From Erysipelotrichales bacterium (lineage in GTDB: Bacteria; Bacillota_I; Bacilli_A; RF39; UBA660): a stretch of DNA of 42,943 nucleotides. The stretch covers positions 1 through 42,943 of the forward strand of contig JAFLUY010000004.1 in NCBI GenBank assembly GCA_022508565.1. The letters run 5' to 3'. Below are positions 1-42,943 of this stretch, in pieces (the stretch's first letter is position 1; every line of letters begins with the position of its first letter). The position numbers were made by a program, and so were the translations under genes. Below the pieces are notes generated by a model. The model searched no databases. It had not been told where the DNA came from and saw only the letters and a list, made by a program, of their open reading frames with translations.

Positions 1-2
1 GA

Positions 3-137
3 AAATTTAAAAGATTTTTAAATAAAACTAATTTTATAAATAATCATAATTGTTACATTAATTCAAATATGATAGGATCTTTTGGTCAAAAGTGGGTAAT
101 AGATAAAAACAATAAAAGAAAACGAATAAAAATATAA
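3..137 (+). CDS. Possible 3' end of a gene entering from the left edge
   Basis: One frame is open from the window edge to a TAA at 135-137 and has no start needed inside the window. The last part reads MIGSFGQKWVIDKNNKRKRI, which loosely resembles the short W/K-rich motif (pattern xFGxxWIxNxxxNKxIKK) found near the end of many phage homing-endonuclease-like proteins. It lies 14 bases before the next start. It may instead be a chance open frame in AT-rich DNA; the sequence to the left would decide. Confidence 0.38.
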   Translation, partial: KFKRFLNKTNFINNHNCYINSNMIGSFGQKWVIDKNNKRKRIKI

Positions 138-151
138 AAATCATTTATAAT

Positions 152-790
152 ATGGATAAAACTTTAAAAACTTTGATCGAGAAAACAGATTTTGAAGCTC
201 TTTTTGCAAAGAAAGGGTATGCGTTCTTTACAAATGGAGATTATAATGTAAATATCATAGGTGTTCGCAATCTTCTTTCTGCAACAAAATCTGGAGATAT
301 CTATAAGAATGTTCAAAGAGATCAATTTGATGATGCTCTTGTACTTATATATAAAGTTGATGGAAAATGGAAAAAAGAAATCTTTGAAAATACTACAGAT
401 CCTGGGTTGAAGCTTCTTAAAAATCCATCAAATTCTAACGGGACAGCTATTTTAGTTCCCGGACAATATAGAAGTACTTATAAGATTGATCTTCATAATG
501 GCAAATATAAAGCTCTTTGTCAGAGATCCGGCTTAGTCTCTGTCTATCGTGATAAGAATAGAAATAATGTTTTAGATATGGATCCCAAAACTATTCAAAA
601 GGGATATTTTGGAATAAACATTCACAAAGCAGGCGTTGGATCAGAGTTAATTGGCGGTTATTCAGCGGGATGTCAAGTATTTAAGAAAGTTGCTGATTTC
701 AATCATTTTATGGATGTCATAAATAAAGCAAAAGATAGATTTGGTAATACTTTCACGTACACTCTTATAACAACTGAAGATTTGAAATAA
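152..790 (+). CDS. Putative YkuD-like (L,D-transpeptidase-fold) cell-wall protein
   Basis: This 212-residue protein has no signal peptide or membrane segment. Near the C-terminus (about residues 150-175) it carries GINIHKAG followed by GGYSAGCQVF. This spacing of His and Ser-x-Gly-Cys is the catalytic signature of YkuD/L,D-transpeptidase domains (HxxG...SxGC). In a phage, such a domain would act on peptidoglycan peptides, as a lysis enzyme or a tail-borne wall enzyme. The cysteine and histidine are both present, so it may be active. A hairpin terminator follows at 928-968, so it looks like the last gene of its transcript. The next gene is also a wall enzyme (NlpC/P60). The family call is by motif only; function is inferred. 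Confidence 0.55.
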   Translation: MDKTLKTLIEKTDFEALFAKKGYAFFTNGDYNVNIIGVRNLLSATKSGDIYKNVQRDQFDDALVLIYKVDGKWKKEIFENTTDPGLKLLKNPSNSNGTAILVPGQYRSTYKIDLHNGKYKALCQRSGLVSVYRDKNRNNVLDMDPKTIQKGYFGINIHKAGVGSELIGGYSAGCQVFKKVADFNHFMDVINKAKDRFGNTFTYTLITTEDLK

Positions 791-927
791 ATATTTTGAT
801 AGTCAATTATTTATTAAATTATATATAATAGAATTAATAGTATTTAACATAAATTATTAGTTATTAATATCTTAAATATCTATTATTATAATATATGATG
901 ATTGATTAAATCAAAATAAATATTTAC

Positions 928-968
928 GATGATTTGTTGGACTAACAATCTAACAAATCATCTTTTTT
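928..968 (+). terminator. Hairpin terminator directly before the NlpC/P60 gene
   Basis: Arms GATGATTTGTT (928-938) and AACAAATCATC (952-962) pair perfectly over 11 bp and are followed by six T (963-968). This is a classic intrinsic terminator for the upstream gene. The T-run touches the ATG at 969. Confidence 0.8.
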
Positions 969-1556
969 ATGAAGAATACCATGAAAAAGTTAATTGTAAC
1001 CCTATTATGTTTATTCGTATCATTTTTTGGTAATGAATATTGCCAAGCGAGAACACATAGATCTTCTCATCAAAAACATGAAAAAATAGCAAAAAATAAA
1101 TCTAGATTCGATCACAATGAACTTCAAAAAATGATCGAACAAGACGTATTATCAAAGGAGACTCCTGATCCGTCTATAGAAATTGCTGATGTATTAGAAG
1201 AAGCTAAAAGTCATATTGGAAAACGATATGTTTGGGCCACTCGTGGACCGAAAACTTTTGATTGCTCTGGATACGTCTATTATGTTTTCAAACAATTCGG
1301 AATGACTCTTAGCCCATCTTCTAGAAATCAATATACTTTAGGTACAGAAGTTAAAAGAGAAAATGCTCAGCCCGGAGATTTGATATTTTTCCATAGTAGA
1401 AAACATCCTAAAGGAGTAGGACATGTCGGAATTGTATATGCAATAGAAGGAGATAAGATAATGTTCATACACGCCTCTTGTAAAAAAGGAGTAACTATTT
1501 CAGAATTACAAGGATATTATGAACGCAACTTTGTCGGTATAAAAAGAGTGTTATAG
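969..1556 (+). CDS. Secreted NlpC/P60 family cysteine peptidase
   Basis: The N-terminus is a signal peptide: a lysine-rich start and a hydrophobic stretch up to about residue 25, then a basic spacer. The NlpC/P60 domain covers about residues 75-195. Its catalytic Cys is in FDCSGYVYYVF, the His in GVGHVGIVY, and a third polar residue is the His in FIHASC. The family cuts gamma-D-Glu-diaminopimelate or related bonds in peptidoglycan peptides. A signal peptide on a phage copy points to export to the periplasm for lysis, or to modifying the wall of the infected cell. Translation may begin at ATG 969, right after a terminator T-run, or at ATG 981 (MKKLIV...), which gives a cleaner signal peptide. 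The last 40 bases of the gene are duplicated just downstream. Confidence 0.85.
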   Translation: MKNTMKKLIVTLLCLFVSFFGNEYCQARTHRSSHQKHEKIAKNKSRFDHNELQKMIEQDVLSKETPDPSIEIADVLEEAKSHIGKRYVWATRGPKTFDCSGYVYYVFKQFGMTLSPSSRNQYTLGTEVKRENAQPGDLIFFHSRKHPKGVGHVGIVYAIEGDKIMFIHASCKKGVTISELQGYYERNFVGIKRVL

Positions 1557-1620
1557 CGTTCATATGACTTCGTGATTATGAACGTAATTTTGTTGGTATA
1601 AAAAATAGTATTATAACGCT
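1516..1620 (+). repeat. Imperfect duplication of the 3' end of the NlpC/P60 gene
   Basis: The segment 1516-1560, covering the last codons and stop of the peptidase gene, is repeated at 1575-1620 with a handful of differences. Both copies contain ATTATGAACG, TTGGTATAAAAA or its near match, and a TTATA(G/A)CG end. The second copy would encode a similar C-terminal peptide but is not attached to a gene. It looks like a decayed remnant left by recombination or by an insertion that rebuilt the gene end. Confidence 0.7.
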
Positions 1621-1648
1621 TATTAAATATCATAGAATTTGAATAAAC

Positions 1649-1718
1649 AAAAACAATTTCAAAACATTGAAAAATCGAATACTTTATTCTATCTATTTCA
1701 TGTTTTGAAATTGTTTTT
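1649..1718 (+). terminator. Long-stem hairpin terminator before the lipoprotein gene
   Basis: A 19-bp perfect stem is formed by 1649-1667 (AAAAACAATTTCAAAACAT) and 1700-1718, with a 32-base loop. The right arm ends in a T-run. It would terminate the transcript of the peptidase gene, yet it lies only 5 bases before the ATG at 1724. Confidence 0.75.
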
Positions 1719-1723
1719 TATAT

Positions 1724-2107
1724 ATGAAATTTAATTATTTGATATTATTTAGTTTATTATTTTTATTTACTAGTTGTCAAAAATATAATTATGCAGAAGA
1801 TATGAAAGAATTTGTTTATAATGATAAATTATATAAATACTCATGCTCTAAAGAAATATGGGTAATATATAATTCATGTGAAATTAAATCTAAAAAAGAT
1901 ATCAATAAAATTTTAACAGAAATTAGTGAAAACAATGAATTACCTTCCGGTAGGACTATTAAAGATATGGTAAGTGAATGGGCTGCTCATAATTTATTAT
2001 ATAATTTACATTTATTTAGAACTCATACAAATACTGTAGATTTAGAAAAAAATCAATCAAAAATTTTGAAATTTTTATATAAAATCCTATCTTTATTCTA
2101 TAAATAA
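1724..2107 (+). CDS. Small predicted lipoprotein, function unknown
   Basis: The 127-residue product starts with a short hydrophobic signal (about residues 4-17) ending in the lipobox LFTSC, with Cys18 as the likely lipidated residue. It should be exported and anchored to a membrane. The rest is polar and lysine-rich, with no recognised domain. Phage-encoded lipoproteins often act as outer spanins or superinfection-exclusion factors, and the neighbouring wall enzymes would fit either role, but nothing in the sequence picks between them. The ATG lies just after a long hairpin. Confidence 0.7.
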   Translation: MKFNYLILFSLLFLFTSCQKYNYAEDMKEFVYNDKLYKYSCSKEIWVIYNSCEIKSKKDINKILTEISENNELPSGRTIKDMVSEWAAHNLLYNLHLFRTHTNTVDLEKNQSKILKFLYKILSLFYK

Positions 2108-2140
2108 TTAATTCTTAAAACAATCAAAAATCTTACAATT

Positions 2141-2584
2141 ATGAAAACTATCATTGAATGCCGTAGATATCTTGATTTTAATAATCTTACTTCAGAATCA
2201 TTTGCAAATATGCTTAAAGGAGATCTGCAAAGAGCTAAGAAAGATTATGAATCTGAAAATCGTTTAGATTTCGTAAATAAAGTTTCCGTAGAAATCGATT
2301 ATGACTATTCGCCGCAGCCTTTGTCTCGAGTTATTCATTTCGATAATTTAATTAAAGAATCGAAGCGTGCTTTTGAATCAATTAAAAAATCTAAAAACTT
2401 TACTAAAGCACAAGGTTGGAATATCGAATATGATATTGATGATAGAACTAAAAAGATTCCTTATGGAGTTAAAATCGCAATGGTTTTCGATGAAGATTAT
2501 GAAAATATAATTAAAGAAAATCGTAAAAGTGAAGCGAAAAGAATTAATGAATTTTATGATTCTTTAAATTATAAAGGAGATTAA
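2141..2584 (+). CDS. Unknown protein, 147 residues
   Basis: This is a charged soluble protein with no signal peptide, membrane segment or motif that I recognise. It is preceded by the A-rich tract usual in this genome and lies 33 bases after the lipoprotein gene and 26 bases before the next small gene. All four small genes from 1724 to 3274 run in one direction and could share a transcript that ends at the terminator at 3309-3340. The function cannot be inferred. Confidence 0.7.
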   Translation: MKTIIECRRYLDFNNLTSESFANMLKGDLQRAKKDYESENRLDFVNKVSVEIDYDYSPQPLSRVIHFDNLIKESKRAFESIKKSKNFTKAQGWNIEYDIDDRTKKIPYGVKIAMVFDEDYENIIKENRKSEAKRINEFYDSLNYKGD

Positions 2585-2610
2585 GATATTATATTTAAAT
2601 TTTCATTATT

Positions 2611-2841
2611 ATGATAATAATCGCTGAAATAATTGGTTGGATTGCTACAATATTTAGGTCTGCAGGTATGCTGGTAAAGTCAGCAGATCTCGTAAAATAT
2701 TTAGTATCAATAGGAAATCTTTGTTGGATGGTTAATGGAATTATGACTAAAAATATTCCATTAATCGCTTCTAATGCTATATGTTTATTAATTATGCTTT
2801 GGGATATAATTTATGTAAAATTTATTAAAAAACAAAAATAA
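2611..2841 (+). CDS. Small membrane protein with a PQ-loop/SemiSWEET-like look
   Basis: The 76-residue product is almost entirely hydrophobic, with about three membrane helices (roughly residues 2-18, 27-45 and 48-70). The pattern IGWIATIFRSAGM ... NLCWMVNGIMTKNIPLIASN resembles the three-helix repeat of SemiSWEET/YgjV-type membrane proteins, in which an Asn-x-x-W and a later Pro...Asn are common. It could also be a holin-type or other small phage membrane protein. The next gene starts one base after its stop, so the two are probably co-translated. Confidence 0.6.
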   Translation: MIIIAEIIGWIATIFRSAGMLVKSADLVKYLVSIGNLCWMVNGIMTKNIPLIASNAICLLIMLWDIIYVKFIKKQK

Positions 2842-2842
2842 T

Positions 2843-3274
2843 ATGCAAGATTTTAATATAGAAGAATTTAATGTGATAATTGAAAATAATGGTAAATTCG
2901 AACCATATAATATTATGAATTATCTTAAAAATACATGGAAAGAATTTGTTAAAAATTATGATGAAATAAGTAAAGAATCAGATTTTAATGAAGATAGTGA
3001 AGGTAATGAATATTGGAAATTTCCTAGAACTTATAAAGAAATAAAGAAATGGGTAGATAATCAATTAAAATATAGATATTGGGGAAGGTGCGAATATGAA
3101 TTAGTATTATCTCAATGGCCTTATTATGAACTTGATGAAGATACTTCAAAATATAAAAAAGGAACACCAATTATCCCTAATGATAAAGGTAAGAAAATCG
3201 ATATTTATGAGCAATGTAAAATGAATATGGATGTCATCATTAAAATATTTATGAATAATATATATTTAAATTGA
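2843..3274 (+). CDS. Unknown acidic phage protein, 143 residues
   Basis: This is a soluble protein rich in Asn, Glu, Lys and Tyr, without signal peptide or membrane helix. The stretch RYWGRCEYELVLSQWP followed by a late IDIYEQCKMNMD resembles a widespread but uncharacterised small phage protein type. It follows the membrane protein gene with a one-base gap and is followed by a strong terminator at 3309-3340, so it is the last gene of this small operon. No function can be assigned. Confidence 0.7.
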   Translation: MQDFNIEEFNVIIENNGKFEPYNIMNYLKNTWKEFVKNYDEISKESDFNEDSEGNEYWKFPRTYKEIKKWVDNQLKYRYWGRCEYELVLSQWPYYELDEDTSKYKKGTPIIPNDKGKKIDIYEQCKMNMDVIIKIFMNNIYLN

Positions 3275-3308
3275 TTTTTAATTTGATAAACATATTAATT
3301 TAATAAAA

Positions 3309-3340
3309 AGAGTACTATTTAATAGTACTCTTTGTTTGTT
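3309..3340 (+). terminator. Intrinsic terminator ending the small-gene operon
   Basis: AGAGTACTA (3309-3317) pairs with TAGTACTCT (3323-3331) across a 5-base loop and is followed by a T-rich tail to 3340. It separates the small-gene operon from the tail genes. Confidence 0.85.
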
Positions 3341-3466
3341 ATACATATAATCGCTTAAAATATTTTTTAAACCGCTTTTCATTTTTTGTTTATTTTTATA
3401 TAATTAGAATTAGAACTAATTAGTCTCTAATTCATCGTTTTAATTTTATTAAGAAATAAATAAAAA

Positions 3467-3475
3467 AATTATATA
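3467..3475 (+). promoter_or_regulatory. Candidate phage promoter element upstream of the sheath gene
   Basis: AATTATATA ends exactly 17 bases before the sheath ATG. The same AATTATAT(A/T) sequence sits 17 bases before the ATGs of the tube gene and of the helicase gene at 13985. The shared spacing suggests a promoter or leader element, but the DNA is so AT-rich that chance remains possible. Confidence 0.3.
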
Positions 3476-3492
3476 AAGTAAATTATAAAAAT

Positions 3493-6400
3493 ATGGCAAT
3501 TCCTATAGCGTTTCAGCAATTCAAAAGTGCCGGAGTATACCGCCTCGTTTATGATAAGTCCAATATTATTGGAGTCGATGCGTCAACTCTTCGTTTAGTT
3601 GTTGGTTATTCTCCTAAAGGTCCTTTCAATGTACCTGCTTACGTTACTAGTATTTCTCAGTTCCGTGAACTTTATGGTACAGCATCGAAAACTCTCGAAA
3701 AGAGAGGTTGCTATTTCCATCGTATTGCCGAACAATGCTTAATGGATTCCGCAATTCTTTGCTTGAATCTTAAGAAGTTCGCTAACGAAACGGTTAATGC
3801 TTCTACGATCGATACTAATTTTAATGTAAAGAATCCTATTGATACTATCGAAGTATCTGTTGAAGATATTTATGATACTACTCGTTTTTGGACTCTTTCA
3901 TCTGATAAATTGAATGATCTTCGTGGAGCTGAATATATCAATATTGCAACTACAAATACTAAAGAAACTTCAGGTACATATTTTATCCGTAAAGCTTGTG
4001 GACCTAAAGTAAATGGTTATAATATTTCTGTTGCAGATTGGTATAAGACACTTAATAAAGATATTCCCGAATATCTCCAAGGTTATGAAACTTCTCTCAT
4101 GAGTGATTTCATGGCAGAAATCTATGTATTTAAAGGAAAATTCATAGCAGAACAAGTTCTTGCTTCTGAAGCCCTTCGTCCTTATTTCCAAATCGATAAG
4201 AAAGGCAATCTCGCATTGCGTCCTTATATTGTAGATGCTTTTGGAGATTATAGTGATACTCTTGATGAATTATTTATGAATGAATCGAGTGGTGCTCTTG
4301 GTCACTATGTAGGATCTTTGATTCCTTATTTCACCGATTCTAATGGCTCTTATGCGGCTCTTGATATTCTTTTCAATCTTGATCAGGATATTCACAATAT
4401 GATGATGAGCTTCAATACTGATATGCTTGAAGAAGAAGGTATTGCTAATATCGATCTTTCTGGTTCACGTTATATTGCTACTGCTGCAGATTGTCTTAAT
4501 GATCATTCTTTAGCAAATACTTATAAAGCTTACGGATCTTCTGTAGTTTGTATTGATGATATTTGGAATGGTACTGCTAAGACTAATCTCCTTTCTAATG
4601 CTAATTCTCCTGTCGTTGCCGATATTATTCTTTTTAATCCTTCAGTATTTAAAGATAAAAAAGAAGTTAATGGTGAAGAAATCGGTATCGTTAAGACTCC
4701 TCTTAAATATAAGAAATCTAAGAAAGTTTCTGGTACTCTTTATGTAAGCGGATACGACGAAAATACTATTACACTCAAACAAATCGGTGCAATAGATCTT
4801 GAAGCTGCTCAAAGAGACTATAACGATTTTAAAGATTCTGAAGAAGGCAAACTTATTGATAAAGTAGCTGAACTTGATGAGCAATATAAAGAGGCCAAAG
4901 TAGAATATGATAAAGATACTGAAGTATTAGAAGAAGCTCAGAAGGAATATAAAGCAGCTGAAGACGAATATAAAGTAGTCGAAGACGAATATACAAATAA
5001 CGATGCTGTAAAAGAAGCTTTACAAGCTGATTCTGATTTTAATGCCGGAATTATTGGTGAAGAAGAATATCATCAAGCTGTAACTAATAATGAAGCATTC
5101 CAAGAAGCTCAGAAAAAATTCCAAGAAGCTCATGAAACATTTGAAAATGCTGAAAGTACATGGAATGATGCTAGACAAGCTTATTGGGATAAATATGGTA
5201 AATATAATGAAGAAACTGGAGAGCTTGAATCAGAAGGTAACAGCGATTTCTATAAGGCTTCAAAAGAATTAGAACCTTATCAACCAAATGGAGAACTTTA
5301 TAATGATTATCTCGAAGCCGTAGAGGCATTCAAACCAATTGAAGAGGCTTTACAAGAAGCCCAAGAACAAGAAGATATCATTGTTGAGTTAAATGATCCT
5401 GAAGATCTCGGTTATGTACTTTATCAATTAGGCGCCGCTTATATGGATAATATTACTGATCCTGATAATGTACAATATATTCCTTACGGAAAATATGAAT
5501 TTGTTGGTAAAACATATCCTACTGAAGCTGGTACATTAAAAGGAGATGGTTTAGGTACTTATTATACAGGTAAGAATCCTTATGAAACTTATCATTCTTT
5601 AGAAGGTCCTAAGAAAATCATCACTTCAATCAACCGTGATATGGACGCTGAAGATAATATCATCAAACTTTCTGGAAAAATAATTAAGGCAGCAGTTGAA
5701 GAAGTATATATTCAAACTTCACTTGAATATTGTGCTCCTAAAATGATTATCGAAAGCGAAGACGGAACAACTGAAGAAGTGGTTGATATTGAAAACAGTG
5801 TTCTTATCGAAGAAGATGATCTTTCTTCTAGCTGGAATGTATATGGTTCTTCTATATCATTTATCCAATGTTTACCTGAATGGGGAATCTATAAAGATGT
5901 TAATAAATATACGGCAGATCCTGATGACGTACATACTTATACTATGTATGCGAAAGCTTCTGATAACTCCGCACTTCTTTCTGTAATTACTAAAGGAGAT
6001 CGTTTCTTAGCAGGAGATGCTACTGTTGATATGGATGGAGATAATGATTATGAAGACGAAGTTCAAAATGGATTTTATGATGTAGTTGCTGTTCAGAGTG
6101 TTGAAACTAAATTTGACAAATATGGGGTACCTTTGTATCATGAAATCAAATTCACTGGTAAGCCGATGTTATTTGAAGCATCAAAGAATGGTATTTCTGA
6201 AACTGTAAATTCAGATGATAATACTCCTGAATATGTTCAAAATAATATCTTTGGTGCATCTGCTAAAGACGAAATCAAGACTTATTTAGTGCGTATAGAT
6301 AAACCACTTAATCAAGAAATTGGTACTATGTACCCAACTTATCTTGAAGGTTATACTTATGAAAATCCGAAACCTAATGGAACTGGTATGATGGCTAAAT

Positions 6401-7374
6401 TAAATTGGCAAAAATTCATGCTTGGCGCATTAGATGAATACCAAGGACTTCGTACTGCTCTTTTAAATAAGTCCGAAATCGATTTCCGTTATATCATCGA
6501 TACTTGGGAAACATTCGTAGATTCTTCTATTAAGTCTACTTTCTCACAACTTTGTAAAGATAAAGAATCAGCATTTGCGATTCTTAACTTCCCAGCTATT
6601 CGTACATTTGTTAAATGTCCTTATGCTTCTTTCACAAATGATAGAGGTGTATTCAACATTCAATATGTAGTAGATGGTAAGAATAAGAAGAAAGCATCTT
6701 CAACTACGTTCAGCTTACCTACTGAAACTGAAGGAGCTTCATACTGTGCATTCTATACTCCTCTCAGATTCTCTGACGGATATGTAGATTCATATATTCC
6801 TTCAGCAGGTCTTGTATCTAATCTATTTATGGAGAAATATCGTAGTCGTCAGCCTTATTTCATCATCGCCGGTCCTAATTCTGGAGCTATTTCTGCTGCA
6901 GGTCTTGTAGGCCCTGACTACAACTATTCTCGTGAAGAATTGAATATTATTGAACCTTATGGAGTCAACTGTATGGTTTATCGTTCCGGATTTGGTACAT
7001 TTATCAATGCTAACCAAACTGCTAAACAAACTCCGAAGTCAGCATTATCTTCAATTAATGTTCGTGAATTAGTTATCTATCTCATGGATGAAATTGAAAA
7101 TGTACTTCAAGCATATCAATGGGAATTCAATAATGCTCAGGTACGTGCCGCTATTAAAGATCGTGCAGATGCAATTTGTACAAGAGTACAAGTAAATGGA
7201 GGTCTCCAAGCATTCCTCAATGTTATGGATGAATCTAACAATGATAATGATATCATCGATAACGAATTTGCTGTACTTAGTACTTATATTGAACCAGGCC
7301 GCGGAATGGGTAAGATGGTACATGAACTTACTATCCATCGTTCCGGAGGAATGTCCTCAACTACTATCGATTAA
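3493..7374 (+). CDS. Contractile tail sheath protein (T4 gp18 type) with a large insertion
   Basis: The N-terminus (FQQFKSAGVYRLVYDKS, then a segment like LRLVVGYSPKGPFNVP) and the C-terminal third (about residues 960-1293, including SYIPSAGLVSNLFMEKYRSR and a final basic strand region) are typical of T4-like sheath subunits. At 1293 residues it is about twice the length of T4 gp18. Much of the extra length is an insertion at about residues 437-640 made of long Glu/Lys/Ala-rich heptads (for example LEEAQKEYKAAEDEYKVVED), predicted to be coiled coil, followed by further inserted domains up to about residue 930. The subunits form the contracting sheath around the tail tube; the insertions should project from the outside. 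It has its own leader and is followed by a hairpin at 7396-7428, then the tube gene. Confidence 0.92.
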   Translation: MAIPIAFQQFKSAGVYRLVYDKSNIIGVDASTLRLVVGYSPKGPFNVPAYVTSISQFRELYGTASKTLEKRGCYFHRIAEQCLMDSAILCLNLKKFANETVNASTIDTNFNVKNPIDTIEVSVEDIYDTTRFWTLSSDKLNDLRGAEYINIATTNTKETSGTYFIRKACGPKVNGYNISVADWYKTLNKDIPEYLQGYETSLMSDFMAEIYVFKGKFIAEQVLASEALRPYFQIDKKGNLALRPYIVDAFGDYSDTLDELFMNESSGALGHYVGSLIPYFTDSNGSYAALDILFNLDQDIHNMMMSFNTDMLEEEGIANIDLSGSRYIATAADCLNDHSLANTYKAYGSSVVCIDDIWNGTAKTNLLSNANSPVVADIILFNPSVFKDKKEVNGEEIGIVKTPLKYKKSKKVSGTLYVSGYDENTITLKQIGAIDLEAAQRDYNDFKDSEEGKLIDKVAELDEQYKEAKVEYDKDTEVLEEAQKEYKAAEDEYKVVEDEYTNNDAVKEALQADSDFNAGIIGEEEYHQAVTNNEAFQEAQKKFQEAHETFENAESTWNDARQAYWDKYGKYNEETGELESEGNSDFYKASKELEPYQPNGELYNDYLEAVEAFKPIEEALQEAQEQEDIIVELNDPEDLGYVLYQLGAAYMDNITDPDNVQYIPYGKYEFVGKTYPTEAGTLKGDGLGTYYTGKNPYETYHSLEGPKKIITSINRDMDAEDNIIKLSGKIIKAAVEEVYIQTSLEYCAPKMIIESEDGTTEEVVDIENSVLIEEDDLSSSWNVYGSSISFIQCLPEWGIYKDVNKYTADPDDVHTYTMYAKASDNSALLSVITKGDRFLAGDATVDMDGDNDYEDEVQNGFYDVVAVQSVETKFDKYGVPLYHEIKFTGKPMLFEASKNGISETVNSDDNTPEYVQNNIFGASAKDEIKTYLVRIDKPLNQEIGTMYPTYLEGYTYENPKPNGTGMMAKLNWQKFMLGALDEYQGLRTALLNKSEIDFRYIIDTWETFVDSSIKSTFSQLCKDKESAFAILNFPAIRTFVKCPYASFTNDRGVFNIQYVVDGKNKKKASSTTFSLPTETEGASYCAFYTPLRFSDGYVDSYIPSAGLVSNLFMEKYRSRQPYFIIAGPNSGAISAAGLVGPDYNYSREELNIIEPYGVNCMVYRSGFGTFINANQTAKQTPKSALSSINVRELVIYLMDEIENVLQAYQWEFNNAQVRAAIKDRADAICTRVQVNGGLQAFLNVMDESNNDNDIIDNEFAVLSTYIEPGRGMGKMVHELTIHRSGGMSSTTID

Positions 7375-7395
7375 TATAGAATAAATATTAAATTA

Positions 7396-7428
7396 CAGAG
7401 AACAGGAATTTTAAATTCCTGTTCTCTG
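7396..7428 (+). terminator. 16-bp perfect hairpin between sheath and tube genes
   Basis: CAGAGAACAGGAATTT (7396-7411) and its exact complement (7413-7428) form a very stable stem with almost no loop. No T-run follows, so it may act as an RNA-end stabiliser or processing site for the sheath message as well as a terminator. It would let sheath and tube be made in different amounts. Confidence 0.6.
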
Positions 7429-7463
7429 ATATACAAAACTAAATTAATTCTTATTTTTAAAAA

Positions 7464-7482
7464 AATTATATTGTATACAATA
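7464..7482 (+). promoter_or_regulatory. Candidate promoter and palindrome upstream of the tube gene
   Basis: AATTATATT (7464-7472) ends 17 bases before the tube ATG, as at the sheath gene. It overlaps the perfect 14-base palindrome TATTGTATACAATA (7469-7482), which could be an operator. Because a hairpin separates this site from the sheath gene, the tube gene probably needs its own promoter. Confidence 0.3.
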
Positions 7483-7489
7483 AAATAAT

Positions 7490-8083
7490 ATGGCAGAAGG
7501 AAAATTACCGCATTTACCTCACGTTCGTAACGTTAGAAGCGCTCAGAACATGCACGACCCTAACCACCAAGCGATATTTGAGGTTTACTTCACACTTCCT
7601 AGCAGAGTAAAAGAAAAACTTACCGAGCCGGATGATGAAGCGATCCTCACAGAACAAGTGGTATCAGTTTCTGGTTTAGATGCTGTTCAAAAAACCGCTC
7701 AAGCAGGTACACAAAAATTCTTTGGTGTTGATGCTTCTTATAGCAACCCATCACTTGACCAAACTTATTGTGAATTCACTATAGTATTCAATCTTAACTT
7801 ACGTAATGTAACAGATAACTGGGTATTTAAGATTTTCAAAAATTGGTCACAAATTTGTTATGACGTAGCAACTGGACAGCGTACATTGATGTCCGAATAC
7901 ATGAGTGAACTCCTTAGAATTTCAGAAGCTAACCGTGACGGATCTGTTTGGCGCACTATCACATTCCATCGTGGTTTCCCTGTTGAAGTTTCTGGTTTGG
8001 ATGCCCTTGAATACACCAACAATGAAGCTCGTAAACTCACTGTTAAGTTTAGGGCTGACTGGTGGGATGAGGTTATCGCCTAA
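7490..8083 (+). CDS. Tail tube protein (T4 gp19 type)
   Basis: The 197-residue protein has the layout of phage tail tube subunits: an N-terminal strand region with VVSVSGLDAVQ, a central hydrophobic segment (FNLNLRNVTDNWVFKIFKNW), a GFPVEVSGLDALEY strand, and the closing KFRADWWDEV. The immediate position after the sheath gene is the T4 order gp18-gp19 and supports the call. Six-fold rings of this protein would stack into the tube that carries DNA and any packaged proteins into the cell. In T4 the portal gene comes next; here that place is taken by a homing endonuclease and aroB. A terminator follows at 8107. Confidence 0.9.
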   Translation: MAEGKLPHLPHVRNVRSAQNMHDPNHQAIFEVYFTLPSRVKEKLTEPDDEAILTEQVVSVSGLDAVQKTAQAGTQKFFGVDASYSNPSLDQTYCEFTIVFNLNLRNVTDNWVFKIFKNWSQICYDVATGQRTLMSEYMSELLRISEANRDGSVWRTITFHRGFPVEVSGLDALEYTNNEARKLTVKFRADWWDEVIA

Positions 8084-8106
8084 CTTATTGATTATCAACT
8101 ACTTAA

Positions 8107-8140
8107 AAAAATGGCGCATTAATTTTGTGCCATTTTTATT
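8107..8140 (+). terminator. Intrinsic terminator after the tail tube gene
   Basis: AAAAATGGCGCA (8107-8118) pairs with TGTGCCATTTTT (8126-8137), including one G-T pair, with a short loop and a T-rich right arm. It ends the tail tube transcript. Confidence 0.85.
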
Positions 8141-8240
8141 TAATTAAATTAAAAAAGGCTAAAAATTCATCACATAAATCTATTTTGAATTATTATTAAT
8201 TAAAGCCTATTTTAATATTAAGTAAATTATTCTTATAAAA

Positions 8241-9299
8241 ATGGACGACAAAACAATTATACAAAACTATTTGAAGTTTAAGAAAGATAAAGAATCACAA
8301 AACAAACCATCATCAGAATCTAAATATTTAATTTCAAAAATTATTTCTAAAGAAGAAAAAGAATATATTAAAAATCGATGGACTGACTCTTCTTCGGATT
8401 ATGAATCGTTATATAGAATTGTACATAATATCCAAGAAAGACATAGATGTCCTGTTTGTGGCAAATTTACTGAGTTTGTAAATAAAAATGATCAAATATA
8501 TCGTAGATATTGTTCTTGGGAATGCAAAAAGAAAAATACAAATATGGCTGAAAGACATAAACAAGGATGTCTAAAGAAATATGGAGTTGAAAATATTTCA
8601 CAAGTAGAATCAATAAAAGAACAGAAAAAACAAACTTTTTTAAGGCATTATGGTACCGAAAATAACTTTGGGCGACCAGAAGTTACTAAAACTATTTTAG
8701 ATAAATATGGAGTTGATAATATCCAAAAATTATCCGAAATAAAAGAAAAGGTTAAACAAACTTGTCTGAAAAAATATGGATATACATCTTTTATAGCGAT
8801 TCCAGAAGAACGAGAAAAATGGAAAGAGTCAAATAAAGAAAAAGAATATATCACTAAAAAGAAAAACGGTACATTAGGAAAATCTTTAATAGAAATCGAA
8901 CATTTTAAATTATTAAAAAATATTTTTCCTAATACAATTCATCAATACAGAGAAAAAGAACGATATCCATTTAATTGTGATTTATATGTTCCGGAATTAG
9001 ATTTATTTATTGAACTTAATTATTATTATACTCATCAAGAAACTTTTTTTGATAAAAATAATCCTGAACATATAGAAAGATTAAATCATTTAAAAGAACT
9101 TACAAAAAATGGTATTAATAGACAAGGAGTAATCGATACTTGGGCTGATAGAGACCTTTTAAAAAGAAAAACTGCAAAAAATAATAAATTAAATTATTTA
9201 GCTTTTTTTAATAAACAAGATTTTATTATTTGGATTAATGAAATCAAAAAATATAATAATATAAATGAAATTCCAAAAAAATTATTAATTAATATATGA
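8241..9299 (+). CDS. Free-standing homing endonuclease (zinc finger, KYG repeats, EDxHD-like nuclease domain)
   Basis: Residues about 70-100 hold a four-Cys zinc-binding pattern (CPVCGK ... CSWECKKK). Then come several copies of a short helix repeat with the core TCLKKYGVEN, probably DNA-contacting. The C-terminal part (about residues 215-350) has CDLYVPELDLFIELNYYYTH followed later by a W/D-R-K-T segment, matching the Vsr-like EDxHD homing nuclease fold. The gene at 29458 is a clear paralogue. Such enzymes cut DNA to copy themselves into related genomes. It sits where T4-like phages usually have the portal gene, and its stop overlaps the aroB start (ATGA), so aroB translation may be coupled to it. 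Confidence 0.8.
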   Translation: MDDKTIIQNYLKFKKDKESQNKPSSESKYLISKIISKEEKEYIKNRWTDSSSDYESLYRIVHNIQERHRCPVCGKFTEFVNKNDQIYRRYCSWECKKKNTNMAERHKQGCLKKYGVENISQVESIKEQKKQTFLRHYGTENNFGRPEVTKTILDKYGVDNIQKLSEIKEKVKQTCLKKYGYTSFIAIPEEREKWKESNKEKEYITKKKNGTLGKSLIEIEHFKLLKNIFPNTIHQYREKERYPFNCDLYVPELDLFIELNYYYTHQETFFDKNNPEHIERLNHLKELTKNGINRQGVIDTWADRDLLKRKTAKNNKLNYLAFFNKQDFIIWINEIKKYNNINEIPKKLLINI

Positions 9300-10330
9300 C
9301 ACAAAACATAATTATAGCAAAAAATCTTAAAGAATCACTAAAAGGAATTTTAAATAATTTAAAATGTGATAATCCTTTTGTATTGTGTGATGAAAATACT
9401 GTCAAGTATATTGATGAATTAGGATTAGATAATAAAACGATTATAACCATAAATTCTGGTGAATCAAATAAAAATTTAGAAACTGCTTGTAAAATATGGA
9501 ACCAATTAGATAATTTAAACGTTAATAGGAATTCTATATTGATTAATTTTGGAGGAGGAATGATTAGTGATATTGGAGGATTTTGTGCTTCAGTATATAA
9601 AAGAGGAATAAGATTTATCAATATACCTACAACTCTTTTAGGAGCAGTAGACGCTTCAATCGGTGGCAAAAACGGAATAGATTTCGAAAATAATAAAAAT
9701 GAAATAGGCACATTCAATCTTCCTTATTGTACAATAATTTCAAAGATATTTTATAAAACTCTATCAAAAGAAGAATTATTATCAGGATATGGAGAAATGA
9801 TTAAACACTCCATATTATTTGATAAAGAAGAATTTTTTAAATTATTAAAATATGACATAACAAAATATGATGATCGACTTATTTCATTCATCAAAAATAG
9901 TGTCAAATATAAAGATAAAATTGTTAGCGAAGATTTTAAAGAAAATTCAAAACGTAAATTATTGAATTTTGGACATACAATAGGCCACGCAATAGAATCT
10001 TATCAGTTAGAAATTTCTAAACCTTTATATCATGGATATTGTGTAGTATATGGAATATTATTGGAAATGATTATATCAAATTTATTATATGATTTCTCAA
10101 TGGAAATTATAGATGAATTTTCAAAATATATAAAGAAAAATTATGGTTCTTATATAATAGATAATCCAAAAGAAATCATATCAAGATTAATAAAAGATAA
10201 AAAGAATAAAGATGATTCTAAAATAAATTTCACTTTAATCGATAAAGATTTCAATCCAATAATCGATAATTATTTAGATAAAGATATTTTAGAAATGATA
10301 GAAATATTCAATCAAAAAATGAAAAAATAA
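9296..10330 (+). CDS. aroB: 3-dehydroquinate synthase (shikimate pathway step 2)
   Basis: The 344-residue protein has all landmark motifs of AroB. They are the NAD-binding GGGMISDIGGF (86-96), the segment PTTLLGAVDASIGGKNGID (111-129), and the three zinc ligands Glu167 (SGYGEMIKHS), His227 (LNFGHTIGH) and His246 (HGYCVVYG). Length matches bacterial AroB. The enzyme converts 3-deoxy-arabino-heptulosonate 7-phosphate to 3-dehydroquinate. Related sugar-phosphate cyclases such as 2-deoxy-scyllo-inosose synthase share the fold, but the presence of aroA and aroK elsewhere in the window favours true AroB. The start overlaps the endonuclease stop by four bases. It is followed by a perfect 21-bp hairpin and converges on a minus-strand gene. 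Its base composition is like that of its neighbours, so the transfer is probably not recent. Confidence 0.9.
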   Translation: MTQNIIIAKNLKESLKGILNNLKCDNPFVLCDENTVKYIDELGLDNKTIITINSGESNKNLETACKIWNQLDNLNVNRNSILINFGGGMISDIGGFCASVYKRGIRFINIPTTLLGAVDASIGGKNGIDFENNKNEIGTFNLPYCTIISKIFYKTLSKEELLSGYGEMIKHSILFDKEEFFKLLKYDITKYDDRLISFIKNSVKYKDKIVSEDFKENSKRKLLNFGHTIGHAIESYQLEISKPLYHGYCVVYGILLEMIISNLLYDFSMEIIDEFSKYIKKNYGSYIIDNPKEIISRLIKDKKNKDDSKINFTLIDKDFNPIIDNYLDKDILEMIEIFNQKMKK

Positions 10331-10353
10331 TTTTCTTAAAATTTTACAAAATA

Positions 10354-10427
10354 AAGTCCGTGGTTGGAGATTAATTAATAAGATATATATTTACTTATTT
10401 TATATTTTAATCTCCAACCACGGACTT
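10354..10427. terminator. Perfect 21-bp inverted repeat between convergent genes
   Basis: AAGTCCGTGGTTGGAGATTAA (10354-10374) is exactly complementary to 10407-10427, with a 32-base AT-only-like loop. The arms are far more GC-rich than their surroundings. No T-run follows on either side. It probably stops or shields transcripts of aroB and of the convergent minus-strand gene. Confidence 0.65.
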
Positions 10428-10454
10428 CTAGGATATCCCTATTAGCTTCTTAAT

Positions 10455-12968
10455 TTATTCAGTGTTTTTAGAATTTTTAAATTTAGAAAAATCTAATTCT
10501 TGCCATTTAGCAAATGTTTCTGAATCTTCATCTGAACCTTCAATAGGATTTCCGTTCTCATCTACTAAAGTTTGGGAATTATTAACTAATTTGCCATATT
10601 CAGTACTACTTCCAAATTTAGCCAATAATTTTGCATTTTCTTCAGTATATGGATAGAATAAGAATTTTTCATTCTCTGCTAATCCTCTACTATATTCATA
10701 TCTAGAATCTGCTGCATCTTCAAATGAAGATCCTGGATCTGGATTCTTATCTTTACCATTATTGTCATCATCTTCATCATTATTTCCTCCGTTACCATTT
10801 CCGGAACCATCTCCAGATCCTTGAGAAGAGTTTTCGACATTTAACATATATGACGCGGTACCTGGATAGAATTCATCTGTTTCAATTGAATTAGCAACTA
10901 TAATTGTAGTACCTACTTTCAATAATTCAATTTCACCAGTCTTAGAATCTATATTTGCTACGCCGTTATCGATAGTTGAATATATAATTTCTAATCCATT
11001 TGGATTTCTTAAAATAGGTTCTTCGAAATCTTCATCTATCTTAGTATTATATAATAGACTATCAAAAGATATTTCCGGATATTTTCGATTATTTTTTGGA
11101 TTATCAGGATTGTTTGGATCATCTGGATCAGTACTTCCTCCAGAACTATCTGCTTTATCGATAATCAATTTATATGAAGCGTCTCCAGAATAATATTCAT
11201 CATCTTCTAAAGATTTAGCAATAATAGTAGTTGATCCAGGATTTATCAAATCTACTTTACCAGTTATTTGATTTACATTCGCGATATAATTATCAAATGA
11301 ATAATATCGTACATTTAATTGATGAGGATTATTTAACATAGGTTCTTTAAATATTTCTCCAATCTTTGTAGAATAAGATAATCCAGGGAATGATAATTCT
11401 GCAGATTTCTTATTTTTATTATTTGGATTGTTCGGATCATCTGGATCAGTACTTCCTCCAGAGCCGCCTGCTTTATATATAGTTAATGAATAAAATGCTG
11501 AATCAGCATAATATTCTTCATTTTCTTGTGATTTAGCTAATATCGAAGTTGTACCAGGAGCTACTAAAGTAACTTTTCCGGTTATATGATTTACATTAGC
11601 AATAGAATCATCAAATGAATAATATAATACTTCTAAATTATTAGGATTAATAAGTTTAGGTTCTTCGAAATCTTCATTTTGTTTAACCGAACAATAAGAT
11701 TTATCAAATGATAGATTAGCAAACTTTTTCTTTGTTGGATCAACAGCCGAAAAATCTTCATTAACAATTATATAATAAAATGCAGATCCTGCATAATATT
11801 TTTCAGTCTCATTAGATTTAGCAACAATAGAAACCGTACCAGATTTTTTTAATTCTAATTTCCCGGTAAGATGATTTACTTCCGCGATAGATTCATTACT
11901 AGAATAATATAATACATCTAGTTTATTTGGATTGTTTAATTTAGGTTCAGCAATATTTTTACCTACCGTTCCATAAATATTTACAACATCAAATGAAAGA
12001 TTGGCAGCTTTCTTATTTTTATTATTTGGATTGTTCGGATTATTTGGATCATTTGGATCGCCGGGATTAGGTTTACGTTTATAAACTTTTCGTTTAGAAT
12101 GTTTTCTTTTGTGATGTACGATATCTTCTAATACTCCTCCTCCATCATCATCGAATATTACTTGATCATCGTCATCATCTCCTTCAGGAACATTTGGATC
12201 ATAAGGAAAATTACCTGGAAGATTTTCCCATGGAGAATCAGGTCTCCATCTAGGCCAACGATGTCGATTTTTGTGGCCAGGTTGTTTTGGATCATTCCAA
12301 GGTCTTTGCTGTCCTATTCCTTCTAAATATTCATCAAAATCAACTTGTTCCGTCAACGGATCAGTTTCAATAAATTGATAATCAAAATTATTATATTTGA
12401 ATTCACATTTAAATGATTCTGCTTGTGCAATAGTTGATCCTGAATCAAAAGACAACATATCTATACCATTAAATAAAGGTTGATAAAGATATATAGAAGA
12501 ATAAGCTGCTCCGTTTTGATTCAATATATCTATTCTAAAATTATAGTTTGGTTCTTTAATTGAATCTCTCGTAAATTGATATATGAAAGATTCTAATAAT
12601 AAGAAATAATTTACATTTCCTAATGTATGACGAAATTCGACATTTAAAGTTCTATCTAATAATTTCAATATTGAATCCGGTGAACGATAATTAATATCAG
12701 CAGCAGGATGTGCAAAATTATTTTGTTCTAACCGATTTGCGTCTCTTAATGGAACTCCTCTAGTAATTTGTTGTTGTTGGGTCGTAGCATTTTGGAATCC
12801 TAATACTTCAACTTTTTGAATAGTTTCATTAAGAAAATCTATAGGCCTAGTATAAAAAGATTTTGCGCTTTTCAATATCCTTGTATATTTTTTATTGATC
12901 TCTTCAGGAATGAATTCTTTCGGAAACAACAACCTAAAAGCATCTTTTCTTCTTTTTAAACTAAACAT
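10455..12968 (-). CDS. Virion-type protein: apparent tail-tube-like domain plus four Ig-like repeats
   Basis: Residues about 1-215 resemble the tail tube protein in pattern: KVEVLGFQNATTQQQ matches the tube's VVSVSGLDAVQKTAQ region, and the end FKCEFKYNNFDYQF matches the tube's closing KFRADWWDEV. After a Pro/Asp/Gly-rich and basic linker come four bacterial Ig-like (Big-type) domains at about 319-405, 412-500, 519-605 and 626-708. Each has the signature YYS(x)n-IA-VN-TGK, then an SI-AKS strand and an AxY ending. Linkers of DPNNPNNPNN type separate them. A Gly/Asp/Asn-rich stretch and a final 100-residue region follow. It is probably a tail or baseplate component displaying Ig domains to bind host surface glycans. 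The N-terminal match is an inference by eye. It is a lone minus-strand gene between plus-strand blocks. Confidence 0.7.
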   Translation of the reverse strand: MFSLKRRKDAFRLLFPKEFIPEEINKKYTRILKSAKSFYTRPIDFLNETIQKVEVLGFQNATTQQQQITRGVPLRDANRLEQNNFAHPAADINYRSPDSILKLLDRTLNVEFRHTLGNVNYFLLLESFIYQFTRDSIKEPNYNFRIDILNQNGAAYSSIYLYQPLFNGIDMLSFDSGSTIAQAESFKCEFKYNNFDYQFIETDPLTEQVDFDEYLEGIGQQRPWNDPKQPGHKNRHRWPRWRPDSPWENLPGNFPYDPNVPEGDDDDDQVIFDDDGGGVLEDIVHHKRKHSKRKVYKRKPNPGDPNDPNNPNNPNNKNKKAANLSFDVVNIYGTVGKNIAEPKLNNPNKLDVLYYSSNESIAEVNHLTGKLELKKSGTVSIVAKSNETEKYYAGSAFYYIIVNEDFSAVDPTKKKFANLSFDKSYCSVKQNEDFEEPKLINPNNLEVLYYSFDDSIANVNHITGKVTLVAPGTTSILAKSQENEEYYADSAFYSLTIYKAGGSGGSTDPDDPNNPNNKNKKSAELSFPGLSYSTKIGEIFKEPMLNNPHQLNVRYYSFDNYIANVNQITGKVDLINPGSTTIIAKSLEDDEYYSGDASYKLIIDKADSSGGSTDPDDPNNPDNPKNNRKYPEISFDSLLYNTKIDEDFEEPILRNPNGLEIIYSTIDNGVANIDSKTGEIELLKVGTTIIVANSIETDEFYPGTASYMLNVENSSQGSGDGSGNGNGGNNDEDDDNNGKDKNPDPGSSFEDAADSRYEYSRGLAENEKFLFYPYTEENAKLLAKFGSSTEYGKLVNNSQTLVDENGNPIEGSDEDSETFAKWQELDFSKFKNSKNTE

Positions 12969-13006
12969 TAAAAATCTATTTTAATATATATATGTAAAAA
13001 TAAGAT

Positions 13007-13669
13007 ATGAAAATATTATGTGTCGGTATTGATCCATCTATTAATAGTACTGGTGTATGTATGACATTATTTAATGAATATTTTGAAGAACAATTTACAA
13101 AATTTTATATTATCCATCCACATAAATTAACTAAAAAAGAAAAATCAGCGGAAGAATCAAACAATAATTTCCAATATGTAACCTTTGAAGAAATTATTAA
13201 AGATTTATCACAAAATCATCCAGAAGAAATTTTTAAGACATATAAATTATTTTATATTTGCCAAAATATAAAAAGAATAATAGAATTAGAAGAGTTTGAT
13301 GATTTATTTGTTTGTATAGAAGGAATATCCTATGGAAGTTCGTTACGCACCAAATCTATATTCGATCTAGCTGGATTGAATTATTTATTAAGAAATATAG
13401 TTAATGAATTAAGAGGAAAATTATTAGTTTATAGTCCTGCAAACATTAAAAAATTTGCTACTGGTAAAGGTAATGCAAATAAAGAAGAAATGGTAGAAGC
13501 ATTTAAAATAGCTTATCCTAATTTATGTCTGCCAAAATTAGATGATGTTGCGGACGCTTTCTTTATGAAAGAAATATCAAAAAGTGACTTTATAAAAGAA
13601 TATTTGCAACAAAATTGGACTCATGGCCCTATTCAAGACCTTTTAGATAAATATGAAAAAATCAATTAA
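13007..13669 (+). CDS. RuvC-like Holliday-junction resolvase
   Basis: The fold of the RNase H-like resolvases is visible. The first catalytic Asp is in GIDPSINSTG (7-16), the second acidic residue is Glu105 in CIEGISYG, and the C-terminal acidic pair is in LDDVADAFFM (177-186). The basic segment YSPANIKKFATGKGNANKEE (141-160) is the usual substrate-contact region. The 220-residue length is somewhat longer than bacterial RuvC because of an inserted lysine/glutamate-rich segment at about 40-70. The enzyme would cut branched recombination intermediates before DNA packaging, doing the job of T4 gp49. The next genes are a small acidic protein and a helicase, consistent with a recombination/repair group. 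Confidence 0.82.
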   Translation: MKILCVGIDPSINSTGVCMTLFNEYFEEQFTKFYIIHPHKLTKKEKSAEESNNNFQYVTFEEIIKDLSQNHPEEIFKTYKLFYICQNIKRIIELEEFDDLFVCIEGISYGSSLRTKSIFDLAGLNYLLRNIVNELRGKLLVYSPANIKKFATGKGNANKEEMVEAFKIAYPNLCLPKLDDVADAFFMKEISKSDFIKEYLQQNWTHGPIQDLLDKYEKIN

Positions 13670-13762
13670 AAAATCTCAATTAATTTTAATTAAATCTTGA
13701 AATTTTATTTTAAGATTCTATATTTAATTTGTAATTTATTAACTTTTAAAACAAAATACAAA

Positions 13763-13927
13763 ATGAAAAAATTTCTCGATTGGCTTGATAAAGAAAATGA
13801 AAATCTCGAAAGATGGTTGAGTCTCCAAAGCGAAATAGAAAATTCTGTGGACGAAATAGGCTACGAATATGCAAAATATTCTTTGGAACAACAATTAAAT
13901 GATATGGATCCATGTAAGTGGAATTGA
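13763..13927 (+). CDS. Small acidic protein, 54 residues, unknown
   Basis: The frame is open from 13697, but the start at 13763 is chosen because it follows an A-rich tract (AAAATACAAA) and gives a normal soluble protein starting MKKFLDWLDKENENLERWLS. The product is rich in Glu, Asp, Gln and Leu and likely helical. The first 11 residues distantly resemble the capsid-targeting peptides seen on other proteins here (Leu8, Glu11), but the match is weak and I do not count it. No function is assigned. Confidence 0.6.
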   Translation: MKKFLDWLDKENENLERWLSLQSEIENSVDEIGYEYAKYSLEQQLNDMDPCKWN

Positions 13928-13958
13928 TTTAGAATTTTTTTATTCGATTTCCTATCTT

Positions 13959-13967
13959 AATTATATA
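13959..13967 (+). promoter_or_regulatory. Candidate promoter element upstream of the helicase gene
   Basis: AATTATATA ends 17 bases before the ATG at 13985, the same sequence and spacing as at the sheath and tube genes. Confidence 0.25.
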
Positions 13968-13984
13968 TTAAACATTTTATATAT

Positions 13985-15913
13985 ATGTTTCAAGAAGAGT
14001 TAGGATTAGAATTTACAAAATTAGGAAAAGAAATCAAAGAATGGACTAAAAATAATATTGATAACGATTTTGAATTCAGAGAAAACCAATTTGAAATTAT
14101 CTATAGTATAATTTCTAATGTTATTGATAAAGAAGATAGTAAGCCCACTCATATAATTGAGGCTCCTACAGGTTCAGGAAAATCATTAATACTTATTATT
14201 TGTGCTGGAGTTTTAGCGGAATATTATGATTTATCATCTTATATACTTTGTTCCGATTTATCTTTATGGAAACAATATGAAGATTTTATTAAAGGACATA
14301 AAAAAATAGATGATAAATTTGGTAGAATTAAAGGACAATCGGGCAATAATTATGAATGTTTAAAAAATAAGCGTTCAGTAAGATATGGAGAATGTCGTTT
14401 AGCAAAAATTTCATGGGATAAACTTTTTAATTATTATAAAGCAAAACAATTGAAATTTGAATGCTCTTCATATTGTCCTTATGTCAAAGCTCGTAAAAAG
14501 GCAATCAACTCAAAAGTAACTTTAATGACATATCAATTATATGTGAGATCTGTCGGTACTATTAAAGCTTCGGATAGTAAAAATCCATATACATTCAATC
14601 AACGTGATGTATTATTTTGTGATGAATGCCATAATATTCCTAACGTAGTACAAAATACATTCGGAATTACGGTTAGACAAAAACGTATTGAAGATATATT
14701 GACGATTTGGAAATATGGCATATCTTTTGCAAATAGTCTTTTTGGAGATAACAAAACAGAAAAAATTGTAAAAGAATGTGAATCGTTGGCGAATACTGAA
14801 AAGGAATTAAATAATAGATTCATAGAATTGTTCGAAGGACTTAAAATAGAAAATAATTCAGAAGAAGCTACATATCAGAATTTAATTAACTTTTCGATAT
14901 TTATTCAACGAATTGTTACTATAGCAGATGAAATTGTTGATATGTTTTCTGGACAAATCCAAAATAAAGAATATATAACAAAAGAAAACCTAATAGTTTA
15001 TGAAAAATGTGAAAAAATTATTAGGTTTGCGAATGATTTATCAACATATTTAAAAGTATTTGATGAAGATAAAGGAGTAGAAAAGAAATTTTTGGTCAGA
15101 AACATTATAAAAAACGATTATGATGAAGATGAATTTGGACGAAAATGCATTGCTAAATATCCTTATAGTATTACTTTTGGATGTGCCTTAGAAAATTTTT
15201 TAGTTCAAAACTATTTCTTAAATTCTTCTGAACATCAAATTATGACTTCTGCTACAGTAGGAGGACATAAATCATTTATTGAAAATTGTGGAATAGGTGC
15301 ACATTTATATGATGTATTACCGTCAACATTTGATTATACTAAATCTCCTATATATTATCTAAGTCGATGGAAAATGTCTAAAGCTGAAAAAGATAAAAAT
15401 TTTAAATATGTGAAATCTGCTATTTATGAATTATGTACTCGTTTTAAAGATTATAAAGGAATAATACAAACATGGACTTATGATAATGCTAAGAAGATTT
15501 TTGAAGATGCTCCGGAAGAGATACAAGAAAGAATGTTATTGTATAACGGTAGTACAGCTAAACAAGAATTATTGCAATTTCATAAAAAATCAAACAAGTC
15601 CACAATTCTTTTAGGTCCAACTTTAAATGAAGGAATAGACCTGCCAGGAGATGAATGTAGATTCATAATAATGATGAAGATGCCATATCCTTATATAGGA
15701 GACAATTTAGTTAAAGCTAAAATGAAATTGTTTGAAAGTTGGTACGAAAACGAAACTGCAAAAACAGTCATTCAAGCGATAGGTAGAGGTAATAGATCTG
15801 AAGACGATTGGTGTCTTACTTATATTTTAGATGGTTGTTTTGGTAGTCTATTCAATAAGACTAAAGACCAATTTCCTATGAATATAAAAAATAGATTACA
15901 ATTTTTTACTTAA
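13985..15913 (+). CDS. XPD/DinG-like superfamily 2 helicase with a four-cysteine iron-sulfur site
   Basis: The 642-residue protein has Walker A APTGSGKS (60-67), a DECH box (213-216) and a C-terminal motif VI region QAIGRGNRSEDD. Between motifs I and II there are four cysteines at 125, 137, 160 and 164, the spacing expected for the 4Fe-4S cluster of the XPD/Rad3/DinG helicases. These enzymes unwind DNA 5' to 3', often at forks, D-loops or RNA-DNA hybrids. In the phage it probably helps recombination-dependent replication together with the RuvC-like resolvase upstream and UvsW on the other strand. The last part (about 520-640) reads as the second RecA-like domain. Confidence 0.85.
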   Translation: MFQEELGLEFTKLGKEIKEWTKNNIDNDFEFRENQFEIIYSIISNVIDKEDSKPTHIIEAPTGSGKSLILIICAGVLAEYYDLSSYILCSDLSLWKQYEDFIKGHKKIDDKFGRIKGQSGNNYECLKNKRSVRYGECRLAKISWDKLFNYYKAKQLKFECSSYCPYVKARKKAINSKVTLMTYQLYVRSVGTIKASDSKNPYTFNQRDVLFCDECHNIPNVVQNTFGITVRQKRIEDILTIWKYGISFANSLFGDNKTEKIVKECESLANTEKELNNRFIELFEGLKIENNSEEATYQNLINFSIFIQRIVTIADEIVDMFSGQIQNKEYITKENLIVYEKCEKIIRFANDLSTYLKVFDEDKGVEKKFLVRNIIKNDYDEDEFGRKCIAKYPYSITFGCALENFLVQNYFLNSSEHQIMTSATVGGHKSFIENCGIGAHLYDVLPSTFDYTKSPIYYLSRWKMSKAEKDKNFKYVKSAIYELCTRFKDYKGIIQTWTYDNAKKIFEDAPEEIQERMLLYNGSTAKQELLQFHKKSNKSTILLGPTLNEGIDLPGDECRFIIMMKMPYPYIGDNLVKAKMKLFESWYENETAKTVIQAIGRGNRSEDDWCLTYILDGCFGSLFNKTKDQFPMNIKNRLQFFT

Positions 15914-15925
15914 ATTTTAATAGAT

Positions 15926-16039
15926 ATGAAAATGCTTTTGATAGTTATTGGAATAATTTATGGTATTTCTTTAATTGCAATGCCATTAATATTTTCAGAT
16001 TGTAAAGAAATAGATAAAGATTCTGATTTGTTAGATTAA
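15926..16039 (+). CDS. Tiny single-pass membrane protein, 37 residues
   Basis: A short frame starts MKMLLIVIGIIYGISLIAMP, a single membrane helix, and ends in an acidic tail (KEIDKDSDLLD). It sits 12 bases after the helicase stop and 17 bases before the ClpP-like gene, with an A/T-rich leader. The tight packing and sensible membrane topology suggest a real gene. Its role is unknown. Confidence 0.5.
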   Translation: MKMLLIVIGIIYGISLIAMPLIFSDCKEIDKDSDLLD

Positions 16040-16056
16040 TTAAAATAATACTAAAA

Positions 16057-16665
16057 ATGGATTTTACTGATATAACTTTAAAAATACCTAAATCAACTGA
16101 TTTGTATTTTAATAATATTGTTACTCTTGAATCTACATCAAATTTTAATCAAGAACTATTAAAAACGATTAATGAGTATGATTTGGAGATTTCTAAGAAT
16201 AAAGCATTATTAAATACAATCGGAATTGAAAGTCCTAATAAATATCAAGATATTAATATTTATTTACAAACTTACGGAGGCTCTATTTATGATGGATTTG
16301 CTACACATGATATTATTTCTGAACAAGTAAATAAACATTTGTTTGATATTAATATTAAATGTTCCGGTCATATAATGTCGATGGGCATTATTTTATTGTT
16401 GAGTGTACCGTACGAAAATCGATTTGCGTTTAAGAATACTAGTTTTATGATCCATCAAGCCCATACAAGTAAATTTGGCAAACTTCAAGAATTAGAAGAG
16501 GATGTGGAAGAAACTAGAAGATTGAATGATATGTTGACTGATATCATATTAAAAAATACTGATATCACAAAAGAGCAATTAGAAAAAGTATATAAAGAAA
16601 AATTAGATTGGTTTATAAATACCGAAGAAGCTTTAAATTTAAAATTAATAAGTAAGATTATATAA
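16057..16665 (+). CDS. clpP: ClpP-like serine protease
   Basis: This 202-residue protein has the ClpP/crotonase fold signature: a strand with INIYLQTYGGSIYDG (66-80), the catalytic Ser108 in SGHIMSMGI, and the catalytic His133 in SFMIHQAHTS. The C-terminal region LDWFINTEEALNLKLI matches the DRF(L/M)SAxEAxxYGLID end of ClpP. The usual third catalytic residue, Asp, is not clearly in place (KEKLDWF versus RDTERDRF), so activity is uncertain. It could partner the phage ClpX encoded at 38648 or host ClpX, or serve as a maturation protease. The next gene starts two bases after its stop. Confidence 0.8.
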   Translation: MDFTDITLKIPKSTDLYFNNIVTLESTSNFNQELLKTINEYDLEISKNKALLNTIGIESPNKYQDINIYLQTYGGSIYDGFATHDIISEQVNKHLFDINIKCSGHIMSMGIILLLSVPYENRFAFKNTSFMIHQAHTSKFGKLQELEEDVEETRRLNDMLTDIILKNTDITKEQLEKVYKEKLDWFINTEEALNLKLISKII

Positions 16666-16666
16666 A

Positions 16667-17659
16667 ATGTCCACAAAAAATAAAAAGATAATAATTCTTA
16701 TAATGGGTACTAATGAAAAAACGGACCCATTCTTTTATCGAGAATATAAGGAATGTATCTTAGAAACATGGGCTAAGAATTTACCTGAAAATATTCAAGT
16801 AATATATTATCAAGGAGGAAATGAAACCAAATTTGAAAATAATATCTTAACATTAGCTTGTGAAGATGATTTAAAATGGACTTATAAAAAAACTTATTTA
16901 GCTTTACATTATATAAATCGTAATTTAGATTTCGATTTCATTTTTCGAACAAATACATCGACATATATAAATACTTATTTATTGAATTTATTTATCAATA
17001 ATATATACGATGAAAAAAAATATTATGGAGCTGATTTATATTCATTAAGTGAAGCTTGTGCTCCATATCCATTATCTATATACCGTAGAGGAAATGGAAT
17101 ATTATATAGTAAAAATGATATTGTAAATCTATTGCATAATGGTATTTGTTTGATATATCAAGGGATCTGTGATGATATCGCATTAGATAATATTTTGAAT
17201 TCTTATCAAATACGTAAAAGTTTAGAAAATAATACTAAATATATAGAAAATCATAGTGGTTGGCCGCATTCTTGGTATAAATGTGTAGATAAGATTTTCG
17301 ACACTAATCATCAAATTTCTAATTATAATACTTCAAATAAATATGATTTATGTATAACAACAACTTTAAAAAGATATCGAGAAAGAGATAAAGAATTTGA
17401 AATATATCATGAATTTCATAATTTGATATCAAATCTAAAATATCGTCCTGAAATAGAAATTATTGAAGAGATGAAAAGATATTCGGATAATCCTGATGTG
17501 TTTTTAGGTTCTGTTATCGGATATATTGATTATGATAAATGGAAGAAATTTGATAGAAATTTATTATATCTTATGGAAATTTCAAATAAAGCATCCGACG
17601 ATGATGAATATTGGAAATATAAAGAGATTCAAGGTAGATTTTTAGATTTTAAAAAATAA
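16667..17659 (+). CDS. Glycosyltransferase related to GT31 (Fringe/galactosyltransferase-like)
   Basis: The order of features fits GT31-type enzymes: YKECILETWAKNLPENIQVI near the start, LACEDDLKWTYKKT (63-76), FDFIFRTNTSTYIN (89-102), then YYGADLY, GNGILYSK and CDDIALDNIL. In GT31 the FRTNTS position normally holds a metal-binding DxD; here it reads N-T-S, so metal or donor use may differ. No signal peptide or membrane anchor is present, so it should act in the cytoplasm. Phage glycosyltransferases usually modify phage DNA bases, host surface sugars or virion proteins, and the sequence does not say which. The C-terminal 110 residues look like a separate domain. Confidence 0.65.
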   Translation: MSTKNKKIIILIMGTNEKTDPFFYREYKECILETWAKNLPENIQVIYYQGGNETKFENNILTLACEDDLKWTYKKTYLALHYINRNLDFDFIFRTNTSTYINTYLLNLFINNIYDEKKYYGADLYSLSEACAPYPLSIYRRGNGILYSKNDIVNLLHNGICLIYQGICDDIALDNILNSYQIRKSLENNTKYIENHSGWPHSWYKCVDKIFDTNHQISNYNTSNKYDLCITTTLKRYRERDKEFEIYHEFHNLISNLKYRPEIEIIEEMKRYSDNPDVFLGSVIGYIDYDKWKKFDRNLLYLMEISNKASDDDEYWKYKEIQGRFLDFKK

Positions 17660-17684
17660 TTAATTTATAAAATATTAAAATATT

Positions 17685-18743
17685 ATGATTCTTAAAGAGA
17701 CAAAGTATTCGTATAATGATTTGACAATTGTTCCGGCCGTCATTTCTAAAATTAAATCAAGAAAAGAAGTAAATCCATTTCATAATGATATGCTTCCTCT
17801 ATTTACTGCTCCCATGAGTGCCGTTATTAATGATGAAAATTGGGTAAACTATGAAATGAATAAGATCAATCCAATTATTCCTAGGACAGTAAATATAGAA
17901 AAACGAATTGAATTTCTTAAAGAAGATAAATGGGTGGCCTTTTCATTATTTGAAGCCAAAGAATTTTTTATTAATTCTACATCGGGTTGTAAGAAGTTTA
18001 AAATTTGTATAGATATTGCGAATGGACATATGTCAGATCTTATATCGACATGTAAAATTATTAAGACTCATTATCCTGATTGTGAAATCATGACAGGAAA
18101 TATCGCGAATCCTGCAACTATTCGTGAATATATGAAAGCTGACATTGATTATGTTCGTGTAGGTATAGGTGGAGGATCCGGTTGTCTTACTGCCTCTAAT
18201 GTCAATACATATTATCCAATGGCTTCTCTTATCGATGAATGCTATAAGATCCGAGGAAGAAATTGTAAACCATATATAGTCGCAGATGGAGGAATTCGTA
18301 ACTATTCGCATATAATTTGTGCATTAGCTCTTGGCGCAGATTATGTGATGGTAGGTTCAGTTTTCGCAAGTCTTTTTGAATCGGCAGCAGCAGTTAAAAA
18401 TTATGGATTCAATCTTATTCCATGGGATCCGACAATATCTGAAGAAAATAAGATTCAACTTATTAAGAATCATGAAAAACATGATAACCCTATTGAAAGA
18501 GAATTTTATGGGATGTCAACAAAACAAGCACAGAAAGAAATGGGAAGTACTGCATGTAAAACTTCAGAAGGATGTTACAAAACCCTTATAACTACACATA
18601 CGATGAAACAATGGTCCGAAAATTGTGAATCTTATCTTAGATCCGCGATGTCATATACCGATAAAAAGTCTCTTGATGATTTTATCGGAAATGTAGATTT
18701 AGTAATTAATAGTTCGGCAACTCAAAATTCAGTAAATAAATAA
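17685..18743 (+). CDS. IMP dehydrogenase / GMP reductase family enzyme
   Basis: The 352-residue TIM-barrel enzyme has FTAPMSAV near residue 40-47, the catalytic loop VGIGGGSGCLT with Cys167, the phosphate-binding ADGGIRNYSHI (200-210) and GADYVMVGSVFAS (217-229), and the flap motif REFYGMSTKQAQ (272-283). It lacks the CBS pair of cellular IMP dehydrogenases, and its length is close to that of GMP reductase. It therefore either makes XMP from IMP or turns GMP back to IMP. In the phage it would shift the purine pool toward what genome synthesis needs, fitting the nucleoside diphosphate kinase at 26765. IMP dehydrogenase and GMP reductase cannot be told apart from the sequence alone. Confidence 0.82.
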   Translation: MILKETKYSYNDLTIVPAVISKIKSRKEVNPFHNDMLPLFTAPMSAVINDENWVNYEMNKINPIIPRTVNIEKRIEFLKEDKWVAFSLFEAKEFFINSTSGCKKFKICIDIANGHMSDLISTCKIIKTHYPDCEIMTGNIANPATIREYMKADIDYVRVGIGGGSGCLTASNVNTYYPMASLIDECYKIRGRNCKPYIVADGGIRNYSHIICALALGADYVMVGSVFASLFESAAAVKNYGFNLIPWDPTISEENKIQLIKNHEKHDNPIEREFYGMSTKQAQKEMGSTACKTSEGCYKTLITTHTMKQWSENCESYLRSAMSYTDKKSLDDFIGNVDLVINSSATQNSVNK

Positions 18744-18752
18744 TTTATAGAT

Positions 18753-19127
18753 ATGGCAAAAAACAAACATATTGATTGTAAAATATATTCATTAGATTAT
18801 TTAATTAGTGAAGAACTATCTGAAACTGATATTTATAATTTATTTGAAACGAATTCATTAATCTACTCAATAATTATTGAGCAATTTAGAAGAATTGGAG
18901 ATAATCGTCAAGCCTGGAAAATTATTAAAGAATGTAAAGAAAATGAAAAATGGATGTATCAATATCATTTCAGATCTAAAAAAGAAAGAAAAACATTCGA
19001 AGAACAAGTAGTTAAAATTTTTCAAAATTTATATCAATATAAAGAAAATAGGGCAGAACAAGAAGCAGGATGGTTTATGTTTTACTATGGATTCAGTGTA
19101 TATATGAAAGGAAATTTTGAAGATTAA
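18753..19127 (+). CDS. Unknown soluble protein, 124 residues
   Basis: The gene lies 9 bases after the IMPDH/GMPR-like gene, so it is probably in the same operon. The product is charged, rich in Glu, Lys, Tyr and Phe, and looks helical, with no signal peptide, membrane helix or recognised motif. A segment with AEQEAGWFMFYYGFSVYMKG near the C-terminus is the most hydrophobic part but too polar to cross a membrane. No function is assigned. Confidence 0.65.
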   Translation: MAKNKHIDCKIYSLDYLISEELSETDIYNLFETNSLIYSIIIEQFRRIGDNRQAWKIIKECKENEKWMYQYHFRSKKERKTFEEQVVKIFQNLYQYKENRAEQEAGWFMFYYGFSVYMKGNFED

Positions 19128-19160
19128 AAAGATATTTTTAATTAAATTATATGAAATATT

Positions 19161-19469
19161 ATGAAAAAAATTACTGAATATATATTAGAGAATTATAGAT
19201 TTTCTAAAATTTCATTAGACGAATCTTATATTGATAAGAATAATGTAAAAAGGGCTATTGATGAATTGAAGGCTGAAGCGGAAAAGAAAAATCTTAAAGT
19301 AGTTTTTCGTGATCGAAAAACAAATCAAGGAGATTTCTGTATTTTCATTTATTCTGATCGTCAGAAAAGATATCATGTAGGTTTTAATGGAGATTGGAAC
19401 GATAAAAGTGAATATAGCTTTGAAACTTGTTTGACAGATGCCAAGAAATGGATTGAAGATTTTAAATAA
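19161..19469 (+). CDS. Unknown protein with a capsid-targeting-like N-terminus
   Basis: The first ten residues, MKKITEYILE, fit the pattern of the T4 capsid-targeting peptide (MKTYQEFIAE): Lys2, Glu6, aromatic 7, Ile8 and Glu10, with the head-protease cleavage pattern I-x-E at 8-10. The rest (102 residues in all) is a small alpha/beta-looking domain with a long charged helix (about 28-45) and strands such as DFCIFIYSD and YHVGFNGDW. It is the last gene before a bidirectional terminator. I infer that it is packed in the head and trimmed after Glu10. The function of the mature domain is unknown. Confidence 0.7.
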   Translation: MKKITEYILENYRFSKISLDESYIDKNNVKRAIDELKAEAEKKNLKVVFRDRKTNQGDFCIFIYSDRQKRYHVGFNGDWNDKSEYSFETCLTDAKKWIEDFK

Positions 19470-19474
19470 TATAG

Positions 19475-19505
19475 AAGCTCAGAGAAATTTCTCTGAGCTT
19501 TTTAA
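19475..19505. terminator. Perfect 26-base palindrome terminator between convergent genes
   Basis: AAGCTCAGAGAAATTTCTCTGAGCTT (AAGCTCAGAGAAA and its exact complement, 19475-19500) is followed by a T-run on the plus side. It separates the plus-strand gene ending at 19469 from the minus-strand gene ending at 19502 and can act in both directions. Confidence 0.85.
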
Positions 19506-20686
19506 TAAGTTAATCCATAAAAACAATCTGCTAATCTAGGATAAGATTCTTTATATCCTTCTACTAAAGTTTTAGGAACATAAATTTTTAACCAGCCATA
19601 GACCGTTGTTATTTGAGCATCTAAATTATATAATCCTTCTTGTGTACATAAAACATTTTTCGTATTTCTTAAAATGATAGTTTCCGCTTCACTTAGTGGT
19701 AAAGTACATTCTGAAGGTAAATATTCTCCATAATAATCTAAATATCTTGTAGTAGTTCCTGAAAAACTAAATTGATGAAATTGTGGTTTAGTAGCTTTAA
19801 TAGTCAACCTTTCTAATTTACATCTCGAAACTATATCTTGTCCTAATAATTCTTGAGTAGCCGGAATAATTATTTCTTTAAGTGATGTACAATTATTAAA
19901 TGCTCCTGCTCCTATATATTTAACATTATTTAAATTTATTTCTTTTAAATTTGTACATCCAGAAAATGCTGAAGAGTTAATTGTATCAACTTTAGATGGT
20001 AAATAAATTTTTTCTATAGAAATACAATTACTTAATTCTCCTACTTTAGTAAAAGAAGAATTATCCGGGAATTTGATAAATCTTAAACTTTTTAAGCCTG
20101 TCATCATCGGTAAATTTGTCAATGTGTCAGGCAAATACATTTCTTCTAATGAATTACAATTTCTAAATGTATATCCTCCAGTAGATACTAGATTTTTAGG
20201 AAGGGTTAAATGTCTTAAAGATTGACAATTATCAAATGTATCATTACCAGTAAATTTTGTAATAGTATTTGGTAAATGTACAGATTCTAAATTAATGCAA
20301 TTTTGAAAAGCTTTACCTGTAAGTGCTGTCATTCCTTCAGGAAACCATACCCAATATAAATTTTCATTATTAGCTAATGAAATATTTTCAAAATTATTTG
20401 ATTTAAATGTCAATATACCTATTCCTTGGTGATTGATGACATTAGATTCTAACTCCGAATGAGTAACAGATATAGGAAGCTTATCTAAAGTCATATAAGC
20501 TATTTGATTTCTATCAGGAATAAAAGAAACGTCGGTTCTAAAGAAATCTCTATATTTAACTTTATAATAATTATCTTCTGAAGAAATTAATACAGAATCA
20601 GATTCTCCTAATTCTCCTTTAAAATCTGCCTTCGAAAAATCAGTTATTTCTAAATCTATATTATATTTTAGATTTTTAACTTTCAT
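19502..20686 (-). CDS. BspA-like leucine-rich-repeat protein
   Basis: After an N-terminal region of about 110 residues with no recognised motif, residues about 115-330 form repeats of the BspA/TpLRR type (LRR_5), with units like AFxNCxxLExVxLPxTxTxI. Examples are FDNCQSLRHLTLPKNL, FRNCNSLEEMYLPDTL and FSGCTNLKEINLNNV. No signal peptide is present, so it is not exported by itself and is more likely a virion part. BspA-type repeats bind surface proteins and other ligands in Bacteroidetes and eukaryotic parasites. In this phage they would suit a host-recognition or adhesion role. The gene is convergent with the preceding operon through a perfect terminator. Confidence 0.82.
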   Translation of the reverse strand: MKVKNLKYNIDLEITDFSKADFKGELGESDSVLISSEDNYYKVKYRDFFRTDVSFIPDRNQIAYMTLDKLPISVTHSELESNVINHQGIGILTFKSNNFENISLANNENLYWVWFPEGMTALTGKAFQNCINLESVHLPNTITKFTGNDTFDNCQSLRHLTLPKNLVSTGGYTFRNCNSLEEMYLPDTLTNLPMMTGLKSLRFIKFPDNSSFTKVGELSNCISIEKIYLPSKVDTINSSAFSGCTNLKEINLNNVKYIGAGAFNNCTSLKEIIIPATQELLGQDIVSRCKLERLTIKATKPQFHQFSFSGTTTRYLDYYGEYLPSECTLPLSEAETIILRNTKNVLCTQEGLYNLDAQITTVYGWLKIYVPKTLVEGYKESYPRLADCFYGLTY

Positions 20687-20743
20687 TGAAAATGAGAATG
20701 ATTTGATTAAAAATAATTAATCAAAATACAAAACTTAATAATA

Positions 20744-22501
20744 TTAAAGTTTTCTCTTTATAACCTCAAATGGATAGCATCTTTTCTCATATATCTTTTG
20801 TCGTTCTTGTCCTTGTTGATAAATTTTGTTTGTCGCATATTTAGGAGAAAATGTATCAGTTATGTCATGTACTTCATAATAATCTTTTCCGTCTACTAAA
20901 CCAAGACCTCTACCTAAACTTTGTGTAACAATAACATCAGATTTAAAAGATTCGAACAATACTCCATGATGGAGATTTGGTAGTGTTATGCCTGTGGACA
21001 TTAATTTATATCCAGCGATCAATATAGCATCTTTTTCTGTTTTCAATTGCTCTTTAACAGTTTTACGATCTTTAGAGCCTCCAATGACATATAATACTTT
21101 ACGTTCAGGAAATGCTTCTTTAACTCTTTCATATACATGTTTGATATATTCGCGATGCTCTGCTAATACTAAAGTATTACCATTAACACAGTCGAATCGT
21201 AATAAATCAATAAGATAGTCAATCCTTTCTTCGAAAAAATGTACCATCATATTTTCTACATGTAATAAATTAGTTTTTGGAATAGCTTTAATAAAATCTA
21301 CTATAGTTTTATGATATGCTAATTTAGCTTCATATTCATCCGAATATGTTCGAAAGATAGTATCTTTTGCAACTTGTAAAGCATTAGGAAATTCCTTTTT
21401 AAATGCTATAAGAAATTCTGGATTTTGTAAAGGAATTTGGTCTTTCTTTTTAGGATTATTTTCATTAGGTTTCGTGACAAATGTAGAAACTGCATATTCG
21501 GCACATTTTATCCAAGTATCTAATTGTTTTTTATAATTTCTATATTCTATTTGATGTTGATAGATTTTAATATTAGATATATAATTTTGATCTTGTAATT
21601 CTTTAGCGGTTATTTCTTGAATCTTAGCTCCTAATAACGCATGGACTGTATAATTTTCAATAGTCCATTCTTTAGGTAAAGTACCAGTCATCCCAAATAA
21701 CAACTTTAAATTCTTTACAAAATCCTGTGATATAATTGTCTTTATAGATTTTGCCGTAGCTCTGTGCGTTTCGTCAACAAATACTACATCATATTTTTCA
21801 AAAAATTTCGGATTGTATTTTTTATTTGTCGGATCTAAATAATTTATAATACTTTGGAATGTTGCGATTGATAGATTAGAACTTTCTACTACTTTACCTC
21901 CAGACCATATACATTCAGTATCGAAAAATTCCGCATATTCAGAAAAATCCTGGAAACCTTGTTTTACCAAATCTATAGAAGGAACTATCATCAGAATCCT
22001 TTTAGCGCCCATATATTCCATCATATATCTAAATACTATATATGATATTAAAGTCTTACCTGCCCTTGTGGCTAATTCTGAAACGCTTCTATTCCATTCT
22101 AAGATTTTATATGCGGCATCATATTGATAAGGTCGAGGATTCTTACTCAAATTCCAAGAGTCCACTATCTTTTTAAAATCTTCAAAATTATGTGGTAATT
22201 TTCTTTTAAGATCATCGGGATTAAGTCCGTCAAACTCAATCTTATTTTTCTTTAACCATTTATATATAACATGCCATAATCCTATCGAACAATAGAATAT
22301 AATGTTTCCTGAAGATTGTCGATATTCAAATAGAAAATCTTGAGTAAATGGCTCCCTGCCCTGAAATGTTGGAAGATAACATACAGGATCTACTAGATTC
22401 ATTGTTTCTTTTAAATCTAATAAATGTTGATAATCTTCGTTTGTATCGAATTTCAAAAATAATAATCTATTATCCTTTTCAGAAAATTTAAAATGTATCA
22501 T
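20744..22501 (-). CDS. uvsW: UvsW-type superfamily 2 DNA helicase
   Basis: The 585-residue protein matches T4 UvsW in length and plan. An N-terminal domain (1-110) comes first, then RPYQYDAAYKIL (Q-motif-like, 123-134), Walker A LATRAGKT (143-150), a DETH box (243-246), motif III GMTGTL (270-275) and a C-terminal RecA-like domain with LIAGYKLMSTGITLPN and motif VI QSLGRGLGL. UvsW unwinds branched DNA and R-loops and helps switch from origin-dependent to recombination-dependent replication. It works with the RuvC-like resolvase in this window. It is minus-strand and lies upstream of the BspA-like gene in transcription order, with a 57-base gap. Confidence 0.88.
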   Translation of the reverse strand: MIHFKFSEKDNRLLFLKFDTNEDYQHLLDLKETMNLVDPVCYLPTFQGREPFTQDFLFEYRQSSGNIIFYCSIGLWHVIYKWLKKNKIEFDGLNPDDLKRKLPHNFEDFKKIVDSWNLSKNPRPYQYDAAYKILEWNRSVSELATRAGKTLISYIVFRYMMEYMGAKRILMIVPSIDLVKQGFQDFSEYAEFFDTECIWSGGKVVESSNLSIATFQSIINYLDPTNKKYNPKFFEKYDVVFVDETHRATAKSIKTIISQDFVKNLKLLFGMTGTLPKEWTIENYTVHALLGAKIQEITAKELQDQNYISNIKIYQHQIEYRNYKKQLDTWIKCAEYAVSTFVTKPNENNPKKKDQIPLQNPEFLIAFKKEFPNALQVAKDTIFRTYSDEYEAKLAYHKTIVDFIKAIPKTNLLHVENMMVHFFEERIDYLIDLLRFDCVNGNTLVLAEHREYIKHVYERVKEAFPERKVLYVIGGSKDRKTVKEQLKTEKDAILIAGYKLMSTGITLPNLHHGVLFESFKSDVIVTQSLGRGLGLVDGKDYYEVHDITDTFSPKYATNKIYQQGQERQKIYEKRCYPFEVIKRKL

Positions 22502-22522
22502 GACAAAATTATATATAAAAAT

Positions 22523-22551
22523 TGGCTATGACTTATTAAAAATCATAGCCA
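22523..22551 (-). terminator. Minus-strand intrinsic terminator
   Basis: TGGCTATGA (22523-22531) pairs with TCATAGCCA (22543-22551). Read on the minus strand it is followed by a T-rich tract (ATTTTTATATATAATTTTG). It would end the transcript of the gene at 22575-23078 just before the uvsW start. Confidence 0.75.
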
Positions 22552-22574
22552 CAAAAATAATTCATTGTTAATTT

Positions 22575-23078
22575 TTAATCAGCTAAATTTACAGGATTTC
22601 CCAATCCAAGAGCACTCATAACCATATCATGACGATTTGCTACTTCATAAGGACGAGAAGCCAATTTAATATATTCCGCACGAAGTGGTTCGAAATAATT
22701 ATTTATAGCAATTACTTTATTCCATTCATCATGTCCTGTAAATTGCATGCTTCCAAGATCAGTAAGTGTTTGGTGAAGTATCGGATAAGCAATTTCTTTA
22801 GGAGCTTTTTCAGGATTCCAGAAATCATACATGGAAGCCATCGCTTGAGCATATTGCCACTGAATAGTCTGCTTATCTAAGAAATAACGGATTCCTTCAG
22901 CTATCTCTTTATAATTTTTAACTTTAGGAAGTTTCATCATTGCTTTAGCAAGATCCTTATCTACTTCTTCTGCTTCTTTAATGATTTCCTGCTCAAGTGC
23001 TTCCAATTCTTTCTGTGATTTACCCTGAATTTCTTTTCTAAAATCTTCTTGAGCTTTTTTAAATTCTTCTGCTGTCAT
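22575..23078 (-). CDS. Unknown protein with an N-terminal coiled coil, 167 residues
   Basis: Residues about 1-45 are Glu/Lys/Gln-rich heptads (for example KSQKELEALEQEIIKEAEEV) predicted to form a coiled coil. The remainder is a helical soluble domain without recognised motifs. Codon choice looks richer in G and C than in neighbouring small genes, similar to the tail genes, which suggests high expression and perhaps a structural or scaffold role. That is only an inference. It has its own terminator on the minus strand. An AATTATATA sequence lies 15 bases before its start on the minus strand. Confidence 0.65.
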   Translation of the reverse strand: MTAEEFKKAQEDFRKEIQGKSQKELEALEQEIIKEAEEVDKDLAKAMMKLPKVKNYKEIAEGIRYFLDKQTIQWQYAQAMASMYDFWNPEKAPKEIAYPILHQTLTDLGSMQFTGHDEWNKVIAINNYFEPLRAEYIKLASRPYEVANRHDMVMSALGLGNPVNLAD

Positions 23079-23107
23079 GTTTTGTAAAAATTATATATAA
23101 TTTTAAA

Positions 23108-23626
23108 TTAAATAAATATGATTGCACAAATAATAGCCGCAATCAATATAATATAAAATATAGAAATTTTAAGCCATCGTTTCAATGCATAACTATATTC
23201 TTTCCTACCAACTATATCAAATATCACTAAATAATTATCTAAGTTTATAGGCCCTACCTTTTGAATGTCTACATCGATATAATTATATAAATCATGTATA
23301 TTAAATAGGTTTTTAATAAGTTCTAATTGCTTATATACCCATATTTGTGTATATGTATTAGAATTAGTATTGTCTCCATCTATTTCGATTATACTATTTG
23401 ATATATCTAAAAATCCTTCTTGGTTTATAACTGGATTTATCACTCCATATAATCTACCAATCCAATCTTTTCTGACATCTATATTTAGATATTTCTTTAG
23501 GATTAATGCAAAATCTTTACTATAAAAAATTTGTCTTATTTTTGATTTGTCTGATTTATATTCAAAATAAGTTTTAAATAAATTATATGTTTTGTATATC
23601 CATGTTTTGTGCCAAATTTTTTTCAT
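23108..23626 (-). CDS. Unknown protein with a C-terminal membrane anchor
   Basis: The 172-residue product starts with a basic, aromatic region (MKKIWHKTWIYKTYNLFKTY) and ends in a single membrane helix (about residues 153-172, with IFYIILIAAIICAIIFI). This is the layout of a tail-anchored membrane protein facing the cytoplasm. No family is recognised. It is the first gene of the minus-strand block and is divergent from the sigma-factor gene across a 284-base intergenic region. Confidence 0.6.
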   Translation of the reverse strand: MKKIWHKTWIYKTYNLFKTYFEYKSDKSKIRQIFYSKDFALILKKYLNIDVRKDWIGRLYGVINPVINQEGFLDISNSIIEIDGDNTNSNTYTQIWVYKQLELIKNLFNIHDLYNYIDVDIQKVGPINLDNYLVIFDIVGRKEYSYALKRWLKISIFYIILIAAIICAIIFI

Positions 23627-23910
23627 CTTTTTTCATTAAAATTTTTTATATTCAAAAATTTTTATTATTTTTGTATTGTCATACAAAAACATACTTTCTA
23701 TAAGAAATTCATTTTTATAATGAAATTTTATCGACTAATACAAAAACTATTTTTAAATATATGATAAAAATAGAATTTCATAATAAAAAAATTCAATAAT
23801 TTTTTGAAATTTTTTAGAATGATTCTATGTTTTAATAGAATTGATTGGAATTATTAAATTTCATATCATAAATTATTATAAGATAGAAAATTAAACAATA
23901 AATATTTAAA
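23627..23910. promoter_or_regulatory. Divergent intergenic region with an inverted repeat
   Basis: This AT-rich, gene-free stretch lies between the minus-strand block and the sigma-factor gene. It contains a 19-base imperfect inverted repeat (23712-23730 against 23771-23789, core TTTTTATAATGAAATT / AATTTCATAATAAAAA), and a match to the Bacteroidetes -7 consensus TAnnTTTG (TATTTTTG at 23666-23673), though no convincing -33 partner is visible. Divergent promoters are expected here. An origin or operator is possible. Confidence 0.4.
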
Positions 23911-25185
23911 ATGAAAAAATTATCACAATTAATTAACGAAGCAAAACAAGGACTTAATCTCCAAGAAGGTACAGTAAATTACGTAAACAAATCAGATCTC
24001 GAAAAATATCTAGAGATTTGTAAAAATTTCATCAATGATGATGCCAAATATGTAGTTGGTTGGCTTATTGAACATAATGATACTTATGTAAAAGATTTGA
24101 CTGCTCCTTCAGGTTCCGTAAATAATGCTTTAGCTGATTTTTATAATGCAGGAGTTCCTAAAGATCAAAATATGAAAGAGCTTTATAAAAGAATTGGTTT
24201 GTTGAATAAAGCAGGACTTATTCTTCAAATTCCTGTATTTCAGACTAAAGATCAACTTGAAGGAATTCTTGACAAAAAAGTAGCACCCGATGAAGTATTC
24301 CTAGATCTTACTTCAGAAAAGGGACGTAATGAAGTTGCCAAAAAATATAATGCTTTAGTTTGGAAGATTGTTCGTTCATTCAAAGGAAAATCTAATTTTA
24401 CTTTAGATGAACTTTATTCAATAGGACTTGAAGGTCTTACATGGGCGATGAACAATTATGGAAAATCTCATGTAGAGACTCAGAAAAAGAAAACTGCAAA
24501 TAAAGAGGATAGCGAACTCGATGAAATATTGAATTCTGAAAAGGAAAAAGCACGTAAACAATATACTTTTATAAAATACGCTGGATATTTTATCCGTATC
24601 GCAATACTTGAAGCTATTAAGAATGAATCTCATCTAGTACGTATTCCGGTATCTCAGCAAAATAGAGAACGTAAAGAAACTGGTAAAAATACTAAATCTA
24701 TGTCGATTTCCGGAGAAACTTCGATATCTAAAGATAAAGAAGGAAATTCTAAATCTTTATTTGATACTATTTCTGGTTCTGAAAATGGACATAAAAATAT
24801 GGATCAAGAAGATATTGATAAACTTTGGACAGATGCTAAAAAGATTCTCGATAAGAAATTTACAGACCGTCAAATGGGCATCTTTACGGATTTCTTAGGA
24901 GTATTTGGTAAAGAAAGTATGTCTGGTAAAGAAGTAATGAAGAAATATGGACTTAAAAATCAGAGTGAGATATCGAATAACAATTCAAAGATTAAATCAT
25001 TCATGATGAAAGATCCTAAACTTAGTAAGATACTTAGAGAAATATATACTCTTTATGCAGAATCTAGAAATGAAAATGATGATGAAGCATATAGTCCTAT
25101 ATATCTAGATAAAAATGTTAATGGGATAGTTGAAAAAGAATTAGAAGAACAAAATAGATATCCTGAAAAAGAAATAGATTTCTAA
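23911..25185 (+). CDS. Sigma-70 family factor with a capsid-targeting-like N-terminus
   Basis: Residues 1-10 are MKKLSQLINE followed by Ala, matching the T4 capsid-targeting peptide and its cleavage rule I-x-E|A. Sigma region 2 covers about 140-235, with NALVWKIVRSFKG, LDELYSIGLEGLTWAMNNYG and FIKYAGYFIRIAILEAIKNE, the last resembling the -10 recognition helix. A region 3-like basic stretch (HLVRIPVSQQNRERKETG) follows, and a C-terminal region 4-like segment (about 310-390) has FTDRQMGIFTDFLGV and KYGLKNQSEISNNNSKIK. It should direct host RNA polymerase to phage promoters. The N-terminal peptide suggests it is packed in the head and injected with DNA. It heads a cluster of four genes whose products carry such peptides. 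Confidence 0.82.
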   Translation: MKKLSQLINEAKQGLNLQEGTVNYVNKSDLEKYLEICKNFINDDAKYVVGWLIEHNDTYVKDLTAPSGSVNNALADFYNAGVPKDQNMKELYKRIGLLNKAGLILQIPVFQTKDQLEGILDKKVAPDEVFLDLTSEKGRNEVAKKYNALVWKIVRSFKGKSNFTLDELYSIGLEGLTWAMNNYGKSHVETQKKKTANKEDSELDEILNSEKEKARKQYTFIKYAGYFIRIAILEAIKNESHLVRIPVSQQNRERKETGKNTKSMSISGETSISKDKEGNSKSLFDTISGSENGHKNMDQEDIDKLWTDAKKILDKKFTDRQMGIFTDFLGVFGKESMSGKEVMKKYGLKNQSEISNNNSKIKSFMMKDPKLSKILREIYTLYAESRNENDDEAYSPIYLDKNVNGIVEKELEEQNRYPEKEIDF

Positions 25186-25193
25186 ATCTAAAT

Positions 25194-25529
25194 ATGGTAT
25201 CATTACAAAATTTCATAGTTACCGAATCTTTAGATTCTGAAATGCTTTATTGGAAAATGAATACATGGTATATGGGTAGAGAGGATGAATTGAATTCTTT
25301 CTATTCTATGATGAATGTACTTGCGAATTCTCCGGCGGTAACTTTAAAAGATTTTGAAAAAGTATTAAAAGATTATAATTTAGATTGGAAACAATTTGTA
25401 CAATTCGCTATAGATAATGTAGATGGTACTATTGAATTTGATCAATTATATACGATGAAAAAAATCGTAGATATTTTACTAGCGAATAAAAATTATAAAT
25501 GGGACCTTAAAGATGAAAAGTCTATCTGA
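25194..25529 (+). CDS. Unknown protein with a variant capsid-targeting-like N-terminus
   Basis: The start MVSLQNFIVTE is close to the ten-residue peptide on neighbouring proteins (Phe7, Ile8, acidic residue) but has Val2 and one extra residue before Glu, giving V-T-E|S. The rest of the 111 residues is helical, with FEKVLKDYNLDWKQFVQFAI in the middle. It starts 8 bases after the sigma-factor stop and overlaps the next gene by 17 bases, so the three are co-expressed. The head-packaging idea is weaker here than for its neighbours. Confidence 0.65.
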   Translation: MVSLQNFIVTESLDSEMLYWKMNTWYMGREDELNSFYSMMNVLANSPAVTLKDFEKVLKDYNLDWKQFVQFAIDNVDGTIEFDQLYTMKKIVDILLANKNYKWDLKDEKSI

Positions 25530-26037
25530 ATTCATTCGAGAAAAATTAGAAGGAAATGATTTTATAGAAATATCTGATTTAGAAGTTATATATATTCCAG
25601 ATACTGAAAATTTATTAGTTCAAGTACCTAATAACTATAATGAAGATAATATTCACATGTATTTAGATGATTCATGTATGCCCGATATGCCTTCAGATCC
25701 TAAAAATATTGGAGAATTATTTGGAAGTGATAACTCTAAAAATCTTTCTGATGCATATTTCCAATATGAAGATTTGACTTTACCAGAAGATTCTACGACT
25801 AAGCCCCAAATCGAATGGAACAAAAGATATGATAATCATGAGGATAGAAATGCTGAATTGATAGTATATTCATTAAATAATTTTGAATATCATATATTAT
25901 TTGAAAAATTTGAAATCAATAATAGAGAGAATTTAGAATTAGAAAAAATATTAGAAGATTTATTTACTGCAGCAGAATCTAATAAAATTCATCCTTGGGC
26001 GTTTCCTATAAAACTTAAAGAGATTAATTTTAAATAA
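25513..26037 (+). CDS. Unknown protein with a capsid-targeting-like N-terminus
   Basis: The start MKSLSEFIRE is the closest match in the window to T4's MKTYQEFIAE: Lys2, Ser3, Glu6, Phe7, Ile8 and Glu10, with I-R-E as the cleavage site. The 174-residue remainder is acidic and has no recognised domain. Strands alternate with Asp/Glu-rich loops (for example LEVIYIPDTENLLVQVPNNY). It overlaps the preceding gene by 17 bases. Its position right behind the sigma factor suggests a helper that travels with it, for example an RNA polymerase- or host-targeting effector, but this is inference. Confidence 0.7.
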   Translation: MKSLSEFIREKLEGNDFIEISDLEVIYIPDTENLLVQVPNNYNEDNIHMYLDDSCMPDMPSDPKNIGELFGSDNSKNLSDAYFQYEDLTLPEDSTTKPQIEWNKRYDNHEDRNAELIVYSLNNFEYHILFEKFEINNRENLELEKILEDLFTAAESNKIHPWAFPIKLKEINFK

Positions 26038-26058
26038 GAAAATGAGATATCGAATATC

Positions 26059-26718
26059 ATGTGGAAGAAAATATTAAATAAAAGAACAATATATATTGGA
26101 TTATTTGCTTTACTTTATCTTATATGTGCTGGAGTAAGTCTTTATCATGCTATAGCATTTTTTGGTTTAGCAAATAACCCATTTACTGCAACTATGCTTG
26201 CAGGAGCATTTGAAGTTGGACAAGCGGCAGTATTATTTTCATTATTGACATCTAAAAAAGATAGGTCTAAAATATTGCCTTGGGTTTTAATGTTTATATT
26301 TACATTAGTACAAATATTAGGTAATGTATTTAGTTCATATGAATATTTGATTAAATATTCAGGAGATATGTTAATATATTTTAAACAACCAATATTTATA
26401 TGGACAGATATTCCAGATGATCAATGTAATGTTATACTTTCATATCTCCTAGGAGGACTCCTCCCAATCACCTGTCTCGCCTTAACTTCAATGATTACAA
26501 ACTTTTTGGAAGATGAGACTACCGAAAAATTAGAAAATTTAGGAGCTACAGAAGAGGAAATTCAAGAAATTAAAGATAAAACAGAAGAATTGAATCTAAT
26601 TACTGATAATACTAAAGAATTAGAAAAAGAAGTCCCTTTAAGCTCTTCAATAGAAGATAATAAAAAAGTTGATAAACAACAAGAAATTCCGGAAATTCCT
26701 GGATTTGTGAATCTATAA
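26059..26718 (+). CDS. Four-helix membrane protein with a long charged cytoplasmic tail
   Basis: Four hydrophobic segments are visible at about residues 11-32, 44-63, 73-92 and 122-145, followed by a 70-residue tail that is Glu/Lys-rich and probably coiled (TEEEIQEIKDKTEELNLI) and ends in EIPEIPGFVNL. It has no catalytic motif that I know. It lies 21 bases after the preceding gene, within the cluster of head-targeted proteins, and ends at a bidirectional terminator. It might remodel the inner membrane or block superinfection. Confidence 0.65.
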   Translation: MWKKILNKRTIYIGLFALLYLICAGVSLYHAIAFFGLANNPFTATMLAGAFEVGQAAVLFSLLTSKKDRSKILPWVLMFIFTLVQILGNVFSSYEYLIKYSGDMLIYFKQPIFIWTDIPDDQCNVILSYLLGGLLPITCLALTSMITNFLEDETTEKLENLGATEEEIQEIKDKTEELNLITDNTKELEKEVPLSSSIEDNKKVDKQQEIPEIPGFVNL

Positions 26719-26750
26719 AAATGGTGGCTTTTGCCACCATTTTTCGTTTT
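26717..26750. terminator. Bidirectional intrinsic terminator
   Basis: AAAAATGGTGGC (26717-26728) pairs with GCCACCATTTTT (26733-26744) over 12 bp with a TTTT loop. T-rich tracts flank it on both strands. It separates the convergent genes ending at 26718 and 26765. Confidence 0.88.
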
Positions 26751-26764
26751 TATAATATATAATT

Positions 26765-27181
26765 TTATTTTCCCTTAAAACAAATTTTAGATTCTCTTTC
26801 AACATTTTCTAATGAATCACTAGAATGCATTGCGTTTTTCATATCATCTTTTGACCAATCGGCTCGAATTTTATCTTTAAAAATATCCATATCTTTAATA
26901 GGATCTATACATTTTTTATATATGGTCATACAAATACAATCTCCAGAAGACATATAGTCACAAAGAGTTTGATAAAAAGATTTATCTTGTTGTCCTTCAT
27001 ATAATTCTTCTGCTTGCTTTCTAGATAATCTTATTGTTTTTGAATTTAAAATTTTCCAATCGTTTAATTTTAAAAGTCTTCTAAATTCTTCTTCATATTC
27101 TAAAAATCCCGGTTTTAAAATTACAAACCCATTAGGTTTTTGTTGAGATGATTCGTAAATGAATTGTACAATAGATTTCAT
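26765..27181 (-). CDS. ndk: Nucleoside diphosphate kinase with a capsid-targeting-like N-terminal extension
   Basis: From residue 19 the protein follows the NDK fold: FVILKPG (the F-x-x-IKP motif), the Kpn-loop region RLSRKQAEELYEGQQDKSFY, DYMSSGDCI, and the C-terminal DKIRADW ... NAMHSSDSLEN. The catalytic His is at 119, and the Arg106 and Ser/Asp neighbours are kept. The enzyme moves phosphate from ATP to other nucleoside diphosphates. Ahead of the domain is an extra MKSIVQFIYE then SSQQKP, which matches the T4 capsid-targeting peptide (I-Y-E cleavage site). That extension is not part of normal NDKs, whose IKP motif starts near residue 6-10. I infer that it is packed into the head. It is on the opposite strand to, and convergent with, the sigma-factor cluster. 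Confidence 0.85.
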   Translation of the reverse strand: MKSIVQFIYESSQQKPNGFVILKPGFLEYEEEFRRLLKLNDWKILNSKTIRLSRKQAEELYEGQQDKSFYQTLCDYMSSGDCICMTIYKKCIDPIKDMDIFKDKIRADWSKDDMKNAMHSSDSLENVERESKICFKGK

Positions 27182-27250
27182 AAATGAAATTATCTATAAA
27201 TTTAGTTAAAAATATATCTATTTTATTTATTAATATATTATGATAGAAAT

Positions 27251-28315
27251 ATGAATATTAAATTAGGTCCTAGTAAATCTTCTTGTGCAAGATATATTAT
27301 TGATTCGTATGTAAATAATAATGAAATCAATCCATCTTTATTATCATCGTGTGATGATACTCAAACTTTATTGAAATATGTGAATCAAAAATCTGGTATA
27401 GTAGACATCGGACCTTCCGGAACTTCGATGAGATTTCTTATGGCTTTATATGCTTCAGATCCGAATTGCAATATAATATTAACAGGTTCTGAAAGAATGC
27501 TTCAACGTCCTATGCAACAATTTATTGATATGTTGATTTCAATGGGAGCTGATATCAGAGAAATCAGACAAGGTTGGAAAATTATAGGAAAACAATTATA
27601 TGGTACCATCATCGATTGCTCGAAATTAAAATCTTCGCAATTTGCTTCAGCAATACTATTAATTGAACCAAGACTTAAAGGAAAAGTAATATTAGAAAAT
27701 TTTGATAATTGTACATCAAAAAAATATTTACAACATACAATTGATTTTCTTAAGAATAAAAATATAGAACCTGATTGGTCAGCATTAAGCTTTATATATA
27801 GTTATATCATCACTCACCATAAAGAGGAAATTACTATAAACAATTATAAGATAAATTCATTCACTATTGAATTAGCAGAATTAGCCGAACAATATGGAGT
27901 AATTACTAAGATTGATGAAGAAAATAATAGAGCTTATATTTCTTGTATGCCTTGGCACGATGATTGTATATTTAAAGACTTTTCGAATATTCCTGATGAA
28001 ATCCCTGCATTCGTCGTTGCATCAGTCTATGTAAATATACCTTTTAAATTTACTGGATGTGAAACTTTAAAGAATAAAGAATGTGATCGATTAGCTGTAT
28101 TGAAAGAAAATTTAAATGATAATATAATATTTGATGAAAAATCTGTAGAAAGTAACTATAATTCTTATGTAAGAAAAAATTTAATCAAAACTTATAATGA
28201 CCATCGGATTGCAATGGCTTTTGCTTCATGTGGTATACTTAAATCTCAAATAGAAAATCCTGATGTAGTCAATAAGTCATGGCCCGAGTTTTGGAAAGAA
28301 TTTAATTTAGATTAG
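27251..28315 (+). CDS. aroA: 5-enolpyruvylshikimate-3-phosphate synthase (shikimate pathway step 6)
   Basis: All active-site landmarks of AroA are present: GPSKSS with Lys9, SGTSMRFL (56-63), LTGSERMLQRPM (77-88), SSQFASA (128-134), the catalytic Asp249 in NIPDEIPAF, Glu277 in KNKECDRL, NDHRIAM (316-322) and the C-terminal Lys342 in VNKSWPEFW. The enzyme joins phosphoenolpyruvate to shikimate 3-phosphate. Motifs such as SCDDT and DWSALSF resemble those of Bacteroidetes AroA proteins. At 354 residues it is about 70 shorter than usual, with loops lost, notably ahead of DWSA. The following gene begins 2 bases after its stop, and aroK follows that, so this is an aro operon. Confidence 0.92.
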   Translation: MNIKLGPSKSSCARYIIDSYVNNNEINPSLLSSCDDTQTLLKYVNQKSGIVDIGPSGTSMRFLMALYASDPNCNIILTGSERMLQRPMQQFIDMLISMGADIREIRQGWKIIGKQLYGTIIDCSKLKSSQFASAILLIEPRLKGKVILENFDNCTSKKYLQHTIDFLKNKNIEPDWSALSFIYSYIITHHKEEITINNYKINSFTIELAELAEQYGVITKIDEENNRAYISCMPWHDDCIFKDFSNIPDEIPAFVVASVYVNIPFKFTGCETLKNKECDRLAVLKENLNDNIIFDEKSVESNYNSYVRKNLIKTYNDHRIAMAFASCGILKSQIENPDVVNKSWPEFWKEFNLD

Positions 28316-28317
28316 TG

Positions 28318-28596
28318 ATGGAAGATAAAGAAAAAATAAAACAGATTCTTGATTTAATAGATTCTCTAGAAAAAGAAGATGAAATTGTTTTCCTAGATGT
28401 AGACACCTTTAGATCTTGTAATATCGAAAATATGTTAAATCAATCAATAGAAAGTATTTTATATGATTTGAATAGAGGTCCCGAAGTATTGAAAACTCTT
28501 ATGAATTTAGATGAAAATAAATGGTGTATTAATGATATTGCATTAGTAATATTATTTAAAAGAGTTTTTAAGAAATTACAAGAATATGAAAAATAA
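28318..28596 (+). CDS. Small acidic protein inside the aro operon
   Basis: The ATG at 28318 is chosen over a GTG at 28315 that overlaps the aroA stop. The 92-residue product is acidic at the start (MEDKEKIKQILDLIDSLEKE) and helical, with no recognised motif. It overlaps aroK by 11 bases, so its expression is tied to both shikimate genes. It may be an accessory or regulator, or simply a passenger. Confidence 0.65.
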   Translation: MEDKEKIKQILDLIDSLEKEDEIVFLDVDTFRSCNIENMLNQSIESILYDLNRGPEVLKTLMNLDENKWCINDIALVILFKRVFKKLQEYEK

Positions 28597-29077
28597 CAAT
28601 ATAATATATCTTATCGGAATGCCTGGTTCTGGCAAGACTTATTTAGGTAAAAAACTTGCAAATATTTTTGGATATCATTTTATCGATTTAGATTTTTATA
28701 TCGAAACTAAAGAAAACAAGACAATAGAAGAAATAATATCCGAAAATTCAGAAAGCTATTTTAGAAATTTAGAAAGAGAGCATCTTTTAAATTTAGCAGT
28801 AGATAAAGTTATTGTAGATAAAGTTATTAATAATCAAAAAATCATAATATCATGTGGAGGTGGATTGCCTTGTTATTTTGATAATATCAATTTACTGAAA
28901 TTTTCCGGTAAAGTTATTTATTTAGATACTTCATTATGGAAAATTTATAAAAGATGTTTGAAAAGCAATCGGCGTCCATTATTTAAGAATAAAATTACAT
29001 TATTTTTTAAACTATTAAAAACTAAAAAGAAAAGATTACCTTATTATTTACAAGCAGATTATACAATTAAATTATGA
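28586..29077 (+). CDS. aroK: Shikimate kinase (shikimate pathway step 5)
   Basis: The 163-residue protein has the complete shikimate kinase signature: Walker A GMPGSGKT (11-18), the shikimate-binding FIDLDFYIE (32-40) with Asp34, Arg60 in SYFRNLE, GGGLP (91-95), the lid NRRPLF (128-133) and the late RLPYYLQAD (150-158) with Arg150. The enzyme phosphorylates shikimate with ATP, giving the substrate for AroA, whose gene is just upstream. Length matches the family. It overlaps the genes on both sides (11 bases before, 4 bases after), showing a tightly packed operon. Confidence 0.92.
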   Translation: MKNNNIIYLIGMPGSGKTYLGKKLANIFGYHFIDLDFYIETKENKTIEEIISENSESYFRNLEREHLLNLAVDKVIVDKVINNQKIIISCGGGLPCYFDNINLLKFSGKVIYLDTSLWKIYKRCLKSNRRPLFKNKITLFFKLLKTKKKRLPYYLQADYTIKL

Positions 29078-29355
29078 ATAGTAAAAAGAAATATAAATTT
29101 GATATAGAAATTCATAAGCATTCTATGTTATCTAATGGGAAAAATATTACTTCGGATCCGATGACGATTAAACAATTAGAAGCTTATTTAAAAAGAGAAG
29201 CAAAGGAAATTTTAGAAAATTCAGAAAATTTAGAATATGTTTATTATGTCGCATGGGAGCAAAACTCTGAAAAGAAAATCGATGAATTGTTGATGTGCTT
29301 TGTAATAGGAAGAAAACATTCAGAAAATATACGGATCTATTCTATGGTTAGTTAA
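29074..29355 (+). CDS. Unknown protein at the end of the aro operon, 93 residues
   Basis: Its start overlaps the aroK stop in an ATGA pattern, which suggests translational coupling. The product is lysine/glutamate-rich and soluble, with a likely strand-helix-strand layout (FDIEIHKHSM, then IKQLEAYLKREAKEILENSE, then EYVYYVAWEQ). No family is recognised. The homing endonuclease begins about 100 bases later. Confidence 0.6.
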   Translation: MNSKKKYKFDIEIHKHSMLSNGKNITSDPMTIKQLEAYLKREAKEILENSENLEYVYYVAWEQNSEKKIDELLMCFVIGRKHSENIRIYSMVS

Positions 29356-29457
29356 AGTTGAAATATTTTCTATTTAAAATTTAATAATTTTCTGTAGATT
29401 TATTTAATTTATATTAAATAGTTCTATTTTAAATTAAAATACTTTTTATTTTATCAG

Positions 29458-30879
29458 ATGGGCCGTAAAATTATTTATAAAAAATTAGAGGATATTACAG
29501 ATGAATATATTATAGAAAAATTTTGGAAAGGTAAATCCTCAACATTTACTAGACAAAATAATTGTGGACATGTATCAGAAGATGAATTGAAATATTTAAA
29601 TAATCGATTTAAAGATTCTACAGGACCAGAAGAAACTATATATAGAATAAAAAATAAAATATTCGAAAGGCCAAAATGTCCAATTTGTGGAGGATCTATT
29701 GAATATCGTAAATACGGAGGATTTAAACAATATTGTTCAAGAGTTTGTGCAAATAAAAGAGAAGGTTTTAAAGAGCAAAGAGAAAAAACTTGTTTAGAGA
29801 GATATGGAACTTATAATGTCCTTACTTTAGATAAAATCAGAAAAAAATCAATTAAATTAGCTCATACTGAATCCGCAAAAGAAAAACGTAAACAAACTTG
29901 TTTAAAAAAATATGGTTCTCCAACCCCAATGACTACCAAAGAAGGTATTGAAAAATCTAAAGCTTCTAGAAATACTAAAGAAGTAAAAGATAAAATTCGT
30001 AAAACATGTTTAGAGAGATATGGAGTAACTACACCTATAATACAAAAAGAAATATTAGAAAAAGCTATTAAAAATAGTCATACTCCAGAAGCAGATAAGA
30101 AACGTAAAGAATCTATGATGAATAGATATGGAGTTGAATATTCAATGCAAATTCCTGAAATATTAAAAAAGTGTCAAGCGACTAATAATACTCCGTCGGC
30201 CAAAAGAAAACGAGAAGAAACGAATCTTAAAAGATATGGTTATAAATATACTTGCCAAAATCCTGTAAAACAGAAAAAAGCAAATGAATCTTCCCAAACT
30301 CCAGAAGCAATAGCTAAAAGAGTGAAAACAAATTTAGAAAGGTTTGGAGAAAATAATTATGGTAATAGAGAAAAAGCTAAACAAACATGGTTAGATAAAT
30401 ATGGAGTACCTCATCATCGTATGACAAAAGAAGCAAAGGAACATATGTCTGAAGTTATGAGTGATCCATTATTACAAAATCGTAGATATAATAAAATGAA
30501 AGAAAATAATTCTTTTAATATATCTAAACCAGAAGATGAAACTTATAATTTATTAAAAGAAAAATTTATAGAGGTAATAAGAGAATATAAATCGGAATTA
30601 TATAATTATTCTTGTGATTTTTATATTCCTTATTTAGATCTATATATCGAATGTAATTACCATTGGACACACGGAAATCGTCCATATAGAGAAAATTCTA
30701 AAGAAGATTTAGAAATTTTAGAAAAATGGAAATCTAAAAATACTAAATTTTATAATAAAGCTATAGAAGTATGGACTATTAAAGATGTTAATAAACGAAA
30801 TACAGCAAAAGAAAATAACTTAAATTGGATAGAATTTTTTAATATAAAAGATTTTAAAAAATGGTTTGAAGATCAATAA
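29458..30879 (+). CDS. Free-standing homing endonuclease next to the split DNA polymerase
   Basis: The 473-residue protein is a longer paralogue of the one at 8241. It has a zinc-binding motif (CPICGG ... CSRVCANK, about residues 75-98), then about eight copies of a helix repeat with the core TCLERYG or NLKRYG, spaced 20-30 residues apart. The C-terminal nuclease domain (about 355-473) has CDFYIPYLDLYIECNYHWTH, then EVWTIKDVNKRNTAKEN. The repeats probably read the target DNA along the major groove and the end domain cuts. It lies 42 bases before the polymerase fragment, the arrangement seen where homing enzymes have split replication genes in T4-like phages. Confidence 0.82.
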   Translation: MGRKIIYKKLEDITDEYIIEKFWKGKSSTFTRQNNCGHVSEDELKYLNNRFKDSTGPEETIYRIKNKIFERPKCPICGGSIEYRKYGGFKQYCSRVCANKREGFKEQREKTCLERYGTYNVLTLDKIRKKSIKLAHTESAKEKRKQTCLKKYGSPTPMTTKEGIEKSKASRNTKEVKDKIRKTCLERYGVTTPIIQKEILEKAIKNSHTPEADKKRKESMMNRYGVEYSMQIPEILKKCQATNNTPSAKRKREETNLKRYGYKYTCQNPVKQKKANESSQTPEAIAKRVKTNLERFGENNYGNREKAKQTWLDKYGVPHHRMTKEAKEHMSEVMSDPLLQNRRYNKMKENNSFNISKPEDETYNLLKEKFIEVIREYKSELYNYSCDFYIPYLDLYIECNYHWTHGNRPYRENSKEDLEILEKWKSKNTKFYNKAIEVWTIKDVNKRNTAKENNLNWIEFFNIKDFKKWFEDQ

Positions 30880-30921
30880 ATAAAATCCTATATTTTATAT
30901 TATAATTTAATTGAAAATAAT

Positions 30922-32187
30922 ATGTCTAAATTTAGTGAAAATGTTGAAAAATGGTTTAATGAAAATTGGCCTGAAATAAAAGTTGAAAATATAGATAATT
31001 TATCATTAGATAAACTTAAAATATTAAAAGAAGAAGTAGTCGCGGCTAGACAGCAAGTTAGATGCGTTGAAGACGCATACAAGGCGGGAGCCAATAGTGC
31101 TTACGGAGCATGTGCTAATCCTGGTTTTTATTTCTTTAACCAAGCTTTAGCCGGCGACATAACAGGAGAATGTCGAGCATTGACTAAATTCATGGTAGAT
31201 AAAGGAGAAGATTTTTTTCATAAAGAAATTTGGGATAGAAAAGATCTATGGAAAAAATATGATATAGATTTAGATGAGTCTAAAAAAGAATGGTACCAAA
31301 ATAAACCTGTTTGGATTTACAGTGATACCGATTCTTGTTATTATCAGTATGGAGATTTTTTTAAATGTATGACAGAAGATTGGCATAAACGTTATCCTAA
31401 TATGAGAGATAAAATAATGTGGATGGTTAAATTTAATCAAGAATTTATGGATAACCAAAATAAAGAATGGATAGATGACATGTATAAAAAACGTAATGGT
31501 AATTCTGTGCATCTTTTTGAGACCGAACTCGTTTCTCATAGTGAAATAAATCTCCAAAAAAAGAAATATATGAAGAATGTCATTTGGGAGAAAGGTAAGC
31601 TATATGATCATCCAAAAACTAAAGGAACCGGTATTGAATTGATTAAGTCAACTACTCCACCACTTTGTAAAGAGATCTTGACAAAACTTATCAATTTTCT
31701 TATCTATGAATATTCAGAAATGGGACATACTGAATTTATATATTTCTTCGCGGATAAATTGATGGAATTTAAGAAACAATTTTATGCAGCGCCTATCGAT
31801 GAGATCTCTCAAAGTATTGGGGTAAACGGATATCAGAAATATGTAATTAATGACGAAACCGCTCTCGAATTTCGTCCGCATGCTACTCCAGGAGTAAAAG
31901 GATGTGCAAGATATAATTATTTAGCTCATAAAGCAGGAGCTGATGATAAGAGGATATATAGTGGTAAAATGAAATATTATAATATTAGGATAAATGATAA
32001 GACTACTGATTTCTTTGCGTATCCATTCGGAGAATGTCCTGATTGGGCACCTAAAATCGATTTGCCAACGCAATGGGAAAAAACTATCATAACTCCAATA
32101 AATAGATTCCTAGAAGTTATGAAAATTCCGAAAGCTAATATTGGAGGAATTGAGATAGGATTATTTATGGATGAAGATTTTGGATAA
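30922..32187 (+). CDS. C-terminal half of a split family B DNA polymerase (T4 gp43 type)
   Basis: This 421-residue protein holds only the later polymerase motifs. Motif B is DAYKAGANSAYGACAN (51-66), motif C is YSDTDS (133-138) with the two catalytic Asp residues, the KKKY thumb motif is in LQKKKYMKNV, and GTGIELIKSTTPPLCKEIL follows, as in T4 gp43. The exonuclease domain and motif A are absent from this protein and from every other gene in the window. The break therefore lies between motifs A and B. The N-terminal half should be encoded elsewhere and must assemble with this one to give an active enzyme. The first 45 residues look like a linker. A homing endonuclease is directly upstream and a strong terminator directly downstream. 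Confidence 0.88.
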   Translation: MSKFSENVEKWFNENWPEIKVENIDNLSLDKLKILKEEVVAARQQVRCVEDAYKAGANSAYGACANPGFYFFNQALAGDITGECRALTKFMVDKGEDFFHKEIWDRKDLWKKYDIDLDESKKEWYQNKPVWIYSDTDSCYYQYGDFFKCMTEDWHKRYPNMRDKIMWMVKFNQEFMDNQNKEWIDDMYKKRNGNSVHLFETELVSHSEINLQKKKYMKNVIWEKGKLYDHPKTKGTGIELIKSTTPPLCKEILTKLINFLIYEYSEMGHTEFIYFFADKLMEFKKQFYAAPIDEISQSIGVNGYQKYVINDETALEFRPHATPGVKGCARYNYLAHKAGADDKRIYSGKMKYYNIRINDKTTDFFAYPFGECPDWAPKIDLPTQWEKTIITPINRFLEVMKIPKANIGGIEIGLFMDEDFG

Positions 32188-32192
32188 TATAT

Positions 32193-32227
32193 AAAACGAC
32201 AATTAAATATTGTCGTTTTTTATTTTT
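32193..32227 (+). terminator. Intrinsic terminator after the polymerase gene
   Basis: AAAACGACAAT (32193-32203) pairs with ATTGTCGTTTT (32209-32219) around a TAAAT loop and runs into a long T-tract. It ends the polymerase transcript. Confidence 0.9.
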
Positions 32228-32253
32228 GTATATAAAGAGATCTTTTAATTTAA

Positions 32254-32940
32254 ATGAAAAGTTTTTTAGAATGCCTTAAAGAAAATAATATAATAACCAT
32301 AACAGAACTTTATCAATATGAAAATGAAATTTTAGGACAAAGGATAGATGAAAGTTTATGGTCTTGGTTAAAAAATCTTTGGAATAAAGTTTTTAAAACT
32401 GCTGATAAAAATTTAAAAGTAAACAAAGGAGAATATATTATTCCAAAATCATTGAGCAATGATATTGAAGATGGAATTATAAATATTAATTCTATTACTG
32501 TGGCGGATATGCCAGAAAGTAATTTTTTAAAATTTATAAAAAAGACTAATTCAGAAAATCCAAAAGGACAATTTTATAATGCTTATCAATATTATAAAAA
32601 CCATTTAAACAATTCAAAAAATTCAAAATCATTTTTAGATAAAGCTAAACAAAAATTAGGATCTAAAGGAGAATTATTGACAAAACCTTATATTTTAATG
32701 GTTTCTACTAAAAAGGATAAAAAAGATAAAGAAGCATCCTTAGTTGTTGGTTTTTATTTTTTGAAGATTGAAAAAGAAAAAGAATCATTAGTAGCATACC
32801 CAATGAAATATATACCAATAAATTCGATTCAAAAACCTTCGGAAGGATTTATTAGTATAGTAAATAAATTAACTTCTAAATTATTAGAAAATAAACGTAA
32901 AAATGTAAAGTTTATTGATAAAGAATATGATGAAAATTGA
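32254..32940 (+). CDS. Unknown basic protein with a capsid-targeting-like N-terminus
   Basis: The start MKSFLECLKE fits the ten-residue pattern (Lys2, Ser3, Glu6, Leu8, Glu10; L-K-E cleavage site). The remainder of the 228 residues is lysine-rich overall, with a central region of Asn/Lys-rich helices (AYQYYKNHLNNSKNSKSFLD) and a strand-rich part (KPYILMVSTKKD, ASLVVGFYFLKIE). A basic, head-packed protein would fit a DNA-binding or internal-protein role. The function is not known. It stands alone after the polymerase terminator. Confidence 0.68.
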   Translation: MKSFLECLKENNIITITELYQYENEILGQRIDESLWSWLKNLWNKVFKTADKNLKVNKGEYIIPKSLSNDIEDGIININSITVADMPESNFLKFIKKTNSENPKGQFYNAYQYYKNHLNNSKNSKSFLDKAKQKLGSKGELLTKPYILMVSTKKDKKDKEASLVVGFYFLKIEKEKESLVAYPMKYIPINSIQKPSEGFISIVNKLTSKLLENKRKNVKFIDKEYDEN

Positions 32941-33047
32941 AAAAATATCGATAAAAATGATAAACAAACATAATTCATAAGTAACCTAATAAAGAATCTA
33001 TTTTTAAATATATAAAAAAAGTAAAATTGTATATAATTTTTATATTT

Positions 33048-33299
33048 ATGTCTATAGAAGAACTGAAGAAAGCTTTGCATGAAACTACGTATATCTCTTA
33101 TAATGTTATAGATAGTTTATTAGCAGGATTTGATGACTCCGTATCAAATGAAGATAAAGAAAGATTATATACACATATCGCTTGGCATATTCCTACTGGA
33201 GGACCTAAATTTCCAAAAGATAAAAAAGGAATCGAATATAAAAAAGAAATATTAGAAGCGATAAGAGAAATTTATGGGTTGTCTAAATTAGAAGATTAA
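33048..33299 (+). CDS. Small protein made of one copy of a tandem three-gene module
   Basis: The frame is open from 33027, but ATG 33048 starts the part shared with the next two genes. The 83-residue product is a single module: IEELKKALHETTYISYNVID, then an acidic helix, then the hallmark HIAWHIPTGG and a closing KKEILEAIREIYGL. The same module heads the proteins at 33329 and 33841. Its function is unknown. Because one copy is joined to a beta-helix, it may be a docking or oligomerisation domain on the virion surface. Confidence 0.7.
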   Translation: MSIEELKKALHETTYISYNVIDSLLAGFDDSVSNEDKERLYTHIAWHIPTGGPKFPKDKKGIEYKKEILEAIREIYGLSKLED

Positions 33300-33328
33300 A
33301 AAATACATTGTTAATTTAATATATTAAT

Positions 33329-33730
33329 ATGGACGAAGTAAAAACTATAAAAGATAAATTACATGACGCGACTGGATTGTCTTATTCTTTTATTGATAGT
33401 AAATTCGAAATACTAAATAATGAAGAAATAACAGATGAGCAAAAAGAGACATTCTATACCAGTCTTTCTTGGATGATTCCTAGTGGAGTTGTAAATACTG
33501 AAAACAAAAAAGAAATATTGAAAACTTTTAGGGAAGAAAATAATCTACCGGCGATAGAAGAAAATAGCGAATTAGATATTTATGAAGATCCTAAAGAATC
33601 AGAAGAAACTCCCGAACAGAATCCTGAAACTGAGGAAAAAGGTGAAGATACTCAAGTAGAACCAGAAGAAAAGGAAGAATCTAAAGAAAATGAAGAACCC
33701 GAACAGGCTGAAGAAAAAATCGAAGAATAA
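33329..33730 (+). CDS. Module protein with a long acidic Pro/Glu tail
   Basis: Residues about 6-73 are the second copy of the shared module (KDKLHDATGLSYSFID, then SLSWMIPSGV, then KKEILKTFREENNL). Residues about 75-133 are a low-complexity tail made almost only of Glu, Pro, Lys, Gln and Thr (for example EETPEQNPETEEKGEDTQVE), likely unfolded and strongly negative. Such tails can act as spacers or electrostatic brakes. It follows the first module gene by 29 bases and is followed by a terminator. Confidence 0.7.
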   Translation: MDEVKTIKDKLHDATGLSYSFIDSKFEILNNEEITDEQKETFYTSLSWMIPSGVVNTENKKEILKTFREENNLPAIEENSELDIYEDPKESEETPEQNPETEEKGEDTQVEPEEKEESKENEEPEQAEEKIEE

Positions 33731-33766
33731 TTTTTATATATTTATATAAAACAATATTATATAATG

Positions 33767-33803
33767 AAATGGGATGGCAAAGTTAAGTCATCCCGTTTTC
33801 TAT
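33767..33803 (+). terminator. Hairpin terminator between module genes
   Basis: GGGATG (33771-33776) pairs with CATCCC within a longer imperfect stem (33767-33798), followed by a T-rich stretch. It separates the two short module genes from the beta-helix gene. Confidence 0.7.
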
Positions 33804-33840
33804 TTTTAATTATAGAAATTAAATTATATTATTTTAGTAT

Positions 33841-35550
33841 ATGGATATCCGACAAGAATTGTGCGATAAAACCGGTTTCGCAAAAAATATTGTTGATAAA
33901 CTTTTAGAAGAACTCCAAATATCTGAAGGAGAGGCAAAAGAAAAAGTATTATCACATATAAAATGGCATATTCCTAGTGGAGCTATGGAAGATCCTAAAA
34001 CTGGAAAAACTTTTTCAGATTTTAGAGATTATTTAATTGAAGAAATTCGTAAAAATTATTTTTCAGATAAAACTGTTGAAGAGATTATCGAAGAACTAAT
34101 AAAAGGAGGCGATGTTGATTTTGTTGGTAACCTTTCATTAGAAGAATCAATTATTCCTGAATCGGATTTAAATCTCAATTTAAATAATAATGATGTTGAA
34201 GTTAAACCCGACAATAATGTAATTACTGTAGAAAATGGTAAAACTATTACGATTACAGGAGACGGAACAATAACATCTCCTTTTAATGGAGGAAATGATG
34301 TTGGAGTATCCGCTATTGAGGTGACCAACGGAAAATTAGAAATTGGTAAATCTGAAGAGGTTTTAGGAGCTTCTACAGAAAATGGAGAAAATATTAAAAT
34401 TATTGGCCCTAGAGCAATCACAGCTAACGGTTCAGCGGCCGAAGTAGTTATTAATAACGGAGAATTTGCAACATTCTATAGTGAAGCCCCTGTTATTTAT
34501 GTTGGTAAAGACGGAGGTAAAGTAGTTATCAATAACGGAGAATTCAAAGTAGAATATGAAGGAAAAACTGGATATACGAATAAATATCTTTTGAATTTAA
34601 ATGATGATTTATTGAAAGATTCTAATAAGAAAGCTACTGATTTTATTGAAGTTAAAGGTGGTACTTTCTATAATTTTGATCCATCACATTCCGAATCAGA
34701 AAACCCTCCTGTTAGTTTTTTAGCATCTGGATATAAAGTTAAATCTGAAGTTAAAGGTAAAGATACTTTATATCATGTAGTAATAGATCGTACCGCACAA
34801 ATCTTAAAAGAAATTGTTGCTGGAGGAGATTATACTCTCCCAGAAGATATCGATATCACTTCAAAAATTGCTTTAGCAAAACCTACTAATCTCGATTTAA
34901 ATAATCACACAATTACAAATAAAACTCCCGGAGGAGACGCTATTCAATTAGGTGCTGGAGAATTCACTTTTAAAAACGGTACAATTGATAATGTTATTGG
35001 AGGAGGAGCGTCTGCTGGTATTTATGTAAATTCTTCTAAAGGAAACAATATCACTTTAGAAAATATGACTATTAAAGCTACTTATCCTGTATATTTGAAT
35101 AATGCTATAAATCCTGTATGTACAATTAAATCAGGTACATATATAAGTCCTTATGATAAAGGTGTAGCTGTATATGTAGAAAAAGGAGGTAAAGCTATAA
35201 TTGAAGGAGGTTATTTCTCTACAGACGGACATGACAGTTCATTCTTACTGAATTTAAAAGATAACATCCGTGAACCTAATACTGATAAGAAACCCATAGA
35301 ATTTATTGAAGTACGTGGTGGTACATTTGTAAACTTCAATCCAGAAAATAATGCTTCAGAAGGAGCTGGTACAAATTACGTACCTGATGATTATATTGTA
35401 GGTTCTTATAAAGAAGGAGAAAATACTATATATATTGTTGAGAAATATAATAATCAACCAGATGTAGATTTTGACGGTCCTAATGGAGCAACTATTACTT
35501 GGAATACTGAAAAATTTGGAAAAAATAATTCTACAATGAATATAGAATAA
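33841..35550 (+). CDS. Beta-helix surface protein with the shared N-terminal module
   Basis: Residues about 2-74 are the third module copy (QELCDKTGFAKNIVDKLLEE, then HIKWHIPSGA, then LIEEIRKNYF). The rest is a parallel beta-helix-like array rich in Gly, Asn, Thr and Ile, with turns such as GKTITITGDGTI, GKVVINNGEF and ENMTIKATYPVYLNNA. Two internal repeats end in KYLLNLNDDLLKD/SFLLNLKDNIREP followed by (E)FIEV(K/R)GGTF. This architecture is typical of phage tail fibres, spikes or head fibres that touch host glycans. There is no signal peptide. Its codon use is close to that of the tail sheath gene, which suggests strong late expression. Confidence 0.78.
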   Translation: MDIRQELCDKTGFAKNIVDKLLEELQISEGEAKEKVLSHIKWHIPSGAMEDPKTGKTFSDFRDYLIEEIRKNYFSDKTVEEIIEELIKGGDVDFVGNLSLEESIIPESDLNLNLNNNDVEVKPDNNVITVENGKTITITGDGTITSPFNGGNDVGVSAIEVTNGKLEIGKSEEVLGASTENGENIKIIGPRAITANGSAAEVVINNGEFATFYSEAPVIYVGKDGGKVVINNGEFKVEYEGKTGYTNKYLLNLNDDLLKDSNKKATDFIEVKGGTFYNFDPSHSESENPPVSFLASGYKVKSEVKGKDTLYHVVIDRTAQILKEIVAGGDYTLPEDIDITSKIALAKPTNLDLNNHTITNKTPGGDAIQLGAGEFTFKNGTIDNVIGGGASAGIYVNSSKGNNITLENMTIKATYPVYLNNAINPVCTIKSGTYISPYDKGVAVYVEKGGKAIIEGGYFSTDGHDSSFLLNLKDNIREPNTDKKPIEFIEVRGGTFVNFNPENNASEGAGTNYVPDDYIVGSYKEGENTIYIVEKYNNQPDVDFDGPNGATITWNTEKFGKNNSTMNIE

Positions 35551-35591
35551 AATTAATCCTATTTTAATATTAAAAATAATGTCATAGACTA

Positions 35592-35849
35592 ATGTTTCCG
35601 GGATTTATTTCATTATATAAAGATTCTAATGGTAAAGTACATGTTTATTTCTTTAGAGGAATAGGAGATAATTTTAAACCTATTTATAGAACTTTAGATT
35701 TGACTCATATAAAAGAAAATTATAAATTTACTGAATTAGAAGACGGGGCAGTTGACTATATATTTGATAATCCGTTTTTAAGTACTATTGATTGTAAACT
35801 TGTAAATATTTTTACAGGAGAAACGGAAAGAATTAAAATTAATTTATAA
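35592..35849 (+). CDS. Unknown small protein, 85 residues
   Basis: This is a strand-rich soluble product (FISLYKDSNGKVHVYFFRGI near the start; CKLVNIFTGETERIKI at the end) with no known motif. It lies between the beta-helix gene and the next unknown gene, 5 bases upstream of the latter, and may be a small virion component. No function is assigned. Confidence 0.6.
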   Translation: MFPGFISLYKDSNGKVHVYFFRGIGDNFKPIYRTLDLTHIKENYKFTELEDGAVDYIFDNPFLSTIDCKLVNIFTGETERIKINL

Positions 35850-35854
35850 AAATT

Positions 35855-36415
35855 ATGAAAAAAGTATATATTTTAGGTAACAATTCTTATTGTTTGAAAA
35901 TAATACCGACATTAGAAAAAATAGGAGGAAAAAATGATAATGAATTTTCTGAAGAAGAATTATCAAATGAAAATAATATATTTTATATAGATTGGTTTGA
36001 AGATAATTTAATTAAGTTTATTAATAAAGATACAGTTTTAGGAAGCGAAATTCTTACATGTTGGAAAAAAATATGCCCATTGACATCTATAAACGAATTG
36101 CCTCAAGATTGGGATAGTGCTTATGCTAATTATGAATCCCTTCAAAAATATATGAATGGAGAAGACGGAAAATTAGATACAAAAATGGATTATCTAGGCC
36201 GAGTAATCATTTTAAGAGATATTTATAGACAAGGATGGATTCCGGAATATAATGATCAAGTATATCACATAAAATACGATTTATCTATTAAAGATTTGAC
36301 AATATTGAAAGGAATTGGAATTTCTAAACTATTATCATTTAAAACTTTAGAATTAGCAGAAGCTTTTAAAGAAAATTTCAATAATTTATTAACAGCAGTA
36401 CAAGAATATCTTTAA
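35855..36415 (+). CDS. Unknown protein, 186 residues
   Basis: The product begins MKKVYILGNNSYCLKIIPTL, a strand-loop-helix that superficially resembles a nucleotide-binding start but lacks a glycine-rich loop. Further on there is SWNELPQDWD-like chemistry (INELPQDWDSAYANYESLQK) and a DYLGRVIILRDIYRQGWIP segment. I recognise no family. It ends 25 bases before a strong terminator. It may share a transcript with the small gene before it. Confidence 0.6.
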   Translation: MKKVYILGNNSYCLKIIPTLEKIGGKNDNEFSEEELSNENNIFYIDWFEDNLIKFINKDTVLGSEILTCWKKICPLTSINELPQDWDSAYANYESLQKYMNGEDGKLDTKMDYLGRVIILRDIYRQGWIPEYNDQVYHIKYDLSIKDLTILKGIGISKLLSFKTLELAEAFKENFNNLLTAVQEYL

Positions 36416-36440
36416 AATAAAATTTAACATTTTTTAACTA

Positions 36441-36480
36441 AGAGCCTTTTGAAAATTTACTTCAAAAGGCTCTATTTTTT
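36441..36480 (+). terminator. Strong intrinsic terminator
   Basis: AGAGCCTTTTGAA (36441-36453) pairs perfectly with TTCAAAAGGCTCT (36461-36473), followed by ATTTTTT. It separates the structural-looking genes from the sigma-factor/ClpX block. Confidence 0.92.
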
Positions 36481-36528
36481 CTAAAATCCTCTTTAGATAA
36501 AATAATAAGTATATGAGAGGAATAAATA

Positions 36529-37770
36529 ATGCCTAGAATTAAAGTTGTCTTAAATAAGACAAATACACAAAAGTTAAATAAATTTTTTAAATGGGCCCAG
36601 GAAAATTGGCCGAATGTAGATAATACTGAGTTAAGCGAATTTTTAATTGAGAAGATTAAAAATGAGATAAAAAATCTAATGAAAGATTGTTCTGAAAAGA
36701 TGATCATTGAAGTCTGGATAGAAAAATTGAAAAAATCCAGAATTCCATTAGATATAAAAGATTTTAAGGAAAATATTATAGAAAATCTTAAAATTGCAGT
36801 AAGAACTAAATTAGCAGGGATATATACTAACAAATCATTTGATAATAATATTGATATATATTTTAATGAAGTAAAGAGAGAATATATACTCCATCCACAA
36901 TCAGAATCAGATGAATTAGAATTTTTACCAGAAAATAGAGATGTATTCATCAAAAATAATCTCAAATTAGTAGTAAATTGCGCAAAACGATATCAAAATT
37001 TAGGATTACCGTTTGAAGATTTAATACAAGCCGGTAATGAAGGATTATTAGCAGCATTCGATAATTTTAAAACCGATAGAGCTAATCTTAGGAATGCTAT
37101 TATTGAGGATATAAAAAATGAAGAAATTGAAAACTTTACATATGAAGAAAGTGAAAGAATAGTCAAACATAGATTTATATATGGGAAATTATTAGATCAA
37201 ACTCTTAAAAAACTTCCACAAACAGGATTTGAATCAAAACAAGAATTTATCAATTGGGCTAAATTAAATATTAAAGGAGCAGTATTTGCTTCAGTGGCAT
37301 TTCAGTGGATACGTTCGGCGATCATCATGGAAATTACAAAATCCGGAAATGTCATTAAAATGCCTAAGAAATCAAAAACCGATGATGATGAAAAGGGCTC
37401 TAATATAGCAAAAATAATTAGATTAGATAGCATCAATCCATATACTGATGATAATTATTCTGATGCTGATTTATCGATTATTGCAAATGAAGAATTCATT
37501 ATTGAAGACCAAGCTATCGAAAAAGTAGAAAAACAACAAACTTTAAGACCTGTTATCGAAGAGATGTTAAGTTGTTTAGATTTATTAGATCGAAAAGTTA
37601 TTAAAAGAAAATATGGAATTGGATATCCTTATGCTATGACGATTAATGAAATATCTGAAGCCGAATCGATTTCAGTTGGTCAAGTGAAAAGAATTCTTAG
37701 AGATTCTATGTTAGTATTACAACAAAACTTAAATGATAATCAAAAAAGAATGTTAGCAGAAATTTTATGA
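36529..37770 (+). CDS. Second sigma-70 family factor, without a capsid-targeting peptide
   Basis: Sigma region 2 spans about residues 142-285: NNLKLVVNCAKRYQNLGLPF then EDLIQAGNEGLLAAFDNF, and SVAFQWIRSAIIMEITKSGN as the -10 recognition helix. A region 3/4 part follows, with LLDRKVIKRKYGI and a helix-turn-helix TINEISEAESISVGQVKRIL (about 375-395). An extra 60-residue segment splits region 2 (about 180-250). The N-terminus (MPRIKVVLNK) has no head-packaging peptide, so this factor should be made after infection and may drive middle or late genes. The start of the next gene overlaps its stop by four bases. Confidence 0.87.
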   Translation: MPRIKVVLNKTNTQKLNKFFKWAQENWPNVDNTELSEFLIEKIKNEIKNLMKDCSEKMIIEVWIEKLKKSRIPLDIKDFKENIIENLKIAVRTKLAGIYTNKSFDNNIDIYFNEVKREYILHPQSESDELEFLPENRDVFIKNNLKLVVNCAKRYQNLGLPFEDLIQAGNEGLLAAFDNFKTDRANLRNAIIEDIKNEEIENFTYEESERIVKHRFIYGKLLDQTLKKLPQTGFESKQEFINWAKLNIKGAVFASVAFQWIRSAIIMEITKSGNVIKMPKKSKTDDDEKGSNIAKIIRLDSINPYTDDNYSDADLSIIANEEFIIEDQAIEKVEKQQTLRPVIEEMLSCLDLLDRKVIKRKYGIGYPYAMTINEISEAESISVGQVKRILRDSMLVLQQNLNDNQKRMLAEIL

Positions 37771-38300
37771 AAGATCGAATAAATCATAAAATATATATAA
37801 TGTTTCCTTCTATTTGGAAATGCTGGAGAGAATGGTGGCGAGTAAGAAAATGGTTTAAATTTCCAAAAATAAATATATATTGGCAAAAGAAAAACTCATT
37901 AAGTTTTTATTGTCTTTTTGATAAATTATTTAGTTTTGAGATATATCCTTTACGTTGGAAAACGAAATATACAGATTATTGTTTTGAAGGATGTCCATAT
38001 ATAATATTTAATTTATTTAGAAAAAGGTTTTTAGCTATCGAATTTGTGGCTCCTAATATTAAAGGAGAAGAAACAAATAGTCACATATATTATGAAAGCA
38101 TTTTAGATAAAATTCATGGTAAATACTCATATATCACAATGGAAAGTGAACCTTTAAATATATATGAAGTATATAAAAACAATATATGGACTAGATATGG
38201 AAAAAATAATGTTGAGCAAAAATTTACTTGTTTACCGTATTTGACAAAATATGCTAAAAAAGAAATAGAAAAAATCAATCCGAAAGAATTCGAAATTTAA
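37767..38300 (+). CDS. Unknown basic, aromatic-rich protein, 177 residues
   Basis: The ATGA overlap with the sigma-factor stop shows coupled translation. The N-terminal 60 residues are rich in Trp, Lys and Phe (SIWKCWREWWRVRKWFKFPK), suggesting membrane-surface or nucleic-acid contact. No catalytic motif or membrane helix is clear. The 3' end overlaps the convergent gene at 38275 by 26 bases. The function is unknown; a sigma-factor partner is possible because of the coupling. Confidence 0.6.
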   Translation: MKDRINHKIYIMFPSIWKCWREWWRVRKWFKFPKINIYWQKKNSLSFYCLFDKLFSFEIYPLRWKTKYTDYCFEGCPYIIFNLFRKRFLAIEFVAPNIKGEETNSHIYYESILDKIHGKYSYITMESEPLNIYEVYKNNIWTRYGKNNVEQKFTCLPYLTKYAKKEIEKINPKEFEI

Positions 38301-38577
38301 GATTAGCCATATTAGAAGATAGACTAAGTACTTTTAAATTTGCTCCGGTTCGTTTTCTAAGTATGACTATATTCACTTCTCCATTATTAAAATATCCTAC
38401 TTGAGTTACTGGAGCAGTTATATCAAAATCAGGCATTATTGAACAATCTTTGGTCCAAAATCTAACGATTTTACCTATTAAAAGCTGCTCTAGTTCCTCT
38501 TTTGTAAATTGAATCACTCGGTAATCTTTATTTACAAAAATTTCTTTATCTCCGATTATATATGATTCTTTTTTCAT
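38275..38577 (-). CDS. Unknown small minus-strand protein, 100 residues
   Basis: The soluble product starts MKKESYIIGDKEIFVNKDYR and continues with a helix (FTKEELEQLLIGKIVRFW) and several strands (VTQVGYFNNGEVNIVILRKR). It overlaps the end of the plus-strand gene tail to tail, which is common for small phage genes. The divergent ClpX gene starts 70 bases away, so promoters for both should lie in 38578-38647. No family is recognised. Confidence 0.55.
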   Translation of the reverse strand: MKKESYIIGDKEIFVNKDYRVIQFTKEELEQLLIGKIVRFWTKDCSIMPDFDITAPVTQVGYFNNGEVNIVILRKRTGANLKVLSLSSNMANLKFRILSD

Positions 38578-38647
38578 GAAATCTACTTAAAAGTACCTAT
38601 ATTAAAAATATGAATTAATTATATTTAAAAATTAAATATTAAACTAA

Positions 38648-39856
38648 ATGGCAAGAAAAAATAAAACTTGTTTAATGTGCGCTCGTCCGATAAATGAGGA
38701 AGACGTACGTTTTAAAGGTGTATATGGATATATTTGTAAACATTGTGCAGAACAAATATCAGGAATGAGTTCTCTATTGAGTGAAGAAGAAATGTTAGAT
38801 GAACTTACTGAAAATGATGAAGGAATTTCATTTACTCCAAAATCTATAAAAGAACATCTTGATAAATATATTATTGGACAAGAACATACAAAAGTAGTTA
38901 TCGCTACTGCTGTATATAATCATTATAAAAGAATCAATCATCATTCCGAAACAGAGCTTCAAAAATCTTGTTGTCTTTTAGTAGGTCCTACTGGTACAGG
39001 TAAGACCGAGATAGCCAGAGCGATTGCTAAATATTTAAATGTGCCATTTGCTATTGCTGATGCTACTTCATTGACTCAAGCCGGATATGTTGGTGATGAT
39101 GTTGAAACTATTTTGACAAGATTGCTACAAGCAGCAGATTATGATGTCGAAGCCGCTGAAAGAGGAATAGTTTTCATTGATGAAATCGATAAGATAGCAA
39201 ATTCTTCAAACGGAAATCCGAGTATTACAAGAGACGTTTCTGGAGAAGGAGTTCAGCAAGCTTTATTGAAATTAATTGAGGGTTCTGAAGTTATGGTACC
39301 TCCGAATGGCGGAAGAAAGCATCCAAACCAAGAAATGATTAAAGTGAATACTGAAAATATATTATTTATATGTTCTGGAGCATTTGTTGGACTTGATAAA
39401 ATTATATCTAGGAGAATGAATACAAAAACTTTAGGATATGGGCTTATCGATAAAAATAAAGAAAAGATCGATAAAGAAAATATATTGCATCATGTCACTC
39501 CTAAAGATATAAAAAATTATGGATTGATTCCAGAATTTGTTGGACGTATGCCAATCATAACATATACTGATAAACTTGATAAAAAATCTTTAGTTCGTAT
39601 ATTGACTGAACCAAAAAATGCTGTTATCAAACAATATAAAGAAATATTTGAAATTGATGGCATAAAATTAGAATTCGGAAAAGGAGTTTACGATTATATA
39701 GCAGAAACTGCTTTAAAAACCGAAACTGGGGCCAGAGGTTTGAGAAATATAATTGAAAGAGTTTTGTTGAAACCTATGTACGAACTTCCCGGAAGCGGTA
39801 AAAAAGAATTTAAAATAAGTAAGAAATTTGTTGAAGAACAACTTAAAGTCGCATAA
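38648..39856 (+). CDS. clpX: ClpX ATPase (protein unfoldase)
   Basis: This is a full-length 402-residue ClpX. It has the N-terminal zinc-binding domain (Cys8, Cys11, Cys30, Cys33), Walker A GPTGTGKT (113-120), pore loop GYVG (146-149), Walker B FIDEIDKI (176-183), the RKH loop (223-225) and sensor 2 in ETGARGLRN. The ClpP-docking IGF loop of cellular ClpX is present as LGYG (262-265), so ClpP binding is likely retained. The hexamer unfolds tagged proteins and feeds them to ClpP. A phage copy could redirect host ClpP to new targets or team up with the ClpP-like protein at 16057. A small gene follows 2 bases after its stop. Confidence 0.93.
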
Positions 39857-39858
39857 TC

Positions 39859-39990
39859 ATGTCGAAAGAAAATTGGGAATCTTATACAGACGAGAATGGA
39901 ATAGAATATTGGATTATTCCTAATGAGGATGGATCTACCACAAAAGTTTCGAAAGAATTTTTAAAGAAGTGTTATGATCATTCTTGGTAA
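39859..39990 (+). CDS. Tiny acidic protein downstream of clpX, 43 residues
   Basis: A short frame starting MSKENWESYTDENGIEYWII begins 2 bases after the clpX stop and ends at 39990. The composition is normal for a protein, with paired aromatic and acidic residues. The close spacing suggests translation together with clpX, so it could be an adaptor or modulator, but it may be unrelated. An 18-base stretch at its 3' end (39974-39991) is repeated imperfectly at 40014-40031. Confidence 0.5.
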   Translation: MSKENWESYTDENGIEYWIIPNEDGSTTKVSKEFLKKCYDHSW

Positions 39991-40031
39991 ACAGAGAATG
40001 ATAAAATTTCATGATGATCATTTTTAGTAAA
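39974..40031 (+). repeat. Short imperfect repeat of a gene 3' end
   Basis: ATGATCATTCTTGGTAAA (39974-39991), which includes the stop codon of the small gene, recurs as ATGATCATTTTTAGTAAA at 40014-40031. This resembles the larger duplicated gene end at 1516-1620. Confidence 0.5.
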
Positions 40032-40044
40032 TGAAGAAATAAAT

Positions 40045-41031
40045 ATGGAAGATAAAGCATTAGTATTATACCATAAAGAAGATAATGATGGAGTTTTTTC
40101 TGGAGCGTTATTCAGAAATTATTTCATATATGATCTGCAACTTGAAAATGAAAACGTCATTTGTCAAGGTTTAGATTATAATGATGTCAAAAAGATTGAC
40201 AAGGAATATATCGACAATATTTCAGAATTCTTTAAATACATTGTCATAACCGACATATCATTACCAGTAGATTTGATGAATTATATATACAATCTGTTTG
40301 GAAATGAATTTGTATGGATAGACCACCATGCTCCCATAATTAAAGAAGCCGAACAAAAATATAAAGCAAGCGAAACATGGACAGGCGTTCGTCAAACCGA
40401 TAGATCAGCAATATTATGTGCTTATAAATATCTATATGATCCATTCGATGAGTGCTATAATCATAAATATATTCCGGAACTTCTTAGAATTCTTTCAGCA
40501 TGGGATTCATTCACATATAAAGAAAATGGATATGAATTAGATTATGTTAGAGGCTTTAATAAAGCAGTCAATCAGGAAGTAAAATTAAATATAATTAAAG
40601 CCTCCGAAATTATCGACTATGAAGATTATGAAATGGATGCATTTATTGAAAAATGCAATGCTATTGGCAAAAGCATAGTTGAATATGAAGATTATATAAA
40701 TAACTCTTTGGTTGAATCTTCTGCTGATATCGAATGGACAATCGGTGAAGAAAATAGAAAAGCTGCTATGTTAGTTATGCAAGGCCCATCATCTTCTCTA
40801 ATATTTGAATCACTTAAGAATACTGATATAAAAAATGGAATAATATTCAAATATAATTGTAAAGAAAATGCATGGGTAATCTCTTTATATAATATAAATG
40901 AAGATGACAAAGATTTTCATTGTGGAGAATATTTGAAAACTAATTACAAAGGAGGGGGCCATTTAGGAGCAGCTGGTTGTCAAGTCTCATTTTCACAATT
41001 TTTAGAAATGATGAAATCAAAACATATATAA
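40045..41031 (+). CDS. DHH-family phosphoesterase (NrnB/oligoribonuclease-like)
   Basis: The 328-residue protein has the metal-binding motifs of the DHH superfamily: HKEDNDGVFSGA (10-21), the ITDIS strand near residue 68-72, and IDHHAP (92-97), which gives the family its name. The C-terminal DHHA1 domain ends in the substrate-binding glycine motif YKGGGHLGAAGCQV. The overall layout resembles NrnB-type enzymes that degrade short RNA or DNA oligomers or cyclic nucleotide products. It could recycle nucleotides from host nucleic acid or clear signalling nucleotides such as pApA. Endonuclease IV starts 3 bases after its stop. Confidence 0.82.
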   Translation: MEDKALVLYHKEDNDGVFSGALFRNYFIYDLQLENENVICQGLDYNDVKKIDKEYIDNISEFFKYIVITDISLPVDLMNYIYNLFGNEFVWIDHHAPIIKEAEQKYKASETWTGVRQTDRSAILCAYKYLYDPFDECYNHKYIPELLRILSAWDSFTYKENGYELDYVRGFNKAVNQEVKLNIIKASEIIDYEDYEMDAFIEKCNAIGKSIVEYEDYINNSLVESSADIEWTIGEENRKAAMLVMQGPSSSLIFESLKNTDIKNGIIFKYNCKENAWVISLYNINEDDKDFHCGEYLKTNYKGGGHLGAAGCQVSFSQFLEMMKSKHI

Positions 41032-41034
41032 TTT

Positions 41035-41874
41035 ATGAAACACATAGGCGCGCATGTATCAGTAGCAAATGGATTTAGTTATGCTCCGATAAGAGCTTCA
41101 AAAATTGGAGCTAATGCTTTTGCATTGTTTACAAAATCTCCAAAATCTTATTCGGCATCAGAAATTTCACATAAAGAAGCAGAGACATTTAAATATGAAT
41201 GCGAACAACTTAATTTTGATAAGAAATTTATTCTCCCCCACGCTTCTTATATAATAAATCTTAGCAATCCAGATGAAGATAAACGAAAAAAAAGCTTAGA
41301 TTTACTTATATTGGAAATGCAAAGATGTGCTAAACTTGGATTAGATAAACTTAATTTCCATCCGGGAGCACATCTTAAAGCTATGACTATGAAAGATAGT
41401 TTGAAATTGATAGCCGAAGAAATGAATAAAGCTATTGAAGCGGTTCCTGAAGTAAAGTTAGTTATTGAAAATACTGCAGGATCTGGAAGTAATGTTGGGT
41501 ATCATTTTGAACAGATATCAGAAATAATAAACAACATTGATAATAAATCAAATGTTGGATTCTGTATAGACACTTGTCATACTTTCGGAGCTGGATATGA
41601 TTTGAATAAAGATTATGATTGGACTTGGTGGACAATTAATGATATGGGTATCTGGAAATATCTTTGTGGAATTCACTTGAATGATTCTCTTCAACCACTT
41701 GGAAGTAAAAAAGATAGACATGCGAATATTGGTCAAGGTCTTATCGGATTAGAATTTTTTGAGAAATTTATGCAAGACGATAGATTTGATGATATCCCAA
41801 TTATTCTTGAGACACCAAATTCTGAAAATTGGAAAAATGAAATTACAATGTTAAGACAATTTGAAAAAAATTGA
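41035..41874 (+). CDS. nfo: Endonuclease IV (AP endonuclease)
   Basis: The 279-residue TIM-barrel enzyme keeps all nine metal ligands of E. coli Nfo in register: His69, His109, Glu145, Asp179, His182, His214, Asp227, His229 and Glu259. They sit in motifs such as LPHASY, FHPGAH, VIENTAG, IDTCHTFGAGYD, HLNDS and KDRHANIGQG. The start MKHIGAHVS is also typical. It cleaves DNA at abasic sites and would repair phage DNA or take part in removal of modified bases. It is co-transcribed with the DHH gene. The hairpin at 41881-41899 lies just downstream. Confidence 0.94.
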   Translation: MKHIGAHVSVANGFSYAPIRASKIGANAFALFTKSPKSYSASEISHKEAETFKYECEQLNFDKKFILPHASYIINLSNPDEDKRKKSLDLLILEMQRCAKLGLDKLNFHPGAHLKAMTMKDSLKLIAEEMNKAIEAVPEVKLVIENTAGSGSNVGYHFEQISEIINNIDNKSNVGFCIDTCHTFGAGYDLNKDYDWTWWTINDMGIWKYLCGIHLNDSLQPLGSKKDRHANIGQGLIGLEFFEKFMQDDRFDDIPIILETPNSENWKNEITMLRQFEKN

Positions 41875-41880
41875 AATATA

Positions 41881-41899
41881 TTGTATTATTTTAATACAA
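41881..41899 (+). terminator. Possible weak hairpin after nfo
   Basis: TTGTATTA (41881-41888) pairs with TAATACAA (41892-41899) around a 3-base loop, 7 bases after the nfo stop. The stem is AT-rich and no clean T-run follows, so termination is uncertain. Confidence 0.4.
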
Positions 41900-41909
41900 A
41901 AGTTTGAAT

Positions 41910-41995
41910 TATTTCATAATATTTCTATAGAAAATTTGAAAAAATCAAGATTTTTTCTATAATGAAATTTTGAAATATTTCATAATATTTCTATA
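41910..41995 (+). repeat. Direct repeat in the intergenic region after nfo
   Basis: TATTTCATAATATTTCTATA occurs at 41910-41929 and again, identically, at 41976-41995. Between them TTTCTATAATGAAATTTTGA partly inverts the same motif. Related words (TTTCTATA, AATGAAATTTT, AATTTCATAAT) also occur in the intergenic region before the sigma-factor gene. They may be binding sites for a phage regulator or sigma factor. Confidence 0.5.
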
Positions 41996-42026
41996 TTTTA
42001 AATGTATTTAATATTAATCAAATAAT

Positions 42027-42161
42027 ATGAGACAAAGATATAGTAAAAAATATTTAGATACTAATAACCAAGGGTTATCAGATAGATATTGCTTAAAGTT
42101 ATGTTTTTATATTCTCGGAGCGATACTCTTGTTGTGTGGATTAGTAAGTATTTTCAATTAA
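42027..42161 (+). CDS. Tiny single-pass membrane protein, 44 residues
   Basis: A short frame starting MRQRYSKKYLDTNNQGLSDR runs into one hydrophobic helix (CFYILGAILLLCGLVSI) and stops at 42161. A basic N-terminus followed by a C-terminal membrane helix suggests a small membrane-anchored protein with its head in the cytoplasm. It precedes the secreted protein gene by 23 bases. The role is unknown; holin-like or host-membrane roles are possible. Confidence 0.5.
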   Translation: MRQRYSKKYLDTNNQGLSDRYCLKLCFYILGAILLLCGLVSIFN

Positions 42162-42184
42162 TAAAATTTAAAATTAAATATCTT

Positions 42185-42583
42185 ATGAAAAAATTTTTAT
42201 TTATTTTTATTCTTTCTCTTATTGGAATATGCTCAGCAAATGCCCAAGTATTGACATTTAGAAGTCAGGCATATTGCCAAAAAACTATTAATTCTTATGG
42301 ATCTTGGTCATCGTGGTCTAATTGGGAATCTTGTAATGTTCCTATTACTATAAATCTTAATAATGATCAAGTTATAATTTATTCAAAACGTACACAATAT
42401 TATCAAATTTATAATTATTCGAATTCATATTATGATAGTGGAGCAGAATGTGTGGATTATAATTTCTATGATCAAGACGGAGATCGTGGAATCATGACAC
42501 TAGTTATAAAACCTAATGGACAATCTGAAATATATATTCGGTTTGCTGATATTCAATGGGCATATATTGTAATTCGAACATAA
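42185..42583 (+). CDS. Small secreted protein, 132 residues
   Basis: The frame is open from 42089, but ATG 42185 is chosen because it starts a textbook signal peptide: MKKFLFIFILSLIGICSANA, with cleavage expected after ANA. The mature part is rich in Ser, Trp, Tyr and Asn (YGSWSSWSNWESCNVPITIN) and looks like a small beta-domain, with four cysteines in the mature part and an acidic loop (YDQDGDRG). The family is not recognised. Export suggests action in the periplasm or on the cell surface of the infected host. A terminator follows. Confidence 0.7.
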   Translation: MKKFLFIFILSLIGICSANAQVLTFRSQAYCQKTINSYGSWSSWSNWESCNVPITINLNNDQVIIYSKRTQYYQIYNYSNSYYDSGAECVDYNFYDQDGDRGIMTLVIKPNGQSEIYIRFADIQWAYIVIRT

Positions 42584-42628
42584 AAATATTAAAAAATATT
42601 CAAAATAAAGCCCTCTGTGCTATCCTAG

Positions 42629-42667
42629 AACTCCAGATATAAAAATATATATCTGGAGTTTTATTTT
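42629..42667 (+). terminator. Intrinsic terminator after the secreted protein gene
   Basis: AACTCCAGATATA (42629-42641) pairs with TATATCTGGAGTT (42648-42660), followed by a T-rich tail. It separates this gene from the minus-strand partial gene at the right edge. Confidence 0.85.
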
Positions 42668-42710
42668 AGTCTGGGCGTTGTGTGGGATATACTGGCCAAG
42701 CTCTTACGAT

Positions 42711-42943
42711 TTATTCATAACGTTTTCTGAGAATATTAATAATTTCTTCAAACTTTTCGTCATCTTCTTGTCTATGTTTTTCAGCATCATAAGATGAATG
42801 CTTCCTAAATACGTTTTGTATATTTTCAAAATATTTTTCGGCGTCATCGATTTTTCTACTTTTCGGGCTATATTTAGGTTGACAAATATCTCCATAATCA
42901 CTATGATGCATAAGTCGATATAAATCTTTAACTCTATTTTCCT
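42711..42943 (-). CDS. 3' end of a minus-strand gene cut by the right edge
   Basis: Read on the minus strand, the frame is open from the window edge through an internal Met at 42911 to the stop at 42711. The visible part includes DLYRLMHHSDYGDICQPKYS and a charged helical end (DDEKFEEIINILRKRY). The even mix of acidic and basic residues suggests a true protein, and the alternative overlapping frame at 42704-42901 is much less protein-like. The family is unknown, because most of the gene lies outside the window. Confidence 0.6.
   Translation of the reverse strand, partial: ENRVKDLYRLMHHSDYGDICQPKYSPKSRKIDDAEKYFENIQNVFRKHSSYDAEKHRQEDDEKFEEIINILRKRYE

Follow-up and report, generated by a model that had tools for sequence, protein, structure and literature searches.

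Why should a phage sigma factor begin with a peptide that reads like an address to the phage head? The question arises at positions 23911-25185 of the window, by which we mean the whole stretch of DNA analysed (42,943 nt), corresponding to bases 1-42943 of a 132,922-nt contig (C32) that lies within a 1.69-Mb bacterial bin. An earlier note had described the product as a sigma-70 family protein starting with MKKLSQLINE|A, and both points were borne out. The ORF occupies exactly 23911-25185 on the forward strand, with no other start codon between the preceding stop and its own, and the 424-aa product has the N-terminus MKKLSQLINEAKQGL, with MKKLSQLINE|A as the tag. The protein matched PHROG_351, 'RNA polymerase sigma factor', over residues 135-414 (E 8.9e-13), and all ten of its NCBIfam matches were to sigma families, falling on regions 2.1-2.2 (residues 135-186) and 2.3-2.4 (residues 205-251). 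Furthermore, when it was aligned with other phage sigmas, region 2 was followed in order by the region 4 HTH.

23911-25185, forward strand: sigma-70 family protein of 424 aa with an N-terminal capsid-targeting-like tag (ORF, PHROG, NCBIfam)
23911-23940, forward strand: tag MKKLSQLINE, ten codons, with INE|A as the site at which the head protease is predicted to cut, behind codon 10 (tag scoring); the tag-bearing N-terminal segment of the sigma factor is MKKLSQLINEAK
24313-24660, forward strand: sigma region 2, residues about 135-250 (YNALVWKIVRSF..DELYSIGLEGL..YTFIKYAGYFIRIAILEAIKNESHLVRIPV; PHROG, alignment, NCBIfam)
24808-25050, forward strand: sigma region 4, C-terminal HTH, residues about 300-380 (PHROG, alignment, structure model)
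36529-37770, forward strand: second sigma-70 family protein, 413 aa, untagged (Pfam 1e-8, TIGR02937 3e-21)

Unlike the second sigma of the window, which is easily recognised, the tagged one is invisible to Pfam alone. A PDB sequence search returned sigma chains as its only matches, all of them weak, and neither the viral and genome contigs nor the annotated phages nor 385 genomes of the order contained a close homologue. A single-sequence AlphaFold2 model was poor (mean pLDDT 38), residues about 300-380 being its sole moderate part (pLDDT ~70-80). As judged from its sequence, the product is a divergent sigma-70 family protein. This divergence, together with a novel N-terminal domain of ~120 aa, an insert of ~35 aa that interrupts region 2 and weak matches to the curated sigma models, would suit an injected effector derived from a sigma factor, with the task of blocking or sequestering the host RNA polymerase and not of starting phage promoters. 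We regard such a role as very improbable, since regions 2.1-2.4, a 3.2-like region and region 4 are all recognisable in order and since the phage-specific promoters described below require a reader.

The tag is shared by ~70 of ~427 phage genes versus none of 570 bin genes, totals that are approximate because genes were called with a simple longest-ORF script. A position-specific score was built from the tags on contigs C32 and C36 and applied leave-one-out; 25 genes of these two contigs outscored all 913 internal-methionine controls, and none of the 408 genes on other bin contigs passed. The sigma tag itself reached 18.3 bits when left out, versus 4.2 bits for the best of the 913 control starts, taken from the same contigs, and 4.6 bits for the best of those 408 genes. 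Contigs outside the score-building set (C2, C11, C13, C16, C19 and C37) added 45 tagged genes, with C11 alone bearing tags on 18 of its 37 genes, and eleven further bin contigs, with 162 genes, had none. At the DNA level, a degenerate tag pattern gave 37 matches in the whole bin, all on phage contigs, and its reversed control gave none; a search of viral contigs with exact DNA patterns of the tag brought up no relatives. The conservation of the tag is at the protein level: identity at codon positions 1 and 2 is 0.72 and 0.80, versus 0.53 at position 3, its Ser, Leu and Ile residues are encoded by many synonymous codons, and the flanks show background identity.

Across the 70 tags, position 4 is L in 59, position 7 is F or Y in 63, position 8 is I and position 10 is E in 56 each, and position 11 is S or A in 35. 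The exact (I/L)xE|A site is present in 12 tagged proteins, and the (I/L)xE site is missing from some others. The sigma tag has Leu at positions 4 and 7, the latter usually being Phe/Tyr in the set, which speaks against its packaging, and its positions 8-10 plus 11, I-N-E|A, fit the (L/I)-x-E site of the gp21 type. In several tagged proteins (C32 19161, C2 (L220:10728), C11 730 and C19 523) a second short block, FSKISLxES/EA, comes right after the tag and may form with it a longer propeptide that is cleaved at a second site too. Beyond the sigma gene, four more genes of the window are tagged:

19161-19469, forward strand: tagged protein MKKITEYILEN..., 102 aa, no assigned function (tag score)
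25513-26037, forward strand: tagged protein MKSLSEFIREK..., 174 aa, no assigned function (tag score)
26765-27181, reverse strand: tagged nucleoside diphosphate kinase, MKSIVQFIYES (PF00334 9.1e-21, tag score)
32254-32940, forward strand: tagged protein MKSFLECLKEN..., 228 aa, weaker tag of 6.3 bits (tag score)

In the kinase, the NDK domain begins at residue 18 and the tag is an added N-terminal extension of ~11 aa. The ORF at 25194 (MVSLQNFIVTES) looks tag-like by eye, but it scored at background level and was excluded from the count.

The phage to which these genes belong is a fragmented megaphage that makes up ~370 kb of the 1.69-Mb bin. Its contigs were recognised by the tag (C2, C11, C13, C16, C19, C32, C36 and C37) or by head genes (gp23 on C22, E 1.3e-30, and the start of an S77 protease at the end of C36), and, because they share the tag and their head genes are complementary, we infer that they come from one phage. 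Its place in a clade was given by the tail sheath protein:

3493-7374, forward strand: tail sheath protein, clade-placing (profile and homology search)

Sheath, tube and DNA polymerase are 25-35% identical to members of a clade that includes the Prevotella Lak phages, uncultured 'huge phages' of 462-735 kb, Sphingomonas phage PAU and jumbo phages of Tenacibaculum and Chryseobacterium. The true host is uncertain, because the relatives with a named host mostly infect Bacteroidota and the promoters of the bin are of the TGnTATAAT type.

It has been described for phage T4 that the first ten residues of the capsid-targeting sequence (CTS) suffice for packaging, that its positions 4 and 7 serve in targeting and positions 8 and 10 in processing, and that gp21 cleaves after L/I-x-E (PMC9026906). 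The positions conserved in the tag (4, 7, 8 and 10) are these functional positions, and the N-terminus of T4 IPIII, as read from its sequence record, is MKTYQEFIAEAS (MKTYQEFIAE|A). The bin and each of the ten relatives searched gave matches to the gp21-family (S77) protease and to gp23; for the protease, the match in the bin is a truncated fragment at the end of C36 (E 1.9e-4, below the curated cut-off). The relatives have tags too. In PAU, MKTLSKLYE|A (pattern MKTLxxLYE|A) is present in 17 genes versus none of 898 controls, and it is concentrated in the head module around the head protease, where it marks 13 of the 37 genes; of the 248 genes outside this module, 4 have it (Fisher p=6e-10). 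LR756500 has MKYIKEYEEFLxE in 28 genes versus 1 of 1219 controls, and Lak-A1 has KKALYESIM..SK.VK..INE in about nine. The MA9V-2 tag is MKTFTYFINE|A, with one tagged gene directly before the protease, and the capsid protein of this phage includes SEFINE|A in its own N-terminal region. The sampled parts of other huge phages gave further tag variants. Each of these related lineages appears to have a private N-terminal tag ending in a similar site.

The claim of the earlier note that the sigma peptide is capsid-targeting-like, with an I-x-E|A site, is therefore strengthened by its use across the phage on unrelated proteins, by the T4-like functional positions, by the protease and gp23 matches in the bin and in every relative searched and, among relatives, by the clustering in the PAU head module and the independently tagged Lak sigma considered below. 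The tag could instead be some other N-terminal signal, for targeting to a replication compartment or membrane, for protein turnover or for enhancing translation. The tagged proteins are in fact numerous and very diverse, some tags are devoid of the (I/L)xE site, and in the part of the proteome of jumbo phage CBB examined, a 50-kb segment, the head proteins known from mass spectrometry do not bear a tag family. We nevertheless find this explanation quite unlikely given the agreement with the T4 CTS at the positions that matter, the closeness of the PAU tags to the head protease, the occurrence of the tag's site in the capsid protein of MA9V-2 and the many intracellular enzymes of the phage that are untagged (AroA, AroB, AroK, ClpP, ClpX, an IMPDH/GMPR-like protein, RuvC and DNA polymerase). 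Packaging of the sigma factor in the phage head is, on this comparison of genes, a good deal more probable than its absence from it. The closest precedent would be the T4 internal proteins IPI, IPII and IPIII, which are packaged and ejected into the host and which, like the proteins described here, are unrelated proteins with a ten-residue N-terminal propeptide ending in (L/I)-x-E, in a phage with a protease of the gp21 family that is also found in the bin and the relatives. They differ in scale, as T4 has a handful of them versus ~70 tagged proteins predicted here from genes, and in that a sigma factor is among the latter.

A sigma factor with a tag was also found in the Lak phages, in which the gene is present in 15 of 15 genomes. 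The Lak-A1 protein begins with MRVINKKKALYNSLMEGISRSLRNTLNE|D and, even when it was left out of the Lak tag model, it still ranked 5th among 517 Lak proteins; its counterpart in the more distant relative Lak-B5 (76% identity) has KKALYESIMKSVSKTIRKKLNE|A. No tag was seen on the sigma factors looked at in PAU, PTm1, MA9V-2 and LR756500, which counts against the model proposed below. Because the Lak sigma and the one described here are tagged and those four are not, sigma tagging would seem to be a trait of some lineages, reached with two dissimilar tag sequences.

What a packaged sigma factor could do at entry depends on the promoters that it would find. TGnTATAAT was observed 44 times upstream of genes on the host contigs of the bin versus 3.6 expected (225 regions), and never in 206 phage upstream regions versus 2.4 expected, a comparison to be read considering that the true host of the phage may differ from the bin. 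Pairs of -35/-10 elements and Bacteroidota-type promoters (TTG...TAnnTTTG) were both at chance level upstream of phage genes. Instead, the phage regions are enriched in the motif CTATNTTNAA (23 observed versus 3.3 expected) and in a TTTTTATATATAA-like motif (11 versus 0.6). A search for beta' found a single RNA polymerase beta' gene in the bin, located on a host contig, and detected no phage RNA polymerase in the ~370 kb of phage sequence seen; a search for T7-like single-subunit polymerases gave no match in the phage, nor in control genomes. As the phage has its own type of promoter and no detected polymerase, and only the host core enzyme is at hand, a factor able to read these promoters would be needed at entry, and a packaged sigma would meet this need. 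Early genes with host-type promoters could also lie in the part of the genome that was not seen.

The model that we propose is as follows. MKKLSQLINE would be a CTS of the T4 type which, during head assembly, brings the sigma factor to a docking place in the prohead core, along with several dozen more of the tagged phage products. The gp21-family prohead protease would then cut after Glu10 (I-N-E|A), leaving a mature sigma of ~414 aa inside the head, to be ejected together with the DNA. Once in the cell, and ahead of all phage gene expression, regions 2 and 4 would bind the host core RNA polymerase and the sigma would direct it to phage promoters (CTATNTTNAA / TATTTTTA...TATA). All of these steps (packaging, cleavage, injection, core binding and promoter choice) are inferred, and we give this explanation as a whole a probability of about 0.6. 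Its last part, the redirection of RNA polymerase to phage promoters at the moment of entry, gains plausibility from promoters specific to the phage, from the lack of host-type ones and from the failure to detect a phage polymerase, and we see the chances for and against it as balanced.

The region upstream of the sigma gene bears on the time at which it is expressed, and it contains two candidate elements:

23747-23763, forward strand: CTATTTTTAAATATATG, a putative promoter element of the phage type, ~150 nt before the sigma gene (sequence, motif)
23822-23839, forward strand: ATTCTATGTTTTAATAGA, a second putative element of this type, 71 nt before the sigma gene (motif)

The intergenic region in which they lie (23627-23910) is unusually long and AT-rich, separates divergent genes and has several inverted-repeat-like stretches besides the two candidates. 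The upstream motifs look early or middle, as those of metabolic genes, and are not of the sheath and tail-gene type, and the leader is unusually long. An exclusively late expression of the sigma was considered and set aside, for the split in upstream motifs is suggestive but the tail-gene type is missing before this gene. The same likeness to metabolic genes would favour a sigma that is packaged without starting the infection, either loaded by virtue of its early synthesis and its tag, or acting later, for instance as a middle or late sigma replenished by newly made protein. This possibility is also in line with the second, untagged sigma of the window and with a cargo of ~70 diverse proteins, which suggests permissive loading. 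However, the lack of enriched host-type promoters and of a detected polymerase would demand a factor at time zero, and the Lak sigma is tagged independently, so we consider it unlikely, although less so than a signal unrelated to the head, and favour a packaged sigma that acts at entry.

In its broadest form, the proposal is that a megaphage delivers a promoter-specificity subunit in its virion, within a cargo of ~70 tagged proteins, and thereby switches the host core RNA polymerase to phage promoters as the DNA enters, that tags are private to each lineage, and that the sigma factor has received a tag in two lineages or more, this phage and Lak among them; we would hold this general statement and its contrary in equal regard. 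Because the sigma is one of many predicted cargoes and a second, untagged sigma is encoded in the window, it may not be the sole promoter-switching device. Among known systems, T4 Alt, a packaged and ejected ADP-ribosyltransferase, is alike in being a head-packaged protein acting on the host RNA polymerase at entry, as predicted here, but Alt modifies the polymerase, whereas the tagged sigma would supply promoter specificity. The virion RNA polymerases of phiKZ-like phages and N4 likewise bring transcription machinery in the virion for early genes; here a sigma would take the place of the polymerase, the host core would still be used and no phage beta' was found. Finally, gp55 and the RpoD-like sigmas of T4-like and jumbo phages belong to the same sigma-70 family and are thought to recruit the host RNA polymerase to phage promoters, but the sigma described here bears the head-address tag of its phage.

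In the open-access literature searched, neither a virion-packaged sigma factor nor tag families in megaphages have been reported, which is weak evidence of absence. T4-style CTS cargo is known, and what appears to be new is the presence of a sigma factor among the cargo and the far larger scale. If true, this would be a third route to control transcription before phage gene expression, beside an injected RNA polymerase (phiKZ, N4) or a polymerase-modifying enzyme (T4 Alt), and the old question of how transcription starts in giant phages with non-host promoters becomes directly testable. Moreover, a simple sequence rule, a lineage-specific N-terminal tag ending in (L/I)-x-E, would list the probable injected proteins of uncultured megaphages.

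According to this rule, the predicted cargo comprises a DNA methylase, zinc peptidases, possible ADP-ribosyltransferases, Nudix and HAD proteins and the sigma factor. Profile matches were obtained for tagged Nudix (1.1e-15), MATCAP-type zincin (6e-19) and CapA-like (8e-64) proteins, and a HAD protein and an SprT-like peptidase are also tagged. The tagged EcoRI-type adenine methylase on contig C13 (627-1445; PF13651 5.8e-44) is a candidate for an injected enzyme that would protect the DNA. Several tagged HExxH proteins were recognised by motif only, and many tagged proteins have no assigned function and were matched by none of the defence-system models. The 40-kb contig C2 (L219/L220) has several tagged zincin-like proteins (motifs HELLH, HELCH, HELMH and HELEH) in addition to a tagged MATCAP-family zinc peptidase, a CapA-like protein and other tagged genes. 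Tagged proteins of a YHxx...IxxxGI type, ADP-ribosyltransferase-like by eye, are encoded at C32 88822-89508, C11 13628-14323, and C16 4645-5514 and 5615-6883, the last being the only ADP-ribosyltransferase candidate with a Pfam hint, a weak one (Tox-ART-HYD1, E 0.015); proteins of this kind would parallel T4 Alt. On the reverse strand of C11 (229-8281) there is a dense array of short genes, nearly all of them starting with the tag, which looks like a fast-evolving island of packaged effectors.

Besides its cargo, the phage has genes for the greater part of the shikimate pathway: AroB (DHQ synthase), AroA (EPSP synthase), AroK (shikimate kinase), AroC (chorismate synthase), an AroE-like (shikimate dehydrogenase-like) protein, DAHP synthase and chorismate mutase, as found with Pfam in a survey that did not extend to 3-dehydroquinate dehydratase.

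Window 9296-10330, 27251-28315 and 28586-29077: shikimate-pathway genes (Pfam)
C36 13995-15023, 36246-36530, 42402-43124 and 62024-62812: shikimate-pathway genes (Pfam)

The ORF at 30922-32187 of the window corresponds to the C-terminal part only of a family-B DNA polymerase, and the one just upstream of it (29458-30879) has repeated KKTCLKKYG-type motifs and resembles homing-endonuclease-like ORFs.

What the first reader, a model, noticed from the sequence alone, without database searches (positions are those of the whole stretch)
29458..32187. DNA polymerase split between motifs A and B, with the other half missing from the locus
The gene at 30922 encodes motif B (NSAYG), motif C (YSDTDS) and the thumb, but no exonuclease or motif A. 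Directly upstream is a homing endonuclease and, before it, aro genes, not the N-terminal half. Split gp43 genes next to homing endonucleases are known from Aeromonas T4-like phages. Here the two halves seem to be far apart, which would need assembly in trans. The break inside the catalytic palm/fingers is striking.
Basis: partly seen in the sequence, partly recalled or inferred. Interest (0 to 1): 0.75.

Follow-up and report, generated by a model that had tools for sequence, protein, structure and literature searches.

The report
Phage DNA polymerase in two genes
A large gut-type phage makes its genome-copying enzyme from two genes that lie far apart in its DNA; close relatives still have the enzyme in one piece, so this is a clear case of a vital enzyme broken at a harmless joint and apparently kept working as two parts.

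Summary
Confirmed. The gene at 30922-32187 is the C-terminal half of a T4 gp43-type family B DNA polymerase: motifs B and C plus thumb, no exonuclease, no motif A. The window is a phage contig (C32) in a bacterial bin. The missing half is on another phage contig of that bin, C37:7715-9271: 518 aa, exonuclease plus motif A, ending before motif B. All catalytic residues checked are present across the two halves. The cut falls in the loop at the tip of the fingers (RB69 about 512-517), where nothing is lost. It is the same site as the split gp43 of Aeromonas phages 25 and 44RR; the phage 25 halves are reported to be active together. A relative, G394, carries both halves, in the same neighbourhoods, 123 kb apart on one contig. 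Jumbo and mega phages such as PAU, MA9V, PTm1 and Lak are also split there. Close relatives G393 and G398 have one intact gene. Synteny with G393 shows that the C-half kept that polymerase locus, where aroA, aroK and a DUF7487 homing endonuclease now precede it. No intein or intron was found. Most likely a working heterodimer assembled in trans (not shown): a new variant of a known kind.

The parts
30922..32187 (+). C-terminal half of a gp43-type family B DNA polymerase (fingers helix P with motif B, palm motif C, thumb), 421 aa
   Evidence: phrog_1918 E 5.5e-46, phrog_262 510-839; K560/N564/Y567/D621/D623/K706 equivalents present; Foldseek top hits all RB69 gp43
29458..30879 (+). free-standing homing endonuclease of the DUF7487 family (PF24308), directly upstream of the C-half
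   Evidence: 42-bp spacer seen; a DUF7487 gene is also directly upstream of the C-half in G394 and PTm1
26765..30879 (.). block now standing between the conserved upstream genes and the C-half, where G393 has the front of an intact polymerase gene: small genes, aroA (27251-28315 +), aroK (28586-29077 +), 29074-29355, endonuclease
   Evidence: synteny with the intact-polymerase relative G393; aro families
22575..26718 (.). conserved neighbours that mark the G393-type polymerase locus (22575 -, 23108 -, sigma factor 23911 +, 25513 +, 26059 +)
   Evidence: match G393:338481-342495, directly upstream of its intact polymerase 343184-345964
33027..39856 (+). downstream neighbours shared with the C-half locus of G394 (33027, 35592, 35855, sigma factor 36529, 37767, ClpX 38648)
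   Evidence: match G394:2167-14537 in the same order

Best explanation
This is half of a working, two-gene replicative DNA polymerase of a T4-related jumbo phage. One gene (C37:7715-9271) makes the exonuclease, the motif A palm strand and fingers helix N; the other (window 30922-32187) makes fingers helix P with motif B, the rest of the palm with motif C, and the thumb. The cut lies in the loop at the fingers tip, so the two polypeptides can fold against each other and rebuild an unbroken active site as a heterodimer without covalent joining. History, inferred: an intact gene stood behind the sigma-factor block; the fingers-tip coding site was broken (probably by an endonuclease of the DUF7487 type); the C-half stayed and the N-half moved to the portal-MoxR locus. 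Shown: both halves exist in one bin, the same pair lies on one contig of a relative, catalytic residues are kept, there is purifying selection in split relatives, and the C-half is syntenic with the intact-gene locus of G393. Inferred: heterodimer assembly, activity, and the endonuclease as cause.
For: Two complementary halves and no complete PolB in the bin. Exo D114/E116/D222/D327, motif A D411, Y416, R482, K486, K560, N564, Y567, D621, D623 and K706 equivalents are all present across the pair. Break maps to RB69 517|517; Aeromonas 25 and 44RR map to 512|514, and the phage 25 halves co-purify with polymerase activity (PMC2988022, citing Petrov 2010). N-half tail and C-half head tile the intact relatives with nothing lost; the junction lies in a loop, residues 507-516, between fingers helices in a model of the intact relative. 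G394 has both halves in matching neighbourhoods on one contig. Bin contigs: tetranucleotide r 0.998 between C32 and C37, one gp23 capsid gene in the bin. In three huge-phage records (LR745206, LR756502, LR756504) the halves lie about 100-280 kb apart on opposite strands. dN/dS 0.03-0.11 for split halves against 0.087 for an intact pair. No intein domain in either half while PTm1 and Lak pieces are detected; no Rfam intron.
Against: No biochemical or transcript evidence from this phage. C32 and C37 are joined only by binning, composition and synteny, not by reads. The phage assembly may be incomplete (C22+C32+C36+C37 about 191 kb, while G393 is 410 kb), so an intact copy outside the bin is not excluded. 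Models are of moderate quality (C-half pTM 0.46, intact relative pTM 0.51) and no complex could be modelled.
Confidence: 0.82

Rival explanations
1. The halves are relics: the phage now replicates with another polymerase (for example a phage PolIII-type enzyme or the host's), and the PolB pieces are decaying.
For: Related group 2.2 jumbo phages are reported to carry a minimal split PolIII alpha as well as a PolB (PMC7824862), so an alternative enzyme is conceivable.
Against: Open frames with all catalytic residues kept in both halves; dN/dS 0.03-0.11 in split relatives; both halves retained in every split jumbo/mega record searched.
Confidence: 0.07
2. The two parts are joined after synthesis, by a split intein or by RNA trans-splicing, so the enzyme is one chain in the cell.
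For: Relatives do use inteins and split inteins in the same polymerase, at motif C (DTD^S); the terminase of this same phage looks fractured with an intein; [quoted passage not shown]
Against: No intein domain in either window half where positive controls are detected; no Rfam intron in the window or C37:1-20000; each half has its own start and stop and they tile the intact protein with no insert.
Confidence: 0.06
3. C37 and C32 come from two different phages binned together, so the window's phage lacks its N-half or has it elsewhere.
For: Linkage is by bin and composition only; the bin is a bacterial MAG.
Against: Exactly one N-half, one C-half and one gp23 in the bin; tetranucleotide r 0.998, against at most 0.976 for other phages; G394 carries both neighbourhoods on one contig; shared MKSLxEFI-type N-terminal signature on both contigs.
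Confidence: 0.05
4. Variant on history, not exclusive with the best explanation: the intact genes in close relatives are re-fusions or allelic replacements, the split being ancestral in this Bacteroidota-type jumbo clade.
For: Lak, LR and PAU/PTm1/MA9V lineages, all split, branch outside the intact group; the N-half is at the same portal-MoxR locus on both sides of the intact clade in the ML tree; minimum 4 changes with reversals against 6-8 splits without.
Against: The AU test does not reject split monophyly within the close group (p 0.19); fission is mechanistically easier than in-frame re-fusion.
Confidence: 0.3

Closest known systems
Split gp43 (43A/43B) of Aeromonas phages 25 and 44RR (Petrov, Ratnayaka and Karam 2010, cited in PMC2988022)
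   Same: T4-type PolB split at the same fingers-tip site (RB69 512|514 against 517 here); phage 25 has a homing endonuclease between the halves
   Different: Their halves are neighbours (about 50 bp apart in 44RR, one GIY-YIG gene between them in phage 25; the phage 25 C-part also has a group I intron); here they are on different contigs, at least about 18 kb apart, with a DUF7487 endonuclease; the two lineages are separate in the tree
Split PolB of jumbo phages PAU (gp105/gp110), MA9V-1/2, PTm1, Lak and huge phages LR745206/LR7565xx; PHROG families 2062 (N-half) and 1918 (C-half)
   Same: Same split site and same two half-families
   Different: PTm1, Lak and LR756500 have a further break with a split intein at motif C (LR756501 has an in-frame insert there); in PAU and MA9V the halves are a few kb apart; N-half loci differ
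Intact polymerases of IMG/VR relatives G393 (410 kb) and G398 (236 kb)
   Same: 51-59% identical over both halves; G393 shares the upstream gene block
   Different: One uninterrupted gene of 926 aa
Split PolB of Methanobacteriales and of Nanoarchaeum equitans (PMC4104785, citing Kelman 1999 and Choi 2006)
   Same: Replicative family B polymerase made of two gene products; in N. equitans the genes are not adjacent
   Different: Archaeal; N. equitans uses a split intein and the Methanobacteriales split is attributed to an intein; the split site was not compared here
MIJ3 PolB with split intein and HNH endonuclease (PMC6892783)
   Same: Jumbo phage PolB in two ORFs with an endonuclease
   Different: Has an intein; ORFs 153-155 are contiguous

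Membership tests
T4 gp43-type family B DNA polymerase | Exo I-III acidic residues and motif A | tested here: met
   Met on the C37 half: D103/E105, D212, D324 and DFASLYPS
T4 gp43-type family B DNA polymerase | Motif B K-x3-N-S-x-Y-G, motif C DTD, thumb | tested here: met
   Window half
T4 gp43-type family B DNA polymerase | Polymerase and proofreading activity | not testable with these tools
   Needs the bench
Split gp43, Aeromonas type | Break at the fingers tip with nothing lost and no intein | tested here: met
Split gp43, Aeromonas type | Halves adjacent in one gene cluster | tested here: not met
   Halves on separate contigs; 123 kb apart in G394
Split gp43, Aeromonas type | Halves co-purify and are active | not testable with these tools
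   Reported for phage 25 only
Fractured gene with split intein | Intein N-part on the N-half and C-part on the C-half | tested here: not met
   No intein domain in either half; positive controls detected
Trans-spliced intron-split gene | Group I or II intron halves at the break | tested here: not met
   No Rfam intron in the window or C37:1-20000; an undescribed intron type cannot be excluded
DUF7487 homing endonuclease | PF24308 match over the curated cut-off | tested here: met
   74.4 bits against cut-off 27
DUF7487 homing endonuclease | Cleaves the intact fingers-tip allele and homes | not testable with these tools
   Adjacency to a half in 5 split genomes against 0.21 expected (gene counts approximate) is circumstantial

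The most novel reading that the evidence does not exclude
The fingers-tip joint of phage family B polymerases is a recurrent, reversible fission site: endonuclease-associated breaks have separated the replicative polymerase into distant genes several times, and at least one jumbo-phage lineage has regained an intact gene from a split ancestor.
Probability: 0.3. Interest if true: 0.78.

Novelty: new variant of a known kind. Interest (0 to 1): 0.6.

Why it matters
An essential, structurally demanding enzyme is encoded as two genes that, in some huge-phage relatives, are more than 100 kb apart on opposite strands, while close relatives keep it as one gene. That makes a rare natural experiment: intact and split versions at about 50-60% identity can be compared for activity, fidelity and assembly, and for whether splitting changes timing or control of replication. 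It also shows that annotations list the halves as two separate polymerases (as in the MA9V-1 paper), which miscounts replication genes and misplaces them in trees.

Tried and rejected
A search of 392 genomes of the bin's phylum found the C-half only in this bin. Pfam PF00136 as a whole-genome query missed both halves. RNA joining was rejected and an intein at this site was rejected. Relic was considered and judged unlikely. Whether the split arose once or repeatedly could not be settled. The Vibrio phage V6Aob split was not resolved: its C-part has a stop inside the match.

Full report
What was checked. ORF 30922-32187 encodes 421 aa that match the C-terminal part of T4 gp43-type polymerases only: phrog_1918 (E 5.5e-46), phrog_262 positions 510-839 of 856, Pfam DNA_pol_B over cut-off, and PDB gp43 chains at residues about 618-888. 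Upstream, 29458-30879 is a DUF7487 (PF24308) homing-endonuclease-type protein, and aroA and aroK precede it.

Where the other half is. The window is contig C32 of a 1.69 Mb, 37-contig bin. Searching the whole bin with phrog_262 gives two places only: the window gene (positions 498-839) and C37:7790-9256 on the minus strand (positions 12-481). The C37 ORF is 518 aa with an exonuclease domain (PF03104, E 9.9e-12) and motif A, and it ends before motif B. C37 is 51,984 bp of T4-like phage genes (portal, terminase, topoisomerase). C32 and C37 have a tetranucleotide correlation of 0.998, against at most 0.976 for other phages tested, and the bin has a single gp23 capsid gene, on C22. From the contig ends, the two halves are at least about 18 kb apart in this phage.

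Where the break lies. Aligned with RB69, KVP40, Det7, KP6F1 and P-HM1, the pair keeps every catalytic residue checked: exonuclease D114, E116, D222, D327; motif A D411 and Y416; fingers R482, K486, K560, N564, Y567; motif C D621 and D623; K706. The cut falls at RB69 517, between the two fingers helices. Aeromonas phages 25 and 44RR, whose gp43 is known to be split, are cut at 512|514, and the phage 25 halves are reported to co-purify with polymerase activity (PMC2988022). N-half tails and C-half heads tile the intact relatives with nothing lost. In a model of the intact relative the junction (residue 511|512) falls in a loop at 507-516, between helices 490-506 and 517-527. The C-half model alone (pLDDT 78.5, pTM 0.46, weakest at 205-239) finds RB69 gp43 as its best PDB matches.

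How widespread it is. In all ten jumbo/mega phage records searched (PAU, MA9V-2, PTm1, Lak-A1, Lak-B6 and five LR records), the N-half and C-half are separate genes broken at the same place, with no complete copy. In LR745206, LR756502 and LR756504 they lie about 100-280 kb apart on opposite strands, so cis-splicing cannot join them. PTm1, Lak and LR756500 have a second break with a split intein at motif C (LR756501 has an in-frame insert there). The halves are already separate PHROG families, 2062 and 1918, both named DNA polymerase, and the MA9V-1 paper lists them as two polymerases without comment (PMC10537231).

Intact close relatives. An alignment of N-halves found 252 loci in IMG/VR. The closest, 52-59% identical to the C37 half, are mixed. 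G393 (410 kb) and G398 (236 kb) have one intact gene of 926 aa; G392 and G399 have an intact fingers site with an insert at motif C; G394 (148 kb) is split, with the N-half at 125,427-126,968 and the C-half at 845-2,113 on the same contig; others (L058, L061-L068, L071) carry an N-half without a C-half in the fetched flank. A more distant group (30-36%) is intact; the next (28-31%) is split, mostly with the halves a few kb apart.

What moved. Window genes 22575-26718 match, in order, G393:338481-342495, which lie directly upstream of the intact G393 polymerase (343184-345964). So the C-half sits at the G393-type polymerase locus; aroA, aroK and the endonuclease now stand where the front of the gene should begin. 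The N-half lies at the portal-MoxR locus in C37, G394, L058, L061, L062, L064, L066, L068 and L071. Downstream of the C-half, window 33027-39856 matches G394:2167-14537 in order. G394 therefore carries both neighbourhoods on one molecule, which supports C32 and C37 being one phage.

Cause of the break. A DUF7487 endonuclease is directly upstream of the C-half in the window, G394 and PTm1, and directly after the N-half in LR756500 and Lak-A1. Given copy numbers, about 0.2 such genomes were expected and 5 were seen (Poisson P about 3e-6; gene counts are approximate and genomes related, so this is indicative only). MA9V-2 has a TnpB gene and Aeromonas 25 a GIY-YIG gene at the same place. This suggests a homing hot spot, but no cleavage has been shown.

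Function. Split halves in relatives evolve with dN/dS 0.03-0.11, like an intact pair at 0.087. No intein domain is found in either window half, though it is found in PTm1 and Lak pieces, and no Rfam intron is found. The simplest mechanism is non-covalent assembly of two polypeptides into one polymerase. Conservation and precedent support it; experiment does not yet.

History. In the N-half tree the Lak, LR and PAU/PTm1/MA9V lineages, all split, branch outside the group that contains the intact genes. Parsimony needs at least 4 changes with reversals, or 6-8 independent splits without. Within the close group, the ML tree places intact genes among split ones, but a test does not reject a single split clade (AU p 0.19). 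Re-fusion is therefore possible, not shown.

Verdict. The observation and the main interpretation hold. It is a new variant of a known kind: the Aeromonas-type fingers-tip split, here with distant halves, a different endonuclease family, and intact close relatives that reveal which half moved.

Noticed in passing
window 9296-10330, 27251-28315, 28586-29077; L007:9675-10112; L227:1474-2502; L225:16246-16530; L228:1459-2247; L230:1486-2208: Phage contigs C32, C36 and C37 together encode homologues of all seven shikimate-pathway enzymes (DAHP synthase, AroB, AroQ, AroE, AroK, AroA, AroC) plus chorismate mutase. The DAHP synthase, AroE and AroC matches are the only ones in the whole bin. C36 is phage by synteny with G393/G394/G398 and composition. 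A paper search for shikimate pathway with phage auxiliary metabolic genes returned nothing. This may be more unusual than the polymerase and deserves its own study.
   Followed up: partly
L007:15102-17788: The terminase large subunit is in two ORFs; the second begins with an intein-like C-terminal segment (...GILSHNS, weak PF14890), so it looks like a second fractured essential gene in this phage.
   Followed up: partly
window 19161, 23911, 25513, 26765; L007:7153; L009:11255; L230:2264: Many ORFs on the phage contigs share an N-terminal MKSLxEFIxE-type motif, resembling (from memory) the capsid-targeting sequence of T4 internal proteins; one of them is a sigma-factor-like protein, suggesting injected proteins.
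   Followed up: no
window 8241-9299; L224:1530-3047; L225:8968-10050: Other DUF7487 endonuclease genes sit beside essential phage genes (tail tube in the window, gp23 capsid on C22).
   Followed up: partly
L016:5710-9299: Vibrio phage V6Aob also has a PolB in separate ORFs around the fingers region, with HNH genes nearby; its C-part contains a stop within the match.
   Followed up: no
L003:4068-5531 and 7956-9170; L004:3010-4497 and 7956-9233: PAU gp105/gp110 and MA9V genes 192/196 are the two halves of one polymerase but are annotated as unnamed or as two separate polymerases.
   Followed up: yes
window 16057-16665, 38648-39856, 23911-25185, 36529-37770: The phage carries a ClpP-like and a ClpX-like gene and two sigma-factor-like genes within 43 kb.
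   Followed up: no
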